Positions 1-64,000 of a DNA stretch of 64,000 bases are shown in pieces. The notes below the pieces were generated by a model. It did not search any database, was not told the origin of the DNA, and was given only the letters and a program-made list of their open reading frames with translations. Location: positions 496,001 to 560,000 of the forward strand of contig NZ_CP054052.1 in NCBI RefSeq assembly GCF_013283835.1, read 5' to 3'. This DNA is from Poseidonibacter lekithochrous (GTDB taxonomy: Bacteria > Campylobacterota > Campylobacteria > Campylobacterales > Arcobacteraceae). Both the position numbers and the translations under genes were made by a program. Numbering within the stretch: the first letter of the stretch is position 1; each line of letters begins with the position of its first letter.

Positions 1-113
1 ATGCCCAAAAATTAGCATATCTCAAGAAAAAACTTTATAAATAATATTAATTAAATCAACACAAATTCGTATAAACAATCAAAAAATAAATTAAAACTAA
101 TTAGGAAATAAAA

Positions 114-1823
114 ATGGGAACTGGAATAATAATATTTTTATGTCTAGTGATTATTGTAATTGCATGGTATATACACGATAAATACGTACAAAGAACACAT
201 CAGATTTTAGTTAATTATCCAATAATAGGAAGATTAAGATTTGTATTTCAAGAGTTTAGAGAACCTTTTAGACAATATTTTGGGGATGAAAAATTTTATG
301 AATCTATGGATAAATTAGACTGGGTTTATAACGCATCAAGAGATAAAGTAAACTTCTCTTCATTTTCACCTTCACAACCATTACCTAAACCAAAATTTAT
401 GTTAAGACATACAAATATTGTTTTAAATGATAATGAAGTAGATAATGAATTTAACGTAACATTTGGTGAGAATAGAGAGAAACCATTTGTTTCAAATTCT
501 ATGATTGCACGTGCTCCTATGAGTGATGGATCTATTTCTCCTGAGGGTACTAGAGCCTTTGTATATGGGGCTAAAATGGGAGGTTTTCCTATTAACTCAG
601 GTGAGGGTGGATTAACTTCTAACTTTTTTGTAACTCATTATGATTATGATAAAAAATATATGAAAGAAGTTAGAGGAAACTCTTTTGAATATAAGATATT
701 TAAACTTGCTAAATTTCTTTTTAATGACCCAGTTGCTGTGGATTTTTATAGAAAAATTGTATTTAAAAAAGATTTAGAAGCTGATACTTATGTTTTTAAT
801 AAAGAAAAAGAGTGCTTTTATAGACCAAATTGGGAAGCTCCAATTGAGAACTTTCCAAAAGAAGTTCCATCTGATATGGCTGATATTATCTTACAAATTA
901 GTTCAGGTCTTTATGGAGTTAGAACTAAAGATGGAAAGTTTGATATTGAACGATATAAAAAGCAAATGAGCTTTTGTAAGATGACAGAGATAAAAATAGC
1001 TCAAGGATCAAAACAAACAGGTGGAAAATTAATAGCAAGTAAGGTAACTCCTTCAATTGCTTATTATAGAAATATTGAAGCACATAAAGACGCCTTTTCC
1101 CCTAATAGATTCCCTTATGCTAATACAACAGAAGAGTTATTTGATTTTATTGGAACACTTCAAGAAGCATCAGGAAAACCTGTAGGAATTAAGATTGTAA
1201 TTTCTGATTACAACAATATTGTACCAATAGCAAAAGAGATTAAAAGAAGAGCTGATTTAGGTTTATCTTATCCTGATTATATCTCTATTGATGGAGGAAG
1301 TGGTGGTAGTGCTACTGCTCCTTTAGACATGATGGAGAGAATTGGTATGGATATTAGAGATGCTTTATATTTAGTTGATAAGGTACTAAAAGATTATGGG
1401 GTTAGAGATAAGGTTAGAATAAGTGCTAGTGGAAAAATACTTACTCCTGATGATGTAATTATTACTTTATGTTTAGGGGCTGATTTTGTACAAATTGCTC
1501 GTGGGTTTATGATGAGTGCTGGATGTATTAGAGCGCGATATTGTTCTGGTGCAGGAGAACATCAATGTCCAGTGGGACTTGCAACCCAAGATATTAAAAA
1601 AAGAAAACATTACTTTGTAAAAAAACATTCAGAGTTTATTAAAAATTACCATGCCAATATTTTAAAAAGTATGAAAAGTTTATTAGCAGTAATGGGATTA
1701 AAAAATATAAAAGAGTTAGATAAAGATAAGTTGATATTTTTAGATATTGATTCAATAATCCATGATGATATGGATGAACTATTTGAGCGTAGAATCTCAA
1801 TAAAACAAAAAGAAGAGAAGTGA
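114..1823 (+). CDS. FMN-binding glutamate synthase-like protein, membrane-anchored
   Basis: 569 residues. An N-terminal hydrophobic segment at about residues 4-22 should anchor the protein in the inner membrane. The remainder is the FMN-binding synthase domain of the GltB large subunit, without the glutaminase half. Visible family motifs are [11 protein letters not shown] near residue 300, [12 protein letters not shown] near 395, and a cysteine cluster at C471, C477 and C485 followed by PVGLATQ, which should bind the 3Fe-4S cluster. The cysteine spacing is C-x5-C-x7-C, slightly longer than the C-x5-C-x4-C I expect for classical GltB. Stand-alone proteins of this type are often annotated glutamate synthase, but no glutaminase subunit is adjacent, so the physiological substrate is uncertain. 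The chemotaxis receptor gene starts one base after the stop, suggesting co-transcription. Confidence 0.85.
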
Positions 1824-1824
1824 A

Positions 1825-3681
1825 ATGTTAAGTATTAAAGATTTAGAAATTGCTAAGAAAGTTTTAATAGCTCCAATTATTGCTGTAATTTTTTTAATTG
1901 CATTAGCTTTATTCTCAAATGATTCTTTAAAGTCAAATAAAAGTACTTTAAAAGAAATTGTAGAAGTTAAATTTGAGTTATATGAGACTAGTAGTGAATT
2001 TTTGACTAATATGAAACAATACAATACTACTTTATACAAAGTTTTTAACTATGTAACAGGGGCTTATGATGAGCCTGAAATAAATGCAGAAATTAAAATT
2101 TTATTAGAGATTCAAAAACAAGTTAATAATGATTTGAAAAAATTAAAAAAACAAGTTGTTTTAGATGAGAAAATTAAAAAAAGTATTAAAGAAATTGAAG
2201 TAAATTTAAAAGATTATGATACTCAAATTAGCGATGCTATGAATGATGTTATGAATATTTATTTAGATAAGGTTTTAGAAACGGGATATCCCTTTGATAC
2301 AATTAGTAAAGAGCTAAAAACTATTACAAAATATGCATCTGCTGAGAATAATAAAAGTTATGAAAGTGCTTTGTTAAATATTGATAATACTTTAAATACT
2401 TTATATTTAATTATTGCAATTGTTGTGGCTTTATTATTTTTCATAATTATTGTTGTAACAAACTCAATTAAAAAACCACTAATTATTTTTCAAGAGGGTT
2501 TATTAGAGTTCTTTCAATATTTAAATCAAGAGAAAAAAGAAGTAAATTTAATCGACTTGCACTCAAAAGATGAATTAGGTGTAATGGCAAAAATCATAAA
2601 TGAAAATATTGAAAAAACAAAAGAAGGTATTGAAAAAGATAGGGTATTAGTTGACAGTGCAATTGAATGTGCAAATGAAGCTAAAAAAGGTTTTTTAAAT
2701 GTGAAGATTGAAGGTGATACTTCTAATCCTACATTAAATGAATTAAAAAATGTAATAAATGAAATGATGAATGTAATTGAAGAAAATATAAATAATGCTA
2801 TGAATGTTTTATCAATGTATTCAAAATATGATTATAGACAAAAAATTGAAACAAGTAATATTCAAGGTGACTTTAAAGCTTTAAGTGAAGATATAAATGG
2901 TTTAGGTGAAGCTATTACATCAATGTTAGTTGAGAATAAAGAAATTGGTTTATTATTATCTTCAAATGCAAATAATTTATCTAAAAACGTAGATACTTTA
3001 TCTGCTTCTGCAAATAGTCAAGCAGCTTCACTTGAAGAAACAGCAGCAGCTATTGAAGAGATAACTTCTAGAATGCAAGGTAGTTCAAAAAATATTGTTC
3101 AAATGACTTCATATGCTAAAGAGGTATCAAGTTCTGTATCTCAAGGTGAAGAGCTAGCTTCAAAAACAGCTTCTTCTATGGATGAAATAAATGAACAAAC
3201 AAATGCAATTGCTGAAGCAATTACCGTTATTGATCAAATTGCTTTCCAGACAAATATACTTTCACTAAATGCAGCAGTAGAAGCAGCAACAGCAGGAGAG
3301 GCAGGTAAAGGTTTTGCTGTAGTTGCACAAGAGGTTAGGAATTTAGCTTCAAGAAGCGCTGAAGCTGCTAAAGAAATAAAAGAATTAGTTGAGAATGCAA
3401 CACAAAAAACAAATGATGGTAAAAAGATTTCTAATGAAATGATAAATGGTTATGAAAGGTTAAATACTAATATTCATAATACTTTGTCTTTAATAGATGA
3501 AATATCAAATTCATCAAAAGAACAATTCTCATCTATGGAGCAAATAAACGATACTGTAAATAAATTAGATCAAGTTACTCAAGAAAATGCTGTTACTTCA
3601 GAAGAAGCAAATAAAGTAGCTAAAGAAGTTAATTCTATTGCAGAAAAAGTTGTATCAAATACCAATGATAAAGAATTTTAG
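1825..3681 (+). CDS. Methyl-accepting chemotaxis protein
   Basis: 618 residues. TM1 is at about 14-32 and TM2 at about 194-212, enclosing a mainly helical periplasmic sensor of about 160 residues of unknown ligand. HAMP-like sequence follows TM2. The cytoplasmic signalling domain occupies about 370-600 and contains the conserved hairpin tip, [21 protein letters not shown], which contacts CheA and CheW. At the tip the usual AARAGE is AATAGE, an Arg to Thr change. There is no C-terminal CheR-tethering pentapeptide. It should sit in the inner membrane and feed the flagellar chemotaxis pathway, whose cytoplasmic genes are not in this window. The start one base after the upstream stop suggests an operon with the glutamate-synthase-like gene. 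Confidence 0.93.
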
Positions 3682-3702
3682 AGAAAGATACTAGGAGTAT
3701 TT

Positions 3703-4533
3703 ATGTTAATAGAAGATTTAAAAAACTATTTAGGATTTGCAGTAGCTGGAAACTTTGCAGGTCACTTAGGAGAAGCTGGGGAAGCAGATGAATTTTCAGT
3801 AATTAAAACTGAAGAAAAAGATGCTCCAAAAGGTCTATTTCCTTTTTATATTAAAGGACATGATTCTTTTTTATCTACCTATCCTATTTGTGATGAAGTG
3901 ATTCTAACTCATGGTAGAGAAGATGACAAAATACAAGCAGAGCCAGAAGTAGCATTATTGTGTGATTTTGTATATGAAGAAGGAAAAGTTATAGATATTA
4001 TTCCCAAGTTTTTCTCTGCTTTTAATGATTGCTCACTAAGAGTTCAAGATGGTAAGAAACTAAGTACAAAAAAGAACTGGGGATCTAATACAAAAGGTAT
4101 CTCAAGTGATTTGATTGAAATTGATAGTTTTACAGAAAAAGGCATTTTAGATACTTACCATCTTTCTTCTTTTATTAAAAGAGATGGGGTTTTACATAAT
4201 TATGGAACTATTTCTGCTGTTAAATCATATTCTTATTTTTTCACTCAATTAAAAGATTGGATGATTAACAAGTTTAATACTCAAGAGGATTGTGGACCAT
4301 TAGAAGAGATTAGCCAATTTATGACAAATGCAAAAGAGGCTAAAGGAATGTTAATAGCATCAGGTGCTACAGCATATAGTGAGTTTGGAAAAAGAAACTA
4401 TTTAAAAAAAGGTGATGAACTTTTTATATATGTTTATAATGCAAGAGTTCACAGTCATCAAGACATAATAAATAACATTGATTCTAGTGAAAAACTAAAG
4501 GAGTGTTCAAAGTTATATCAAATAGTTAAATAA
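3703..4533 (+). CDS. DUF5718 family protein
   Basis: 276 residues, soluble, with no signal peptide or membrane segment. The N-terminus (NYLGFAVAGNFAGHLGEAGE) and the stretch AEPEVALLCDF resemble the DUF5718 family found in Campylobacterota. AEPEVA recalls the metal-binding loop of fumarylacetoacetate hydrolase-fold enzymes, so a related fold is possible, but I would not assign a reaction. It lies 21 bases downstream of the chemotaxis receptor with an AGGAG-type ribosome site just before ATG and may be the last gene of that operon. A structured intergenic region follows. Confidence 0.7.
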   Translation: MLIEDLKNYLGFAVAGNFAGHLGEAGEADEFSVIKTEEKDAPKGLFPFYIKGHDSFLSTYPICDEVILTHGREDDKIQAEPEVALLCDFVYEEGKVIDIIPKFFSAFNDCSLRVQDGKKLSTKKNWGSNTKGISSDLIEIDSFTEKGILDTYHLSSFIKRDGVLHNYGTISAVKSYSYFFTQLKDWMINKFNTQEDCGPLEEISQFMTNAKEAKGMLIASGATAYSEFGKRNYLKKGDELFIYVYNARVHSHQDIINNIDSSEKLKECSKLYQIVK

Positions 4534-4555
4534 TAAAACTCTAATATTTATAGTA

Positions 4556-4627
4556 GAGAGCAGGTATACTGAAGTTACCACTCATATACCCTGTCTCCTT
4601 GAACAACACTTGTGTATTGTATACCTG
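4556..4627. ncRNA. Structured intergenic element with two competing hairpins
   Basis: CAGGTATAC at 4561-4569 can pair in two mutually exclusive ways. With flanking GAGAG it pairs imperfectly with TATACCCTGTCTC at 4585-4597. Alternatively it pairs perfectly with GTATACCTG at 4619-4627, enclosing a small CAACAC/GTGT-type hairpin near 4603-4618. The element sits between the DUF5718 gene and the rhodanese gene. A separate -10-like TATAAT at 4709-4714 could drive the rhodanese gene independently. It could be a small RNA, a terminator region or a leader switch; no known riboswitch class is recognised. Confidence 0.3.
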
Positions 4628-4779
4628 TTCCCTAGTGTAAATAAAAATAGTAATCTTTTTTTCCATCTTAATTATTGTATAAATTACAAAATAATAATTT
4701 AATTACCTTATAATAAACATGTTCTTTTAATTAATTTATGGTAATCTTTAGTATTCAAATTTTTACTTTGGAGCTTTAA

Positions 4780-5658
4780 ATGAACAATCCTAAGTCTTTT
4801 CTTTTAAAAATTTTGTTTTCAACTATTGTTTTAATATCTACACTAAATGCACAAAAAACTGAAATTCCAGCTATTGTTACTCTTGATTGGTTAGAAAAAA
4901 ATATAGAAAATCCTAATCTTTCTATTATAGATTTACGACCTAAGGAAGAGTATTCTAAATCTCATATTAGAAATGCAGTGAATGTTCCTGGACTTAAAAA
5001 TCTTTTTGATGATAAGTTTTTTATGCCTAAACTTGACTTTTTAAAAGAATTATTTTCTAAATCTGGAATTAATAGTGAAAGTTTAGTCCTTGCTTATGAT
5101 AATGGGGAGTTTATTTGGGCGGCAAGATTTTATTGGATTTTAGAGACATTAGGTCATAAGAATGTAGGTATTTTAAAAGTAGGTTTTAATAAGTCTTTAG
5201 AGAAAAGTATTCCCTTATCTAATATTGAGTACATACCTAAAAGAAAAGAATTTGTACCAAGAGTAGATAATGAAAAGGTTCAAACAAAACTAAGTACCTT
5301 ATTAGCAATTGGTAAGAAAACTATTATTGATGGAAGAAAAAAATCTCATTATACAGGTAAAGAATCCTTTGCTTCAAGATTTGGACATATACCTACAGCA
5401 GAAAACTATGCTTGTACTCAAAACTATCAAGTAACAGCCAATGGAAATAGTATTAAAAATATCGATAAATTAAAAGAATTATATAAAGATATTCCAAGAG
5501 ATAAAGAGATAATTCTTTATTGTGATGGTGGTGCTGAAGCTGCTTTAAATTATGTTGTATTACAAGAGTTAGGTTTTAAAGCTTCAATTTATGATGGTTC
5601 ATGGTTAGAGTGGGGGAATGACTCTGCTTTACCAATAGATAATCCATCCAAAAAGTAG
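4780..5658 (+). CDS. Periplasmic tandem-rhodanese sulfurtransferase
   Basis: 292 residues with an N-terminal signal peptide (KSFLLKILFSTIVLISTLNA, cleavage near residue 24). Two rhodanese domains follow. The first, about 30-140, has the CH2A-like segment IDLRPKEEYSKSHIRNAVN, but Asp107 (AYDNGE) stands where an active cysteine would be, so it is structural. The second, about 165-285, has the active-site loop YCDGGAEA with C248 as the persulfide-carrying residue. The layout matches thiosulfate or 3-mercaptopyruvate sulfurtransferases with an inactive N-terminal half. Export implies a role in periplasmic sulfur handling. Ribosome site TTGGAG lies upstream of ATG. The next gene, a sensor kinase, starts 11 bases after the stop. 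Confidence 0.85.
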   Translation: MNNPKSFLLKILFSTIVLISTLNAQKTEIPAIVTLDWLEKNIENPNLSIIDLRPKEEYSKSHIRNAVNVPGLKNLFDDKFFMPKLDFLKELFSKSGINSESLVLAYDNGEFIWAARFYWILETLGHKNVGILKVGFNKSLEKSIPLSNIEYIPKRKEFVPRVDNEKVQTKLSTLLAIGKKTIIDGRKKSHYTGKESFASRFGHIPTAENYACTQNYQVTANGNSIKNIDKLKELYKDIPRDKEIILYCDGGAEAALNYVVLQELGFKASIYDGSWLEWGNDSALPIDNPSKK

Positions 5659-5669
5659 GTAGATGATTT

Positions 5670-7475
5670 TTGCATTATAAAGGTTCAATAAAAAAACGAT
5701 TAATTATTATCATTATGCTAATTGCATCTTTAACTGGATTAATATCTTATGGAAGCTTTGTATATTGGTATATGCAAAATCAACATGAAAGAGCAATGAA
5801 CTTAGCTCATACAGTAGGTTTAGTATTAGGTCAGGACTTTGCTAAACTTATATTACTTAATGAAGTATCAGCTGCTGCGGATATTACTTCCCAACTAAAA
5901 TCCTTTTCTACTTTGAATTCTATGGTTTTATACAAACTAGATAAAAAAGCAATTTTTCAATATAACAAAGAAAATGAAAGTTTTAAAGTTGAAGTTTTGC
6001 CTTTAAAACCTTTGGAAAAATCAGAGGTGAAAAACAATACTTTAAAATTGTATATTAATGCCAGTTATAAAGATACTAAATTAGGTTATGCCCAGTTAAA
6101 CTTTCAAATAGATACAATTGTAGATGTAATAAAAAGAGATATTGAAGTCTTAGTATTAATATTTGCTTTTATTCTTTTTATCTCTTATTTCTTAGCTATT
6201 TATTATGCAAAAAGGTTTACAAAACCAATTTTAAATTTAGTATCTTTTTTAGAAAAGATTGAACACTCAGAGTCATTAAATAAAAGAATTACAACAAATG
6301 AACAAAATGAGTTTGGAAAACTTTATGATGAAGCTAATACTATGTTAGAAAGAATTAGTTCTTCCCATGAAGCTTCAAAATTAGCAGCTGTTGCTTTTGA
6401 AACACAAAGTGGAATGATAATTACCGATAAGAATAGAAAGATACTTCAAGTTAATAAAGCTTTTACCACAATTACTGGATATGAACCCTATGAAGTTATA
6501 TCCAAAACACCAAGTGTTTTAAAGTCTGGACTTCATACACAAGAGTTTTATGATGAAATGTTTGATAATTTAGATAAACAAAAGTTTTGGATGGGTGAGA
6601 TTAGTAATTTACATAAAAATGGTAGTTTAGTAAATGAAAATCTTACAATACAAGCAGTATTAAATGAAAGTGATGAGGTTATATATTATGTGGCTTCATT
6701 TATTGATATAACTTTACAAAAAAGAGTACAAGAGAAGTTAGAAGAGAAAGATAGAATGTTAGTTCATCAGTCAAAAATGGCTGCTATGGGTGAAATGATT
6801 GGTAATATTGCCCATCAATGGAGACAACCTTTATCTGTAGTCTCAATAATAACTTCAGGAATGATTGTAAAAAAAGATTTAAATATAACGAATGAAGAAG
6901 ATGATAGAAAAGAGTTAAAAAAAATAGGGGATACAGTTACTTATTTATCTGAGACTATTGACGATTTTAAAAACTTCTTTAAACCTGACAAAGAAAAAAA
7001 GATTTTTAATGTAAAAGATTGTTATAAAAAGACAATGAACTTAGTAGATTCAAGACTAGACTCTTTAAGTATAGAAGTTATTGAAAACTTACATGATGTG
7101 CAGTTAAATTGTTTGGAGAATGAGCTAAAGCAAGTAATTATGAATTTATTAAACAATTCAAAAGATGCCTTAGAGCAAAGAGATGATCATAGACGATTAA
7201 TATTTATTGATATTTATGAAGAAAATGATAATGCAATATTTTTTATTAAAGATACAGGAGGTGGAATACCCTCTAATGTAATAAACAATATATTTAAACC
7301 ATATTTCTCAACAAAAGATAAAGACCAAGGTACGGGAATTGGTCTATATATGTCCATTGAAATGGTTGAAAAACATATGAATGGACAACTATTAGTTGAA
7401 AATGAAAGTTTTACTTATGATAGTGTTTTCTATAAAGGTGCTTGTTTTAAAATAATTATTCCTCAAAATCTTTAA
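5670..7475 (+). CDS. PAS-domain sensor histidine kinase, TTG start
   Basis: 601 residues. TM1 lies at about 10-30, a periplasmic sensor at 31-150, TM2 at about 157-176, a HAMP linker near 180-230 and a PAS domain at about 240-350 (VNKAFTTITGY). The kinase core has His382 in NIAHQWRQP, DTGGGIP and GTGIGLYM boxes. The HQWRQP variant of the phospho-acceptor box is common in this bacterial group. The start is TTG at 5670; the only nearby ATG (5663) runs into a stop at once. No response regulator gene is adjacent, so it is an orphan kinase, possibly co-transcribed with the rhodanese gene. Its 3' end overlaps the convergent DUF1223 gene by four bases. Confidence 0.88.
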   Translation: MHYKGSIKKRLIIIIMLIASLTGLISYGSFVYWYMQNQHERAMNLAHTVGLVLGQDFAKLILLNEVSAAADITSQLKSFSTLNSMVLYKLDKKAIFQYNKENESFKVEVLPLKPLEKSEVKNNTLKLYINASYKDTKLGYAQLNFQIDTIVDVIKRDIEVLVLIFAFILFISYFLAIYYAKRFTKPILNLVSFLEKIEHSESLNKRITTNEQNEFGKLYDEANTMLERISSSHEASKLAAVAFETQSGMIITDKNRKILQVNKAFTTITGYEPYEVISKTPSVLKSGLHTQEFYDEMFDNLDKQKFWMGEISNLHKNGSLVNENLTIQAVLNESDEVIYYVASFIDITLQKRVQEKLEEKDRMLVHQSKMAAMGEMIGNIAHQWRQPLSVVSIITSGMIVKKDLNITNEEDDRKELKKIGDTVTYLSETIDDFKNFFKPDKEKKIFNVKDCYKKTMNLVDSRLDSLSIEVIENLHDVQLNCLENELKQVIMNLLNNSKDALEQRDDHRRLIFIDIYEENDNAIFFIKDTGGGIPSNVINNIFKPYFSTKDKDQGTGIGLYMSIEMVEKHMNGQLLVENESFTYDSVFYKGACFKIIIPQNL

Positions 7476-8209
7476 TTTATATATCCACCTACAGCTTGGA
7501 GTTGATTGTAGTTCTCATCACTTATCCATACTACTAAAGCATACTTTTTATTTGGCTCTTTTTTTAATTGGTATAGTTTATTTTTAAAATCTAAGTTGTG
7601 ATTTTTTATTGCAGCATACTTTTGAATATGTTTTAACACTACAAAGTCATGTTCTAAAACTCTAGATTTATTCTCACCTCTTTTAATATCAATATTATAA
7701 TCAAAACCTAATATAGCCATATTTACTAAAACTTTTTTATTTTTGATATTTTTATTATTGTATTTAACTTCTAAGTTTTTATTTTTACTAAGTTTTGCTT
7801 CTAGATTTCCAGCATAACTATTTTGTAGTCTTGGAAAAGGTTGCCCATTAAACCATTGTCTGTACTCTTTTGTATCAACTATAAATTGTGGTGTATAAAC
7901 TGAGTTCTTTTTCCAAACTTTTGAAGAGTAGTTTCTTTGTCTATTGTCATTTAAACTATTAGCAAATATATCTTTCCAACCAATAAAATCCCAATAAGTT
8001 ACATGAAAGGCTAAGGGAATAAAAGTCTTAAATAAACCATCTTTATTTTTTAATTGGCTTAACCACTTATCAGCAGGAGGACAAGATGAACAACCTTGGG
8101 AAGTGTATAACTCTATTAGTGTGACTTTTTTATCACCTGATTTTAATATTGTTTCATTTGCAAATAAAATATTGCTAAATAATATAAATATTAGTAGAAC
8201 TATCTTCAT
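7472..8209 (-). CDS. DUF1223 thioredoxin-fold secreted protein
   Basis: 245 residues with a signal peptide (about 1-17, ending LFANE). The mature protein starts with a thioredoxin-like strand and SQGCSSCPPADKWL, a C-x2-C motif at the start of a helix, followed by HVTYWDFIGWKD and TPQFIVD, hallmarks of DUF1223. Members are exported thioredoxin-fold proteins of unknown substrate, so a redox role in the periplasm is likely but unproven. Ribosome site AAGGA precedes ATG. The gene is monocistronic and convergent with the PAS kinase. Confidence 0.85.
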   Translation of the reverse strand: MKIVLLIFILFSNILFANETILKSGDKKVTLIELYTSQGCSSCPPADKWLSQLKNKDGLFKTFIPLAFHVTYWDFIGWKDIFANSLNDNRQRNYSSKVWKKNSVYTPQFIVDTKEYRQWFNGQPFPRLQNSYAGNLEAKLSKNKNLEVKYNNKNIKNKKVLVNMAILGFDYNIDIKRGENKSRVLEHDFVVLKHIQKYAAIKNHNLDFKNKLYQLKKEPNKKYALVVWISDENYNQLQAVGGYIN

Positions 8210-8318
8210 TTTAATTCCTTTATGAATAATGACAATTGTAGATGATTAATGTTTACTTCGTATGTATTAGCCCAAAAAGATTTAATTAGATATAATTCCT
8301 TTTTTATAAAGGAAAATT

Positions 8319-8651
8319 TTGAAAGAATTAACAGGTTATTTCACAAATAAAAATGTGATTTTTAAAGAGATTAAAAAAACTGAACCAAAAGAATTAGGTT
8401 CTAGAAAGAAAATAGAAATATATACGGCAACTTCTGTAAAAAGTGAATATTACGCAATATTTGTTTTAGATGGTAAGAGTAGATTTTTAAGAAAAAATGC
8501 AAATGACTTAATGGCAATGTGTGAGAGTTTAGCTTCCCTAGTTGATCATAATTTCAAGAAAAAAGAGCTTCTTATTTCATCTCCTTTATGTTCAAAAGCA
8601 AAAGCATATTTAAAAGAAAATTCATGGAATGTTAGAGTAGATTATAAATAA
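8319..8651 (+). CDS. Conserved hypothetical protein, TTG start
   Basis: 110 residues, soluble and basic, not recognised. The TTG start at 8319 is chosen because AAGGAAAA lies at a normal distance upstream, and no in-frame ATG occurs before the central part. The sequence reads as an alpha/beta fold: strands around YTATSVKSEYYAIFVLDG, then a helix (DLMAMCESLASLVDH), then a strand-helix end with PLCSKAKAYLKEN. No catalytic motif, signal peptide or metal site is evident. It precedes the TraB/GumN gene by 28 bases and may share its transcript. Confidence 0.6.
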   Translation: MKELTGYFTNKNVIFKEIKKTEPKELGSRKKIEIYTATSVKSEYYAIFVLDGKSRFLRKNANDLMAMCESLASLVDHNFKKKELLISSPLCSKAKAYLKENSWNVRVDYK

Positions 8652-8679
8652 TCTTAATTAAAATTTTATAAGGTTTAAA

Positions 8680-9549
8680 ATGAAAAAATTCAAAATACAT
8701 GTACTGATTTTATTAAGTTTTTTAACTGTAGGTTTATATGCAGATGCTCCGGTATGGAAAGTTAGCAAAAACTCAAACCATATTTATATAGCAGGAACTA
8801 TGCATATTTTATCAAGGGCTGATTATCCCTTGAAACATGAATTTTCTCAAGCTTTTGTAAACTCTGATGATATTGTATTTGAGGCTGATTTATCAGAAGG
8901 TGAGAGTCCAGAGTTTCAGAGCTATATTCGAGAAAAAAGTGTTTATTCAAATGGCAAAAATATAAAAGATTTTTTAAGTAAAGAAACCTATGATTCTTTG
9001 TCAAAATATTTAAAATCAAAAAATATGCCCTTAGGTATATTAAATATGAAACCAGGATTTATACTAAGTACTATTAGTATAAATCTTTATTCAGAAGCAG
9101 GTTTTAATGTATCTGGAGTTGATGCTTTTATGGAACATCAAGCTAGGAAGAGAAATAAAGATAGAATTTATTTAGAAACACTAAAAGATCAAATAGAGTT
9201 TATTTCGAATATGGGTATAGGAAATGAAGAGAGTTTCATAAAATATACTTTAGCTGAAATAGATAAATCTTCTGTTCAAATTCCTTTAGTACATAAAGCA
9301 TGGAAGAATGGAGATACGAAAATATTAGAAAAATATATGAATGAGTTTAAAACTATTTTCCCCAAAGCCTATGATATTATGATTGCTAAAAGAAATAATA
9401 AGTGGATAGGAAAAATAGAAAAAATGTTTGATTCAAAAGATATTGAGTATGTACTTGTAGGTTTTGCTCATTTAGCTGGAGAAGATAGTATTTTGAAAAA
9501 ACTAAAAGCTTTAGGATATGAAATACAAAGAGTAAAAGTCACTCATTAA
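8680..9549 (+). CDS. TraB/GumN family protein
   Basis: 289 residues with a signal peptide of about 20 residues (LILLSFLTVGLYA). The mature N-terminus APVWKVSKNSNHIYIAGTMH carries the family's W-x-V and GT-x-H motifs. FEADLS near residue 70 and the C-terminal VLVGFAHLAGEDSILKKL with its conserved G-x-x-H match the Tiki/TraB/GumN fold. Related proteins in animals are metalloproteases; in bacteria the substrate is mostly unknown. The candidate metal ligands (H in GTMH, E in FEAD, H in GFAH) are all present, so enzyme activity is plausible. It should be exported to the periplasm. Confidence 0.82.
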   Translation: MKKFKIHVLILLSFLTVGLYADAPVWKVSKNSNHIYIAGTMHILSRADYPLKHEFSQAFVNSDDIVFEADLSEGESPEFQSYIREKSVYSNGKNIKDFLSKETYDSLSKYLKSKNMPLGILNMKPGFILSTISINLYSEAGFNVSGVDAFMEHQARKRNKDRIYLETLKDQIEFISNMGIGNEESFIKYTLAEIDKSSVQIPLVHKAWKNGDTKILEKYMNEFKTIFPKAYDIMIAKRNNKWIGKIEKMFDSKDIEYVLVGFAHLAGEDSILKKLKALGYEIQRVKVTH

Positions 9550-9564
9550 AGAGTTAATTAGTTA

Positions 9565-9589
9565 TAATCCTAAAAAAACTTTAGGATTA
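9565..9589 (+). terminator. Hairpin between traB-like gene and coaX
   Basis: TAATCCTAAA (9565-9574) pairs perfectly with TTTAGGATTA (9580-9589) around a five-base loop. TTAATTAG/CTAATTGA can extend the helix to 9554-9598. There is no following T-run. The 3' arm holds AGGA, the probable coaX ribosome site, so this could act as a translational control element as well as a transcript end. Confidence 0.45.
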
Positions 9590-9594
9590 GCTAA

Positions 9595-10221
9595 TTGATT
9601 TTATGTGATATTGGAAATACTACATTTCATTTTTTAATTGGAAAGAAACATAAAAAGTATTCAATAAAAGATGAAATACCAACTTTTAAAGAACAGATTG
9701 TTTACGTATCTGTGAATAAAAAAGCTACAAAAGAACTATTAAAAACAAACCCTAGTGCAAAAAACATAAAAAAATATTTAGAGTTTGAAACACAATATGT
9801 AGGTCATGGAATAGATAGAGCAGTTGCTTGTGTATTTCAAGAAAATGCTGTAATAGTGGATGCTGGAAGTGCTATTACTGTAGATATTATGAGAAATTCT
9901 AAACATAAAGGTGGATTTATTTTACCAGGGTTTAGAGCATTTTCTAAAACTTACCCAAAAATTTCCAAAAAACTAAAGTTTGATTTTGAAAAAAATGTAA
10001 ATTTAGATAAAATACCGCTTCAAACAAAAGATGCCATACAATACGCCATGCTAAAATCTATCATTTTACCAATCAAAGAAGTAAGCAAAAATAAGAATAT
10101 TATATTTACAGGTGGAGATGGAAAGTTATTAAGTGGGTACTTTGAAAATAGTGTATATAAAAAAGATTTGATATTTGAGAACATGAAAAGGATAATTGAT
10201 GCTAACAATTGCGTTACCTAA
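9595..10221 (+). CDS. coaX: Type III pantothenate kinase
   Basis: 208 residues. CoaX phosphorylates pantothenate, the first step of coenzyme A synthesis, in the cytosol; type III enzymes need a monovalent cation and are not feedback inhibited by CoA. The N-terminal phosphate-binding loop ILCDIGNTTFHFL, the central VGHGIDRAVA and VDAGSAITVDIM, and FTGGDGKLL near the end are the ASKHA-fold motifs of the family. It is a little shorter than the usual 240-260 residues. TTG at 9595 is chosen because the family begins exactly at this strand and AGGA lies eight bases upstream. Its 3' end overlaps hisG by 23 bases. Confidence 0.9.
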   Translation: MILCDIGNTTFHFLIGKKHKKYSIKDEIPTFKEQIVYVSVNKKATKELLKTNPSAKNIKKYLEFETQYVGHGIDRAVACVFQENAVIVDAGSAITVDIMRNSKHKGGFILPGFRAFSKTYPKISKKLKFDFEKNVNLDKIPLQTKDAIQYAMLKSIILPIKEVSKNKNIIFTGGDGKLLSGYFENSVYKKDLIFENMKRIIDANNCVT

Positions 10222-10807
10222 GGGAAGAATTGCTAAAGAAACTCTTGCTAAGTTTGAGAAAGCTTTTGGAGAAGAGTTTGTATTTGAAGATAGAAAACTA
10301 ATTTTAGAAAAATCTGGATTTAGATTTTTAAATGTTAGAAACCAAGATGTACCAACTTATGTTATGCATGGAGCTGCTGATTTAGGTGTTGTAGGACTTG
10401 ATGTACTTGAAGAAAAAGAGTACGATTTAATCAAACTACTTGACTTAGAACTTGGACGATGTAAAGTTGCTTTTGGATTAAGAGCTGGCGAAGAGTTAGA
10501 CTTAACAAAAAGTAAAATTACAGTTGCTACTAAACATGAAAAAATTGCAAAAAGATATTTTGAAGAAAAAGCAATGGCTGTTGATATTATTAAACTTTAT
10601 GGTTCTATTGAATTAGCACCTTTAGTTAATCTTTCTGATTGTATTGTTGATATTGTTGAAACAGGTGAAACAATGAAACAAAATGGCTTAGAAGTAGGTC
10701 CTACAATTATGGAAAGTTCAGCGTATTTAATTGCTAATAAAAATGCATTTTATGCTAAAAAAGATGTAATCTTAGATTTAAAAGAAAAGATAGAAGCTAC
10801 TTTATAA
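10199..10807 (+). CDS. hisG: ATP phosphoribosyltransferase, short form
   Basis: 202 residues. HisG joins ATP and PRPP, the committed step of histidine synthesis. Motifs seen are LTIALPKGRIAKE, GAADLGVVGLDVLEE, and the PRPP loop region DIVETGETMKQNGLE. The C-terminal ACT-like regulatory domain is missing, so this is the short form, which in other bacteria needs HisZ as regulatory partner; no hisZ is in the window. ATG at 10199 is preferred to TTG at 10196 because AAGGA is then six bases away. It overlaps coaX, and its stop shares a base with the next start (TAATG), so the three genes form a translationally coupled operon. Confidence 0.93.
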   Translation: MLTIALPKGRIAKETLAKFEKAFGEEFVFEDRKLILEKSGFRFLNVRNQDVPTYVMHGAADLGVVGLDVLEEKEYDLIKLLDLELGRCKVAFGLRAGEELDLTKSKITVATKHEKIAKRYFEEKAMAVDIIKLYGSIELAPLVNLSDCIVDIVETGETMKQNGLEVGPTIMESSAYLIANKNAFYAKKDVILDLKEKIEATL

Positions 10808-11505
10808 TGGGATTAGATTTATATTCAAAAGTTGAACCATTCTTAGACTTTGAAGATGAAGTTTATTTATTACACAAACAGTTTATGGAGTTTGTAATGG
10901 TAAATGAACTTGATAACATCATTGATATTGGATGTGGTCAAGGATATTTTTTAGAGAATCTTAAAATCAATGGTAAAACTGCTTTTGGTACTGATTTAAG
11001 TGTTGAGCAAATTAAGGTTTGTAAAGCAAAAGGGTTAGATGCTAAAGCAATACCATTAAATGAAGTAAAAGAGAAATATGATTGTGCTACAGCTATTTTT
11101 GATGTACTTAATTATATGGATAAAAACTATTTAGAAACTTTTATCAAAGAAACTAATCTTGTTTTAAATCAAGGCGGATACTTCGTATTTGATGTAAACT
11201 CGCACTTTGGTTTTGATAATATTGCTCAAGGGTGTATTACAATAGATTTAAAAGATAAATTTATTGCAATTGATGCACTTTTTGAAGATAATAAACTACA
11301 AACAGATATTACACTATTTAATAAGCAAAAAAGCAATCTGTACTCACGTGAGAGTGACTCTATTATTCAAGAGTATCATTCAAAAGAGTACCTTTCTAAA
11401 CTATTAGAAAACAATGGATTTAAAATCCAAGAAATAAGAGAATTTAACTTGCATTCCGAAGATGATGCAGATAAATATATCTTTATTTGTAAAAAAATAA
11501 ACTAA
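10807..11505 (+). CDS. Class I SAM-dependent methyltransferase
   Basis: 232 residues with a Rossmann methyltransferase fold. Motif I is NIIDIGCGQGYFLENL (about 37-52), with an acidic residue after the next strand (FGTDLS) and a post-motif (YDCATAIFDVLNYM). The substrate cannot be told; small-molecule methyltransferases of this size are common. There are no membrane segments. It overlaps hisG by one base, so it is translated from the coaX-hisG transcript. A hairpin starts at its stop codon. Confidence 0.82.
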   Translation: MGLDLYSKVEPFLDFEDEVYLLHKQFMEFVMVNELDNIIDIGCGQGYFLENLKINGKTAFGTDLSVEQIKVCKAKGLDAKAIPLNEVKEKYDCATAIFDVLNYMDKNYLETFIKETNLVLNQGGYFVFDVNSHFGFDNIAQGCITIDLKDKFIAIDALFEDNKLQTDITLFNKQKSNLYSRESDSIIQEYHSKEYLSKLLENNGFKIQEIREFNLHSEDDADKYIFICKKIN

Positions 11506-11528
11506 CACAAAGTTTTTATACTTTGTGT
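11505..11528 (+). terminator. Hairpin after methyltransferase gene
   Basis: ACACAAAG (11505-11512) pairs perfectly with CTTTGTGT (11521-11528) around an eight-base loop. It overlaps the methyltransferase stop codon. There is no T-run after it, so it is a weak terminator or an mRNA-stabilising stem. It covers an upstream in-frame TTG at 11523, which argues for the ATG at 11544 as the next gene's start. Confidence 0.5.
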
Positions 11529-11543
11529 AAACAAGGTATAAAA

Positions 11544-12140
11544 ATGACTTACCCAGAATTTTTCAAAAATATAGAAACAATAAAATTACAAGATGATTTA
11601 TCATTATTTTTAGGTGCATTTGAAGATGGAATAATTGAATTTTCTTATTTAGATGTTGTTAAAACAGCAGGTCACTCATGTCCTACTGTTTTAGGAGCTT
11701 ATTTAATGACTCTAGAAGCACTAAAAGCTTTATATCCAGATGATATAGCTAAACGTGGAGAAATCCTTGTAGAGTTTAGTGAGAGGCAAAGTGAGGGTGT
11801 TGCTGGAGTTATTGCAAATGTAATTACTAATATTACAGGGGCTTGTACTAATAATGGCTTCAAAGGAATTGCTGGAAATTTTGATAGAAATTATCTTTTA
11901 AAATTTGAACAAGAACTAAATGGAGCTAGTGCTAGATTTACTAGAAAAGATTCAAAACAAAGTGTAGATGTAATATATAATCCAAGCTCAATACAATTTC
12001 ATCCATCTATGCAAGCATTGATGCAAAAATGTGTTCAAGGAAATGCAAGTAGTGAAGAAAGAGTTGAATTTGGTAAGCTTTGGCAGCAAAGAGTAGAAGA
12101 CATTTCTAATAATATAAATGACGTTATAAAAATATCTTAA
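11544..12140 (+). CDS. FmdE-like protein
   Basis: 198 residues, soluble. The motif AGHSCPTVLGAYLMTLEAL near residue 40 resembles the H-x-C-P region of the FmdE family, whose founding member is encoded with molybdenum formylmethanofuran dehydrogenase, although many relatives occur in bacteria without methanogenesis. His and Cys in this motif could bind a metal. Downstream GVAGVIANVITNITGAC carries another conserved Cys. Function is unknown. The start at 11544 follows AAGG at seven bases; a longer reading from TTG 11523 would lie inside a hairpin. It precedes the adhesin gene but is separated from it by a palindrome. Confidence 0.62.
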   Translation: MTYPEFFKNIETIKLQDDLSLFLGAFEDGIIEFSYLDVVKTAGHSCPTVLGAYLMTLEALKALYPDDIAKRGEILVEFSERQSEGVAGVIANVITNITGACTNNGFKGIAGNFDRNYLLKFEQELNGASARFTRKDSKQSVDVIYNPSSIQFHPSMQALMQKCVQGNASSEERVEFGKLWQQRVEDISNNINDVIKIS

Positions 12141-12160
12141 AATAACAAATTTCTTTCTTT

Positions 12161-12180
12161 TATTGTACTATCGTACAATA
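12161..12180. promoter_or_regulatory. Perfect palindrome upstream of adhesin gene
   Basis: TATTGTAC-TATC-GTACAATA is a perfect 8-bp inverted repeat located 58 bases before the adhesin ATG. It may be an operator for the adhesin gene or the transcript end of the FmdE-like gene. It is not followed by a proper T-run. Confidence 0.4.
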
Positions 12181-12237
12181 TAAAAAATCATTTTATCAGC
12201 TATTATTTTCTTAATAATTATTATGTAGGAGTATATA

Positions 12238-15200
12238 ATGGCTGAAGCAACAGGTGAAGTTAGAGAAATAAATGGTGAAATTGAAATAGTAGATGCTAAT
12301 GGAAATAGTATTCCTCTTCAAGAAGGCCAAGAAATACAAGTAGGAAACCAAGTTCAAGCAAGTGTGCAAGTTGTTGATGGGCAAGTGCAAATTGTTGATA
12401 ATGGTGGAAATATTGTTGAATTAAGTGCTGGACAAACGTTAGAGCTTTCTGATGATTTACCTGCGAGTGAATCTCCTTTAATTCAAAATACACAAAATAA
12501 CAATGCCACTGTAAATGTGAACAATGTGCAAGATGTTGTGATTAACAATCAAAATCCAATTATTTTAGATTCTACTGTTACTCAAAATAATACAAATGCT
12601 TTTCAAGAAAATGCAATTGATAATAATACATTAGACTCTTTAGAAAATGAATTAGTAGATGAAACTAATTTAGTAGCAGATACTAACAATGAAAATAATG
12701 TAGAAGATAATGAAGATGAAGAAGAAATACAATCTGATGATTCTACAGCTAGAGAATTAGATAGAAATGGTGAAATTGCCGATGTTATCGCTGATTTACG
12801 TGAACCTGTTGTTGATGTTAGAGAACAAGAAGAGAATATTCTTGGTGAGGAGCTTTTATTTGTTGAAGCTAGATTATCAATAAGTGGAGCTCCTATTGTT
12901 ATTGAAGGTAATGAGACAGTTTATACTTTATCTTTAACTGAAGTTCCAGCTACTGATGTTGTTGTAACTTTATCTTATAGTGGTGTTGCTATTGATGGAA
13001 CAGACTATACTTCAGAACAAGAAGTTACAATCCCTGCTGGAAGTAAAGAAACTACATTTACTTTACCTACAATTGATGATTACTTTTCTGATAATAATGA
13101 ACCTTATACTATTGTAATTACTGATGCTAATGGGGGAAGTTTTGATAGTTTAATCATTGATCCAAAAGCAGATAGAGTTACTACGACTATTATTGATGAT
13201 TCTCAACCTGATACTCCTAATGATGATACAGATTTAATAGAACCTACTTTAGATAGTGTAACATTAAAATTAATACCAACAGATATTAATGGAAATGAAA
13301 TTCCTCCTGCTACAATTAATGAAGGTGAAACAGCATACTATAAAGTAATTATGCTTGATCCAAATGGAAATGAAATAAGTGCAAGTGGGAATGTGGATAT
13401 TACTTTTACTGATGGAACTGCAGTAAGAACTGGAACATCGGGAGATGCTGAGCTTGATTTTTCTGCAAATAATGCGACAGTAGCTTTAAATACTGTTTTT
13501 CAAGCTGTAGCTTTAGATGATTATATCTCTGATAATAATGAAACATTTAATGTTCAAATTACTGATGATACTTATTCAAATGCTTCTTTTTATGAAAATG
13601 TTATTCATAATACTACTCCTGTTGTAACAACAATCAAAGATGATACAGGGACACCAAATACACCAAATGATGGACCAGAACCAACACATGAATCAGTGAT
13701 ATTAAAACTAGTAGCATTAAATAGTGATGGAACACCAGTATTAGATGGAAGTGGGAACTATACATTTGCAAATGATGTAAATGAAGGTAATGATGCTAAA
13801 TATATGGTATTAGCATTTGCACCAAATGAAACAACATTTAGCCCAAGTACAAAATTAGATAATCAAGTAGGAAATGTAGATATCACATTTGCAGATAATA
13901 CAGCAAGTGGAGCTTCAAGTCAAAGTAAAAATGATGGAAGTGAAGATTATGATAATGATGCCCAAGGAAATGTAACATTAGGTACAGTAATAAGTACAAG
14001 TACATATGATGATTACTTAAGTGATAATAATGAGAACTTTACAGTAAGAATCACAGATAATACATATGCACCAACAAGTGGTGGATATGAGAATGTAACA
14101 ATAGATACAAACCCAGTAACAACAACAATCAAAGATGATACAGGGACACCAAATACACCAAATGATGGACCAGAACCAACACATGAATCAGTGATATTAA
14201 AACTAGTAGCATTAAATAGTGATGGAACACCAGTATTAGATGGAAGTGGGAACTATACATTTGCAAATGATGTAAATGAAGGTAATGATGCTAAATATAT
14301 GGTATTAGCATTTGCACCAAATGAAACAACATTTAGCCCAAGTACAAAATTAGATAATCAAGTAGGAAATGTAGATATCACATTTGCAGATAATACAGCA
14401 AGTGGAGCTTCAAGTCAAAGTAAAAATGATGGAAGTGAAGATTATGATAATGATGCCCAAGGAAATGTAACATTAGGTACAGTAATAAGTACAAGTACAT
14501 ATGATGATTACTTAAGTGATAATAATGAGAACTTTACAGTAAGAATCACAGATAATACATATGCACCAACAAGTGGTGGATATGAGAATGTAACAATAGA
14601 TACAAACCCAGTAACAACAACAATCAAAGATGATACAGGGACACCAAATACACCAAATGATGGACCAGAACCAACACATGAATCAGTGATATTAAAACTA
14701 GTAGCATTAAATAGTGATGGAACACCAGTATTAGATGGAAGTGGGAACTATACATTTGCAAATGATGTAAATGAAGGTAATGATGCTAAATATATGGTAT
14801 TAGCATTTGCACCAAATGAAACAACATTTAGCCCAAGTACAAAATTAGATAATCAAGTAGGAAATGTAGATATCACATTTGCAGATAATACAGCAAGTGG
14901 AGCTTCAAGTCAAAGTAAAAATGATGGAAGTGAAGATTATGATAATGATGCCCAAGGAAATGTAACATTAGGTACAGTAATAAGTACAAGTACATATGAT
15001 GATTACTTAAGTGATAATAATGAGAACTTTACAGTAAGAATCACAGATAATACATATGCACCAACAAGTGGTGGATATGAGAATGTAACAATAGATACAA
15101 ACCCAGTAACAACAACAATCAAAGATGATACAGGGACACCAAATACACCAAATGATGGACCAGAACCAACACATGAATCAGTGATATTAAAACTAGTAGC

Positions 15201-18200
15201 ATTAAATAGTGATGGAACACCAGTATTAGATGGAAGTGGGAACTATACATTTGCAAATGATGTAAATGAAGGTAATGATGCTAAATATATGGTATTAGCA
15301 TTTGCACCAAATGAAACAACATTTAGCCCAAGTACAAAATTAGATAATCAAGTAGGAAATGTAGATATCACATTTGCAGATAATACAGCAAGTGGAGCTT
15401 CAAGTCAAAGTAAAAATGATGGAAGTGAAGATTATGATAATGATGCCCAAGGAAATGTAACATTAGGTACAGTAATAAGTACAAGTACATATGATGATTA
15501 CTTAAGTGATAATAATGAGAACTTTACAGTAAGAATCACAGATAATACATATGCACCAACAAGTGGTGGATATGAGAATGTAACAATAGATACAAACCCA
15601 GTAACAACAACAATCAAAGATGATACAGGGACACCAAATACACCAAATGATGGACCAGAACCAACACATGAATCAGTGATATTAAAACTAGTAGCATTAA
15701 ATAGTGATGGAACACCAGTATTAGATGGAAGTGGGAACTATACATTTGCAAATGATGTAAATGAAGGTAATGATGCTAAATATATGGTATTAGCATTTGC
15801 ACCAAATGAAACAACATTTAGCCCAAGTACAAAATTAGATAATCAAGTAGGAAATGTAGATATCACATTTGCAGATAATACAGCAAGTGGAGCTTCAAGT
15901 CAAAGTAAAAATGATGGAAGTGAAGATTATGATAATGATGCCCAAGGAAATGTAACATTAGGTACAGTAATAAGTACAAGTACATATGATGATTACTTAA
16001 GTGATAATAATGAGAACTTTACAGTAAGAATCACAGATAATACATATGCACCAACAAGTGGTGGATATGAGAATGTAACAATAGATACAAACCCAGTAAC
16101 AACAACAATCAAAGATGATACAGGGACACCAAATACACCAAATGATGGACCAGAACCAACACATGAATCAGTGATATTAAAACTAGTAGCATTAAATAGT
16201 GATGGAACACCAGTATTAGATGGAAGTGGGAACTATACATTTGCAAATGATGTAAATGAAGGTAATGATGCTAAATATATGGTATTAGCATTTGCACCAA
16301 ATGAAACAACATTTAGCCCAAGTACAAAATTAGATAATCAAGTAGGAAATGTAGATATCACATTTGCAGATAATACAGCAAGTGGAGCTTCAAGTCAAAG
16401 TAAAAATGATGGAAGTGAAGATTATGATAATGATGCCCAAGGAAATGTAACATTAGGTACAGTAATAAGTACAAGTACATATGATGATTACTTAAGTGAT
16501 AATAATGAGAACTTTACAGTAAGAATCACAGATAATACATATGCACCAACAAGTGGTGGATATGAGAATGTAACAATAGATACAAACCCAGTAACAACAA
16601 CAATCAAAGATGATACAGGGACACCAAATACACCAAATGATGGACCAGAACCAACACATGAATCAGTGATATTAAAACTAGTAGCATTAAATAGTGATGG
16701 AACACCAGTATTAGATGGAAGTGGGAACTATACATTTGCAAATGATGTAAATGAAGGTAATGATGCTAAATATATGGTATTAGCATTTGCACCAAATGAA
16801 ACAACATTTAGCCCAAGTACAAAATTAGATAATCAAGTAGGAAATGTAGATATCACATTTGCAGATAATACAGCAAGTGGAGCTTCAAGTCAAAGTAAAA
16901 ATGATGGAAGTGAAGATTATGATAATGATGCCCAAGGAAATGTAACATTAGGTACAGTAATAAGTACAAGTACATATGATGATTACTTAAGTGATAATAA
17001 TGAGAACTTTACAGTAAGAATCACAGATAATACATATGCACCAACAAGTGGTGGATATGAGAATGTAACAATAGATACAAACCCAGTAACAACAACAATC
17101 AAAGATGATACAGGGACACCAAATACACCAAATGATGGACCAGAACCAACACATGAATCAGTGATATTAAAACTAGTAGCATTAAATAGTGATGGAACAC
17201 CAGTATTAGATGGAAGTGGGAACTATACATTTGCAAATGATGTAAATGAAGGTAATGATGCTAAATATATGGTATTAGCATTTGCACCAAATGAAACAAC
17301 ATTTAGCCCAAGTACAAAATTAGATAATCAAGTAGGAAATGTAGATATCACATTTGCAGATAATACAGCAAGTGGAGCTTCAAGTCAAAGTAAAAATGAT
17401 GGAAGTGAAGATTATGATAATGATGCCCAAGGAAATGTAACATTAGGTACAGTAATAAGTACAAGTACATATGATGATTACTTAAGTGATAATAATGAGA
17501 ACTTTACAGTAAGAATCACAGATAATACATATGCACCAACAAGTGGTGGATATGAGAATGTAACAATAGATACAAACCCAGTAACAACAACAATCAAAGA
17601 TGATACAGGGACACCAAATACACCAAATGATGGACCAGAACCAACACATGAATCAGTGATATTAAAACTAGTAGCATTAAATAGTGATGGAACACCAGTA
17701 TTAGATGGAAGTGGGAACTATACATTTGCAAATGATGTAAATGAAGGTAATGATGCTAAATATATGGTATTAGCATTTGCACCAAATGAAACAACATTTA
17801 GCCCAAGTACAAAATTAGATAATCAAGTAGGAAATGTAGATATCACATTTGCAGATAATACAGCAAGTGGAGCTTCAAGTCAAAGTAAAAATGATGGAAG
17901 TGAAGATTATGATAATGATGCCCAAGGAAATGTAACATTAGGTACAGTAATAAGTACAAGTACATATGATGATTACTTAAGTGATAATAATGAGAACTTT
18001 ACAGTAAGAATCACAGATAATACATATGCACCAACAAGTGGTGGATATGAGAATGTAACAATAGATACAAACCCAGTAACAACAACAATCAAAGATGATA
18101 CAGGGACACCAAATACACCAAATGATGGACCAGAACCAACACATGAATCAGTGATATTAAAACTAGTAGCATTAAATAGTGATGGAACACCAGTATTAGA

Positions 18201-21200
18201 TGGAAGTGGGAACTATACATTTGCAAATGATGTAAATGAAGGTAATGATGCTAAATATATGGTATTAGCATTTGCACCAAATGAAACAACATTTAGCCCA
18301 AGTACAAAATTAGATAATCAAGTAGGAAATGTAGATATCACATTTGCAGATAATACAGCAAGTGGAGCTTCAAGTCAAAGTAAAAATGATGGAAGTGAAG
18401 ATTATGATAATGATGCCCAAGGAAATGTAACATTAGGTACAGTAATAAGTACAAGTACATATGATGATTACTTAAGTGATAATAATGAGAACTTTACAGT
18501 AAGAATCACAGATAATACATATGCACCAACAAGTGGTGGATATGAGAATGTAACAATAGATACAAACCCAGTAACAACAACAATCAAAGATGATGCTAAT
18601 GATAAGGTTCCAAATGAACCAATTGATACTATTTACGTTCAATTAAGTGGAGATGATGTAAAAGAAGAAGCAAATGCAGCTACTTTAACTCATAATATAA
18701 AACTAGTAGATAAAGATGGTAATGCTGTAAATCTTGCAAATGGCGAAACAATTAATATTACTTTATCATATACAAATGATGGAACAGTAAATGCTGACTT
18801 TACAAGTAAGAAAACTACTGTAACAATTACTGGTAATGGAGGAAGTGATTATACTTTTACAAATATTATTACAGATGATTCTTTAAAAGAAGGTACTGAA
18901 ACATATGATGTAAAAATTGCTTCTATAGATTCTCATAGTGATTATTTTGAAAATGTAAAAATTGCTGATACTACTAATGGAGCTAATGCAACGGTTAATA
19001 GTGCAAAGGGAACTATTAACGAAGAAATTGATTTAAATGATGAAAATGAAACTGTAGTTGAGGGTGCAACTGCAATTACAAGTGTAACACAGAGTATGAA
19101 TTTACTTGATAATGATGAGTTAGGAATAAATGGTAAAATCTCAAGCTTTACTTATACTGATGAATCAGATGTTGTTCAAACTGCAACTTTAACTGGAATA
19201 CCAGGTTCTAAGACTGCTACTGTAGATTCTAAATATGGAAATATTACAGTTAATGAAGATGGAACATGGAGTTTTACTCCAGATGCAACGGAAAATAATA
19301 AAAATGGTGTAGATGATGTATTTACTTATACTGTTACAGATGATAATGGGGCAAATGGAACTGCTAACTTTACAGTTAGTGTTACTGATACAAACCCAAG
19401 TGCAAGTGCACCAGATTCAAGTGTTGATGAAGATGATTTAGCATCAGGTAGTGATACAAGTAAAGAATCAACTGTAGTAACTCAAACACTTAATATTACA
19501 AAAAATAAAGATGATATTAGTGATGTAAGTTTTGATGCTTCAACTAAAACAGCTCTAGAAGCTTTAGCTTTAAAATCTAATAATGTGCTAATTACATATA
19601 CTTTAAGTAATTCTAATCACACAATTACTGCAAAAGCTGGTGCTGATACAATATTTACAATTGATTTACAAAATACAAGTGATATAAGTGGAGCAACACA
19701 AGCTTATAGATTTGAACTTTTAGGAAGTATTGATCATGTAAGTGGAAATGCTGAAAATAGTTTAAATTTACCATTTAGTTTTAATGTTTCTGATATTGAC
19801 TCAACTGTTGCTGGAACAACATTTAATGTAAGTGTTGTAGATGATATTCCTACAGCTAATTCTGAAGCTAAATTATCTGTTGTTGAAGGTAATGTTGCTT
19901 TAACTGGAATGATTAACTTATTAGATAATGATGTGCAAGGTGCTGATGACCCAATTTCAACTGTTACAAGTTTTACATATACAAATGAAAGTAATAGTTC
20001 TCAAACTGTAAATTTATCAGGTGGTTCAGTTACTGTTGATACTAAATATGGTTCATTAACTGTAAATACAAATGGTACGTGGTCTTATATTTCTGATGCT
20101 AGTGAATCAAATGAGAGTGGAACAGATAATGTTAATACAGATGATAAAGTTATAGATAGTTTTACTTATGTAATTACTGATGCTGATGGTGATACATCTA
20201 GCGCAGCTCAAGAGATTGATGTAACTGATGGAGCTAATCCAATGATAAATCCAGCTGATTTAACAGTTAGTGAGCTAACATTAGGTTATGGAGTTTCATT
20301 AGTACCATTTACATCTCAAAATAATTTATTAAATATATCTAAGGGGTCTGATGAAATAGCAGATACTAAATTTGCAGTTTCTACAATAACAGCTTTAGAT
20401 GCATTAGGGATTGAGTCTGCTGGAGAATCATTAGTGTATACTTTATCTTCAGATGGACATACAATAACTGCTAATAAAACAACAAGTAGTGGAGCTGAAG
20501 TATTTAAAATAACTATTACTAATCCTGCTTCAACATCAGCTAAATATGACTTTGAATTATCATTACCAATTGATCATACTAAGAATGCAAATCCATCATT
20601 AGACCATGATACAGAATGGACTTTGCCAATAACAGTTTATACAGAAGATACTGATAATAAAAATGGTGTAGATGGAGATGATGATGCTATTGATACATTT
20701 AATATTATAGTTCAAGATTCAACACCTTCTTCAACTCCTTCAAGTATTGTAATGAATGAGGATAGTGGTTCTAAAACTATTAGAATTTCTCAGGATGCTT
20801 TTGATTCAGTTAAAATCACTCCATTAAATGGAGTTCAAGTTACTGTAGCAAGTGGAAATAGTACAAATATTTATGATAAAAATGGTGATGATATAATTGG
20901 TTCATTAACTAATAATGGAGATGGAACATTAACGTTTACTCCTGTAACAAATTATAGTAATTATACTACTGATCTACCAACATTTGATTATGAAATTGTT
21001 GATGATGATGGAGATACTTCTTCTTCAACTATTACAGTAGAGGTTAATCCAATTGCTGATGCACCTTCTGTTTCGGCAAGTAATGTTACAACAACAGAAG
21101 ATTCTAATAATACAAGTGAAGGAACAAATAGTGTTGCCTTAAGTCTTACAAAACCATCATTAAGTTTAGATCAAACAGATAAAAATGATGTTACAGGAAG

Positions 21201-24200
21201 TGCTTCTGGTGATAAACCTGAGAGACTTGGATATATTGAATTAGAATTTACAAATGGCGATTTTGTTATTGGAGCAGTACTTGAAAAAGGCGATGGAACG
21301 GACCTTGTAACTATATCTTCAAGTAATCAAATAGTAAAAGTTTATATTACAGATGATGCAAACTTCCATTATAGTGGACTAGACCCTGTTTCAGATGGTG
21401 CTATACAATTAACGACAGCTGAATATCAAGCTTTAAAAATTATTCATGCTGAAGATAATGATAGAGATATTAATATTACTGTTTCTACTACTTCTTATGA
21501 AGTGAAAGATGATGGAACACCTATCAGTACAAGTGATAATAACTTAAAAGAAACAAGTTCAGATAGTATGAGGGTAATAATTACTGCAAAAACTGATGAT
21601 ATATCTCTTGCTTGGGATAATAATTCTAGAGGAACAATAAGTACGAATATAAATACAAATGATACTTATACATTTAATACAATTTCTGAAGATAATGCTG
21701 ATAGGACTATTGATTTAAAATCACTTCTTACAAAAACAAGTGGTTATGAAACTGACTTAAAAGGAGATTTAGATGGAAGTGAAACAAGAACTTACAAAAT
21801 AACAGGTGTTCCTGAAGGAACTGTTCTTAGTATAACTACTATTGTTGTTACAGGTATAAATCCTACAACAACTGCCACTCAGGTGGACGAATATATTGCA
21901 GATTCCTCTGGTACAGTATCTATGACTTATACTAGCAGATTAAATGATGATGATATTAAGTTAACACTTCCTGAGAATTTTGGTGGAAATATTAGTAATG
22001 CTAAAATTGAATTAATAGCAAAAGATTATGATACTGAAACTGAAAGTGCAGATGTTGCAAAAAGTGCAGAAGTATATTTTAATATTAATATAACACCAGT
22101 TGCTGATGATGTAACTGCTGCTATTAAACAATCATTTGGAAATGAAGATGCTGGAAGAAAATCAGATGGTTCAACTGATGTATCTAGTGCTGCTTCTGGA
22201 ATTGATTTAGATGTTACAATCACAACAGATGATAAAGATGGTTCTGAAACATATACAATTGTTTTAAGTGAAATCCCAGATGGTGCTGAAATTTATTATG
22301 ATGGTAATCTAATTACAAAAACAAGTGCAAGTGTAAATGCTCAAATTACAGCTACAAATGATGCTGGTGCAAATTGGTCTTTAGAAATTAAAGAGTTTGA
22401 TAATTCTAAAGCTTTTAAAATTATACCACCATATAATTCAAATGATGATATCAATCTAAAAGTAGCTGCAAATGCTGTTGATGGTACAGATATAGGTGCT
22501 TCAGTTACAAACTTAGATTTAAATGTAAAAGTTGCAGGTGTAGCTGATGTTATGACTCATAATAGTTTAAATAGTGAAACTATTGATGATACAAATAATA
22601 TGACAAAAACATATAATAAGATAGTAAAAGAAGATACTTCACAAGTAACTTTAGAAACATTATTTACAGCTAATACTCCAGGATTTACATCTGCTGATAT
22701 TACGGGTGGAGACGGTTCAGAGAGTGGTTTTGTAATTATTACAGATGTTCCAAGTGGATTTGATATTAGTGGAGCACTTGCTTTAGGTGGAAGTGGTACA
22801 TCAAGAGAATGGTTAGTTGAAATTGCTGATTTCTCAAATGTAAAACTTGATATCCCAGCTAATTATAGTGGAGAAGTTGATTTAACTTTAAAACTTCAGT
22901 CTATTGAAAACGATGGTAATAAATCATCATTTACAAATGTTCCTTTAAAAATATTAGTAACACCAGAAACAGATGGAACAGTTAGTGGGAGCGCATCACA
23001 AAATGAAGATGAAACTGCAACATTAACATTTACTTTTAATAAAAATTCAGATTCAAATGAGAGCTTAACTTTATTAGAAATAAATACAGATTCTTTATCT
23101 TTAGCTGGAGTTCAATTATTTAAAAATGGAGTTAATATTACTTCAACTGGATGGGTAAGTGTAGATGTTAATAGTGATACAATAACTGCAAAAACACCAG
23201 CTGATTTAGATACAGATTATTCATTTGATTATAGATATAAAAATAGTGATACAACTAATGATGGTTCAGATTTTACAGACCATACTCAAAATGATAATAC
23301 TTATGATGATGAAAGTTCAAATGCAAATTATGTAAATGGAACGTATAATGTTACTGTAAATGCAAAAACTGATACTGCAACATTAGTTTTAAATACTATT
23401 GTTGATGCAGATTCGGATGCGAATAATGATATTTCTTATGATAGTGGTTCTAAAACAGTAACAGTTACAGATAATACTATCTTCGAAGTACCTTTTACTT
23501 TAACTTCTGATGATATGAGTTCAGAGGGATCTAATGGAAAAGATTTAGATGGTAGTGAAAAAATATTAGCAACTGTTGAATTATCAGGAGTCCCAGAAGG
23601 CATAGATGTAGTTGGAGGAGTTTATTTAGGAGATAAATTTGATAATGCTGGAAATGCTATTAATTCTGGAAGATGGAGAGTTGAAATTTCAAATGATTTA
23701 GTTATGAATTCTTCAAGTGGAGAGAATAATAGTATTAAATTTGCAGTAGGAAAAGGTAGCTATTCTGATATTAATGCTGCAATTACATTTACTGTGTCTC
23801 ATCAAGATACAAATGCAGAAGTTTTAACAAATAGTGAGACGTTTAATTTAGTTATAGATGGTAGTGACTTTGCAGGTACTCAACCAGATCCAAGTACTCC
23901 TCCCGTGGATTTAAATGTGACTTTAAATAGTACTAATTTTGTTGAAGATGAAGCAAAAAGTTTAAATAACTTCTTTAATGTAAGTGATGCAGATGCAAAT
24001 CCTGCTAATAATACAGGAAAGTATGCAATTACTATTACAAATTTAGAGGGTGGTACAATTTCTGGAATGGAGTTTATTGATTCAGAATTCTATTCGTTAA
24101 CAGGTACAGGAGATATAAATGATATTATAGCTTCTCTTAGTTCAATATCAATTACTCCAAATGCAAATGAAAATATTAATACACCAACAAATGTGAAATT

Positions 24201-25938
24201 TGATGTGGCTATTACTACTTATGGAGTAGATGAACATAATACATATTCATTTAATGATGTTACTACAGAAATAGCACCAGTTACTGATGCAACTAGTATA
24301 GATATTGCTGGTAGTACAACAATAAATGAAGATAGTAGTGAAATATTTACTATTTCTTTAGCAAATACTGCAGATGGAAATAGAACAACAATTATTGATG
24401 GAAAAGTTTATTTACAACTATCAGATACCGTATCAACTGATGGTGGGAATAATGGAACATTTGAATTAGTTGGTGGAACATTACCAAGTCTTACAAGTAT
24501 TTCTGCAAATAGTATTAGTGATGAACAAGGTAACTCTTTACCTGCTGGAAATTATTATGTAATTACAGGAGTTAATTTATCAGATAATATTCAAGTTAAA
24601 TATACACCGCCAAGTAACGAGTATGGAAATACTGTAAGTATTAAAACATATACTATTACTAAAGAAGATCCAGCATCTAGTGGCTATACAACACAAACTT
24701 TACTTTCAAGTACAAGTAAAACTGCAAATGTAGAAGGTGTAAATGATGGGATTACTCCATTTTCTCCAACAGCAGTAGGAGATGAAGATACTACAGTGTT
24801 CCTAAACTTTGGAGGAGCATCTTTAGTTGATTCTTCGGAAAGTATCACATTTGCTACATTAAGTGGTGTTCCTTTTGGTTTTGATGTTTATTTCAAAGGT
24901 GTAAAACAAACTGGAACTGTAGCAGGAAAAGATGCTAATGGCGATTATATTTATGATTATACATTTGTGGCTACTTCTGTTGCGGAATTAGAAACAATTG
25001 GTGTTAAGAAAATTGGAGTTGAAGATTTCAGTGGTAAGATTGAAAATTTAACATTAAAAGTTAAATCTGGAGAATCAGGATCTCAAACTGAACAAACTGT
25101 GAATAACTTTGAGATTCAATTTAGACCAGTTGCTGATCAATTATTAAGTATGACAGTTACTAAAACATTTGGTGAGGAATATGCTTGGACAGCAATGAAT
25201 ATTAATGCAAATGTAAAAGATACTGATGGAAGTGAAACTTTACAAGTACAATTTAAAGGTGTAGGAACTGCTTTAGATGATACTGCAATCTTTAGATATT
25301 CAGATGGAACAATTATTACAAGTGCAACATTTGATTCTGAAACTTGGACTATTTCTGATATTGCATACAATAAAATCAATGATATTGAAATATTATATAA
25401 AGAATATAACGGAAATGTAGATGTTGTTGTAAAAACTGTAGATACAAAAGATGGTATTACAGATACTTTATCTGATGCAAATGATAGTGAAGGAACATTT
25501 AATTTAAAAATTGATGCAAGTACTAATATTATAACTGGAGCTGAAGATAATACTATTCTTTATGGAAGTGGTAAATCAATTGATGCTGGAGCAGGAATTG
25601 ATACAATGATTTTAGGAAATAATATTGATATTGATTTTAACTCTTTAGGTAGTGATAATAGTAAGGATATTATAAATAATATAGAAAAAATTGACTTGTC
25701 AAAAAGTGGTGATCATTCTTTAACAAACCTTTCATTACAAGATATTATTGATATTACAGATAATAATAATATTTTAGAAATTATAGGTGATTCATCAGAT
25801 ACTGTAAACTTTAAAGATTTAGACAAAGATTGGACTAATGCAGGAACAGATGGAAACTATGATGTATATACAAAAGATAGTGGTGGAAATACAGTAACAC
25901 TAAAAATAGATAACGATATCAATACAAATATAATATAA
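12238..25938 (+). CDS. Giant LapA-like repeat adhesin, type I secreted
   Basis: 4566 residues. Residues 1-90 match the N-terminal retention module that holds LapA-type adhesins in the TolC-like outer-membrane pore (GEVREINGEIEIVDANG, LQEGQEIQVGNQV). An acidic linker follows (about 120-205). Calx-beta-like domains occupy about 210-468. Ten tandem 165-residue copies run from 469 to 2118, then another Calx-beta-like domain, VCBS/cadherin-like domains with NLLDND and DGTWSF motifs at about 2270-2550, and many further Ig-like domains. The C-terminus holds a degenerate RTX-like stretch (TGAEDNTILYGSGKSIDAGA) and an uncleaved type I secretion signal. There is no Sec signal peptide. The first 250 residues contain no Ala-Ala, so the LapG cleavage site is absent. 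It would form long cell-surface fibres for attachment. Ribosome site AGGAG precedes ATG. The ompA-like gene follows after 21 bases. Confidence 0.92.
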   Translation: MAEATGEVREINGEIEIVDANGNSIPLQEGQEIQVGNQVQASVQVVDGQVQIVDNGGNIVELSAGQTLELSDDLPASESPLIQNTQNNNATVNVNNVQDVVINNQNPIILDSTVTQNNTNAFQENAIDNNTLDSLENELVDETNLVADTNNENNVEDNEDEEEIQSDDSTARELDRNGEIADVIADLREPVVDVREQEENILGEELLFVEARLSISGAPIVIEGNETVYTLSLTEVPATDVVVTLSYSGVAIDGTDYTSEQEVTIPAGSKETTFTLPTIDDYFSDNNEPYTIVITDANGGSFDSLIIDPKADRVTTTIIDDSQPDTPNDDTDLIEPTLDSVTLKLIPTDINGNEIPPATINEGETAYYKVIMLDPNGNEISASGNVDITFTDGTAVRTGTSGDAELDFSANNATVALNTVFQAVALDDYISDNNETFNVQITDDTYSNASFYENVIHNTTPVVTTIKDDTGTPNTPNDGPEPTHESVILKLVALNSDGTPVLDGSGNYTFANDVNEGNDAKYMVLAFAPNETTFSPSTKLDNQVGNVDITFADNTASGASSQSKNDGSEDYDNDAQGNVTLGTVISTSTYDDYLSDNNENFTVRITDNTYAPTSGGYENVTIDTNPVTTTIKDDTGTPNTPNDGPEPTHESVILKLVALNSDGTPVLDGSGNYTFANDVNEGNDAKYMVLAFAPNETTFSPSTKLDNQVGNVDITFADNTASGASSQSKNDGSEDYDNDAQGNVTLGTVISTSTYDDYLSDNNENFTVRITDNTYAPTSGGYENVTIDTNPVTTTIKDDTGTPNTPNDGPEPTHESVILKLVALNSDGTPVLDGSGNYTFANDVNEGNDAKYMVLAFAPNETTFSPSTKLDNQVGNVDITFADNTASGASSQSKNDGSEDYDNDAQGNVTLGTVISTSTYDDYLSDNNENFTVRITDNTYAPTSGGYENVTIDTNPVTTTIKDDTGTPNTPNDGPEPTHESVILKLVALNSDGTPVLDGSGNYTFANDVNEGNDAKYMVLAFAPNETTFSPSTKLDNQVGNVDITFADNTASGASSQSKNDGSEDYDNDAQGNVTLGTVISTSTYDDYLSDNNENFTVRITDNTYAPTSGGYENVTIDTNPVTTTIKDDTGTPNTPNDGPEPTHESVILKLVALNSDGTPVLDGSGNYTFANDVNEGNDAKYMVLAFAPNETTFSPSTKLDNQVGNVDITFADNTASGASSQSKNDGSEDYDNDAQGNVTLGTVISTSTYDDYLSDNNENFTVRITDNTYAPTSGGYENVTIDTNPVTTTIKDDTGTPNTPNDGPEPTHESVILKLVALNSDGTPVLDGSGNYTFANDVNEGNDAKYMVLAFAPNETTFSPSTKLDNQVGNVDITFADNTASGASSQSKNDGSEDYDNDAQGNVTLGTVISTSTYDDYLSDNNENFTVRITDNTYAPTSGGYENVTIDTNPVTTTIKDDTGTPNTPNDGPEPTHESVILKLVALNSDGTPVLDGSGNYTFANDVNEGNDAKYMVLAFAPNETTFSPSTKLDNQVGNVDITFADNTASGASSQSKNDGSEDYDNDAQGNVTLGTVISTSTYDDYLSDNNENFTVRITDNTYAPTSGGYENVTIDTNPVTTTIKDDTGTPNTPNDGPEPTHESVILKLVALNSDGTPVLDGSGNYTFANDVNEGNDAKYMVLAFAPNETTFSPSTKLDNQVGNVDITFADNTASGASSQSKNDGSEDYDNDAQGNVTLGTVISTSTYDDYLSDNNENFTVRITDNTYAPTSGGYENVTIDTNPVTTTIKDDTGTPNTPNDGPEPTHESVILKLVALNSDGTPVLDGSGNYTFANDVNEGNDAKYMVLAFAPNETTFSPSTKLDNQVGNVDITFADNTASGASSQSKNDGSEDYDNDAQGNVTLGTVISTSTYDDYLSDNNENFTVRITDNTYAPTSGGYENVTIDTNPVTTTIKDDTGTPNTPNDGPEPTHESVILKLVALNSDGTPVLDGSGNYTFANDVNEGNDAKYMVLAFAPNETTFSPSTKLDNQVGNVDITFADNTASGASSQSKNDGSEDYDNDAQGNVTLGTVISTSTYDDYLSDNNENFTVRITDNTYAPTSGGYENVTIDTNPVTTTIKDDANDKVPNEPIDTIYVQLSGDDVKEEANAATLTHNIKLVDKDGNAVNLANGETINITLSYTNDGTVNADFTSKKTTVTITGNGGSDYTFTNIITDDSLKEGTETYDVKIASIDSHSDYFENVKIADTTNGANATVNSAKGTINEEIDLNDENETVVEGATAITSVTQSMNLLDNDELGINGKISSFTYTDESDVVQTATLTGIPGSKTATVDSKYGNITVNEDGTWSFTPDATENNKNGVDDVFTYTVTDDNGANGTANFTVSVTDTNPSASAPDSSVDEDDLASGSDTSKESTVVTQTLNITKNKDDISDVSFDASTKTALEALALKSNNVLITYTLSNSNHTITAKAGADTIFTIDLQNTSDISGATQAYRFELLGSIDHVSGNAENSLNLPFSFNVSDIDSTVAGTTFNVSVVDDIPTANSEAKLSVVEGNVALTGMINLLDNDVQGADDPISTVTSFTYTNESNSSQTVNLSGGSVTVDTKYGSLTVNTNGTWSYISDASESNESGTDNVNTDDKVIDSFTYVITDADGDTSSAAQEIDVTDGANPMINPADLTVSELTLGYGVSLVPFTSQNNLLNISKGSDEIADTKFAVSTITALDALGIESAGESLVYTLSSDGHTITANKTTSSGAEVFKITITNPASTSAKYDFELSLPIDHTKNANPSLDHDTEWTLPITVYTEDTDNKNGVDGDDDAIDTFNIIVQDSTPSSTPSSIVMNEDSGSKTIRISQDAFDSVKITPLNGVQVTVASGNSTNIYDKNGDDIIGSLTNNGDGTLTFTPVTNYSNYTTDLPTFDYEIVDDDGDTSSSTITVEVNPIADAPSVSASNVTTTEDSNNTSEGTNSVALSLTKPSLSLDQTDKNDVTGSASGDKPERLGYIELEFTNGDFVIGAVLEKGDGTDLVTISSSNQIVKVYITDDANFHYSGLDPVSDGAIQLTTAEYQALKIIHAEDNDRDINITVSTTSYEVKDDGTPISTSDNNLKETSSDSMRVIITAKTDDISLAWDNNSRGTISTNINTNDTYTFNTISEDNADRTIDLKSLLTKTSGYETDLKGDLDGSETRTYKITGVPEGTVLSITTIVVTGINPTTTATQVDEYIADSSGTVSMTYTSRLNDDDIKLTLPENFGGNISNAKIELIAKDYDTETESADVAKSAEVYFNINITPVADDVTAAIKQSFGNEDAGRKSDGSTDVSSAASGIDLDVTITTDDKDGSETYTIVLSEIPDGAEIYYDGNLITKTSASVNAQITATNDAGANWSLEIKEFDNSKAFKIIPPYNSNDDINLKVAANAVDGTDIGASVTNLDLNVKVAGVADVMTHNSLNSETIDDTNNMTKTYNKIVKEDTSQVTLETLFTANTPGFTSADITGGDGSESGFVIITDVPSGFDISGALALGGSGTSREWLVEIADFSNVKLDIPANYSGEVDLTLKLQSIENDGNKSSFTNVPLKILVTPETDGTVSGSASQNEDETATLTFTFNKNSDSNESLTLLEINTDSLSLAGVQLFKNGVNITSTGWVSVDVNSDTITAKTPADLDTDYSFDYRYKNSDTTNDGSDFTDHTQNDNTYDDESSNANYVNGTYNVTVNAKTDTATLVLNTIVDADSDANNDISYDSGSKTVTVTDNTIFEVPFTLTSDDMSSEGSNGKDLDGSEKILATVELSGVPEGIDVVGGVYLGDKFDNAGNAINSGRWRVEISNDLVMNSSSGENNSIKFAVGKGSYSDINAAITFTVSHQDTNAEVLTNSETFNLVIDGSDFAGTQPDPSTPPVDLNVTLNSTNFVEDEAKSLNNFFNVSDADANPANNTGKYAITITNLEGGTISGMEFIDSEFYSLTGTGDINDIIASLSSISITPNANENINTPTNVKFDVAITTYGVDEHNTYSFNDVTTEIAPVTDATSIDIAGSTTINEDSSEIFTISLANTADGNRTTIIDGKVYLQLSDTVSTDGGNNGTFELVGGTLPSLTSISANSISDEQGNSLPAGNYYVITGVNLSDNIQVKYTPPSNEYGNTVSIKTYTITKEDPASSGYTTQTLLSSTSKTANVEGVNDGITPFSPTAVGDEDTTVFLNFGGASLVDSSESITFATLSGVPFGFDVYFKGVKQTGTVAGKDANGDYIYDYTFVATSVAELETIGVKKIGVEDFSGKIENLTLKVKSGESGSQTEQTVNNFEIQFRPVADQLLSMTVTKTFGEEYAWTAMNINANVKDTDGSETLQVQFKGVGTALDDTAIFRYSDGTIITSATFDSETWTISDIAYNKINDIEILYKEYNGNVDVVVKTVDTKDGITDTLSDANDSEGTFNLKIDASTNIITGAEDNTILYGSGKSIDAGAGIDTMILGNNIDIDFNSLGSDNSKDIINNIEKIDLSKSGDHSLTNLSLQDIIDITDNNNILEIIGDSSDTVNFKDLDKDWTNAGTDGNYDVYTKDSGGNTVTLKIDNDINTNII
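13642..18591 (+). repeat. Ten tandem 495-bp coding repeats
   Basis: The unit starting GATACAGGGACACC recurs at 13642, 14137, 14632 and onward every 495 bases, ten copies in all, ending where GATACAGGG is replaced by GATGCTAAT at 18592. By eye the copies are identical at the nucleotide level, including synonymous positions. Each encodes one 165-residue Calx-beta-like domain with DNNENFTVRITDNTY-type strands. Such identity implies recent expansion or continual homogenisation by recombination; copy number could vary between strains or be wrong in an assembly. The unit boundary is arbitrary within the shared ACAACAATCAAAGATGAT stretch. Confidence 0.95.
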
Positions 25939-25959
25939 AAAAGTAAGGGGAATTAAAAA

Positions 25960-26628
25960 ATGAAAATGAAAAAACTATTATTAATATTAACAGCAGGTGT
26001 AGTAATAAATTTAAATGCAGGAATGGTTTCTGCAATAACAGGTGAAAATGTATCTAAAGATGATTATAAAAATAAAGATAGAGGGATTATTGTAGATCAA
26101 GATGTGGATGGAGATGGAATTATTGATTCTAAAGATGATTGTTTAGAAACAAAGCCTTGTCAAGCTGAAGGTTGTCAAAAGGAAGAGAAAAAAGTGGTAA
26201 TCCTAGATACAGATAAAGATGGAGTATTAGATAATATCGATGAGTGTAAAAGTACACCACTAGGATATAAAGTTGATAGTATAGGATGTAGTATTTTAGT
26301 AGATTTAAGTGTTCAGTTTGATACAAACAAATATAATATTAAGACAAACTATACAGAAAAATTAGATGAATTTATTAATTTTATGAAAAAACATGAAAAT
26401 TTCAAAGCTGTAATTGAAGGTCATACTGATAGTGTGGGTACTGAAAAGAATAATCAAATCCTTTCTGATAATAGAGCAAAAAGTGTAAGAGAATATATTA
26501 TCGAAAATGGAATTGAAGAATCAAGACTTGAGTCTGTTGGATATGGAGAATTAAAGCCAATAGAAACAAATGATACAATTGTAGGAAAAGCATCAAATAG
26601 AAGAGTTGTTGCGGTTTTACAAAAATAG
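25960..26628 (+). CDS. OmpA-family outer-membrane protein with thrombospondin-type-3-like calcium repeats
   Basis: 222 residues with a signal peptide (about 1-20, ending NLNAG). Residues 45-105 contain acidic D-x-D-x-D-G repeats (DQDVDGDGIIDSKDDC, DTDKDGVLDNIDEC), calcium-binding loops of the thrombospondin type 3 kind. From about 115 to the end is an OmpA C-terminal peptidoglycan-binding domain: VQFDTNKYNIK, IEGHTDSVGTEKNNQILSDNRA, and NRRVVAVL. It lies 21 bases after the adhesin gene and ends at a clear terminator, so it is co-transcribed with the adhesin and may anchor or brace the secretion pore to the wall. The tolC-like protein downstream carries the same acidic motif at its C-terminus. 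Confidence 0.88.
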   Translation: MKMKKLLLILTAGVVINLNAGMVSAITGENVSKDDYKNKDRGIIVDQDVDGDGIIDSKDDCLETKPCQAEGCQKEEKKVVILDTDKDGVLDNIDECKSTPLGYKVDSIGCSILVDLSVQFDTNKYNIKTNYTEKLDEFINFMKKHENFKAVIEGHTDSVGTEKNNQILSDNRAKSVREYIIENGIEESRLESVGYGELKPIETNDTIVGKASNRRVVAVLQK

Positions 26629-26638
26629 ATAAGAGAAT

Positions 26639-26661
26639 AGTATACTCATTTTGAGTATACT
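26639..26661 (+). terminator. Rho-independent terminator after ompA-like gene
   Basis: AGTATACTC (26639-26647), loop ATTTT, GAGTATACT (26653-26661), followed by TCTTTTATTTT. It closes the adhesin-ompA transcript. Confidence 0.8.
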
Positions 26662-26684
26662 TCTTTTATTTTAAAGATACATAT

Positions 26685-29600
26685 ATGAAAACTTTTAAAT
26701 TCTTATTTTTAATCACATACTTTTTAACAATACTTCTACATGCCAACGAAATAGATACTGGTATATCTTTTACTAAAAAAGAGTTAGCTTTTATTAAAAA
26801 ACATCCACAAATTAAATTTAGTGATGTTTCATGGAAACCTTTTTTTGAAATAAACAATAATCAAAATAGTGGTATTTTTAAAGAATATTATAAATTAATA
26901 GAAGAAAGAACAGGCCTTAAATTTGAGTTTGTTCAAATTGGTGATGGAATTAATTTTCAACTAGTTTTAGATGCTTTGAAAAATAAAGAAATTGATATGA
27001 TTGATGGGACAGGAAAGACAATAAGTAGAGAGAAATATGCTTTGTTTTCTGATCCATTAATGAAAGTTAGTTTGGCAATTGTAAGTAATAAAATAAAAAA
27101 GTATCAAAGTTTAAGTGAATTAAAAAATAAAAAAATTGTAGTAGCTAGAGGAAGTACTGCTTCTGAATATGTACAAGAATTTTTCCCTAATAAAGAGTTG
27201 ATATATACAAATGGAATTAGAGAAGCTATATCTTTAGTAGATTCGAGAAAAGCTGATGCCTTGATTGATAATATAGTAGTTCTAGATCATTTAATAAAAG
27301 AAAATAGTTTTAAAAAGGTGCAGATTTCTGGTATTCTTAACTATGATTTTACTATCTATTCACTAATTAGAAATGATTATGAAATACTCCAATCTATATT
27401 AAATAAAGCTATAAATTCAATAACAAAAGATGAATTACATAAAATCAATAATAAGCTTATTTTATCGACTATTAGACCTCACAAAAATAAAATCTTATTT
27501 ACTGATGAGGAATACAAATATATAAATAATAAAGTATTTAAAATAGGTGTTTTAAGTAGTGCTTATCCTTTCTCTTTTTATGAAGATAATAATATTAAAG
27601 GCTTATCTTTTGATTTAATAAATCTTTTAATTAAAAAAAGTAATTTAAAAATTGAATATGTTGTAGATTCATGGAGTAAGAATGCAGAAAGATTTAAAAA
27701 TGGAGAACTGGATTTAATTGATTCAATTTCTTATAATACTAAAAGAAGTAAATATACAAATTTTTCAAAAAGCTATTATGAAATACCTCATGTGATTTTC
27801 ACAAGAAAAGATGAGTTTAATAATTATAAAAGTATTGAATCTCTTGTTGGAAAAAAGATTGGAATAAGTAAAGACATTTATTACTATGATGATTTAGAGA
27901 AATTAGGTATTTTTGAATTAATTAGATTTGGAAATACAAAAGAAAAAATGAAAGCATTATCCTTGGGAAAAGTTGATGCTATATTTAATAATTTAGTAAG
28001 TGGTCAAAAGCATATTAAACTCATAGGCTATAAAAATTTAAAAATATTGGATGAAATTCCTTCAAGTCTTGTAAAAAGAGAAGATCTTAGAATTGGTATA
28101 AGAAAAAGTGATCAACTTTTGCATTCTATAATAAATAAGAGTTTTGAGGCTATTACTTTTGAAGAAAAAAGAAATCTACTTATAAAATGGTTCTCATCTG
28201 AGAATATAAAACGTTTTAATAAAATCAATTATACAAAAGAAGAATCAGAGTACTTCAAAAAGAAAAAGAGTTTAAGTTTATGTGTTGATCCAAATTGGAT
28301 GCCTTTTGATAAACTTGAAAAAAATGTTCAAATTGGGATGAATAGTGAGTTTATAAAAATTATTCAATCAAATATTAATATCCCTATAAAAATCTTACCT
28401 AGCAGTACTTTTAGAGAAGCTTTATCTTATGCAAAAAATGGGAAGTGTGATTTCTTATCCTTAATTGCAAAAACTGAAAATAGAAATAATTATTTAAACT
28501 TTACTAAATCTTATTTGGATGTTACCTTAGTTTTAGTTACACAACTTACTGAAGCTTCAATTTATGATATTAAATCTTTAAAGAATAAAACTATTGCAGT
28601 TCAAAGAGATAGTTCACTTGTTGATTTAATTAGAAATAATTATCCTCATTTGAAATTATTAGAAGTAGAGAATAATGAAGAAGGATTAGAAAAAGTAAAA
28701 GAAAATAAAGTATATGCTTTAGCAGGTAGTTTAGTTTCAATTGGTTATCACTTTCAAAAAGGTGAGCATAATCAATTAAAAATCAGTGGTACTTTTAATG
28801 AAAAACTAAAACTTGGTTTTGCTGTTAATAAAAATGATGAAGTATTATTTTCTATAATGAAAAAGTTAGTTTTTTCAATTAGTGAAGAAGATAAACAAAG
28901 AATTATGAATAAGTGGTTTTCTATAAATTATGGAAGAAGCTTTGATTATGAACTATTTTGGAAGGTTATGATTGTTGCTTGTTTAATTATTCTATTTTTT
29001 ATCTATAGACATTATGAAATAAAAAGATCAAATAAACAACTACACGAATCTGTAAAAGAAGAGGTAAATAGATCAAGAGATAAGGATAAACTTCTATTCC
29101 ATCAAAATAAAATGGTTTCGATGGGACAAATGATTGAAAATATTGCACATCAGTGGAGACAGCCTTTATCTCAAATTAATTCTTCTATTTTAATTATTGA
29201 TGATATTTTATATGAAAAGAAAATAAAAGATAAAGTACTACTTGAAAAATTAAATGAAATAGAATCTATGACACAATATATGTCCGATACAATAAATGAC
29301 TTTAGAGAGTTTACTTCTCCAGATAAAAGAAGAGTTAACTTCGATATTTGTATGGTTGTTGAAAGGTCTATTAATATAATAAAAGCATCATTTTTATTTA
29401 ATAAAATAGAAATAGATTTTTATAAGAATAGTGATATTATATTTTATAATGGCTATCCAAATGAATTACAACAAGTACTTTTAGTTATGTTGAATAATGC
29501 AAAAGATGTCTTATTAATGAGAAATATAAAAGACCCTGAAGTAACTATTCGTATAGTAGAAAATGATAAGAGTTATCAGGTTTTTATAAAAGATAATGGA

Positions 29601-29798
29601 GGAGGTATTGATAGTGAAGTTCTTGATAAAATATTTGAACCTTATTTTACAACAAAACATCCTTCAAAAGGCACTGGATTAGGACTTTATCTTTCTAAAA
29701 AGATTATTGAAGAAGGTATGGGTGGTAGTATTTATGTACAAAATGATACAGTTGGTGCAAATTTTGTTATAACATTAAAGAAGGAAAGTAATGGATGA
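26685..29798 (+). CDS. BvgS-like sensor histidine kinase with three periplasmic solute-binding domains
   Basis: 1037 residues. After a signal or TM segment (about 4-20) there are three tandem family-3 solute-binding domains at about 30-265, 285-505 and 530-760; each has the DxxDG- or DLIDS-type core (EIDMIDGTGKT, ELDLIDSISYN, KCDFLSLIAKT). TM2 at about 762-783 leads directly, without a PAS domain, to the kinase core: His822 in NIAHQWRQP, N box MLNNAKDVL, and DNGGGID and GTGLGLYLS boxes. BvgS-type kinases sense small ligands through such Venus-flytrap domains. The response regulator gene overlaps its end by eight bases. It sits between the adhesin and its secretion operon and likely controls them. 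Confidence 0.88.
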   Translation: MKTFKFLFLITYFLTILLHANEIDTGISFTKKELAFIKKHPQIKFSDVSWKPFFEINNNQNSGIFKEYYKLIEERTGLKFEFVQIGDGINFQLVLDALKNKEIDMIDGTGKTISREKYALFSDPLMKVSLAIVSNKIKKYQSLSELKNKKIVVARGSTASEYVQEFFPNKELIYTNGIREAISLVDSRKADALIDNIVVLDHLIKENSFKKVQISGILNYDFTIYSLIRNDYEILQSILNKAINSITKDELHKINNKLILSTIRPHKNKILFTDEEYKYINNKVFKIGVLSSAYPFSFYEDNNIKGLSFDLINLLIKKSNLKIEYVVDSWSKNAERFKNGELDLIDSISYNTKRSKYTNFSKSYYEIPHVIFTRKDEFNNYKSIESLVGKKIGISKDIYYYDDLEKLGIFELIRFGNTKEKMKALSLGKVDAIFNNLVSGQKHIKLIGYKNLKILDEIPSSLVKREDLRIGIRKSDQLLHSIINKSFEAITFEEKRNLLIKWFSSENIKRFNKINYTKEESEYFKKKKSLSLCVDPNWMPFDKLEKNVQIGMNSEFIKIIQSNINIPIKILPSSTFREALSYAKNGKCDFLSLIAKTENRNNYLNFTKSYLDVTLVLVTQLTEASIYDIKSLKNKTIAVQRDSSLVDLIRNNYPHLKLLEVENNEEGLEKVKENKVYALAGSLVSIGYHFQKGEHNQLKISGTFNEKLKLGFAVNKNDEVLFSIMKKLVFSISEEDKQRIMNKWFSINYGRSFDYELFWKVMIVACLIILFFIYRHYEIKRSNKQLHESVKEEVNRSRDKDKLLFHQNKMVSMGQMIENIAHQWRQPLSQINSSILIIDDILYEKKIKDKVLLEKLNEIESMTQYMSDTINDFREFTSPDKRRVNFDICMVVERSINIIKASFLFNKIEIDFYKNSDIIFYNGYPNELQQVLLVMLNNAKDVLLMRNIKDPEVTIRIVENDKSYQVFIKDNGGGIDSEVLDKIFEPYFTTKHPSKGTGLGLYLSKKIIEEGMGGSIYVQNDTVGANFVITLKKESNG

Positions 29799-30480
29799 AA
29801 TAATAAATCCTTATAGTATTTTATTTGTAGAAGATGAAGAATTAATAAGAAAAAATTATGTACGTTACTTAAAAAGATATTATGAGACTGTTTATGAAGC
29901 TTCAGATGGAGAACAGGCTTATGAAATATATAAAACTAAAAAACCTGAGATTTTAATAGTTGATATAAATCTTCCTAAGATGAACGGTTTAGAATTATTA
30001 AGCAAGATTAGAGAATCAGATCATACAACAAGAGCAATTGTTTTAACAGCTCATTCAGATATGAATTATTTATTAAAAGCTGCAGAATTAAAGTTAACAA
30101 AATATTTAATAAAACCAGTAGATAGAATTCATTTAAAAGAAGCTTTACATTTAGTAAATATGGAAATAGACAAGTTTGAAGTAAAATCAAAAAAGATTAT
30201 CACTTTTTCTAATGATTTTAGTTGGAATTATGACTATAAAGAATTATGTTTTAATAATAAAATTATAGAAATTACTCCTCAAGAAAAGAAAATACTAGAA
30301 TTATTTTTTGAAAATACTAATAAGGTATTGACTTACGATAGTATCATTCTAAAGGTTTGGAATGAATATGAATTTGAAAAAATTGATGCTTTAAAAACAA
30401 CAATAAAAAACCTTCGAAAGAAGCTTCCAGAGGGTTTGATCTCTAATATTTATGGTCTAGGTTATAAGTTAACAATTTAA
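29791..30480 (+). CDS. OmpR-family response regulator of the adhesin locus
   Basis: 229 residues. The receiver domain (about 10-125) has acidic pocket FVEDEE, phospho-acceptor Asp58 in IVDINLPK, Thr in VLTAHSD and Lys in YLIKPVD. A short linker leads to a winged-helix DNA-binding domain (about 140-229; ITPQEKKILELFF, LKTTIKNLRKKLP, YGLGYKL). It overlaps the triple-domain kinase gene by eight bases, so they are a cognate pair. About 110 bases downstream, the promoter of the tolC-lap operon has 11-bp-spaced CTCA repeats placed as an OmpR-type activator site, the most obvious target. Confidence 0.92.
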   Translation: MDEIINPYSILFVEDEELIRKNYVRYLKRYYETVYEASDGEQAYEIYKTKKPEILIVDINLPKMNGLELLSKIRESDHTTRAIVLTAHSDMNYLLKAAELKLTKYLIKPVDRIHLKEALHLVNMEIDKFEVKSKKIITFSNDFSWNYDYKELCFNNKIIEITPQEKKILELFFENTNKVLTYDSIILKVWNEYEFEKIDALKTTIKNLRKKLPEGLISNIYGLGYKLTI

Positions 30481-30548
30481 AAAATAAATAATATAAAATA
30501 TCCTTTAATTTTTTTTATTTATATAAAAAAAATTAGCTTCAAATATTA

Positions 30549-30578
30549 TTTCTTGTAATAGTTATTTATTACTAGAAA
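30549..30578. promoter_or_regulatory. Inverted repeat upstream of tolC-lap operon
   Basis: TTTCTTGTAATA (30549-30560) and TATTACTAGAAA (30567-30578) match as inverted arms at 11 of 12 positions around a six-base loop. It lies just upstream of the CTCA direct repeats. It could be an operator or the end of the kinase-regulator transcript; no T-run follows. Confidence 0.4.
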
Positions 30579-30591
30579 TGTATACTTAAAA

Positions 30592-30623
30592 CTCATTATT
30601 CCCTCACTTTTGTTCGTTAGAAT
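30592..30623 (+). promoter_or_regulatory. Probable response-regulator-activated promoter of tolC-lap operon
   Basis: CTCA at 30592 and CTCA at 30603 are 11 bases apart; after 11 further bases comes TAGAAT (30618-30623), a good -10. There is no separate -35. This is the geometry of promoters activated by PhoB/OmpR-type regulators, and it is identical in spacing to the promoters of the two transposase-like regulator genes in this window. The regulator encoded just upstream is the likely activator. Confidence 0.55.
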
Positions 30624-30670
30624 TTCACCATATAAAATATAGAATAAAAGTTATTTATAAGGGATAATGA

Positions 30671-32611
30671 GTGAAGCAGAATTTTTTATCAAAAAGAGTA
30701 TTTCTTAGTTTTTTATTGTTGGGGCAAGTTGCAATTGCTGAGAATTATAAAAAAGTAGTTTTGTCAAGTTTTACAAGTGAGACAGTAGCACAAGATAAAT
30801 ATAATAAATTATTAGAAGGTATTGAATCAAAAGTTAAATTTGAAAAAGAAAAATATCCATTTGATATTGTAATGAGGGAATCAGGAAAGCATTTTATTAT
30901 TGCAGCTGAACCTTTTAAGTATGTTCGTGAAGCTCAAGAAGTATTAGCTAAATTAAAAAATGAATTTCCATCAGCATATATCAATAATAATGCTCAGAAA
31001 TTTGATGAAAATGAGATAGCTGATGTTTCAAGTGAAAAAATAAAAGATGTAATTGCTGTAGATGAAGTTGAGACTGTGAACAAAGAAGTAGTTGAAGAAG
31101 AGCAAGCAATTGAAGCTTCAAAAGAAGAAGTTACAATAGAGAAAAAAGCTGAAATTTCTTTTTATACTTTAGAAGATATGATAAATGAACTTATTTTTAC
31201 AGATCCTGAAATAAAAGAAAAATTATTCCAATATAATGCAATTATGGAAGATATTAATATTTCTGATGCTGGATATTTACCTACTCTTGATTTTGTAGGA
31301 AAAATTGGTAGAAAAGAGATTGAAAAAGATGGTATCCCTAAAGATGGTTTTGATACTTCAGAACTTACATTAAGACTTGTTCAAAACTTATTTAATGGTT
31401 TTGGTACACAAGCAGCTGTTAATAGAGATGAAGCAAGAGCTAAAGCAGCATTTAATAAATATATTGAAGTTGCACAAGATAAAATGTACAGAGCTATTGA
31501 GGCATATATTAAAGTAGTAAGATACAATGAAGTACTAAAAATTGCTAAAGATAATGTTAAAGTTCATGAAGAAACTCTTCTTAAAATTCAAGATAGATAT
31601 GAAAAAGGCTTTAGTACATTAAGTGAGGTAGAAAGAGTTAAAGGTAGACTTGCTCTTTCAAAATCTAATTATGTTTCAGAGACAAATAATTTATTTGATG
31701 CAAAGTTTAATTTCCATAAATCATTAGGTAGATATGTTGATGAAACTACTTTAGTTATGCCAGAATTTAAAAGTTCTCTTCCTAAAACCTTAGAACACGC
31801 AACAGATATTGCTATTCATAATAACCCTTCAATATTAGTTGCTAACTATGATATTAAAGCAATCCAAGAATCATTACAATATACAAAAAGAAGAAACTAC
31901 CCAACATTAGATATTGAGCTTGAAAGATCAAGATACAATAATTTAACAGGTACAACAGCAGGTACACAAGATGATACTAGTGCAATGTTAGTATTAAATT
32001 ATAATTTATATAGTGGTGGTGCAGATAAGGCTGAAAAACAAAAATATGTAAGTTTATTGAATTATGAATATGCTCACAAAAATAAATTGAAAAGAGATGT
32101 TATTGAAGCACTAGGATTATCTTGGAGTGCATATAAAATGATTAATGAACAATATAAATATCAAGTTGAATATAGAGATTTAACTGCAAATACAAAGATT
32201 GCTTATGATGAAGAATTTCAATTAGGTAGAAGAACACTTATTGATTTACTAGATGTACAAGATGAAGTAAATAATATTAAAATTAAAGTTATTCATAATT
32301 CTTATGATTTACTTTTCTCAAAATATAGAGTTTTAGATGCAATGGGTGAATTATATAAATCTTTTGGAAAAGAATTTAAAGAAGACTATAAAGAAGATAA
32401 ATTACTAGCTTATGTTGATGAAGATAATGATAAAATATTAGATTGTGAAGATCAGTGTGATAATTCAGCGACAGAAGAAACGAATATTTATGGATGTCAA
32501 GGTATAACTTGTGTTCAAGTTGATGAAATCAAATTTGATGCAGAAATTAAAGAAAATAATAATCAATTAGATACCACAGAAGTTCAAAACTTATGGGGTG
32601 TTAAAGAATAA
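30671..32611 (+). CDS. TolC-family outer-membrane channel of the adhesin type I secretion system
   Basis: 646 residues, GTG start (GGGATAA upstream at normal spacing; the ATG four bases earlier is out of frame). After the signal peptide (ending VAIAE) there is a SPOR-like region at about 25-105 (KKVVLSSFTSETVAQDKYN), unusual for TolC, then an acidic linker. The efflux-protein core with two repeat halves lies at about 165-565. The C-terminal tail holds DEDNDKILDCEDQCDNSA, a calcium-loop motif like that in the OmpA-like protein, and ends in a Cys-containing segment. It should form the outer-membrane pore in which the adhesin retention module sits. It is first gene of the operon with lapG-like, lapD, lapB and lapC. 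Confidence 0.88.
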   Translation: MKQNFLSKRVFLSFLLLGQVAIAENYKKVVLSSFTSETVAQDKYNKLLEGIESKVKFEKEKYPFDIVMRESGKHFIIAAEPFKYVREAQEVLAKLKNEFPSAYINNNAQKFDENEIADVSSEKIKDVIAVDEVETVNKEVVEEEQAIEASKEEVTIEKKAEISFYTLEDMINELIFTDPEIKEKLFQYNAIMEDINISDAGYLPTLDFVGKIGRKEIEKDGIPKDGFDTSELTLRLVQNLFNGFGTQAAVNRDEARAKAAFNKYIEVAQDKMYRAIEAYIKVVRYNEVLKIAKDNVKVHEETLLKIQDRYEKGFSTLSEVERVKGRLALSKSNYVSETNNLFDAKFNFHKSLGRYVDETTLVMPEFKSSLPKTLEHATDIAIHNNPSILVANYDIKAIQESLQYTKRRNYPTLDIELERSRYNNLTGTTAGTQDDTSAMLVLNYNLYSGGADKAEKQKYVSLLNYEYAHKNKLKRDVIEALGLSWSAYKMINEQYKYQVEYRDLTANTKIAYDEEFQLGRRTLIDLLDVQDEVNNIKIKVIHNSYDLLFSKYRVLDAMGELYKSFGKEFKEDYKEDKLLAYVDEDNDKILDCEDQCDNSATEETNIYGCQGITCVQVDEIKFDAEIKENNNQLDTTEVQNLWGVKE

Positions 32612-32621
32612 AGAAGGTTAG

Positions 32622-33257
32622 ATGAAGAAATATCTTGTTTTTATTTCTATATTTTTAGTTTTATTTACAGTTCTTTTCTCAAAAGAGCTGTATCCCAATA
32701 ATATTCTAAAAAAAATAAATAAAAAGTATGGGAAATATACTACTAACAGATTTATATTGTTAAAGAAAAAAATAAATACAGCCAAAAATAAAAGTGATTT
32801 TGAAAAAATTAAAATTGTAAATGATTTTTTTAATAAAGTAAAATATAGCTCAGATATGAAAGTTTGGAACAAAAAAGATTATTGGGCAACGCCTTATGAA
32901 TTTTTAGCCAAAGACAGAGGTGATAGTGAAGATTTTGTTTTTGCTAAATATTTTACTTTAGTTGATGAATTAAAAATGGACAGTAGTAAACTATTTTTTA
33001 CTTATGTTAAATCAAAAAAGAAAAAAGTTTCTTATATGGTATTAACGTATTATAAAACAAAGAAATCAATACCTATTATTTTGGATTCTATAAATTATAA
33101 AGCATTACCAGCTTCTAAGAGGTCAGATATTGTACCAATTTATAGTTTCTCTGCAAAAAATGCAGGTTTGAATAAAAAACAAAATAGTAAGTTTAAAACA
33201 AAACAAAGTTTGAAATTTAGAAGATTATTAAAAAATATTAAAGAAGGAAAAATATGA
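32622..33257 (+). CDS. LapG-like periplasmic protein lacking the catalytic Cys and His
   Basis: 211 residues with an N-terminal signal or anchor (about 4-20). The bacterial transglutaminase-like protease fold is clear: DYWATPYEFLAKDRGDSED (about 86-104), AKYFTL, YMVLTYY and PIILDSINYKALPASKRSD. In LapG proteases the catalytic triad is Cys in GDCED, His in HMVLAYY and Asp in LDN. Here these are Ser102 (AGT), Tyr138 (TAT) and Asp155. The calcium-binding acids around the Cys (D101, E103, D104) remain. So it should bind calcium and perhaps LapD, but not cut by the usual cysteine chemistry. The gene is intact, well placed after tolC, and overlaps lapD by four bases, which argues against simple decay. 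Confidence 0.85.
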   Translation: MKKYLVFISIFLVLFTVLFSKELYPNNILKKINKKYGKYTTNRFILLKKKINTAKNKSDFEKIKIVNDFFNKVKYSSDMKVWNKKDYWATPYEFLAKDRGDSEDFVFAKYFTLVDELKMDSSKLFFTYVKSKKKKVSYMVLTYYKTKKSIPIILDSINYKALPASKRSDIVPIYSFSAKNAGLNKKQNSKFKTKQSLKFRRLLKNIKEGKI

Positions 33258-35179
33258 GTTTATATAAACAGTTGACAATTTTAATTACTATATTTTTAGT
33301 ATTTATGCTTACAGTTCTTCTTTGGTTTATCTTAGGATATAACAAAGATTTAATTGAAAATCAACTAAGCTCAAATGCCAAAAATAGTGCATCTTTTTTA
33401 GGTTTATCTATTAGTAAAGATGTAGATTTTGAGGATACTTCTACTATGGAAGGAATGATAAGTTCTATCATAGATAATGGTTTTTATGAATATATTGCTA
33501 TTTATAATACAGATGAAAAAGAAGTGATTAAATTATCAAGTCCTAGAGAAATAGATAGTACACCATCATGGTTTACAAGTATTTTTGCAATTAATGCTCC
33601 TAGTTCTAGTGCAAATATTATGAATGGATGGTTAAATGCTGGCTCGTTAGAAGTTAAAATTCATCAGGATTATGCAAATAATCAAATGTGGGAAACTTTT
33701 AAAGCTATATCTAAAATCTTTTTACTTTCAACTTTTTTACTATTAATATTATTTTATATATTTATTAATAAATTATTACGACCACTTGAAAAGTTAAGTA
33801 TACAAGCAAAAGCAATTGATAATAATGAATTTATTATAGAAAATGAACTTCCTAATACTTTAGAATTTAAAAACGTTGCCCTTGCTATGAATAAAACAAT
33901 TTCTAAAATGGAAACAATTTTTAATAAAGAAGTTGAAACATTAAATAAATATAATGAACTTCTTTATAAAGATAATGATACAGGGCTTGGGAATAAAAAT
34001 TATTTAAATTTGAAGCTTAGTTCATATTTAAAAAACTCACATGGTTTATTAGTATTTATTGATATAAAAGATGAAATTTCATTTAAGAAAAAAGTAGGAT
34101 TTAAAAGTTATTTTTCTTTAAAAAAACTTATTATTGATGAAATTAATAATAGTTTTGAAACAAAAAAAGATATGGTTTTCTCAAAATTAAATGATGGAGT
34201 ACTATCTATTTTACTTCCAAATACTCATTATGAAGATGTAGAAAATCAACTTAATAGTATTTATGAAAATATTCAAGAATATATTAAAAGCAAAAAATTA
34301 AATGAATTATTTGACTTGAAGTTTGCAATGGGTATTTCGAACTATGTACAAAATACTAATGTAGAAGATATATTATCTAAAACGGATCAATCTTTATCAA
34401 TTGCTATGAAAAAAGATACTCTTAGATTAAATTATTTAGAAGATGATATTAAATTTACTAAACAAGAATGGATTGAATTACTTCAATGGGCATTTGAAAA
34501 TGATGGTTTATTATTCCATGCACAAAATATTATTGACATCGAAACATACGATATTCATATGAAAGAGTATTACACAAGATTAAAAGATAAAAATGGTTTA
34601 GTATATTCACCAGGTGATTTTTGGTCTATAGTTTCATCAATGGGATGGTTAGCTCAATTAGAAAAACAAACTATTGAAAAAATATTTCAAACAAAACTTG
34701 ATACAAAGGTAGTTACTAATTCAGTTATTAATCTTACTTCTGATTTTATTTCTAATAAACTAAGTGTTGATTGGTTAATAAATGAATTAAATAGCAAATT
34801 TATTGATTCAAATACTACTTTTTATTTTGAATGTGATAATGCAGATATTTTAAATAATATAATCGATTACGAACATTTTACAAAAGAAATTAATAAGACA
34901 AAACATAAATTTGCAATTGAAAGTTTTACATTTGATAGTGATAATTTAGATTATTTAAAAGTGTTGAACCCTGAATATATTAAAATTTCAAAATCATATT
35001 TAGTAGGTAATGTAAGTACTATTACAGATAGTATATTACTGAATATTACATCAACAATTGGCTCATACTTAATTGTTAAACATGTTGAGTCTGAAGATGA
35101 ATTTAATCAACTAAAAAAGATTGGAATTAAATATTTACAAGGTAAATATATTGATAATCTAGAGAATATTAATGTTTAA
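33254..35179 (+). CDS. lapD: LapD-like c-di-GMP effector with degenerate GGDEF and EAL domains
   Basis: 641 residues. TM1 is at about 9-28, the periplasmic LapD/MoxY-type output domain at 29-150, TM2 at about 155-177, then HAMP, GGDEF-like (about 235-390) and EAL-like (about 410-635) domains. The GGDEF signature is replaced by LNDGV, and EAL is replaced by KEY with FAIESFTFDS instead of the DDFGTG stretch, so neither should be catalytic. The periplasmic Gly-Trp motif that binds LapG is present at Trp126 (NGWLNAG), as at Trp125 in Pseudomonas LapD. In the known system, c-di-GMP-bound LapD sequesters LapG; here the partner is catalytically dead. It overlaps its neighbours by 4 and 8 bases. Confidence 0.86.
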   Translation: MSLYKQLTILITIFLVFMLTVLLWFILGYNKDLIENQLSSNAKNSASFLGLSISKDVDFEDTSTMEGMISSIIDNGFYEYIAIYNTDEKEVIKLSSPREIDSTPSWFTSIFAINAPSSSANIMNGWLNAGSLEVKIHQDYANNQMWETFKAISKIFLLSTFLLLILFYIFINKLLRPLEKLSIQAKAIDNNEFIIENELPNTLEFKNVALAMNKTISKMETIFNKEVETLNKYNELLYKDNDTGLGNKNYLNLKLSSYLKNSHGLLVFIDIKDEISFKKKVGFKSYFSLKKLIIDEINNSFETKKDMVFSKLNDGVLSILLPNTHYEDVENQLNSIYENIQEYIKSKKLNELFDLKFAMGISNYVQNTNVEDILSKTDQSLSIAMKKDTLRLNYLEDDIKFTKQEWIELLQWAFENDGLLFHAQNIIDIETYDIHMKEYYTRLKDKNGLVYSPGDFWSIVSSMGWLAQLEKQTIEKIFQTKLDTKVVTNSVINLTSDFISNKLSVDWLINELNSKFIDSNTTFYFECDNADILNNIIDYEHFTKEINKTKHKFAIESFTFDSDNLDYLKVLNPEYIKISKSYLVGNVSTITDSILLNITSTIGSYLIVKHVESEDEFNQLKKIGIKYLQGKYIDNLENINV

Positions 35180-37325
35180 AAATTTAAATCATGAGAAGTT
35201 ATCATCTTCATTATTTGATAACTTAATCTATTTCTTAAAACATTACCATAAATCAATAAGTGCTAATACAATTATTGAAGGTTTTCCTTTAAAACAAAAT
35301 GAAAAAATACCTGATATGTTAAGTATTTATAATGGAAAACCATTATTTGTATCTTTGGCAAGAAAAGCAGGATTTAAATCTAAATATGTGAAAAAAGATT
35401 TTAAAGATATTTCATCTTTAGTTCTACCTGCAATTATAATTTTAAAAGATAGTACTTCTTGTATTTTAGAAAAAATAGATAGAGAAAAAGATATTGCTGT
35501 TATTCATGTGAATGAGTTTGAAGAAATAAAAGAAGAGATTGAACTCTCTCAAATTGAAGATTTATATAGTGGGGAAATGTTTCTTTTAAAAAAAGAATAT
35601 TTTGAAAGTGAATTAAAACCAAATTTGCTAAAAAAAAATAATGAACATTGGTTTTGGGGTACAGTTAAAAAGAACTTTTCTATTTATAAAGATGTTGTTA
35701 TCGCATCAGTTTTAATTAATATTTTTGTGTTATTAACTCCATTTTTTGTAATGAATGTATATGACAGAGTTGTTCCAAATTTTGCTTTAGAAACTTTGTG
35801 GGCTATGGCAATTGGGATCTGTGTTATTTATATATTTGACTTGATTACAAAGTTTATAAGAGCTTATTACATTGATATTAGTTCAAAGAAAGTTGATATT
35901 ATAGTTTCCTCAAAATTATTTGATAAGATTCTAAATATTAAGTTAGAACATAAACCAAAATCAATTGGTTCTTTTGCAAATAATATAAAAGATTTTGAAT
36001 TAATAAAAAGTTTTTTTTCAAGTAGTACTATTGCTGTATTGGTTGATTTACCTTTTTCAATTTTGTTTTTAGTTGCAATTTATTATATCTCAGGAAGTAT
36101 TGTTATTGTTCCTTTAATTTTCATTGCTTTAATTATGATGTATTCATTTTTTATTAGAAGACCTTTACATAAAAGTATTGAAGCCTCAAATGAAGCAGTA
36201 TCATACAAGAATGGTATTTTAATAGAGAGTTTAAATGCTTTAGAAACTATCAAAAGTTTAGGGGCATCGGGACATCTTAGATGGAAATGGGAAGAAAGTA
36301 CTGCTGATATTTCAACAAAGTCTTTACTTACAAAAATGCTAACAACTTCAATTACAAATATAAATGCATTTTTTGTTCAATTGACAACTGTTTTTGTTGT
36401 AATTTATGGTGTTTATGCAATTGCTGAAAAAGACCTGACTTTGGGTGGGCTAATTGCTGCTGTTATTTTAGGAGGACGAGCTATTGGACCTATGGGACAA
36501 TTTGCTTCTTTAATTAGTAACTATGAGCAAGCCAAAACTTCTTATGTGATGTTAGAAAATATCATGAATCTTCCTGAAGAGAGAGAATCTAATAAAGCTG
36601 CAATTCATAAAGAATATATTGAAGGTAGTTTTGAATTTAAAGATGTATCTTTTTTCTATAATGAAAATAAAAAAGTTTTAGATAATGTCTCTTTTTCTGT
36701 AAAACAGGGTGAGAAAATTGCAATCATTGGAAAAATTGGTTCTGGAAAATCTACAATTATGAAAATGCTTATGAAACTTTATGATTCAAATGAAGGTGAA
36801 ATAATTTTAGATGGTATTGAAATTAAACAAATAGAACCATCTGATGTTAGAAAAAATATAGCTTATGTTTCTCAAGATACTTTATTGTTTAATGGAACAC
36901 TAAAAGAGAATATTTTATATAAATATCCATATGAAAATGATGATATTTTAATTAATGCAACAAAAACTGCTCAGCTTTTAGATTTTGTTAATTCTCATCC
37001 TCAAGGCTTTGATCTACAGGTTGGTGAAAGAGGTGATACTTTATCTGGTGGGCAGAAAAAAGCTATTTCTTTAGCAAGAGCTTTAGTTGGAAACTATTCA
37101 ACTTTATTACTTGATGAACCTACAGATAGTATGGATATCGCAACTGAGAAGAATTTAATTAATGCATTAAAAGATGAAATAAAGGATAAAACAGTTTTAT
37201 TAACTACTCATAAAAGTTCAATGCTTGATTTAGTTGATAGAGTTATAGTTATTGATAATGGAAGAGTTGTATTAGATGGTGAAAAAAACTATGTACTTAG
37301 TGCATTAGCTGGTAAGGTGAAATGA
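35172..37325 (+). CDS. lapB: Type I secretion ABC transporter of the LapB type
   Basis: 717 residues. An N-terminal C39-like domain (about 1-130) lacks a recognisable catalytic Cys, as in RTX and LapA exporters, where it binds substrate. Transmembrane helices run through about 165-450. The ATPase domain has Walker A GKIGSGKST (520-528), Q-loop YVSQDTLLFNGT, signature LSGGQKKAISLARAL and Walker B TLLLDEP. It would power export of the 4566-residue adhesin straight from cytosol to surface with LapC and the TolC-like pore. It is translationally coupled to lapD (8-base overlap) and lapC (4-base overlap). Confidence 0.93.
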   Translation: MFKNLNHEKLSSSLFDNLIYFLKHYHKSISANTIIEGFPLKQNEKIPDMLSIYNGKPLFVSLARKAGFKSKYVKKDFKDISSLVLPAIIILKDSTSCILEKIDREKDIAVIHVNEFEEIKEEIELSQIEDLYSGEMFLLKKEYFESELKPNLLKKNNEHWFWGTVKKNFSIYKDVVIASVLINIFVLLTPFFVMNVYDRVVPNFALETLWAMAIGICVIYIFDLITKFIRAYYIDISSKKVDIIVSSKLFDKILNIKLEHKPKSIGSFANNIKDFELIKSFFSSSTIAVLVDLPFSILFLVAIYYISGSIVIVPLIFIALIMMYSFFIRRPLHKSIEASNEAVSYKNGILIESLNALETIKSLGASGHLRWKWEESTADISTKSLLTKMLTTSITNINAFFVQLTTVFVVIYGVYAIAEKDLTLGGLIAAVILGGRAIGPMGQFASLISNYEQAKTSYVMLENIMNLPEERESNKAAIHKEYIEGSFEFKDVSFFYNENKKVLDNVSFSVKQGEKIAIIGKIGSGKSTIMKMLMKLYDSNEGEIILDGIEIKQIEPSDVRKNIAYVSQDTLLFNGTLKENILYKYPYENDDILINATKTAQLLDFVNSHPQGFDLQVGERGDTLSGGQKKAISLARALVGNYSTLLLDEPTDSMDIATEKNLINALKDEIKDKTVLLTTHKSSMLDLVDRVIVIDNGRVVLDGEKNYVLSALAGKVK

Positions 37326-38635
37326 TGAAAGAACAAGATAAAACATCAGATTTTGAATTTATGAATTCAGTATCACAAGCTTTAGTTGAAAAAGCACCTA
37401 ATAGTACAAAAGTAATATTATATATAATTTTAAGTCTTGTTATATTCTTTTTTATATGGGCATATTTTGCAAAAGTTGACCAGCTCGTAAGAGGTGAAAG
37501 TAAGGTGATCCCTTATGGTCAAAACCAAATTGTACAAAACTTTGAAGGTGGAATTGTTATTGAAATTCTAGTAGAAGAGGGTGATTTAGTGAAAAAAGGT
37601 GATGTCTTATTAAAGCTAAAAAATAAACAATACTCTTCATCTTATGAAAAAAATATATTAGAGATCAATGAATTAAAAGCACAAAGAAATCGACTTATTG
37701 CTGAAGCGAATAGTAAAGATTTTATTTTTGATGAGAGAAATGATATTTATCAAAAAGAGTATGATTTATATAAAAGTGATTTGGCACAATTAAAATCTAA
37801 ATTACAAGTTTTTGATGAACAAATTTCTCAAAAAGAGAAAGAAAAAAATGAGATTAAATCTAGAATACGACATTTAGATCAAAATTTTAAACTAATTAGA
37901 GAAGAACAAAAAGTGATGGATCCTTTAGTTAAAAGAGGAATAGTCTCTAAAGTAGAATATTTAAAGCTTTTAAGAGAAGCAAACTCTATTAAAGATGAAT
38001 TAGAATCTACTAAACTATCTTTACTTAGAACAGCATCATCGGTTAAAGAGTTTAAAAATAGATATAAAGAAGCACAACAACAATTTCAAAATACTGCTCA
38101 TGCTAAATATAATGAAGTTGTTGCAAAAATTAATCAATTCACTAAACAAAATCAAGGTTTAGCTGATCAAGTTAATAGAACGGTAGTTCTTTCTCCTGTA
38201 ACTGGCTTTATAAAGAAAATGCATGTTAATACTATTGGTGGTAGCGTTCAGCCTGGAATGGACTTAGTAGAGATTGTTCCAAAAGATAAAAAACTTTTAA
38301 TTGAAGCGAAAATTAAACCAGAAGATATTGCATTCTTACATTTTGAACAAGATGTTACTTTAAAATTTACGGCATATGATTTTAGTATTTATGGATCATT
38401 AGATGGAAAAATAGAAAAAATATCTCCAGATTCAAGTACAGACAAAGAGAATAATACCTATTACTTAATTTACATTAGAACAAATAAAGATTATCTAGGT
38501 ATTGAATCAAAACCTTTAATGATAATGCCGGGTATGCGAGGTAGCGCTGATATATTGACAGGACAAAAGAATATTTTAACATACCTTTTAAAACCTATTA
38601 TTAAAACTAAGCAATATGCTTTTACGGAGAACTAA
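37322..38635 (+). CDS. lapC: Type I secretion membrane-fusion protein of the HlyD/LapC type
   Basis: 437 residues. A single TM at about 32-50 is followed by a biotinyl-lipoyl-like half motif (GGIVIEILVEEGDLVKKGDVLLKL, about 75-100), a long periplasmic coiled coil (about 100-285) and the second lipoyl half plus beta barrel (VLSPVTGFIKKMHV; GMDLVEIVPKD). The order is typical of HlyD-family adaptors. It bridges LapB and the TolC-like pore. Two consecutive ATG codons (37322 and 37325) overlap the lapB stop; either could be used. Confidence 0.92.
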   Translation: MMKEQDKTSDFEFMNSVSQALVEKAPNSTKVILYIILSLVIFFFIWAYFAKVDQLVRGESKVIPYGQNQIVQNFEGGIVIEILVEEGDLVKKGDVLLKLKNKQYSSSYEKNILEINELKAQRNRLIAEANSKDFIFDERNDIYQKEYDLYKSDLAQLKSKLQVFDEQISQKEKEKNEIKSRIRHLDQNFKLIREEQKVMDPLVKRGIVSKVEYLKLLREANSIKDELESTKLSLLRTASSVKEFKNRYKEAQQQFQNTAHAKYNEVVAKINQFTKQNQGLADQVNRTVVLSPVTGFIKKMHVNTIGGSVQPGMDLVEIVPKDKKLLIEAKIKPEDIAFLHFEQDVTLKFTAYDFSIYGSLDGKIEKISPDSSTDKENNTYYLIYIRTNKDYLGIESKPLMIMPGMRGSADILTGQKNILTYLLKPIIKTKQYAFTEN

Positions 38636-38636
38636 G

Positions 38637-39233
38637 ATGAGAATTATAATGATTTCTCCAAATAGATTATTACATAATCAATGGAATAAGGCTTTAGCAA
38701 GAGATGTAGAAATAAAGAATTTATATTTTGAAGAAGAAATTGATTCTTTTGATTATAAAGAGAAAGATATAGTCTTACTTGATTATGATAATCTATCTAG
38801 TTTTTTAATTAGAATTTTAAAAGCAAAGGTTATGTGTCTTAGTTCACAACTTGATAATGTGAAAGGTTTCAGACTTTTAAAAGAAGGTGCAAAAGGTTAT
38901 GGAAATACATATATGACACCTTTAAATTTAAAAGAAGCCATTAAAGTTATTAAAAGTGATAAGGTGTGGATTTATCCTGAACTTATGAGTTTTATTATCG
39001 AACATTCAACTTTATCTACAACTTCAAAACAAGATACAAAAATTAATGAATTAAGTACTAGGGAATTTGATGTATCAAAGTTAGTTTCAAGAGGACTTAC
39101 AAATAAACAAATAGCTAATGAGTTAGATATTACTGAACGTACGGTTAAAGCTCATATAAGTGCTGTATTTGCAAAGTTTGATATAAAAGATAGGGTAACA
39201 CTAGGAATTAGAATGAAAGATCATGTGGTCTAG
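38637..39233 (+). CDS. LuxR-type response regulator at the end of the lap operon
   Basis: 198 residues. A receiver-like domain (about 1-110) has DYDN as the probable phospho-acceptor strand, but lacks the paired N-terminal acidic residues and keeps an unusual MSP start, so phosphorylation is uncertain. The C-terminal LuxR helix-turn-helix is clear: LSTREFDVSKLVSRGLTNKQIANELDITERTVKAHISAVF has the complete E-x-E/L-x-L pattern. The start at 38637 is one base after the lapC stop, with GGAGA upstream. Similar CsgD/BpfR-like regulators occur with type I adhesin systems, so feedback on adhesin or secretion genes is likely. Confidence 0.82.
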   Translation: MRIIMISPNRLLHNQWNKALARDVEIKNLYFEEEIDSFDYKEKDIVLLDYDNLSSFLIRILKAKVMCLSSQLDNVKGFRLLKEGAKGYGNTYMTPLNLKEAIKVIKSDKVWIYPELMSFIIEHSTLSTTSKQDTKINELSTREFDVSKLVSRGLTNKQIANELDITERTVKAHISAVFAKFDIKDRVTLGIRMKDHVV

Positions 39234-39242
39234 TAATTAGAT

Positions 39243-39272
39243 ATTAATATGTGGCTTTTACCACATATTAAT
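39243..39272. terminator. Convergent-gene hairpin between lap operon and trpS
   Basis: ATTAATATGTGG (39243-39254) pairs perfectly with CCACATATTAAT (39261-39272) around CTTTTA. It lies between two convergent genes and probably serves both, although T-runs are weak. Confidence 0.65.
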
Positions 39273-40243
39273 TAGATTAGTCCTACTACGTCTCTTAATA
39301 CTCTCATTTTTTCGCTAGCTATTTTAGATGCTTTTTCAGCCCCGTAAGCTAATATCTCATGTACCTCTTTTGGGTTAGCTAAAAGATGTTCTCTTCTTTC
39401 TTGATATGGTGCAAAGTACTCAGTCATTTTATCTAATAAAGTTAATTTAAAATGTCCATAACCTTCCCCTGGTGTTGCATATCTAGTTTGTAATTCTTTT
39501 AATTCTTCATCATTCATAAATAATTCAGAAAGTTTATAAATATTACAATTTTCCCATTCTTTTACTTCATCAAGTTCTCTTGAATCTGTTACGATTCCCA
39601 TTACTTGTTTTTTGATTTTCTTTTTTGTATTAAACATATCAATCGTATTTCCGTATGATTTAGACATTTTAGCTCCATCTGTTCCTGGAACTGTTGCTAA
39701 TACTTCATCAACTTTTGATTGAGGTAATACAAATAAATCTTGTTTATAAGTATGGTTAATTGAAGTTGCAATATCTCTTGCTATTTCAACATGTTGTATT
39801 TGATCTTTTCCTACTGGAACTATTTCTGAGTCAAAAAGTAAAATATCTGCAGCCATTAATACAGGATATGAGAATAAACCATGGTTTGCTTGAATTCCTC
39901 TTGCAGTTTTATCTTTGTAAGAGTGAGCTCTTTCTAATAATCCCATAGATGTATGGTTTGAAAGTAACCAATATAGCTCTAAAACCTCTTTTACATGATG
40001 TTGTACCCAGAAAGTTGCTTTCTCTGGATCCATTCCTAATGCTAAAAAGTTTACTGTTGCTTCAAAGGTATTTTGCTCTAGAACTTCTTTGTCTTTTACT
40101 GATGTTAATGCATGATAAGATGCAATAAAAGCAAATAGTTCTCCCTGGTTTTGTGATTCAATAATTCTTTTAATTGCACCGAAGTAATTTCCTATGTGTA
40201 ATGTTCCAGAAGGTTGAATACCTGATAAAATTCTCAAAGTCAT
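39272..40243 (-). CDS. trpS: Tryptophanyl-tRNA synthetase
   Basis: 323 residues, usual length. The enzyme charges tRNA-Trp in the cytosol. Class I signatures are HIGNYFGA (HIGH-type, residues 16-23) following ILSGIQPSGTL, and KMSKS in GTDGAKMSKSYGN. MAADILLFDSEIVPVGKDQIQHVE is the typical tryptophan-binding and dimer region. Ribosome site AAGGAAT precedes ATG. The gene is monocistronic. Confidence 0.97.
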   Translation of the reverse strand: MTLRILSGIQPSGTLHIGNYFGAIKRIIESQNQGELFAFIASYHALTSVKDKEVLEQNTFEATVNFLALGMDPEKATFWVQHHVKEVLELYWLLSNHTSMGLLERAHSYKDKTARGIQANHGLFSYPVLMAADILLFDSEIVPVGKDQIQHVEIARDIATSINHTYKQDLFVLPQSKVDEVLATVPGTDGAKMSKSYGNTIDMFNTKKKIKKQVMGIVTDSRELDEVKEWENCNIYKLSELFMNDEELKELQTRYATPGEGYGHFKLTLLDKMTEYFAPYQERREHLLANPKEVHEILAYGAEKASKIASEKMRVLRDVVGLI

Positions 40244-40286
40244 ATTCCTTATATTTTTTTGACATTATATCTAAAGTAACTAAAAG

Positions 40287-41570
40287 TTAATTACTAGATA
40301 TTTTGATATTTACCTTAGAAATAATTAGCTCTAAATGCATAATAAGATCGTAGTATTCACCCATATAAGATAATGGTACTTTTGTCTCTTCTTTTATTTC
40401 TTGTTTTAGTTTTTCAAGTTCTTTTAGTTTTTCTACAAGTTCCTCTTTTGATAGCCCTTCTAATGATAAATCTAAGTCTTGCACTTCATCATACCATCTA
40501 TAGATTTTTGATCTAATACTCCATCTATAAAGAGGAAATACTCCCTTAAATAAGGGAATCATAAGTGTTAAAAGTGGAATTAAAAGTATTTTTAATCTAT
40601 CAAGATTTGAAGCTATCCAATAAGGAAAAATCTTTTCTAAAAATGTATCACCATAAGTGAAATATCTAAAAGCTTCTTCATTCATATCTATTTCTATATT
40701 ATTAATATTAGGAAATTGATTTTCAGCTTCAAATAGAGATTTTCTTTTATGAACTTCTTTTACTTTTTTCAAGAATATTCTAATTAATTCATCTGAAAAA
40801 TCTTTATTTACTACTAGTGTTGCAGTTGTTGAAAGAAGTTTAATATCACGTGATGGCATATTATTATAAATATCAACAGTACCTTCATATAAGTTGATTG
40901 GCTCTAGATAATGAAACTTTTTACTATAAGCTATTGCTCTTTTGAAAGAAAACACAGCAATATCTTTGTTTTCTAATAACTCTTTTATGATTTTAGAATT
41001 AGCAGAAGTGACTAGAAAAAGTGCATCTAATTCATCATTTAAAAGTTTGTCTTTTGATTCTTTTGCATTAAAATATTCAAGTTGTGCATTATCTTTATTT
41101 ATTCCATTAATTGCTAAAACTTCTGAACTTAAGTCTTTTGTTCCACTATGTTCTAAGCCTAAAGAAATTTTCTTTGATTTTAAATCTTGTATATATTGAA
41201 TATCATTTAAATCTTTTTTATAAAAAAGCCATAAAGGTTCATAATAAACAGAAGCTAGCGCTTCTATACTTTTTGTAGTATTTGCTTTTATTGTACCGTT
41301 TTGAATAAAAGCGATATCAACTTTCTTTTCATTTAGAAATTTTATGTTCTCTAATGAACCTGAACTTGTAACAATATTTACTTCAACATCAACCTTATGT
41401 AATAACTCTTTATATTTAATAGCTGTTTGGTAGTATTGCCCATGAATAGACCCTGTTGCTATTGTAATAACTCTTTTAGGACTTGGATTTATAAACTGGA
41501 ATGCTAAATAAAAGGAAGCAATTACCAGTAAAATAACAGGAATAGAAACAGTTAGAAATTTATTTTTCAT
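40287..41570 (-). CDS. TAXI-family TRAP transporter solute-binding protein with C-terminal membrane segment
   Basis: 427 residues. An N-terminal TM or signal (about 8-27) leads to a periplasmic binding domain (about 33-320) with the TAXI pattern ITIATGSIHGQYYQTA and the GSLEN motif for the ligand pocket. Unlike plain TAXI proteins it ends with a TM pair near 328-345 and a cytoplasmic helical tail rich in Glu and Lys (KEELVEKLKELEKLKQEI). No TRAP membrane subunits are adjacent, so it may act as a membrane-tethered sensor or with a transporter elsewhere. TAXI ligands such as glutamate or imidazole compounds cannot be told from the sequence. Confidence 0.78.
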   Translation of the reverse strand: MKNKFLTVSIPVILLVIASFYLAFQFINPSPKRVITIATGSIHGQYYQTAIKYKELLHKVDVEVNIVTSSGSLENIKFLNEKKVDIAFIQNGTIKANTTKSIEALASVYYEPLWLFYKKDLNDIQYIQDLKSKKISLGLEHSGTKDLSSEVLAINGINKDNAQLEYFNAKESKDKLLNDELDALFLVTSANSKIIKELLENKDIAVFSFKRAIAYSKKFHYLEPINLYEGTVDIYNNMPSRDIKLLSTTATLVVNKDFSDELIRIFLKKVKEVHKRKSLFEAENQFPNINNIEIDMNEEAFRYFTYGDTFLEKIFPYWIASNLDRLKILLIPLLTLMIPLFKGVFPLYRWSIRSKIYRWYDEVQDLDLSLEGLSKEELVEKLKELEKLKQEIKEETKVPLSYMGEYYDLIMHLELIISKVNIKISSN

Positions 41571-41685
41571 TGTGGGACTCTTTTTTTAATATATATTACT
41601 TTATATTAATTTTTATTATATTTTACTAAAAGATAAATATAATTTCTTTATGATACAATTGCGAAAATTTTTATTAGGAGATAAA

Positions 41686-41892
41686 ATGGCAACAGTAAGA
41701 GTTGAAAGAGCATGTGGATGTTTTAGAAATTCAGATTATGAACAAGAAATGCAATTTGAAACAATTGATGAAGCTTTAGAAAAAGCAAATATGATGTGTA
41801 CTGAAATGAATGAAGACTTCTGTCATAAACATAAATTTACAAGTCATTACGTTGAAGGTGAAGTAATCATCAAGATGGAAATGAACGGTTAA
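41686..41892 (+). CDS. Small conserved cysteine-containing protein
   Basis: 68 residues, soluble. ATG at 41686 is used because AGGAGAT stands just upstream; a longer reading from 41650 would start without a ribosome site. It has four Cys (ACGCF, MMCTEM, FCHKHK), two of them in ACGC near the N-terminus and one in C-x-x-K-H-K, so a metal site is possible. I do not recognise the family. It is followed by a strong hairpin. Confidence 0.7.
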   Translation: MATVRVERACGCFRNSDYEQEMQFETIDEALEKANMMCTEMNEDFCHKHKFTSHYVEGEVIIKMEMNG

Positions 41893-41909
41893 AATCGAAT
41901 ATTTTATTA

Positions 41910-41935
41910 AATAAGGAGAGTTAAGTCTCCTTATT
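41910..41935. terminator. Hairpin after small cysteine protein gene
   Basis: AATAAGGAGA (41910-41919) pairs perfectly with TCTCCTTATT (41926-41935) around a six-base loop. The 3' side has no long T-run, so it is a moderate terminator candidate. Confidence 0.6.
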
Positions 41936-42093
41936 CTCAAAACTTTTATAGTTTTACTCACACACAATAATTAACAAGTAATCAACAAATAAATCAAAAT
42001 AAGAAGATAAACTTTAATACATTGATACATGTCATGCCTGTAAAAAATTAATTAAGATACTATTTTATAATAATTAAAATTTAAGGATAGATA

Positions 42094-42987
42094 ATGAGTT
42101 TTCATGAGTATATCAGAGCTGTTGGAACGGGACCTAAATCAAATCGTGAACTAACAAAAGAAGAGATGAGCGATGCAATGGAATGTATAATTAATCAAAG
42201 TGTACATAGTGAACAAATTGCAGCTTTTTTATTAGGATGGAGAGTTAGACTTGAATCAATAGAGGAATTAAAAACAACATTTGATGTGTGTGATAAATAT
42301 ATTACAAGAACAACTGTAGAGAACTCTATTGAATTAGGTTATCCTTTTGATGGTAAAGCTGATAATCCATATATTTTACCTTTAGTAGCAAAGTATTTAA
42401 AAAAGTTTGATTTGAATTTAGTTGTATCAGGTGATGAGCTTCAACCAGCTAAAAAAGGTTTAACAATTAAAGAGTTATACCAAAATGTTAAATTTGATGA
42501 TAATATTCATTATTTTGATAGAAGTGAATACTTTAAAGAATTAAGTGACTTAACAAAAATTAGAAATATTCTAGGATTAAGAACAGCATTTAATACTGTT
42601 GAAAAACTATTAAATCCTGGAAACTCACAATACGCAGTTAATGCAGCCTTCCATAAACCTTATGTAGTGAAATATAATGAACTGTTTGGAAAAAACTATG
42701 AGCATCTAGTAATTGTAAAAGGAAATGAAGGAACACCTGAAATTTTCTCTAAATGTAAATATTGGTTAAATCAAGATGGTGTAATAAGTGAACATATAAT
42801 TGATCCAGAATTTTTTGGAATAAACTATAAAAAATCAACACGAGTTATTCCTAAAGAAGAGTCTTTAAATATGACAAATAATCCAAGTGATGATTTAGAA
42901 AAATTAGCTAAATTAAATGCAGCAATGTTTTTAATAGCAGCAAAAAAATCGAATAATATTAAAGATGCCTTTGATATGTTAGATTAG
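42094..42987 (+). CDS. TrpD2-like (anthranilate phosphoribosyltransferase-fold) protein
   Basis: 297 residues. The N-terminal helical domain (ELTKEEMSDAMECIINQSVHSEQIAAFLLGWRVR, in pieces of the family pattern) matches anthranilate phosphoribosyltransferase and nucleoside phosphorylase class II folds. The PRPP-binding glycine loop GTGGD and the KHGN motif of TrpD are not present; the equivalent stretch reads LNLVVSGDELQPAKKG. TrpD2/YbiB proteins with the same losses bind nucleic acid rather than make tryptophan. It is shorter than TrpD (about 340). It is monocistronic, with a strong terminator following. Confidence 0.72.
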   Translation: MSFHEYIRAVGTGPKSNRELTKEEMSDAMECIINQSVHSEQIAAFLLGWRVRLESIEELKTTFDVCDKYITRTTVENSIELGYPFDGKADNPYILPLVAKYLKKFDLNLVVSGDELQPAKKGLTIKELYQNVKFDDNIHYFDRSEYFKELSDLTKIRNILGLRTAFNTVEKLLNPGNSQYAVNAAFHKPYVVKYNELFGKNYEHLVIVKGNEGTPEIFSKCKYWLNQDGVISEHIIDPEFFGINYKKSTRVIPKEESLNMTNNPSDDLEKLAKLNAAMFLIAAKKSNNIKDAFDMLD

Positions 42988-42994
42988 AGTAGGT

Positions 42995-43023
42995 TGGAGT
43001 TTATTTTTATTTAATAAACTCCA
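42995..43023. terminator. Bidirectional terminator
   Basis: TGGAGTTTATT (42995-43005), loop TTTATTT, AATAAACTCCA (43013-43023), then GTTTTATTT on the plus strand. It separates the TrpD2-like gene from the convergent small membrane protein gene. Confidence 0.82.
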
Positions 43024-43030
43024 GTTTTAT

Positions 43031-43423
43031 TTATTTACTTGGTGGTAAAACTACTGGTACATGTTCAATACATCTAGCCGTAAAGAAACTTCTTGAATAG
43101 TTTGGCGAAGAAAACATATGATTCTCTAAAGTCCACTCATTTGATTTCTCAATAGTTACACTTTGTGCTACTTTTCTTGTAGCTCTACTTTCACAAATTA
43201 CTTTTTCACCATTGTTATATGCATCTTCAACACCAAACATTCTATCTGTAGTTACATAATAATGTAAAGAGATAAATGTTGTCATAACTCCAAATACTAA
43301 TGCTACACCTTTTTTATAAGCACCTTTTGGCATATATGATCTTGTAGTTACAAAAAGTGCGATTATTAGTATAAATATAGCTATTGCTAAATAGCCTGCT
43401 TCTAGTTTTATAAATAGTTCCAT
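43031..43423 (-). CDS. Small membrane protein of the denitrification island
   Basis: 130 residues, not recognised. Two TM segments lie at about 10-27 and 40-58, followed by an extracytoplasmic tail of about 70 residues with two Cys (VICESR, ARCIEHVP). It lies 13 bases after the siroheme decarboxylase gene on the same strand and is probably co-transcribed with it. A role in nitrogen-oxide respiration is suggested only by position. Confidence 0.6.
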   Translation of the reverse strand: MELFIKLEAGYLAIAIFILIIALFVTTRSYMPKGAYKKGVALVFGVMTTFISLHYYVTTDRMFGVEDAYNNGEKVICESRATRKVAQSVTIEKSNEWTLENHMFSSPNYSRSFFTARCIEHVPVVLPPSK

Positions 43424-43436
43424 TTTACTTCATTCC

Positions 43437-44456
43437 TTAATTTATATATTTATCTTCCCACGTTTTAAACTCATCACAAAAATATTTAATTCTTACTTTT
43501 TTAAATTCTCTTGATGAATAAAGCGGCATATTTGATTTATAATCTATTTCATTAGCAATACTATCTATCACAGCTTGAGTATCTTCTTTTGTTTTTCCAT
43601 GAATCATAGTAAATAAATTATAGTTCCAAGTAGGGTATTTAGGTCTTAAATAACAATGAGAAACAGCAGAGAAAGAAGCAGCAATTTTTCCAATTTCTTC
43701 GCCTTTTTCACCTTCTTCAATATCCCAAACTACCATTGCATTTGCATTGAATCCAGCTTTTCTGTGATTTAGAATACAAGCAAATCTTCTCATAACACCA
43801 GCTTCTTGGAAGTCTTTTAGTGTTTCAAAGAACTCATCATAAGTAATATCTAATTTATCAATAATACCTTTGAATGGTTCAGAAACAATATCAATATTAT
43901 TTTGAGCTTCTTTAATAATATTGTAATGATGTTCATTTAAGTCAAGTTTTTTAAACTCTTTTTTTGCAACTTTTTCTTTTTTATCTTGTTTATTTGTTGT
44001 ATCAAGTTTTACAGAAATTTTAAAAAGTTTTAATGTAGGTAAGATTATATAATCTTGTGCTTTTGTTAATTTAGATAACAGCTCAACTGTCTCTTCAAGA
44101 TTTGATTTAGAATTTGGAGCAATTGCTAGAGTGAACCAAATATTATAAGAGTGGTTTCTCTCATAGTTATGTGAAATACCAGGATGTGAATTTAAAATAA
44201 GTACAGCATCATCAATATCTTCTTCTTTTATCTCAAAGGCAATTAAAGAAGATTTATAACCAAGTTTTTTAGTATCAAAAATTGCTGATGTTTGTCTAAT
44301 TATATTGTTTTCTTTTTCCTCTTGTAATATTCTTATTACTTCATCTTCAGTAATATTCAATTCATTTGCTATATGCTCAAAAGGTTTTTTAGTTAAGGGA
44401 AAGTTTTTTTGAACTCTATATAGTATTTCATCTTTCATAGTTTTCTCCAAATTCAA
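43437..44456 (-). CDS. Fused siroheme decarboxylase (NirDL/GH-type, two AsnC domains)
   Basis: 339 residues. Two AsnC/Lrp-like halves, about 1-155 and 175-339, each start with a helix-turn-helix-like region and end in the ligand domain (KLGYKSSLIAFEI; KAGFNANAMVVWDIEEGE). NirD, L, G and H proteins of this type convert siroheme to 12,18-didecarboxysiroheme in heme d1 synthesis. The second half carries RRFACILNHRKAGFNANAM and SHCYLRPKYPTWNYNLFTMIHG, with family His and Tyr residues. Here one polypeptide supplies both kinds of subunit. A central Lys-rich linker (about 155-170) joins the halves. It is transcribed from a region with an FNR-like box. Confidence 0.87.
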   Translation of the reverse strand: MNLEKTMKDEILYRVQKNFPLTKKPFEHIANELNITEDEVIRILQEEKENNIIRQTSAIFDTKKLGYKSSLIAFEIKEEDIDDAVLILNSHPGISHNYERNHSYNIWFTLAIAPNSKSNLEETVELLSKLTKAQDYIILPTLKLFKISVKLDTTNKQDKKEKVAKKEFKKLDLNEHHYNIIKEAQNNIDIVSEPFKGIIDKLDITYDEFFETLKDFQEAGVMRRFACILNHRKAGFNANAMVVWDIEEGEKGEEIGKIAASFSAVSHCYLRPKYPTWNYNLFTMIHGKTKEDTQAVIDSIANEIDYKSNMPLYSSREFKKVRIKYFCDEFKTWEDKYIN

Positions 44457-44493
44457 TTTTGAGAAAGTATATCAACTAATCTTCTTTTATACC

Positions 44494-44507
44494 TTGATTT
44501 AAATTAA
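44494..44507. promoter_or_regulatory. FNR/DNR-type box before siroheme decarboxylase
   Basis: TTGAT-TTAA-ATTAA matches the FNR consensus TTGAT-N4-ATCAA at 9 of 10 positions. It lies 38 bases upstream of the decarboxylase ATG (minus strand). In the opposite direction it is 177 bases from the membrane-anchored hypothetical protein. Confidence 0.5.
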
Positions 44508-44610
44508 GAATTTAAAGAAGGGTTTGTACTATAATGACTATTATTAGAAAATTTTAGGCTTTGTCTGTAATATTTCCACTCTTTTATAAGAAAAAGAGTA
44601 TAGAGGAATA

Positions 44611-44661
44611 ATGCCAAAAAGAAATAAAGCTATGATATTCTTGATAATAAACAAAGAATAA
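44611..44661 (+). CDS. Possible 16-residue upstream reading frame
   Basis: ATG at 44611 follows GAGGAATA, a good ribosome site, and encodes MPKRNKAMIFLIINKE before TAA. An ACTCTTTT/AAAAGAGT hairpin lies just upstream. It may be a leader peptide for the gene at 44684, or chance. Confidence 0.25.
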   Translation: MPKRNKAMIFLIINKE

Positions 44662-44683
44662 GTGTAAACAAGAAGGAAAAAAA

Positions 44684-45064
44684 GTGAAGTCAAAACAGTT
44701 ATTAATAGCGGCATTTTTTATTATATTTATGTTTTTAGGAATTACTACTTTAAAAGAGAGTATGCCATCACCTAAAAATGATAGAATATATTCTATCCTA
44801 CAAGAGCAAATGCCCTATATAGTTGAGAAAAGAGCAGGTGGTTTAACTATTAAGAGTAAGATTACAGGAATAAAAGAAAAACCGCCAGCAAAACAAATTT
44901 TTCTTAGGTTAGAGCAACTAGAGAAACAGTGGGGACAAGAGTTTTTAAGACTTAAAGGGAACAATTTAATTATTTTAAATAAAGACAAAAAAGAAGTTAT
45001 GAAAATTCTATTAAAAAATTCAGATGAAATGTCGTGGGTAAAAGAATATTTTGAAATAAAATAA
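44684..45064 (+). CDS. Membrane-anchored hypothetical protein, GTG start
   Basis: 126 residues, not recognised. One TM at about 6-23 is followed by a basic periplasmic domain (KRAGGLTIKSKITGIKEKPPAK) and a Leu-rich helical end. The GTG start at 44684 is supported by AGAAGGAA upstream. The Crp/Fnr gene follows after 59 bases in the same direction. It is placed between two d1/NO genes, but nothing in it shows a function. Confidence 0.55.
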   Translation: MKSKQLLIAAFFIIFMFLGITTLKESMPSPKNDRIYSILQEQMPYIVEKRAGGLTIKSKITGIKEKPPAKQIFLRLEQLEKQWGQEFLRLKGNNLIILNKDKKEVMKILLKNSDEMSWVKEYFEIK

Positions 45065-45123
45065 GTAATTAAAAATAGATAAATATTTACACAAACAAAT
45101 AACATCTTTATATAGGAAATTAA

Positions 45124-45756
45124 ATGCAAACTAAGTTAAAAGATATATTTTTATTCAAAAATTTATGTGATGATACATTAGATAGAATATCAGAATTTAC
45201 AGTACCAGTTAAGTTACTAAAGGACAATATTTTATTTTATGAAGGTGATGAATCTGAATACCTTTACTTACTTTCAAAAGGTATTGTTAAATTATATAAA
45301 ACAGCTTCAAATGATAAAGAAATTGTAATGAAATACTTTCATGGAAATGAACTTATTGCTGAGGTTGCAAACTTTGATAATATTCCTTATCCAGCAACTG
45401 CACAAGCTTTTACTGATTCAGAAGTTTTAAAAATAGATTTTAAGAAACTAAAAGAAGTGATTTATTCAGACCCTGAATTATCATTTGTAATTCAAGCATC
45501 ACTTATTAAGAAAATTAGAAATTTAGAAAAAATAGTATTTATGCATGTAGTATTAGATTCAAAAGAAAGAATAGCAAAATACCTATGTGAATACACAGAG
45601 GACTTCTTTAATACGAAGAATATTATAGTTGCAGAAATATTAAATATATCACCTGAAACTTTATCTAGAATGCTAAGAGTATTTAAAAATGAAGGTTTAA
45701 TTGATAGTAAAGCTAAAACAGTAGATAAGAAGAGATTAGAACTTCTCTTCTCTTAA
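45124..45756 (+). CDS. Crp/Fnr-family regulator, probably DNR-like NO or oxygen control
   Basis: 210 residues. A cyclic-nucleotide-binding-like domain (about 10-125; YEGDESEYLYLLSKGIVKLY) is followed by a dimer helix and a Crp-type helix-turn-helix (about 160-205; AEILNISPETLSRMLRVFKNEGLI). The E-x-x-S-R recognition helix suits a TTGAT-N4-ATCAA site. It has no N-terminal cysteine cluster, so it is not a 4Fe-4S FNR; DNR-type members bind heme and sense NO. Matching boxes occur before the d1 operon, the nor operon and the decarboxylase gene, all in this window. It is convergent with cobA across a strong hairpin. Confidence 0.86.
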   Translation: MQTKLKDIFLFKNLCDDTLDRISEFTVPVKLLKDNILFYEGDESEYLYLLSKGIVKLYKTASNDKEIVMKYFHGNELIAEVANFDNIPYPATAQAFTDSEVLKIDFKKLKEVIYSDPELSFVIQASLIKKIRNLEKIVFMHVVLDSKERIAKYLCEYTEDFFNTKNIIVAEILNISPETLSRMLRVFKNEGLIDSKAKTVDKKRLELLFS

Positions 45757-45760
45757 GAGC

Positions 45761-45786
45761 TTAAGTGGACTAGTAAGTCCACTTAA
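45761..45786. terminator. Bidirectional terminator between Crp/Fnr gene and cobA
   Basis: TTAAGTGGACT (45761-45771) pairs perfectly with AGTCCACTTAA (45776-45786) around AGTA, followed by TCTTTTCTCTT. It overlaps the 3' end of cobA. Confidence 0.8.
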
Positions 45787-46501
45787 TCTTTTCTCTTAAT
45801 TTAACAACTTCCCCTACAACGATAATTGCTGGTGTTGGCATATCTTTTGAATCTTCTACAATATTTTCTAATGTTGATACTACTACTTCTTGATCAGGAG
45901 TTGAACCCTTAGAAATTACAGCACATGGATAATCTTTCGATTTCCCATATTTCATTAGTTTTCTAGTAATTAATTTAATATTATGGAATCCCATTAAGAA
46001 TACTAAAGTCTCATCATTTAAGAAACTTTCCCATTCAATTTGTGAAATTCTTTTATCTGGTGATTCATGACCTGTTACAACTCTAAATGATGTAGTAACA
46101 CCTCTATGAGTAACTGGAATTCCAGCATAAGCAGGAACAGAAATAGATGAAGTAATACCTGGAATTATCTCAAATTTAATATCTCTATCAAATAAATAAA
46201 TAGCTTCTTCTCCACCTCTACCAAATACGAATGGATCTCCACCTTTTAGTCTTACAATTTTTTCATGTTTTAATGCTGCTTGATAAATGATTTCATTAAT
46301 TTCATCTTGAGGAACTGAGTGTTTACCATCTTGTTTTCCAACATAAATTAACTCACAACCTTCTTTTGCTGTTTCTAAAATCTTAGGATTAGCTAATCTA
46401 TCATAAATAATGATATCAGCTTCTTGAACGATTCTAGCCGCTTTTACAGTCATTAACTCAATATCACCTGGACCTGCCCCTGTTAAATATACTTTTCCCA
46501 T
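45770..46501 (-). CDS. cobA: Uroporphyrinogen-III C-methyltransferase (NirE role)
   Basis: 243 residues. It methylates uroporphyrinogen III twice to precorrin-2, the entry to siroheme and heme d1. Motifs: VYLTGAGPGDIELMTVKA, IIYDRLANP, RLKGGDPFVFGRGGEEA, ITSSISVPAYAGIPVTHRG, and a C-terminal TPAIIVVGEVV. It is SUMT alone, without the CysG dehydrogenase and chelatase part. ATG at 46501 follows the nirF stop by one base with GAGGATGG upstream, so it is preferred over starts inside nirF. As last gene of the d1 operon it probably acts as NirE. Confidence 0.93.
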   Translation of the reverse strand: MGKVYLTGAGPGDIELMTVKAARIVQEADIIIYDRLANPKILETAKEGCELIYVGKQDGKHSVPQDEINEIIYQAALKHEKIVRLKGGDPFVFGRGGEEAIYLFDRDIKFEIIPGITSSISVPAYAGIPVTHRGVTTSFRVVTGHESPDKRISQIEWESFLNDETLVFLMGFHNIKLITRKLMKYGKSKDYPCAVISKGSTPDQEVVVSTLENIVEDSKDMPTPAIIVVGEVVKLREKIKWTY

Positions 46502-46502
46502 T

Positions 46503-47597
46503 TTATTTTCCATCCTCATATAAAAATATTCCCGAAGGTTTTTTGATATTAAATATTTCTCTATTTAAAAACCATTCTTTTGTGTGTATTACTGCTACTT
46601 TATTTGTGTCATTTACTGAAACATATAGTTGTGGTGAAACATTTGACCATCTAATATGTAATACTTTTCCATCAAAATTAAATGTTTCAATAATTTTTAA
46701 TGTTTTAGTATCTATTATTTGAATTGTAGGGAAATCTTTCCCTGAATATGTAACCGCTAAATGTTTTTTATCTGGACTTAAACTTGTAAATACTGGAAGC
46801 CCCTGCGTTTCAATATTTTTAATAAATTTAAAATCTTTATCATAAACTAATACTTTATTATCCCCAACAGCTGGAACAAATACTTTATCTCCACCTATTG
46901 ACCAGAATCCAAAGTGTGGTACTTTAAGAACCATTTTTCTTTCATCATTTAAATAAATTTTGATTTTTTTGTACGTCATTGTATCTAAATCAACAACACC
47001 ATAATGACTTGAAGTAAAGAATCCAGCAATATAGTTATTATCTTTAATCATTGCATCAAAAGGAAGCTGTCCAACATCTTTGAACTCTTTATATACTTCA
47101 AATTTTGCTTTGCCTTTACCTTCATTCATGTCTTTATAAACCGAGATTGTATCATTATCCATTTGTGAAAAGATTAAATAGTCTTTATATATTTTAATTC
47201 CTACATTTTTTGAACCTGTAACAATCTTTTTAATAGGCTTTAAATCTCTATCTAAAATATCAACACTTTGATCATCATAATTTGCAACGGCAACATAATT
47301 TTTACCAATTACAAAACCAATTGCAGATTTAGATGTTTTATATTCACCTAAAATCTTTTCAGCTTCAGGATCAAATTTAATTACATAACCATCTCTTGAG
47401 ATTACATAACCATCTTTGCCTTCAAACTTAACTACCCCATGATTCATATTTCTCATGCCTTCTATATTAGTTCTTTTTAAACCATTATAAATTGTAGCTA
47501 GTGATGAATTTTCTCTCTCAACAACAAAGAATTTTTCCTTTGCTTGTATCGAAGTTAATGCAACAGTTATCAGTAAAAGTATTTTTAAGAATTTCAT
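46503..47597 (-). CDS. nirF: Heme d1 biosynthesis protein NirF
   Basis: 364 residues. A signal peptide (about 1-19, ending SIQA) directs it to the periplasm. The rest is an eight-bladed propeller of the cytochrome d1 type (RMNHGVVKFEGKDGYVISRDGYVIKF; NVGIKIYKDYLIFSQMDNDTISVYK). It lacks a CxxCH heme c site, which separates it from NirS and NirN. NirF acts late in heme d1 formation, on the product of NirJ. It lies between nirJ (one base gap) and cobA (one base gap). Confidence 0.9.
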   Translation of the reverse strand: MKFLKILLLITVALTSIQAKEKFFVVERENSSLATIYNGLKRTNIEGMRNMNHGVVKFEGKDGYVISRDGYVIKFDPEAEKILGEYKTSKSAIGFVIGKNYVAVANYDDQSVDILDRDLKPIKKIVTGSKNVGIKIYKDYLIFSQMDNDTISVYKDMNEGKGKAKFEVYKEFKDVGQLPFDAMIKDNNYIAGFFTSSHYGVVDLDTMTYKKIKIYLNDERKMVLKVPHFGFWSIGGDKVFVPAVGDNKVLVYDKDFKFIKNIETQGLPVFTSLSPDKKHLAVTYSGKDFPTIQIIDTKTLKIIETFNFDGKVLHIRWSNVSPQLYVSVNDTNKVAVIHTKEWFLNREIFNIKKPSGIFLYEDGK

Positions 47598-47598
47598 T

Positions 47599-48720
47599 TT
47601 ATCTCCTCATCTCTTCATTTGTTAAATAACAAGAAGGATCTTCTTGCCATAAGTCACCAGTAATTGCATATGCTCTAGCTCTTGAACCACCATTACAAAT
47701 ATCAATGTAATCACATGATGCACATTTACCTTTGATTTGTCTAGGTGATTGTCTTAATTTATTTAATATTTCATTTTCTTGAGATTTCCAGATTTGATCA
47801 AAAGGAGTTTCAAGATAATTTCCTATAGTAAATGGGAAGAAAGGATCTGGTTTTACATTTCCTGCCCAATCCATATTTCCAAGTCTATTTCCAGCTGAGT
47901 TACCACCCCAAGCTTTAAGTTTTTGCTCTAATAGTTCTACTTTTTGAGGGTAATCTTTTTTGAATCTTTCAAGTAACATAATGGCATCCATTTCCATATT
48001 TCCTGTAACTAGGTCAATATTTTTACCATCTTTGTAATATTCAAAGGCTTTATTGATTATATAATCAACAAACTCTCTTCTTTTCTCTTTTGAAATATCA
48101 ATATCTAGATTCTCTTTTCCACGTCCAGAATAAACAAGATGAGATAGATATAATTTATCAACATTTAGCTCTTCAACTAAATCAAACATCTTATAAAAAC
48201 TCTCTTCAGTCTCTTTAGTAATTGTAAATCTAATTCCTGCATTTCCACCATGAGCTTGAATAAGTTTAATTGCATCAATTGATTTTTGATAAGAACCTTT
48301 TTGTCCTCTAAATTGATCATGAATTTCTTCAATACCATCAATTGAAATTCCAATATAATTAAATGTATCAATAATCCTATCAACATTCTTTGGCGCAACA
48401 TAAATACCATTTGTAGAAAGATACGTGATGATATTATGTTTTTTCATACACTCAGCAATATCAAAAATATCTTTTCTTAAAAGAGGTTCTCCTCCTGAGA
48501 AAATTACAAAGTTAACTCCACCAGCTTTAAGTCTTGAAATAGTAGCTTCAATCTCTTCATAAGTTAATGTGTCTTTTTCATTTGCATCAGCTTTACTATA
48601 ACAGTGGTGACACAATAAATTACAGCGATTTGTAAAATTCCAAATCATAATTGAACCATTTAGAGTTCTTGATTTTTGATCTTCTAATGTAGATTTTATT
48701 AAGTTAGATAATCTAAACAT
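47599..48720 (-). CDS. nirJ: Heme d1 biosynthesis radical SAM protein NirJ
   Basis: 373 residues. The radical SAM cluster motif is CNLLCHHCYS (C-x3-C-x2-C) at about 33-42, with the GGEP motif (IFSGGEPLLR) following. A C-terminal SPASM-like set of Cys is seen in GKCASCDYIDICNGGSRARAY and DPSCYL. NirJ replaces two propionates of didecarboxysiroheme by oxo groups. It starts directly after the cytochrome c stop on the same strand. Confidence 0.93.
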   Translation of the reverse strand: MFRLSNLIKSTLEDQKSRTLNGSIMIWNFTNRCNLLCHHCYSKADANEKDTLTYEEIEATISRLKAGGVNFVIFSGGEPLLRKDIFDIAECMKKHNIITYLSTNGIYVAPKNVDRIIDTFNYIGISIDGIEEIHDQFRGQKGSYQKSIDAIKLIQAHGGNAGIRFTITKETEESFYKMFDLVEELNVDKLYLSHLVYSGRGKENLDIDISKEKRREFVDYIINKAFEYYKDGKNIDLVTGNMEMDAIMLLERFKKDYPQKVELLEQKLKAWGGNSAGNRLGNMDWAGNVKPDPFFPFTIGNYLETPFDQIWKSQENEILNKLRQSPRQIKGKCASCDYIDICNGGSRARAYAITGDLWQEDPSCYLTNEEMRR

Positions 48721-49050
48721 TTATTTATCCTTTTTAGATTTATAAGACATAATAAATTTAGTAATTGCAGTTAATTCATCTTGAGATAATTTATCTTTAA
48801 AACTTGGCATTACAGATCTTTTATGACCTAGTTGTTTATATGTAGATTTTGGAGCAATAATATGCCCTTGGATTTCCCCGATTGTTCGCTTATTAGCAAT
48901 TTCTTCAAATGATGGTCCAAACGCAACAGAAGTTTGGTGATGACATCCCCAACAATAATCAGTAAATACTTTTTCCCCACTTATATTTGAGGCATTTGAT
49001 AAAGAGAGAGAAAATACTAATAACAGAGTTGTTCTATAGAAAATACTCAT
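48721..49050 (-). CDS. Periplasmic c-type cytochrome of the d1 operon (NirC-like)
   Basis: 109 residues. A signal peptide (about 1-20, ending SNAS) precedes a single heme c site YCWGCHHQ. A Met ligand is probable at MPSFKDKLSQ (about 78). The size suits NirC or cytochrome c55x, which feeds electrons to NirS or helps heme d1 maturation. First gene of the operon, with the FNR box 57 bases before ATG. Confidence 0.88.
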   Translation of the reverse strand: MSIFYRTTLLLVFSLSLSNASNISGEKVFTDYCWGCHHQTSVAFGPSFEEIANKRTIGEIQGHIIAPKSTYKQLGHKRSVMPSFKDKLSQDELTAITKFIMSYKSKKDK

Positions 49051-49106
49051 TGAGTACCCCTTATGTTTAGTGTAAATAATAGTAACATAAATGGAAAATT
49101 TTATAC

Positions 49107-49120
49107 TTGATGCTCATCAA
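49107..49120. promoter_or_regulatory. Perfect FNR/DNR box in divergent intergenic region
   Basis: TTGAT-GCTC-ATCAA matches the FNR consensus at all ten positions. It lies 57 bases from the d1 operon ATG (minus) and 56 bases from the Sel1 protein ATG (plus). It is likely bound by the Crp/Fnr protein at 45124-45756. Confidence 0.7.
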
Positions 49121-49175
49121 TAAAAAAAATATTAATTTGGATAAAATTATTGATATATTTGTGTAAAGGACAATT

Positions 49176-49802
49176 ATGAAAAAGATATTATTTTCAATAA
49201 CTTGTGCTTCATTATTATTTGCTAATAATTATGATTTAGGACTAGAGTCTTATAAAAAACATGAGTTCAAAAAAGCACATGAATACTTCTTGAAGAGTGC
49301 GGATAATGGGAACTCACAAGCAGCTCATAATTTATCAATAATGTATAATAATGGGGAAGGGGTTGTCAAGAATAATGATGAATCTCTTAGCTGGCTTAAA
49401 AAAGCAGTTGATTCAAAAAATACTAATGCAATGGTACAATTAGCCAATAACTATATGCAAGGTTTTTTAGTGCAAAAAGATTATAAAAGAGCAGTTGCTT
49501 TATATACTGAATCTGCTTTATTAGGTAACTCAGAAGCCTCATATATTTTAGGTTATATGAATACTGTTGGTTTAGCATTACCTATGAATAATAAAGAAGC
49601 AATATCTTGGTATGAAAAGTCTTCGGATTTAGGAAATACTAAAGCTCAAATCAATTTAGGTTTTATGTATCTTTCAGCACAAGGTGTAAAAAAAGATTTA
49701 GAAAAAGCAGCTTTTTATATTAAAAAAGCAAAAGACAATGGCAATATGAAAGCCCAATCTTTATGGGACGAATTTAAACTAGAAGAATATATAAAGGAAT
49801 AA
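49176..49802 (+). CDS. Sel1-repeat (SLR) periplasmic protein
   Basis: 208 residues. A signal peptide (about 1-17, ending LFAN) is followed by about five Sel1-like repeats, each with A-x-x-x-L-G-x-x-Y-x-x-G-x-G-V or a close variant (AAHNLSIMYNNGEGVVKN; EASYILGYMNTVGLALPM; KAQINLGFMYLSAQGVKK). These form a helical solenoid for protein binding. The ATG follows AAAGGACAAT. It shares an FNR box with the divergent d1 operon. Confidence 0.85.
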   Translation: MKKILFSITCASLLFANNYDLGLESYKKHEFKKAHEYFLKSADNGNSQAAHNLSIMYNNGEGVVKNNDESLSWLKKAVDSKNTNAMVQLANNYMQGFLVQKDYKRAVALYTESALLGNSEASYILGYMNTVGLALPMNNKEAISWYEKSSDLGNTKAQINLGFMYLSAQGVKKDLEKAAFYIKKAKDNGNMKAQSLWDEFKLEEYIKE

Positions 49803-49807
49803 GAATT

Positions 49808-49993
49808 ATGGAAATAGTACTTACTTTAGTTTTTTCATCAGTTCTATTAATTTTTATGGTTTATCCATCTATGAAAATAGTTGAGTTCTGTGAAACAAAA
49901 TTTGAGATTAGTGATAGAATGTACAATATTTCAACTGTTGTACTTACAATTGTTTTATCACTTATTGTAGGTGCAGGTTTATATTATTTATAG
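49808..49993 (+). CDS. Small two-TM membrane protein
   Basis: 61 residues, not recognised. Hydrophobic spans at about 5-22 and 42-60 are separated by an acidic loop with one Cys (EFCETKFE). It lies five bases after the Sel1 gene and is probably co-transcribed. Its end overlaps the convergent thioredoxin-like gene by ten bases. Confidence 0.6.
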   Translation: MEIVLTLVFSSVLLIFMVYPSMKIVEFCETKFEISDRMYNISTVVLTIVLSLIVGAGLYYL

Positions 49994-50385
49994 CCTAAAG
50001 AATATAAAGTGTTTAAAAAATCTTCTTGATTTTTTAAACCATAAATAGGGTGAGTTAGAAAAGACTCATCTTTATATGATGCAAAAAATATACTTGGAAA
50101 TACATTTGTATAAAACAGTTCAATTGGATAAGAAGTTTTATACTCTACTGTAATTAATACATTAACAAAATTCTCATTTAAAAACTTATTATACTTTTCA
50201 TTTTTAAAATACTTTCCTAATATAATATTTGATGTTTTAGTTTTACTAGAAGCTATAAAAATCATAAGATTCTTTTGTTCTTTATGTGCAATACTTAAAG
50301 CTTTTGCATATGAACTATGCCATTTTATATTTTCAGATAAGAGTGATGAATAAAGTATGATTAGTATTAGAAGTATTTTATGCAT
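49984..50385 (-). CDS. Thioredoxin-like exported protein without CxxC
   Basis: 133 residues. A signal peptide (about 1-17, ending LSENI) is followed by a thioredoxin-like fold (WHSSYAKALSIAHKEQKNLMIFIASSKTKTSN). The active CxxC is replaced by SSKT, so it should lack thiol-disulfide activity. A cis-Pro candidate is present (NVFPSIFFAS). ATG at 50385 is taken rather than 50403 because the latter lies in the nirS terminator stem. It is placed after nirS on the same strand but behind a terminator. Confidence 0.68.
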   Translation of the reverse strand: MHKILLILIILYSSLLSENIKWHSSYAKALSIAHKEQKNLMIFIASSKTKTSNIILGKYFKNEKYNKFLNENFVNVLITVEYKTSYPIELFYTNVFPSIFFASYKDESFLTHPIYGLKNQEDFLNTLYSLGYK

Positions 50386-50390
50386 GAATA

Positions 50391-50421
50391 AAAAAATACC
50401 CATCCGAGAGGATGGATATTT
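50391..50421 (-). terminator. Rho-independent terminator of nirS
   Basis: On the minus strand ATATCCATCC, loop TCTC, GGATGGGTAT is followed by TTTTTTT. One G-T wobble occurs in a ten-base stem. Confidence 0.88.
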
Positions 50422-50431
50422 AATTTCCTAA

Positions 50432-52150
50432 TTAAGCACCAGGAATGTGTTGTCTGTGTTCAACAGAGTATGTGAATGTTGGAGTAGTTAAGTTATTAAT
50501 ATATTTAATAAATTTACCACTTACAGAATCGTAAATACCAATTCTTCCAGTAGTCCACTCAGAAATCATAGTCCATTTACCGTGATTTGCTGGCTCTGCA
50601 TGTAATAATCTTGGTTGAACAGGATTTTTAACTTTATCACCTAACTTAGAAGTATATTCAACAACTTTATCTCTACCAATTTTTGGTTTAGATTCTGGGA
50701 ATGTTACAGTTTTGTACTGAGTAGCATCCCAAGTTTGTAATACTTTTTTAGTTTTAGCGTCAATTAATTGACCTTCTTTCTTACCAACTTTTACAATTTT
50801 ATCAGTTTCTAGAGTTTCTTTGTTAATTAAGTAAACTTCATTATAAGTAGCTGGTTTCCCAAGTACTGTATCTGCCCATAAGTATGGTGTATCATGTGCA
50901 GTTCCGATGAATAATCCACCACCAGAAGTTTTAATTTTCTTAACAATTTCCCAGCTTGAATCCCAAACTACTACAGAACCTTGGTTCATAGTAACTGTTG
51001 CATGTAGCTGTTTACCCATTTTTTTGTTATACCAAGAAGAACCTTGACCTGGATGTGGCTTAGATTTTTTACCTGTATAAACTTTTGCTGCTAAATTTTT
51101 CTCTTTGTAATCAACGATACCCATTACATCACTACCTTGTGAAGCAATCATATAGTATCTACCGAAATCTTTACCTTCATCTTCATTTAAGAATGCATCA
51201 TGAAGTACTTCACCAATATTTGGAACATCTCCAACAATTGGGAAATCAGGTTTAGAGTAATCAATAATGTATACTCTACCAGCATCTTTTAATGCCATTG
51301 CAAAGTAAGGACCATAAGGTGTATCAGCTAAAGATGCAACTCTTGAAGCTTCAATTTGACCTTGCATGTTAATTACGGCTGAAGTATCATACGCTTTTAA
51401 TGGCTCTAATGTCATAGCGTCAACTAATACTGCTCCACCTGGAGTGTAGTTACCAGCAATTACATATTTACCATCTGGAGATACTGCAAGTCCTCTAGAT
51501 TCAAATCCTACTTGTACTGAAGCTAACGCAGGTTGACCTGGTGCTGCAATATCAAACATTGTTAATCTACCTGATCTAGAGATAGAGTAAGCATATCTAG
51601 GATTTTTCTTATTTGTTACAGTTACGTGTACTGCGAAACCTGCTTTATGTCTTGATAATACTTTTCCGTTTGTTGAATCGATGAAGTCAACTAGTGATGC
51701 ATCTCTTTCAGTTGCGAATGTAATATCTAAAACAGATTTTGTATCTACAGCTTTTGGATATTTCTTAGCAAGAGCTTCTCTGTCTGCTAATTTAGTCCAA
51801 GTTCCATGGATTTGATCAAAGTCTAACTTGTAGTTTGTATTATCTTTCCAGTCCATTAACCAGTCAACCATACCATCTGCATCATCTTTTGAGAACATGT
51901 GATCCCATTGAGGCATTGCTGTATTAGAAACACCAGCTAAGATAGCATCTCTTAGTACATGTCTTTCCATTTTCTTTAAAGCTTTTGGTCTTAAATCTGA
52001 TCCAACTCCACCTTGGTGAATTGGTCCATGACATCCTTGACACTCTTTTTCATATACTTCTGGAAAATCCATATTTGATGTACCTGCATATAAAGAACCT
52101 GCTGTTAATACTGAACACGCTGCTAAACTTAAAACTTTTCCCATTTTCAT
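50432..52150 (-). CDS. nirS: Cytochrome cd1 nitrite reductase
   Basis: 572 residues. NirS reduces nitrite to NO in the periplasm. A signal peptide (about 1-22, ending LYAG) is followed by a cytochrome c domain with CQGCHG and a Met ligand (NTAMPQW), then the eight-bladed d1 propeller. Heme d1-pocket His residues are seen in FAVHVTV, VLHDAF and KPHPGQG. The length is that of Pseudomonas and Paracoccus NirS. It ends at a clear terminator and is upstream-bounded by a hairpin (52263-52287), so it may be monocistronic or partly read from nor. No clear FNR box is seen in 52151-52262. Confidence 0.97.
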   Translation of the reverse strand: MKMGKVLSLAACSVLTAGSLYAGTSNMDFPEVYEKECQGCHGPIHQGGVGSDLRPKALKKMERHVLRDAILAGVSNTAMPQWDHMFSKDDADGMVDWLMDWKDNTNYKLDFDQIHGTWTKLADREALAKKYPKAVDTKSVLDITFATERDASLVDFIDSTNGKVLSRHKAGFAVHVTVTNKKNPRYAYSISRSGRLTMFDIAAPGQPALASVQVGFESRGLAVSPDGKYVIAGNYTPGGAVLVDAMTLEPLKAYDTSAVINMQGQIEASRVASLADTPYGPYFAMALKDAGRVYIIDYSKPDFPIVGDVPNIGEVLHDAFLNEDEGKDFGRYYMIASQGSDVMGIVDYKEKNLAAKVYTGKKSKPHPGQGSSWYNKKMGKQLHATVTMNQGSVVVWDSSWEIVKKIKTSGGGLFIGTAHDTPYLWADTVLGKPATYNEVYLINKETLETDKIVKVGKKEGQLIDAKTKKVLQTWDATQYKTVTFPESKPKIGRDKVVEYTSKLGDKVKNPVQPRLLHAEPANHGKWTMISEWTTGRIGIYDSVSGKFIKYINNLTTPTFTYSVEHRQHIPGA

Positions 52151-52262
52151 AATATTCTCCTACATTTGAATATATAAATAAATAATCTGTGGCCAAGAAA
52201 TTAGCTTTTTTACTTAAAGTTGGCTATACTCTCGGCGAGTTTTCTTTTAAACTTATTTCTTA

Positions 52263-52287
52263 ATGAGGGGACCACGTATCCCCTCAT
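52263..52287. terminator. Hairpin between nor operon and nirS
   Basis: ATGAGGGG (52263-52270) pairs perfectly with CCCCTCAT (52280-52287) around a nine-base loop. It follows the stop of the small gene at 52292. On the minus strand there is no T-run, so it may slow or process read-through into nirS rather than stop it. Confidence 0.6.
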
Positions 52288-52291
52288 CTTT

Positions 52292-52450
52292 TTAATCTTC
52301 TGCTTCTTCTTCTAATCTTTTCTTTTCAGATTTGTAAATCCAAAACATTGGAAGTACAATAAATGTATGAAGAAACAGTGTCAATGTTAATGGACCTTGG
52401 TTTAATGTTGCAAAAAAACTAGGTACCAAATCTGTCATTGGCTCAAACAT
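52292..52450 (-). CDS. 52-residue membrane protein after norB
   Basis: Not recognised. Minus-strand ATG at 52450 with a strong ribosome site AAGGAG. The protein begins MFEPMTDLVPSFF, has one TM at about 20-38 (LTLTLFLHTFIVLPMFWIY) and ends with an acidic-basic tail (KSEKKRLEEEAED). It lies nine bases after norB. Its position, ribosome site and composition support a real small Nor-associated subunit or assembly factor. Confidence 0.7.
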   Translation of the reverse strand: MFEPMTDLVPSFFATLNQGPLTLTLFLHTFIVLPMFWIYKSEKKRLEEEAED

Positions 52451-52459
52451 AATATCTCC

Positions 52460-53878
52460 TTATCTTTCGTGTATTGATTTTTTAGAAGTAGTTAATAAAT
52501 CTTTAACTAAATATACAAAACCAATTAATGTAACGATACCAGTTGCTAATCTCCATCCAAGACCTTGAACGAACCAAACCATATCTTGAGATACAAAGTA
52601 TGCTTCCCAAGTTGCACCCATTTGTGCACGTTCAACAAGAACTTGTCCGTATCCTGCAACAGTTAATGAAACAGTCATACCCATAACACCAATACATAAT
52701 AATGTAATTGCCATTTTAGAATCAAACGTTGCTTTCATAACTTTGATACCATTTTTCCCTTGAACACCCATATAGAACATACCAATTAAGATAGTTGCAT
52801 AAGCCCCAAAGAACGCTAAGTGACCGTGAGCTGAAGTGAACTGTGTACCATGTGTATAGATATTTACTTGAGGGAAAGTATGGAAGAATCCCCAAATACC
52901 TGCACCTAAGAAGTTACCAAACGCATTTGCAACGAACCAAGCAAACGCTGGTGAGTTGTTCATTGTTTTTTCTACTTTTTCACCTTCTTTAAGACCAGTT
53001 TCTTTTCCCCAGTCATAAATAACGTGTACGAACATTGCTACTAATGGAACAGGTTCTAATGCAGAGAATAAAGCACCGATTTCCCACCAGTACTCAGGAG
53101 TACCGATCCAGAAGTAATGGTGACCCATACCTAAGATACCAGATCCAAATAACATTGATACTTCAATCCATAGCCACATTTCAACTACTTCTCTTCTAGC
53201 ACCAATCATTTTCATTAATCCGTATGCTGCTAAACAACCAACGAATACTTCCCATGTAGCTTCAACCCATAAGTGAATTACCCACCACCACCAGTATTGA
53301 TCCATAGAAATATTATCTGTGAAGAACATACCAGCAAGGTATAAACCTGCAAGAGCAAGAACATCTGCCATAAGAACAGTTATAACACCAGTTTGATTAC
53401 CTTTCATTGCCGTAGCAAAAAGGTTAAATACAAATACAAGTACTACAACAACAATACCAATATCAGCCCATCTTGGAGCTTCAATATATTCTCTACCTTC
53501 GTTAATTAACCAAATAGTAGATTCAGCAGCAGGTCCAACTTGTACGATAATATATACTAAAACAACAACTGTAACAGCAGCAGTTAATATATAGAAAGCA
53601 ATCTTACCAAATTTGATACCTACAGTCTCAATACCAGTTTCTTCAGGTAGTAAGTAGTAAACAGAACCGATCATTGCATATAACATCCATACAACTAAGG
53701 CATTAATATGTACCATTCTTGCTACTGAGAAATCGAAGATTTCAAAAAGGAAGCTTGGGTATAAGAATTGAGTTGCCGCAATAAGACCCATTAATAATTG
53801 TGCACCGAATAAAATAGCTGCTACTGTAAAGTAGTTAATAGCTAATTTTTGAGATTCAAATTTTAAATTATTTGCCAT
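52460..53878 (-). CDS. norB: Nitric oxide reductase catalytic subunit
   Basis: 472 residues, cNor length, about 12 TM helices. NorB reduces NO to N2O in the inner membrane, taking electrons from NorC. Heme and FeB ligands are seen in HINALVVWM, WWWVIHLWVEATWEVF and the HHYFWIG and HGHLAFFGAY segments. Glu residues of the FeB site region occur near VEATWEV and ALEPVPLV. There is no quinol-oxidase N-terminal extension, so it is the cytochrome-c-linked type. Overlaps norC by 11 bases. Confidence 0.96.
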   Translation of the reverse strand: MANNLKFESQKLAINYFTVAAILFGAQLLMGLIAATQFLYPSFLFEIFDFSVARMVHINALVVWMLYAMIGSVYYLLPEETGIETVGIKFGKIAFYILTAAVTVVVLVYIIVQVGPAAESTIWLINEGREYIEAPRWADIGIVVVVLVFVFNLFATAMKGNQTGVITVLMADVLALAGLYLAGMFFTDNISMDQYWWWWVIHLWVEATWEVFVGCLAAYGLMKMIGARREVVEMWLWIEVSMLFGSGILGMGHHYFWIGTPEYWWEIGALFSALEPVPLVAMFVHVIYDWGKETGLKEGEKVEKTMNNSPAFAWFVANAFGNFLGAGIWGFFHTFPQVNIYTHGTQFTSAHGHLAFFGAYATILIGMFYMGVQGKNGIKVMKATFDSKMAITLLCIGVMGMTVSLTVAGYGQVLVERAQMGATWEAYFVSQDMVWFVQGLGWRLATGIVTLIGFVYLVKDLLTTSKKSIHER

Positions 53879-54569
53879 GAATTGCTCCTGTTACACCATC
53901 AGTTGACATTCTTCCGAAGTTTCTTGGGAAACCATTAGTATCAATAGATGACATGTGTTTTAAGAATGCAACTAATCCCATTGCTTCTTTCTCTGTAATA
54001 CCTAAATTAGGCATCATTCTTTCATGAGTAGGATACTGAGAAGGGTGTTGTAAAAACTTAGACATTGCCTCTTCTTTTGTTTTAGAATTAGTCATACCTA
54101 AGTATGGCCCATTTGGTCCCCATGCTGGATCTAACCATGCTTTAGTTAAATCTGGAGCATAATAAGCACCATTTCCAAGTAACGTGTGACAGTTCATACA
54201 GTTTTTAGCTTGAGAACCTAGTTTACCTAAGTGTAATAACTCTCTTGCTTCTTCTTCTGACCAATCATCTCTACCAAAGAATTCTTCTTTTTCACCAATA
54301 ACTGGCACCTCATGACCTCTTCTTTTATCCATTTCGTAAGTAATCTTATAATTAATTACTGTTGGACCTGGTACTCTTTTAGTAATACCATTTTTAAGAT
54401 CGGCATCTGTTCCCATCTTAATTTGACCTAACGAATCAAACGTTAACCAAATTAATAAAATTGCAGCAAAACCAGTTACCCACGCAGCTGATCTTCTCCA
54501 AAAAGGAATACTCGTCCATACTGAAACAACTTTTTTTGACACTTGTTCCTCCTTCTTTTTATTGCTCAT
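53868..54569 (-). CDS. norC: Nitric oxide reductase cytochrome c subunit
   Basis: 233 residues, longer than the usual near-150. An N-terminal TM at about 30-48 anchors it, followed by a linker of about 70 residues and a heme c domain with CMNCHT (about 128-133) and Met ligand RMMPNLGI. It passes electrons from periplasmic cytochromes to NorB. It overlaps norB and the upstream small gene by 11 bases each, so the three are coupled. Confidence 0.94.
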   Translation of the reverse strand: MSNKKKEEQVSKKVVSVWTSIPFWRRSAAWVTGFAAILLIWLTFDSLGQIKMGTDADLKNGITKRVPGPTVINYKITYEMDKRRGHEVPVIGEKEEFFGRDDWSEEEARELLHLGKLGSQAKNCMNCHTLLGNGAYYAPDLTKAWLDPAWGPNGPYLGMTNSKTKEEAMSKFLQHPSQYPTHERMMPNLGITEKEAMGLVAFLKHMSSIDTNGFPRNFGRMSTDGVTGAIHGK

Positions 54570-54885
54570 ATCTTTGTTCAGAACGAAGATTTAAGAAGTA
54601 ATATAGATGTGGTAGAATTAAATAGCAAACCATAGTTACCATTAATGCTTTTATCGTAAACTCATTACTTTGAATCTTTGTTGCAACAAAGTACATACAA
54701 TATGTTTGTAAACACCAAAATATATATGCAAATGGCATATAGATACTTTTTAGTTTTTCCATTTTTACTAGCGTATATATCGCTACATAAAACAGTCCAA
54801 ATAATAATACAAATGAAGATGATAAAAATATAGGTAAGAAATCTTCAAGTGCAATTTCTGGTCTTATAATTAAAACTGGTTCCAT
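54559..54885 (-). CDS. Small membrane protein heading the nor operon
   Basis: 108 residues, not recognised. Three hydrophobic spans lie at about 18-38, 48-68 and 78-98 (LLFGLFYVAIYTLV; AYIFWCLQTYCMYFVA; VTMVCYLILPHLYYFL). Two Cys are in the second span. It overlaps norC by 11 bases and is first in the nor operon; it could aid assembly of the NorCB complex. Confidence 0.7.
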   Translation of the reverse strand: MEPVLIIRPEIALEDFLPIFLSSSFVLLFGLFYVAIYTLVKMEKLKSIYMPFAYIFWCLQTYCMYFVATKIQSNEFTIKALMVTMVCYLILPHLYYFLNLRSEQRYEQ

Positions 54886-54953
54886 AGATTCACTCCTCTT
54901 TTGTCAATACAAGAACTATGGAAAAATTTTAGTCTAAATCAAAACTAAAAAAA

Positions 54954-54967
54954 ATGATATATATCAA
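54954..54967. promoter_or_regulatory. FNR/DNR-type box before nor operon
   Basis: ATGAT-ATAT-ATCAA matches TTGAT-N4-ATCAA at 9 of 10 positions. It lies 69 bases upstream of the first nor ATG on the minus strand. Confidence 0.6.
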
Positions 54968-55119
54968 TAAATAAAGATATCTAGAGAAAAATTAACAAAT
55001 AGTAAACAGAATAGGGGGATTTGGAGGAAAAGTTAATATGAAAAGTTTATTTTCTAATAGTTTATTAACTAAAAGTTAATGTACAAAAAGGCTAGAAAAA
55101 ACAGAGTTTTCGGCTTTAA

Positions 55120-55159
55120 TGAGAATAATTATTAAAATTAATATTTTAATTAGTATAAT
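55120..55159 (+). promoter_or_regulatory. Fur-like box and leaderless promoter of first iron-module regulator
   Basis: TGAGAATAATTATTA (55120-55134) matches the 7-1-7 Fur pattern TGATAATNATTATCA at 12 of 14 positions and overlaps the expected -35. TATAAT at 55154-55159 ends six bases before the ATG at 55166, so the transcript should start at or near the A of ATG. No Shine-Dalgarno is present. Confidence 0.6.
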
Positions 55160-55165
55160 ACTTCC

Positions 55166-55849
55166 ATGGGAAAAGAAGAATTTAAAAATATTAAAATACT
55201 ATATGTTGAAGATGATGAAAATATACGAAAGAACGCAATTAGCTATTTTCAAAGATTATTTGATACTGTTTATGAAGCTAAAGATGCATTTAATGCATGG
55301 GAAATTATAAAAGAAGAAAAACCACATATTATAATTACAGATATAAAGATGCCAAAAATGTCGGGATTAGAGCTTGTAAAAAAGATAAGACAATTTGATG
55401 AGAAGGTACAAATAATCATACTTACTGCTTTTACGGATACTAGATACCTTTTAGAAGCTGTAGAGTTAGGTTTAGTAAAATACTTAGTAAAACCAATACG
55501 TCATGATAAAATGCTTCCTGTATTACTTCAATGCTCTAATAATCTTAAAGAAAAAAAATCAAATATAAAATACCTTACAGATACTTGTCTTTTTGATACC
55601 TTTAATAAAACACTAGTAAATGACAATAAGATAATAAAACTTACTAAAAACGAATTAGATTTTCTAGAACTTTTATGTGTGAATAACAATAGAGTAGTTA
55701 CTTATGTAGAGATTGAAAATAAAATATGGTATGACTCTGTTATGAGTGATGATGCTATAAGATCTTTAGTTAGAAACTTAAGACGAAAACTTCCAAAGGA
55801 TACACTAAACAATATAGCAAGAGTTGGTTATAAGATTAGTAGTTTATAA
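55166..55849 (+). CDS. OmpR-family response regulator, first iron module
   Basis: 227 residues. The receiver has VEDDEN, phospho-acceptor Asp59 (ITDIKMPK), ILTAFTD and YLVKPIR. The winged helix (about 140-227) reads LTKNELDFLELL, IRSLVRNLRRKLP and RVGYKIS. A close paralogue is at 62978, and the adhesin-locus regulator at 29791 is a more distant one. It overlaps the kinase gene by one base (TAATG), so they form an operon. Upstream are a Fur-like box and a -10 six bases from ATG. Confidence 0.92.
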   Translation: MGKEEFKNIKILYVEDDENIRKNAISYFQRLFDTVYEAKDAFNAWEIIKEEKPHIIITDIKMPKMSGLELVKKIRQFDEKVQIIILTAFTDTRYLLEAVELGLVKYLVKPIRHDKMLPVLLQCSNNLKEKKSNIKYLTDTCLFDTFNKTLVNDNKIIKLTKNELDFLELLCVNNNRVVTYVEIENKIWYDSVMSDDAIRSLVRNLRRKLPKDTLNNIARVGYKISSL

Positions 55850-57558
55850 TGAGATTACTTTTATTACTTATTTTTTTCTACTCTTTTATAAATGCTGGAA
55901 CTATAAAAAGAGAATTATATCTTGATATCTTATTATCTCAGAATAATCAAGAATTTAAATCTTATCGCTCTTTTGATTTAGAAAATGATTTATTTAAAAC
56001 AGCTACTATTAAACTAAATATTAATAAAAAGATATTGGAAGATAGAACTTATTATGTGAAAGTAACATGTGATGTGAATAAGTTAATTTATTCAAATATT
56101 GCGTATGAAGTTAACTTTGACACAATCATTTTTAAACTAGATAAAAATACTGCTTCAAGTATTAATCTTAAATTTGAATATGAAGAAGCTAAGAACTTAA
56201 ATTTTAGACTATTTACATTAAATGAGTTTGAATATAAAAATATTGTTAAGTATGAAGGTGTACTTTTTGGAATTGCTTATGGAATAATATTTTGTGCTTT
56301 TTTATATAACTTTGTGATTTTTCTTTATACTCTACAGAGGTCATTTTTTTATTACTCACTAATGCAAATATCTTTGCTCTTTGTTCTGTTTTACATAACT
56401 ATGTTAAGTAATCAAACTTTTATATCTGATATTCAACAAATTATAATAGATTTCTTTGAAACCCTTTGTATGTTACTAACTATATTGTTCTCAAAAGAGA
56501 TTTTAAATACACGAAAAAGTATGAAACAAATGAATAAACTATTAAACTTTCTAGTTTATATTCATGTTGTAGACCTGATTGCTATTTTTATATTTAAAGA
56601 ATCAATTCTTTATGGTTTTATGCCAAGATCAATTATTGTATTTATTTTGGTATTCTCTGGGGTAATTGCTTTGATTAATGGACAAAAAACTGCAATATTC
56701 TACTTTTTAGGGTGGATGGTTTTATTTATTAGTCTATTTATTTCTGAATATGAATTAGTAGGAATTGATATGTTATATATTGTTCATATTGGTTTTCCTT
56801 TAGAGTCATTAATTTTAAGTTTTGCCCTTGGTTATAAACTAAAACAAACAGTTGATGAAAAAAAAGAGAAAGAAAAAATCTTAGTTCATCAAAGTAAATT
56901 AGCGTCAATGGGTGAGATGATAAATAATATAGCTCATCAATGGCGACAGCCTTTATCTCATCTTTCATTTATAAATATGGATCTTCAAATGGCACAAGAA
57001 GATAATGACTTAAAAGAAAAATATTTATTAGATAAACTAAATGAGTCAAATAATCAAATTGATTTTATGTCAGCAACCATTGATAATTTTAAGAACTTTT
57101 ATCAACCAAGAAAAGAGAAAGAGTTTTTTTATGTAAGTGCTGCAATACAAAGTGCAATTGATATTATTAAACCATCTTTAGATTTTTCAAATATAAATAT
57201 AAACTTTAGAATTGAAGAGGATAAGAAAATAAAAGCTTATGAAAATGAGTATTCCCAAGTGATTTTGAACTTTCTTACTAATGCAAAAGATGTATTATTA
57301 TCAAGAAAAATAGAAAACCCAAAAATTGAAGTTAAATTAGAATTAGAGAATAATAGAACAGTATTGAGTGTTAATGATAATGCAGGTGGAATTAAAAATG
57401 AAATTATTGATAAAATATTTGAACCATATTTTACAACTAAAGATAAAAGTAGTGGAATAGGTCTTTATATGTCTAAAACCATAGTTGAATCACATTTAAA
57501 AGGTAATATAAATGTTAAAAATAACTCAAATGGTGCTTGTTTTGTTGTTGAGGTTTAG
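55849..57558 (+). CDS. 7TM-DISM sensor histidine kinase, first iron module
   Basis: 569 residues. A signal peptide (about 1-17) leads to a beta-rich periplasmic domain (about 20-125) and a seven-helix DISM-type membrane domain (about 135-335; YEGVLFGIAYGIIFCAFLYN). The kinase core has His363 in NIAHQWRQP, N box FLTNAKDVL, DNAGGI and SGIGLYMS. The ligand is unknown; neighbours suggest siderophore or iron-related sensing. Its end overlaps the convergent transposase-like gene by 33 bases. Confidence 0.9.
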   Translation: MRLLLLLIFFYSFINAGTIKRELYLDILLSQNNQEFKSYRSFDLENDLFKTATIKLNINKKILEDRTYYVKVTCDVNKLIYSNIAYEVNFDTIIFKLDKNTASSINLKFEYEEAKNLNFRLFTLNEFEYKNIVKYEGVLFGIAYGIIFCAFLYNFVIFLYTLQRSFFYYSLMQISLLFVLFYITMLSNQTFISDIQQIIIDFFETLCMLLTILFSKEILNTRKSMKQMNKLLNFLVYIHVVDLIAIFIFKESILYGFMPRSIIVFILVFSGVIALINGQKTAIFYFLGWMVLFISLFISEYELVGIDMLYIVHIGFPLESLILSFALGYKLKQTVDEKKEKEKILVHQSKLASMGEMINNIAHQWRQPLSHLSFINMDLQMAQEDNDLKEKYLLDKLNESNNQIDFMSATIDNFKNFYQPRKEKEFFYVSAAIQSAIDIIKPSLDFSNININFRIEEDKKIKAYENEYSQVILNFLTNAKDVLLSRKIENPKIEVKLELENNRTVLSVNDNAGGIKNEIIDKIFEPYFTTKDKSSGIGLYMSKTIVESHLKGNINVKNNSNGACFVVEV

Positions 57559-58161
57559 CATACTTAAAAGGGTTTCATAAATATAATCTGTTGAATAGTT
57601 ATATCTAAATTGAGACTCTTTTATATGAAGTTGAAGATTTTGTTTATTTACGCCTCTAAATTTTTTAACTCTTTTATCTATAAATTCTTGCATCAAATTT
57701 GAACTTTTATATACTTTTGTAATCATATAGTTTTTTTCTTTATGATTAAATAGCACTTTTGCACAGTTTGTTCGTTTATTGTTTAATAAAGATTCTTCTA
57801 ACTCTTCTTCTATAAATTCATTTATCTTTGGTAAAAAGTTTTCCTTAGAATCAATTACAAACACTTTTTTATTACATTCTATAAAATAAGAAATATTTTT
57901 TCCAAGTTTTATATATTTAATTGAAAAACTATCATTACAAAGTCTGTTTTCACTCATAAAAGATACTAGTTCTTCTTGTTTAAAAAGTATTAATGTTCTA
58001 ATGATTTTATAGTAGTTATTTATGGTTTGTCTGCTTAAATTGAGCTCTTGAGCAGTTTGTATAGCAGTATAATCTTCTACAAAATAGTAACAAATTTTTT
58101 TTAATGTTTCATTTTGAATTTTTGCATATTTTAAATAGCTTAGTATTTCTTCTTTTCCCAT
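57526..58161 (-). CDS. IS1595-transposase-like protein, catalytically dead, probable regulator (copy 1)
   Basis: 211 residues. A helix-turn-helix at about 30-52 (TAIQTAQELNLSRQTINNYYK) is followed by a shortened IS1595/ISXO2-like integrase region that ends with the family signature KFRGVNKQNLQLHIKESQFRYNY. The expected acidic DDE residues are not found: the E-D-E-S-Y start is lost, YTD is replaced and the late N-x-x-E is NLMQE. There is no N-terminal zinc ribbon and no flanking inverted repeats. ATG at 58161 is chosen because it aligns with copy 2 and TATAAT ends six bases upstream; a longer reading from 58287 would add a hydrophobic stretch not shared. Convergent with the kinase and divergent from the receptor gene. 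Regulation of the receptor is inferred. Confidence 0.78.
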   Translation of the reverse strand: MGKEEILSYLKYAKIQNETLKKICYYFVEDYTAIQTAQELNLSRQTINNYYKIIRTLILFKQEELVSFMSENRLCNDSFSIKYIKLGKNISYFIECNKKVFVIDSKENFLPKINEFIEEELEESLLNNKRTNCAKVLFNHKEKNYMITKVYKSSNLMQEFIDKRVKKFRGVNKQNLQLHIKESQFRYNYSTDYIYETLLSMLNLNNKTSTI

Positions 58162-58167
58162 AAAAAA

Positions 58168-58205
58168 ATTATATAAGAGAACTAGGGCTAAAAAAGGGCT
58201 AAAAA
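58168..58205 (-). promoter_or_regulatory. Response-regulator-type leaderless promoter of transposase-like gene 1
   Basis: AGGGCTAAAAA occurs twice in perfect tandem (58184-58194 and 58195-58205, plus-strand reading), an 11-bp direct repeat. Read on the minus strand this is GCCC-N7-GCCC-N11-TATAAT (58168-58173), then six bases to ATG. No -35 is present. The repeat spacing and placement fit an OmpR/PhoB-type activator. Confidence 0.6.
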
Positions 58206-58254
58206 TACTATTTAAATATTTTCTTGTCATGAACTTTTTTTTTAGATGTTCAAT

Positions 58255-58267
58255 TAAGATAATCTTA
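58255..58267. promoter_or_regulatory. Palindrome TAAGAT-A-ATCTTA
   Basis: A perfect 13-base palindrome between the divergent transposase-like and TonB receptor genes, 70 bases before the receptor ATG. Candidate operator for the transposase-like regulator. Confidence 0.4.
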
Positions 58268-58290
58268 GAAATAATTCCATTAAACAATTG

Positions 58291-58305
58291 TAATAATAAT
58301 TATCA
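58291..58305 (+). promoter_or_regulatory. Fur-like box before TonB receptor
   Basis: TAATAATAATTATCA matches TGATAATNATTATCA at 13 of 14 positions. It lies 20 bases before the receptor ATG, where binding would block transcription or its start. Confidence 0.65.
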
Positions 58306-58324
58306 ATACAAGGAAAATGAAAAA

Positions 58325-60436
58325 ATGAATGGAAAAAAGATTTTAAGTTTATCGTTATTTACTGCAATGTTATTGCAAGTAAATTTAGTTGCAGATGATA
58401 TTAAAAAAAGTGAATCATTAGGAAATGTTGATGTAGTTTCTACTAATTTAGAAAAAACTGGTTCATATACTGTTGAATCAATGGGTTCTTCAACAAAATT
58501 AGATTTATCAATTAGACATACTCCTCAATCGGTTTCAGTATTTACAGCACAAGAGTTAGAAGATAAGGGTATTACATCTTATCAAAGTTTACTTGCTCAT
58601 GTAACAGGTGTATCATTAGATAAATGGGATGAGAGACTAAAAGCTAGTGCTAGAGGATTTGACTTAGATTATTATAAAGTTGATGGTATGCCTTCATATA
58701 GTACTCATAATGAAAGAGATATTGATTTATCTACTTTTGAAAGAGTTGAGATTGTAAGAGGAGCAAATGGTTTAACAACTGGTGCTGGTAATCCGGGTAT
58801 TAGTATAAACCTAGTTAGAAAAAGAGCAACTAGTAAGGAATTAAAAGGTGAATTAAATGCTAAGGTTAGTTCTTGGAATGCTTATGGTTTAAGTGCTGAT
58901 GTTGGTTCAAAATTAAATGAAAGTGGAAGTGTAAGAGCAAGAGTTATTCTTAAACATGAAGATGAAGACTCTTATATGGATGGATACGAAAAAACGAATA
59001 ATTTATTTTATGGGGTAGTTGATGCTGATTTAAGTGATAGTACAACTATCTCACTTGGTGCTTCATATCAAAAACTTGATAGAACTGGAACTAGATGGGG
59101 TGGATTACCTGCTTTTGATACTAGTAATAATAGAATTGATTTAGATAGATCAAAAATTGGTTCAGAAGATTGGACTAAATGGAATAGTGAAATAAAATCT
59201 GTTTTTGCAAACCTAGATCAAACTCTTTTTAATGATGTAACTTTAAATGCTGCATATTCACATACACAAATAAATGATGAAATGGCTCTATTATATGTAG
59301 CTGGTAAATTAAATACTACAGATGGAAGTGGATTAAGTGCATTATCTTTTGAAGCAGATAGAGAAATAAAAGAAGATAACTTTGATTTAAGTGTAAATAT
59401 ACCATTTGAAGTAGCAAATTTAACTCAAGAAGTTGTAGTTGGTGGTTCTTTTAATAGGTCTAAAACAAAGAAATATGAAGGAAGATATGTTGGTGGAAAT
59501 CGTAACTATAGAACAATTACAAATTTTTATAATATAAATTTACCATTGACAGCTCCATCTTCTGCGGATACTCCTTATAGTGTTAAACCAGAACAAACGG
59601 AACAAAAAGCTATTTATCTAGCAAATAAATTATCATTAAGTGAAAAATTAAAACTTATTATAGGAGCTAGGTTATCAGCTTGGGAATATTCAAGTACAGA
59701 TTCTGCAAAAGCTACAAGAAAGTTTGATAATCAATTAACACCATATCTTGGTTTAGTATATGATCTTGATGAAAATCACTCTGTATATACAAGTTATACA
59801 AGTATTTTCAATCCTCAAAATAAACAAGATGTATCTGGAAAATATTTAGACCCAATAGAAGGTAATAGTTACGAAGTAGGTGTTAAGGGTGAATATTTTG
59901 AAGGTGCTTTAAATACATCTTTATCTCTATTTAGAATTGAACAAGATAAAGTAGGTGAAAAAGATGGAAGTAAAAAAGTTTCAACGAATCCTAAGGATGA
60001 TGCTTATAAATCAGCTGAAGGTGTTACAAGTAAAGGATTTGAAATTGATGTTGCTGGTAAAATCACTGATAATTTAAGTATGAACTTTGGTATTGCAAAC
60101 TTCTATGCACAAGATGCAAAGGGAAAACAGTTTAATACTCAAGCATCAAGAACAACTGCTAATGTATTTACAAGATATAGAATGAAAGATTTAACACTTG
60201 GTGGTGGATTACAATATAAAAGTAAATTCCATACAGGTGATGACACATCTAGAATTGAGCAAAAAGCTTATACTATTGCAAATGCAATGGCTGGATATAG
60301 TATAAATAAAAATACAAACTTACAATTAAATATAAGTAACCTTTTTGATAAGAAATATTATGAAGGTATTGGGGGTAATGGTATGACTTATGGGGATCCA
60401 AGAAAAATTACTGCAACTTTAAAATACACATTTTAA
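58325..60436 (+). CDS. TonB-dependent siderophore receptor
   Basis: 703 residues. ATG at 58325 follows AAGGA and begins a proper signal peptide (KKILSLSLFTAMLLQVNLVA, cleavage near 24). The plug domain (about 45-160) has TPQSVSVFTAQELEDKG, KVDGMPSY and VEIVRGANGLTTGAGNPG, the FpvA/FhuE-type siderophore pattern. A 22-strand barrel follows to the terminal aromatic (LKYTF). It imports a ferric siderophore across the outer membrane with TonB-ExbBD, not encoded here. The Fur-like box directly upstream supports iron repression. Divergent from the transposase-like gene. Confidence 0.94.
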   Translation: MNGKKILSLSLFTAMLLQVNLVADDIKKSESLGNVDVVSTNLEKTGSYTVESMGSSTKLDLSIRHTPQSVSVFTAQELEDKGITSYQSLLAHVTGVSLDKWDERLKASARGFDLDYYKVDGMPSYSTHNERDIDLSTFERVEIVRGANGLTTGAGNPGISINLVRKRATSKELKGELNAKVSSWNAYGLSADVGSKLNESGSVRARVILKHEDEDSYMDGYEKTNNLFYGVVDADLSDSTTISLGASYQKLDRTGTRWGGLPAFDTSNNRIDLDRSKIGSEDWTKWNSEIKSVFANLDQTLFNDVTLNAAYSHTQINDEMALLYVAGKLNTTDGSGLSALSFEADREIKEDNFDLSVNIPFEVANLTQEVVVGGSFNRSKTKKYEGRYVGGNRNYRTITNFYNINLPLTAPSSADTPYSVKPEQTEQKAIYLANKLSLSEKLKLIIGARLSAWEYSSTDSAKATRKFDNQLTPYLGLVYDLDENHSVYTSYTSIFNPQNKQDVSGKYLDPIEGNSYEVGVKGEYFEGALNTSLSLFRIEQDKVGEKDGSKKVSTNPKDDAYKSAEGVTSKGFEIDVAGKITDNLSMNFGIANFYAQDAKGKQFNTQASRTTANVFTRYRMKDLTLGGGLQYKSKFHTGDDTSRIEQKAYTIANAMAGYSINKNTNLQLNISNLFDKKYYEGIGGNGMTYGDPRKITATLKYTF

Positions 60437-60447
60437 AGAATAAATAA

Positions 60448-60471
60448 GTAAAGTAGAAAATTCTACTTTAC
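60448..60471 (+). terminator. Terminator after TonB receptor
   Basis: GTAAAGTAGA (60448-60457), loop AAAT, TCTACTTTAC (60462-60471), followed by TTTATAATAATTTT. Confidence 0.75.
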
Positions 60472-60484
60472 TTTATAATAATTT

Positions 60485-60505
60485 TGATAATTAATATTAT
60501 ATAAT
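60485..60505 (+). promoter_or_regulatory. Fur-like box and -10 of second module kinase
   Basis: TGATAATTAATATTA (60485-60499) matches TGATAATNATTATCA at 12 of 14 positions and abuts TATAAT (60500-60505). The leader to ATG (60543) is about 30 bases. Confidence 0.5.
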
Positions 60506-60542
60506 ACGTACTACAAAATAACTCACAAAGAAAAATACCCTA

Positions 60543-62258
60543 ATGAAATATATACTTCTTTTTTTTATACTTTTACTAACAACAATAAATGCTTCCAATG
60601 TGGACAAATATAACAATATAGATGCTTTTGTAATCTCAGAAAATGGAGATGATTATAAAAACATAACATATGAAGAGTATAAAAAAAAGAAGTTAAAAGA
60701 CTTTACTATTAAAATGGGAATTAATAAAAAGAGTTTAGAAGAAAAGGTCTATTATCTAACAGTAATTGCAGATATGAAGTCCTTAGTATATACTAATGCT
60801 AAATACAAAATAGAAGATCATATGATGATTATCAAATTGGATTCAAGTACTCCATCTGATTTATATTTTAAATATTCATATGAAAAAGAGAATAGAGCAA
60901 AGTTTAGATTTAATGTAATCTCTAGTTTTGAATATAAAAATGTTCTTCCTTTTGAAGGTATTCTATATGGATTAGCTTATGGAATTATCTTTTCTGCTTT
61001 TATATACTATTTACTAATATACTTTTCTACTAGAAGAAGGTGTTTTTTATATTACTCAATTATGCAAATGTTTGTTTTATTATCGTTAATAGGCTTCGTG
61101 TATTTTAGTTTTAAGCCCTATCCTGAAACTTTTCCTCAAGCTTTAATTGATATCTTTGAAACATCAGCCTTTCTTTTTACATTTCTTTTTACAAAAGAGA
61201 TTTTAGATAGTAAAAAACAAATGCCATTTATAAACAATATATTAAATCTTTTTGTTTTTCTAAATTTAGCTGATATTTTAGCAATATTAGTTTTTGACTT
61301 TTCTATTCTTTATGAGTATATCTATTTTTATGTATCTTTTTTAGTAACAAGTATTGCAGGTTTTGTATCTATACTAAAAGGAAATAAGAACGCTACATTT
61401 TATACTTTAGGTTGGTTTGTACTTTTCTGTTTTGTATTTGCTTATGAGTATGAGTTTATACCTTTAAGTGGTATTTATACTATTCATATAGCAGCTCCTT
61501 TTGAGTCTTTGATTTTCAGTTTTGCCTTAGCTTTCATGTTGCAAGATTTAGTAAAAAAACAACATGAACAAGAAAAAATGCTTATGCATAAAAGTAAATT
61601 AGCTTCTATGGGAGAGATGATAAATAATATAGCTCACCAATGGAGACAACCTTTGATGCATTTAGGCTATATAAATATGAATTTAGAGATGTCTAGTGAA
61701 CAAAATGAGTTTGAAAAAGAATTCTTTGTAAAAAAGATAAAAGAATCAAATACTCAAATAAAGTTTATGTCCAAAACCATTGATGACTTTAGTAGTTTTT
61801 ATGAAGTAGAAAAAGAGAAACAAAACTTTTTAGTATCAAATGCCTGTAATCTAGCAATAAATATAATCTCATCAACTTTAAAAAAGAAAAAGATAGAAAT
61901 AGAATTAGATCTTAAAAGTGAGTGTGAAATTAAAGGTTATGAGAATGAATATGCACAAGTTGTATTAAACTTTTTAACAAATAGTGTTGATGTTCTAATA
62001 AACAGAAAAATCAAAAACCCAAAAATATATATAAGTATTGAACTAGTAGCTAATAAATCAATATTAAAAGTTATTGATAATGCAGGAGGAGTTAAAGAAG
62101 AGAATTTAAATAGAGTCTTTGAATCATATTATAGTACTAAAAAAAGAGGTTCAGGAATAGGGCTTTACATGTCTCAACTTATAATACAATCACACTTTAA
62201 TGGAGAGATAAAAGTACATAATGAAAAACAAGGTGCTTGTTTTTCAATAGAGGTATAA
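60543..62258 (+). CDS. 7TM-DISM sensor histidine kinase, second iron module
   Basis: 571 residues, a paralogue of the kinase at 55849: signal peptide (about 1-18), periplasmic beta domain (about 20-130), DISM-type seven-helix domain (about 138-338; FEGILYGLAYGIIFSAFIY), then kinase core with His365 in NIAHQWRQP, N box FLTNSVDVL, DNAGGV and SGIGLYMS. Unlike module 1 its regulator is not in the same operon; it is on the far side of the transposase-like gene. It ends nine bases before the convergent transposase-like stop. Confidence 0.9.
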   Translation: MKYILLFFILLLTTINASNVDKYNNIDAFVISENGDDYKNITYEEYKKKKLKDFTIKMGINKKSLEEKVYYLTVIADMKSLVYTNAKYKIEDHMMIIKLDSSTPSDLYFKYSYEKENRAKFRFNVISSFEYKNVLPFEGILYGLAYGIIFSAFIYYLLIYFSTRRRCFLYYSIMQMFVLLSLIGFVYFSFKPYPETFPQALIDIFETSAFLFTFLFTKEILDSKKQMPFINNILNLFVFLNLADILAILVFDFSILYEYIYFYVSFLVTSIAGFVSILKGNKNATFYTLGWFVLFCFVFAYEYEFIPLSGIYTIHIAAPFESLIFSFALAFMLQDLVKKQHEQEKMLMHKSKLASMGEMINNIAHQWRQPLMHLGYINMNLEMSSEQNEFEKEFFVKKIKESNTQIKFMSKTIDDFSSFYEVEKEKQNFLVSNACNLAINIISSTLKKKKIEIELDLKSECEIKGYENEYAQVVLNFLTNSVDVLINRKIKNPKIYISIELVANKSILKVIDNAGGVKEENLNRVFESYYSTKKRGSGIGLYMSQLIIQSHFNGEIKVHNEKQGACFSIEV

Positions 62259-62267
62259 ATAAAGCTA

Positions 62268-62882
62268 TTAAGAAAAGCTATTTAGTATATTTTTATAAAT
62301 ATTCTCTGTATTATAGTTGTATCTAAATATTGATTCTTTAAGATGTAAATAGAAATTGTTTTTATTAATTCCTCTAAATTTTCTCAGTCTATTATGAATA
62401 AAACATTCAAAATGATTATCTGATTTAAAGTAGCCAGAAGTTATGTATGAATCAGAATCTTTATTATATAAAATACGAACACTATTAGCTTTTTTATGTT
62501 GAATAAGACTATCTTTTATATTTTCATCTAAATAGATAGATAAATTAATAGGTAAAGCTGATTGTTCATTTAAAATGAAGATACCTTCACTGCTTTCTGT
62601 ATAAAATATATTGTGATTATAAATATTAATATGTTTGATTTCAATATAGTTTTGCTTTAAAATATCTTTTATTACTTTATAGTCTAATAGTATATTATCT
62701 TCATCTATTTTATTCCTAAATAGCTTATAGTAGTGGTTTATTGTTTGTCTACTATATCCTGATTCTTTGGCTGTTTGAATGGCTGTGAAATCATTACTAA
62801 AGCATAAACATATTTTATTTATATTCTGACTATTAACTTTTGCATTTTTTATTTGTATTGTTGTAATTTCTGGATTCGACAT
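62268..62882 (-). CDS. IS1595-transposase-like protein, catalytically dead, probable regulator (copy 2)
   Basis: 204 residues, the paralogue of copy 1. Helix-turn-helix at about 28-50 (TAIQTAKESGYSRQTINHYYK); C-terminal signature KFRGINKNNFYLHLKESIFRYNY. Between them the DDE positions are replaced (HINI, ILYNKDSD), although a Glu remains in NHFECF. ATG at 62882 has TATACT six bases upstream and no ribosome site. Both copies lie convergent to a 7TM-DISM kinase, and here divergent from the response regulator, the arrangement of a regulator rather than a mobile element. Confidence 0.78.
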   Translation of the reverse strand: MSNPEITTIQIKNAKVNSQNINKICLCFSNDFTAIQTAKESGYSRQTINHYYKLFRNKIDEDNILLDYKVIKDILKQNYIEIKHINIYNHNIFYTESSEGIFILNEQSALPINLSIYLDENIKDSLIQHKKANSVRILYNKDSDSYITSGYFKSDNHFECFIHNRLRKFRGINKNNFYLHLKESIFRYNYNTENIYKNILNSFS

Positions 62883-62888
62883 AATGTA

Positions 62889-62920
62889 AGTATAATAAAA
62901 AAAAATGAGAAAAAAGTGAG
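62889..62920 (-). promoter_or_regulatory. Response-regulator-type leaderless promoter of transposase-like gene 2
   Basis: Minus-strand CTCA-N7-CTCA-N11-TATACT: CTCA arms at 62917-62920 and 62906-62909, -10 at 62889-62894, six bases to ATG. Spacing equals that of copy 1 and of the tolC-lap promoter. Confidence 0.55.
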
Positions 62921-62925
62921 CATAA

Positions 62926-62971
62926 TAAAAATGATTCTCAAAATTGTATTTAAATAAAAAAAGAGTATAAT
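62926..62971 (+). promoter_or_regulatory. Fur-like box and leaderless promoter of second iron-module regulator
   Basis: TAAAAATGATTCTCA (62926-62940) matches the 7-1-7 Fur pattern at 11 of 14 positions. TTGTAT (62944-62949), 16-base spacer, TATAAT (62966-62971), then six bases to ATG at 62978. Confidence 0.5.
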
Positions 62972-62977
62972 TTACAA

Positions 62978-63664
62978 ATGTTAGAAGAAAAATATAGAAA
63001 TAGTAAAATCCTTTGCATTGAAGATGAAGATTTAATTAGAGAAAATCAAGTCTATTATTTAAAAAGATTATTTACAACGGTTTATGAAGCAAGCACTGTA
63101 AAAGAAGCTTTAGAGATCATTGAAAATAAAAAACCAGATATTGTTATAAGTGATATTGAAATTAATGATATGAATGGTTTAGATATGATTAGAACTATTA
63201 GGAAAAAAGATAAAAAAACTAAGTTTATAGTTTTAAGTGCTTATTCTACTAAAGAGTATCTTTTTGATGCAATTGATTTAGGCTTAGTAAAATATTTAAT
63301 AAAACCAATTGACCATGAAACTTTTTATCCTATATTACTTGAGTGTGCAAAAGAGATATATGAAGAGAAAAGTGAATTAATTACTTTTTGTGAGAATTTC
63401 AAGTTTGATATATTAAATAGTCAATTAATATATGAAGATAAAACAATAATACTTACTAAGTATGAAGCAGACTTTTTACACTTATTATATAAAAATAAAC
63501 CGAATGTAGTAAGGTATGATCAAATTCAAGATGAGGTATGGATAGACAATATTATGACTGATAGTTCTTTACGAACATTAGTTAGAAGTCTTAGAAAAAA
63601 ACTTCCAATTAATATTGTAAAAAATCTATCAAAAACAGGTTATAAGTTTAATATCGAAGAGTAG
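62978..63664 (+). CDS. OmpR-family response regulator, second iron module
   Basis: 228 residues, a paralogue of the regulator at 55166. Receiver: IEDEDL pocket, Asp59 in ISDIEIND, VLSAYST (Ser in place of the usual Thr) and YLIKPID. Winged helix: LTKYEADFLHLL, LRTLVRSLRKKLP, KTGYKFN. It is divergent from transposase-like copy 2 across 95 bases that hold both promoters. Its kinase partner is most likely the 60543 gene. It should bind the CTCA repeats before transposase-like copy 2, but this is inference. Confidence 0.91.
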   Translation: MLEEKYRNSKILCIEDEDLIRENQVYYLKRLFTTVYEASTVKEALEIIENKKPDIVISDIEINDMNGLDMIRTIRKKDKKTKFIVLSAYSTKEYLFDAIDLGLVKYLIKPIDHETFYPILLECAKEIYEEKSELITFCENFKFDILNSQLIYEDKTIILTKYEADFLHLLYKNKPNVVRYDQIQDEVWIDNIMTDSSLRTLVRSLRKKLPINIVKNLSKTGYKFNIEE

Positions 63665-63666
63665 GG

Positions 63667-64000
63667 TTATCTTACTTTTTGTAACTCTTTCATTAGCAAA
63701 TTAGTATTTTTTATATTAACTAAAATAGTGATAAATAAAAGTACAAAAGCTAAAGCAATACTTACAATTAAAGCTAGGCTTAGTTGTTTAGATCCTTCTC
63801 TTGGCTCTGATAATTTAACTTCTTTATTTTGACTTCCCACTTTTGTAAAACCACCTTTTGGACTAGGACCCACTTCTATTATTTGATGTCCTGGACCACC
63901 ATCTAATACTATTTGATATGATTCCTTTGGAATGTCTATTGTTAATTCACTCTCTGTTGGTAAACGTTCTTTATATAAAAGCATACCATTCGCTAAAGCT
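63667..64000 (-). CDS. C-terminal part of a membrane-anchored protein, cut by window end
   Basis: At least 110 residues, open through the window edge; ATG at 63984 is internal because reading continues upstream without a stop. The visible part is a beta-rich extracytoplasmic domain (PTESELTIDIPKESYQIVLDG; GPGHQIIEVGPSPKGGF) and one C-terminal TM at about 70-90 of the ORF (LALIVSIALAFVLLFITILV) with a short basic tail. Not recognised; the next window is needed to name it. It is convergent with the regulator gene, two bases apart. Confidence 0.6.
   Translation of the reverse strand, partial: ALANGMLLYKERLPTESELTIDIPKESYQIVLDGGPGHQIIEVGPSPKGGFTKVGSQNKEVKLSEPREGSKQLSLALIVSIALAFVLLFITILVNIKNTNLLMKELQKVR

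Follow-up and report, generated by a model that had tools for sequence, protein, structure and literature searches.

The stretch analysed here, hereafter the window, comprises 64,000 nucleotides of the 3.57-Mb chromosome of Poseidonibacter lekithochrous (NZ_CP054052.1, assembly GCF_013283835.1, positions 496,001-560,000; genome label G000:C1:496001-560000). The gene under study, copy 1, is intact from its ATG to its stop codon (58161..57526, minus strand). It lies between a two-component gene pair and the gene of a TonB-dependent siderophore receptor (Table 1). The gene of the first OmpR-type response regulator precedes that of a 7TMR-DISM sensor histidine kinase, which is convergent with copy 1 and overlaps its 3' end by 33 bp; on the other side, a divergent region of 163 bp separates copy 1 from the receptor gene. 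A paralogue with about 34-35% identity, copy 2, sits between a second kinase gene and a second response regulator gene. Within its own genome, copy 1 has only two relatives, 35% and 24% identical. Elsewhere in the window, a single open reading frame of 4566 aa was observed (12238-25938).

Table 1. Features around the two class A genes of the window, with a third relative located elsewhere on the chromosome
Feature	Position	Strand	Remark
OmpR-type response regulator	55166..55849	+	
7TMR-DISM sensor histidine kinase	55849..57558	+	convergent with copy 1
Class A copy 1, IS1016-group transposase derivative without catalytic site	57526..58161	-	211 aa; predicted DNA-binding regulator
TATAAT, probable -10 element of copy 1	58168..58173	-	two bases downstream of the repeat; read from the sequence
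Candidate operator of copy 1, direct repeat GCCCTTTTTT / GCCCTAGTTC	58176..58199	-	half-sites 11 bp apart; starts 38 bp before ATG
TTGTCATGA element of receptor promoter	58224..58232	+	
TAAG-N9-GAAATAATTCC element of receptor promoter	58255..58278	+	contains palindrome 58255-58267
Fur-box-like sequence	58286..58304	+	14/19 against a Fur consensus, a raw count
TonB-dependent siderophore receptor, FhuE/FauA-like	58325..60436	+	703 aa; divergent from copy 1
Second 7TMR-DISM sensor histidine kinase	60543..62258	+	
Class A copy 2	62268..62882	-	204 aa
Candidate operator of copy 2, CTCACTTTTT / CTCATTTTTT	62897..62920	-	half-sites 11 bp apart
Second OmpR-type response regulator	62978..63664	+	divergent from copy 2
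Third relative, class B	G000:C1:1578504-1579142 (L003:1504-2145, L093)		zinc ribbon intact; near hyp genes

An earlier note on this DNA had proposed that copy 1 is a domesticated IS1595-like transposase in which the helix-turn-helix (HTH) and a C-terminal FRG/FRYNY signature are preserved. Both elements were found, the HTH in predicted helices 17-28, 33-40 and 44-71, and the signature as KFRG...FRYNY. The NCBIfam IS1595 transposase model NF033547 matched copy 1 at its C-terminal end (profile positions 157-214 of 215, E 0.021), and its curated cut-off of 75 bits was reached by neither copy 1 (14.7 bits) nor copy 2 (12.1 bits). When the class A set (28 sequences: 26 relatives and both window copies) was searched with this model as single sequences of the alignment, 11 out of the 28 matched at E ≤ 0.1, with a best value of 0.0015. 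A profile was built from seven IS1016-like transposases that belong to other families of Campylobacterota; it matched all 28 class A proteins and all 43 proteins of a related group, class B, at E < 1e-3 (Z set to 1000), and the reverse profile searches recovered all seven transposases. With HHalign, the IS1016-like alignment matched class A at 98.3% (E 2.4e-14, 197 columns) and class B at 99.0% (179 columns). The zinc-ribbon IS1595 enzymes of Arcobacteraceae gave no profile match to class A (0/7) and 1.8% with HHalign.

The IS1016-like genes used for comparison are mobile: two copies in one genome were 99.6% identical over 762 bp, and both ended in inverted repeats starting GGCTCAAGATAAGTTA. 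A tree built on 73 rows and 201 columns, with the 28 class A sequences and 22 of the 43 class B rows among them, resolved class A and class B as a single clade each (support 100/100 and 100/98, respectively) and joined the two in a clade (100/97) nested among IS1016-group enzymes. This joint clade may have been aided by long branches, so that one domestication or two are both possible. As judged from these comparisons, copy 1 is a descendant of a transposase of the IS1016 group of the IS1595 family. The members of this subgroup that were compared (ISAcra1, ISEc69, ISEc75 and ISAba36), to which ISApl4 can be added according to the available part of PMC12561309, resemble class A in their size of about 210-240 aa, in the absence of a zinc ribbon and in their layout, where the HTH precedes a domain closed by the common C-terminal signature (FKG-like, then KE...FRYN-like). 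The claim that copy 1 has lost a zinc ribbon was therefore not supported, since the mobile IS1016-group transposases have none either. Class A differs from the subgroup in the loss of the DDE acids, in a shorter region around the second aspartate and in that matching terminal repeats were not found; moreover, its genes are single-copy in most genomes, under purifying selection and tied to a conserved type of locus.

The reported loss of the DDE acids was borne out by the sequence alignment, which contained no full DDE site in class A: the first aspartate was present in 0 out of 28 sequences, the second in one and the glutamate in one, the alignment being uncertain where the sequence is shortened near the second aspartate. 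By comparison, D, D and E were all present in the seven IS1016-like transposases and in eight out of eight plasmid-borne references. The catalytic signature of IS1016 given in the available part of PMC12561309 is DESYFG ... YTD ... HINGIENFW; set against the published signature as seen there, class A retains only the final part, of the LFIKECEFRFN type. Class A proteins are, by their aligned residues, catalytically dead.

AlphaFold models were obtained for copy 1 (pLDDT 88, pTM 0.83) and for a class B protein (pLDDT 87, pTM 0.81). The best rows of the structure comparison with the copy 1 model were HTH proteins, with Mos1 first (Z 5.6); no integrase-core row was present among the best 50, an absence that carries no weight, and all Z values were below 8. 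A Foldseek search with the same model gave no match at E ≤ 0.001. In our own reading, the order of strands and helices in the model is compatible with an RNase H-like fold. The class B model gave the Hermes transposase (Z 6.0) and then retroviral integrases as best rows, again all with Z below 8, as might be expected for an RNase H remnant. At these Z values, both structure comparisons are taken as supporting evidence only.

To describe the gene context, 28 class A loci were surveyed over at most 9-10 kb per side, some of them shortened by contig ends, with identity thresholds of at least 45% for the response regulator and at least 40% for the kinase. A response regulator was found in 26 loci, a histidine kinase in 25 and a TonB-dependent receptor in 26, counts that are inflated by shared ancestry, as is the matching of half-sites described below; in 12 control class B loci of the same family, none of the three was found (0/12 each). 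The class A gene was divergent from the receptor gene in 20 out of 28 loci as well as in the window; in six of the 28, the upstream neighbour was a co-oriented gene other than a receptor gene. Representative loci also encoded PepSY, ExbB, ExbD, TonB, AraC, RND and FeoAB proteins.

The near-constant company of a response regulator and a kinase could also mean that the protein is an accessory of the two-component system, such as a partner of the response regulator, and not an independent DNA-binding regulator. We consider this unlikely, given that residues of the HTH are among the invariant positions of class A, and that class A genes have a promoter repeat of their own whether or not a receptor gene is adjacent.

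This repeat was recovered by an unsupervised search of 26 dereplicated class A promoters, which returned a 24-column motif corresponding to a direct repeat of the [CG][AC]CATTTTTT type, with two half-sites of 10 nt each, 11 bp apart. It was present in all 26 promoters tested; its start lay 37 or 38 bp ahead of the ATG in 23 promoters, 40 bp in two and 27 bp in one. Four of 30 promoters had been set aside to arrive at these 26: L062, which contains N, a near-copy, and also L072 and L084, in which the repeat is visible but lay further upstream owing to the start codon chosen. In a leave-one-out test, each of the 26 sites outscored the 99th percentile of the controls, which were upstream regions from the same loci (216; 214 in a rerun).

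Periodic T-tracts upstream of the -10 element are a general trait of Campylobacterota promoters, and the repeat could thus be an ordinary T-periodic signal that gives no pointer to the target of the protein. The T-tract columns alone did separate the sites from the controls, although less well (14 out of 26 above the 99th percentile). However, once these columns were removed, the non-T core columns alone still placed 25 out of 26 sites above that percentile (214 controls), and the two half-sites agreed within each locus in 127 out of 156 cells, against a shuffled mean of 101.8 that none of 20,000 shuffles raised to the observed value. An ordinary promoter signal is accordingly an improbable explanation of the repeat.

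The operator model also gave hits away from class A promoters, 30 at 13 bits in 558,629 bp (both strands) and four above 22 bits, two of which lay before feoA-feoB and two antisense inside a PepSY gene, the latter being the same gene in two related genomes. For most loci, the sites therefore point to autoregulation only. The two feoAB sites (L060:12986 and L061:13414, minus strand) are placed beside a TATAAT as in class A promoters, and class A is encoded downstream of feoB in both loci; the two genomes are closely related, so that these are nearly one observation. In no locus was the class A repeat found at the promoter elements of the receptor itself. In the genome of the window, a looser pattern, which does not match the two sites of the window, gave nine matches against six for the reversed control, none of them obviously before an iron gene.

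The TATAAT of copy 1 ends six bases before the ATG (window 58159-58175), and many class A promoters appear similar by eye; class A messages may for this reason be leaderless, or nearly so. A site scan did not list the TATAAT at 58168..58173. A descent of the operator from IS1016 ends was also considered and set aside as too weak, GGCT/GGGCT being all that the two have in common.

The earlier note had pointed to the palindrome TAAGATAATCTTA in the divergent region. It was considered as an operator and rejected: across loci, the TAAG of one half is conserved, whereas the other half is not. The conserved element is a TAAG-N9-GAAATAATTCC block, present in 19 out of 21 divergent regions between receptor and class A genes and absent from L074 and L083. 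Its nine-base spacing was rigid, with 24 hits at one mismatch or fewer and none with spacings of 7, 8, 10 or 11. The TTGTCATGA element was found within one mismatch in 19 out of 24 occurrences of the block, 32 bp before the TAAG in 18 of them and 31 bp before it in the window. The window holds the only exact match to the block in its genome; with two mismatches, 37 matches were found against 17 for the reversed control, a moderate excess only. The block was also observed before receptor or PepSY-operon genes away from class A (L071, L072, L074, L077 and L084). As it occurs without an adjacent class A gene, is missing from two of the 21 regions and is only moderately enriched in the genome, the block was rejected as the protein's own site and is more likely an element of the receptor promoter or the site of a response regulator. 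The direct repeat at 58176-58199 is a better candidate than the palindrome for the site of copy 1.

Among the claims of the earlier note, the loss of terminal repeats agreed with what was found: in 57400-58400, no IS1016-type terminal repeat beginning GGC/GGGGC was present. One inverted pair brackets copy 1 (57412-57432 / 58202-58222; 21 nt, 81% complementary, A/T-rich). It was rejected as a pair of IS1016 ends, one arm lying inside the kinase gene and the start not being GGC. Mobile copies elsewhere in the genome, which the note had named along with a full DDE site as evidence against its reading, were sought and none was found: the genome of the window contained no IS1595 transposase over the cut-off and no near-identical copy. 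In the family as a whole, 9 out of 104 genomes held an IS1595 transposase over the cut-off. Class A had no match in phage records and one in plasmid records, on pACLO of Arcobacter cloacae, where it is annotated as a hypothetical protein; this gene is divergent from a siderophore receptor gene, with AraC, PepSY and a two-component pair in the same iron locus.

A dead transposase might also have been retained because it inhibits mobile IS1016-type elements by competing with the active enzymes for the element ends. The HTH and the C-terminal region are indeed common to the IS1016 enzymes, and the complement of the copy 1 operator (GGGCT followed by an A-tract) is a weak echo of IS1016-group ends beginning GGCTC or GGGGCT, known from the elements compared here and from PMC12561309. 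However, on the complement strand the first half-sites end in TGTG in 13 out of 26 promoters and in GGC in only eight, and class A genes track iron-uptake genes. Moreover, no IS1595 transposase over the cut-off is present in the genome of the window, and only 9 out of 104 family genomes have one. We therefore regard such a role as very unlikely.

Class A is narrowly distributed. Within the family, 45 out of 104 genomes matched at E ≤ 0.001, class B included, and 29 gave strong class A matches (E ≤ 4.3e-14); among nine listed genomes of the genus besides that of the window, class A was found in one. When 397 genomes of the phylum were scanned with a profile, full-length class A was detected in Arcobacteraceae only. 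The selection that the earlier note had read from the intact frame and a dedicated promoter was supported by dN/dS values (Nei-Gojobori) of 0.10-0.35 in seven out of seven class A pairs, which indicate purifying selection; one relative was used in two pairs, and dS exceeded 1 in three pairs, so that those values are rough. A decaying, functionless remnant of IS1016, as the lost catalytic residues and a relative that reads as two pieces (G013, though with a run of N in its locus) might suggest, is rendered extremely improbable by these ratios, by frames of full length and a synteny that recurs in several genera, and by the retained promoter repeat.

Overall, the proposal of a domesticated transposase acting as a regulator was supported by selection, by iron-gene synteny relative to the controls and by the promoter repeat. 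Copy 1 is probably a domesticated, catalytically dead IS1016-group transposase that acts, from within an iron-uptake locus, as a regulator binding specific DNA sequences: the loss of the catalytic site, the selection, the synteny and the double site at the promoter together make a gene switch the probable function. In such a regulator, binding of the direct repeat by the HTH would place two adjacent subunits on the same face of the DNA. Because the repeat is placed immediately upstream of the TATAAT, where contacts with RNA polymerase would be expected, the protein would repress its own gene once bound, in a negative autoregulation; iron genes such as feoAB would likewise be shut off where the repeat recurs. 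The receptor promoter block and the Fur-like sequence would probably be read by the response regulator and by Fur, respectively, so that these two would jointly set the receptor, with the class A protein occupying the opposite end of the divergent region. What remains of the RNase H-like domain would serve for dimerisation or signal input, and the signal may be the iron state, a siderophore or a partner protein.

To place class A beside its closest relatives, class B was analysed in 43 out of 44 loci, L151 being dropped as it had no class B hit at the threshold. Class B resembles class A as its sister clade, with a dead catalytic site and a motif conserved in the promoters of most of its genes, but differs from it by a retained CxxC-CxxC ribbon, an invariant glutamate, a presence in many families of the phylum and a hyp/nickel context. 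In 41 sequences, C21 and C24 of the zinc ribbon were invariant, and C3 and C6 were present in at least 90%. The first catalytic column held D in 21 and E in 20 out of 43 sequences, the second held D in five out of 43, and the third had no conserved E. The glutamate beside the first catalytic position (E94 of L093) was invariant (43/43) and is a possible contact to metal or DNA. The genes were mostly single-copy and found in several Campylobacterota families, and dN/dS for a class B pair was 0.042 (Nei-Gojobori). The upstream neighbour was divergent in 39 out of 43 loci, and a promoter motif close to CTTATATATTTTTAGAACTAA was found in 31 of the 40 promoters tested, the other nine falling below the 99th percentile of the controls. 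Pfam contained no family of class B's own.

A homologue of HypB, HypC, HypD, HypF or CbiM was encoded within four genes in 42 out of 43 class B loci (the exception being L140), and near none of the 28 class A loci. Representatives of the class B neighbours were checked against Pfam; two candidates, for a hydrogenase large subunit and a nickel transporter, had no Pfam match at 1e-5 and were not counted. Among the 397 genomes of the phylum, HypD was present in 366 and a NikR-like protein in 147, and no NikR-like protein scored above the curated cut-off of the model; the sampled Arcobacteraceae genomes had no NikR match. Four sampled Arcobacteraceae genomes without HypD (G009, G029, G045 and G052) were also without class B. 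Against a strict link to HypD, G038 and G039 have HypD without a full class B, as have most genomes of f2 and f3, and G294 has a piece of class B without HypD. NikR was encoded at most 100 bp from class B in ten genomes of family f10 (including L139 and L142) and in G409 (family f3, L158).

From such gene contexts, NikR and class B may share or divide the control of nickel. More tentatively, and with more doubt than confidence, an IS1016-group transposase could have been domesticated in early Campylobacterota and given rise to a family of regulators of metal uptake. Class B would then have taken on nickel and [NiFe] hydrogenase, as a partial substitute for NikR in bacteria that lack it, and class A would have taken on iron in Arcobacteraceae, while the former metal-binding RNase H site, the zinc ribbon or both would have passed from catalysis to the sensing of metal.

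A literature search, which covered few subscription journals, found no paper on the class A/B family. In the available parts of PMC6682613, on regulation in Campylobacterota, and of PMC9927503, on the transcriptome of Arcobacter butzleri, the word "transposase" was not found, and a review of recruited prokaryotic mobile elements treats, in the part available, regulators derived from phages and antitoxins and names no transposase-derived one (PMC8987985). Bacterial regulators traced to a DDE transposase seem rare. The family described here would be new as a group of regulators that descend from a DDE transposase, are linked to metal uptake and have conserved sites in the promoters of their own genes. 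Its members are candidates for the control of iron and hydrogenase genes in Campylobacterota, Arcobacteraceae among them. For comparison, a series is available that runs from IS1016 enzymes of sister families, still mobile and with recognisable ends, to two dead clades linked to iron and nickel.

Among known systems, TldR, a descendant of TnpB, offers one comparison. According to the available part of PMC13418256, it is likewise a transposon-related protein turned bacterial transcription regulator. It differs in being RNA-guided, phage-encoded, not derived from a DDE transposase and directed at flagellin targets. The plant factors FHY3/FAR1 are also transposase-derived transcription regulators, as described in the available part of PMC13306707. 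They differ in being derived from Mutator-like transposases, in plants. Regulators of the AraC type or the ECF/FecI type resemble class A in being encoded beside a TonB-dependent receptor; their protein architecture is unrelated to that of class A. Genes of the AraC type were themselves present in some class A loci.
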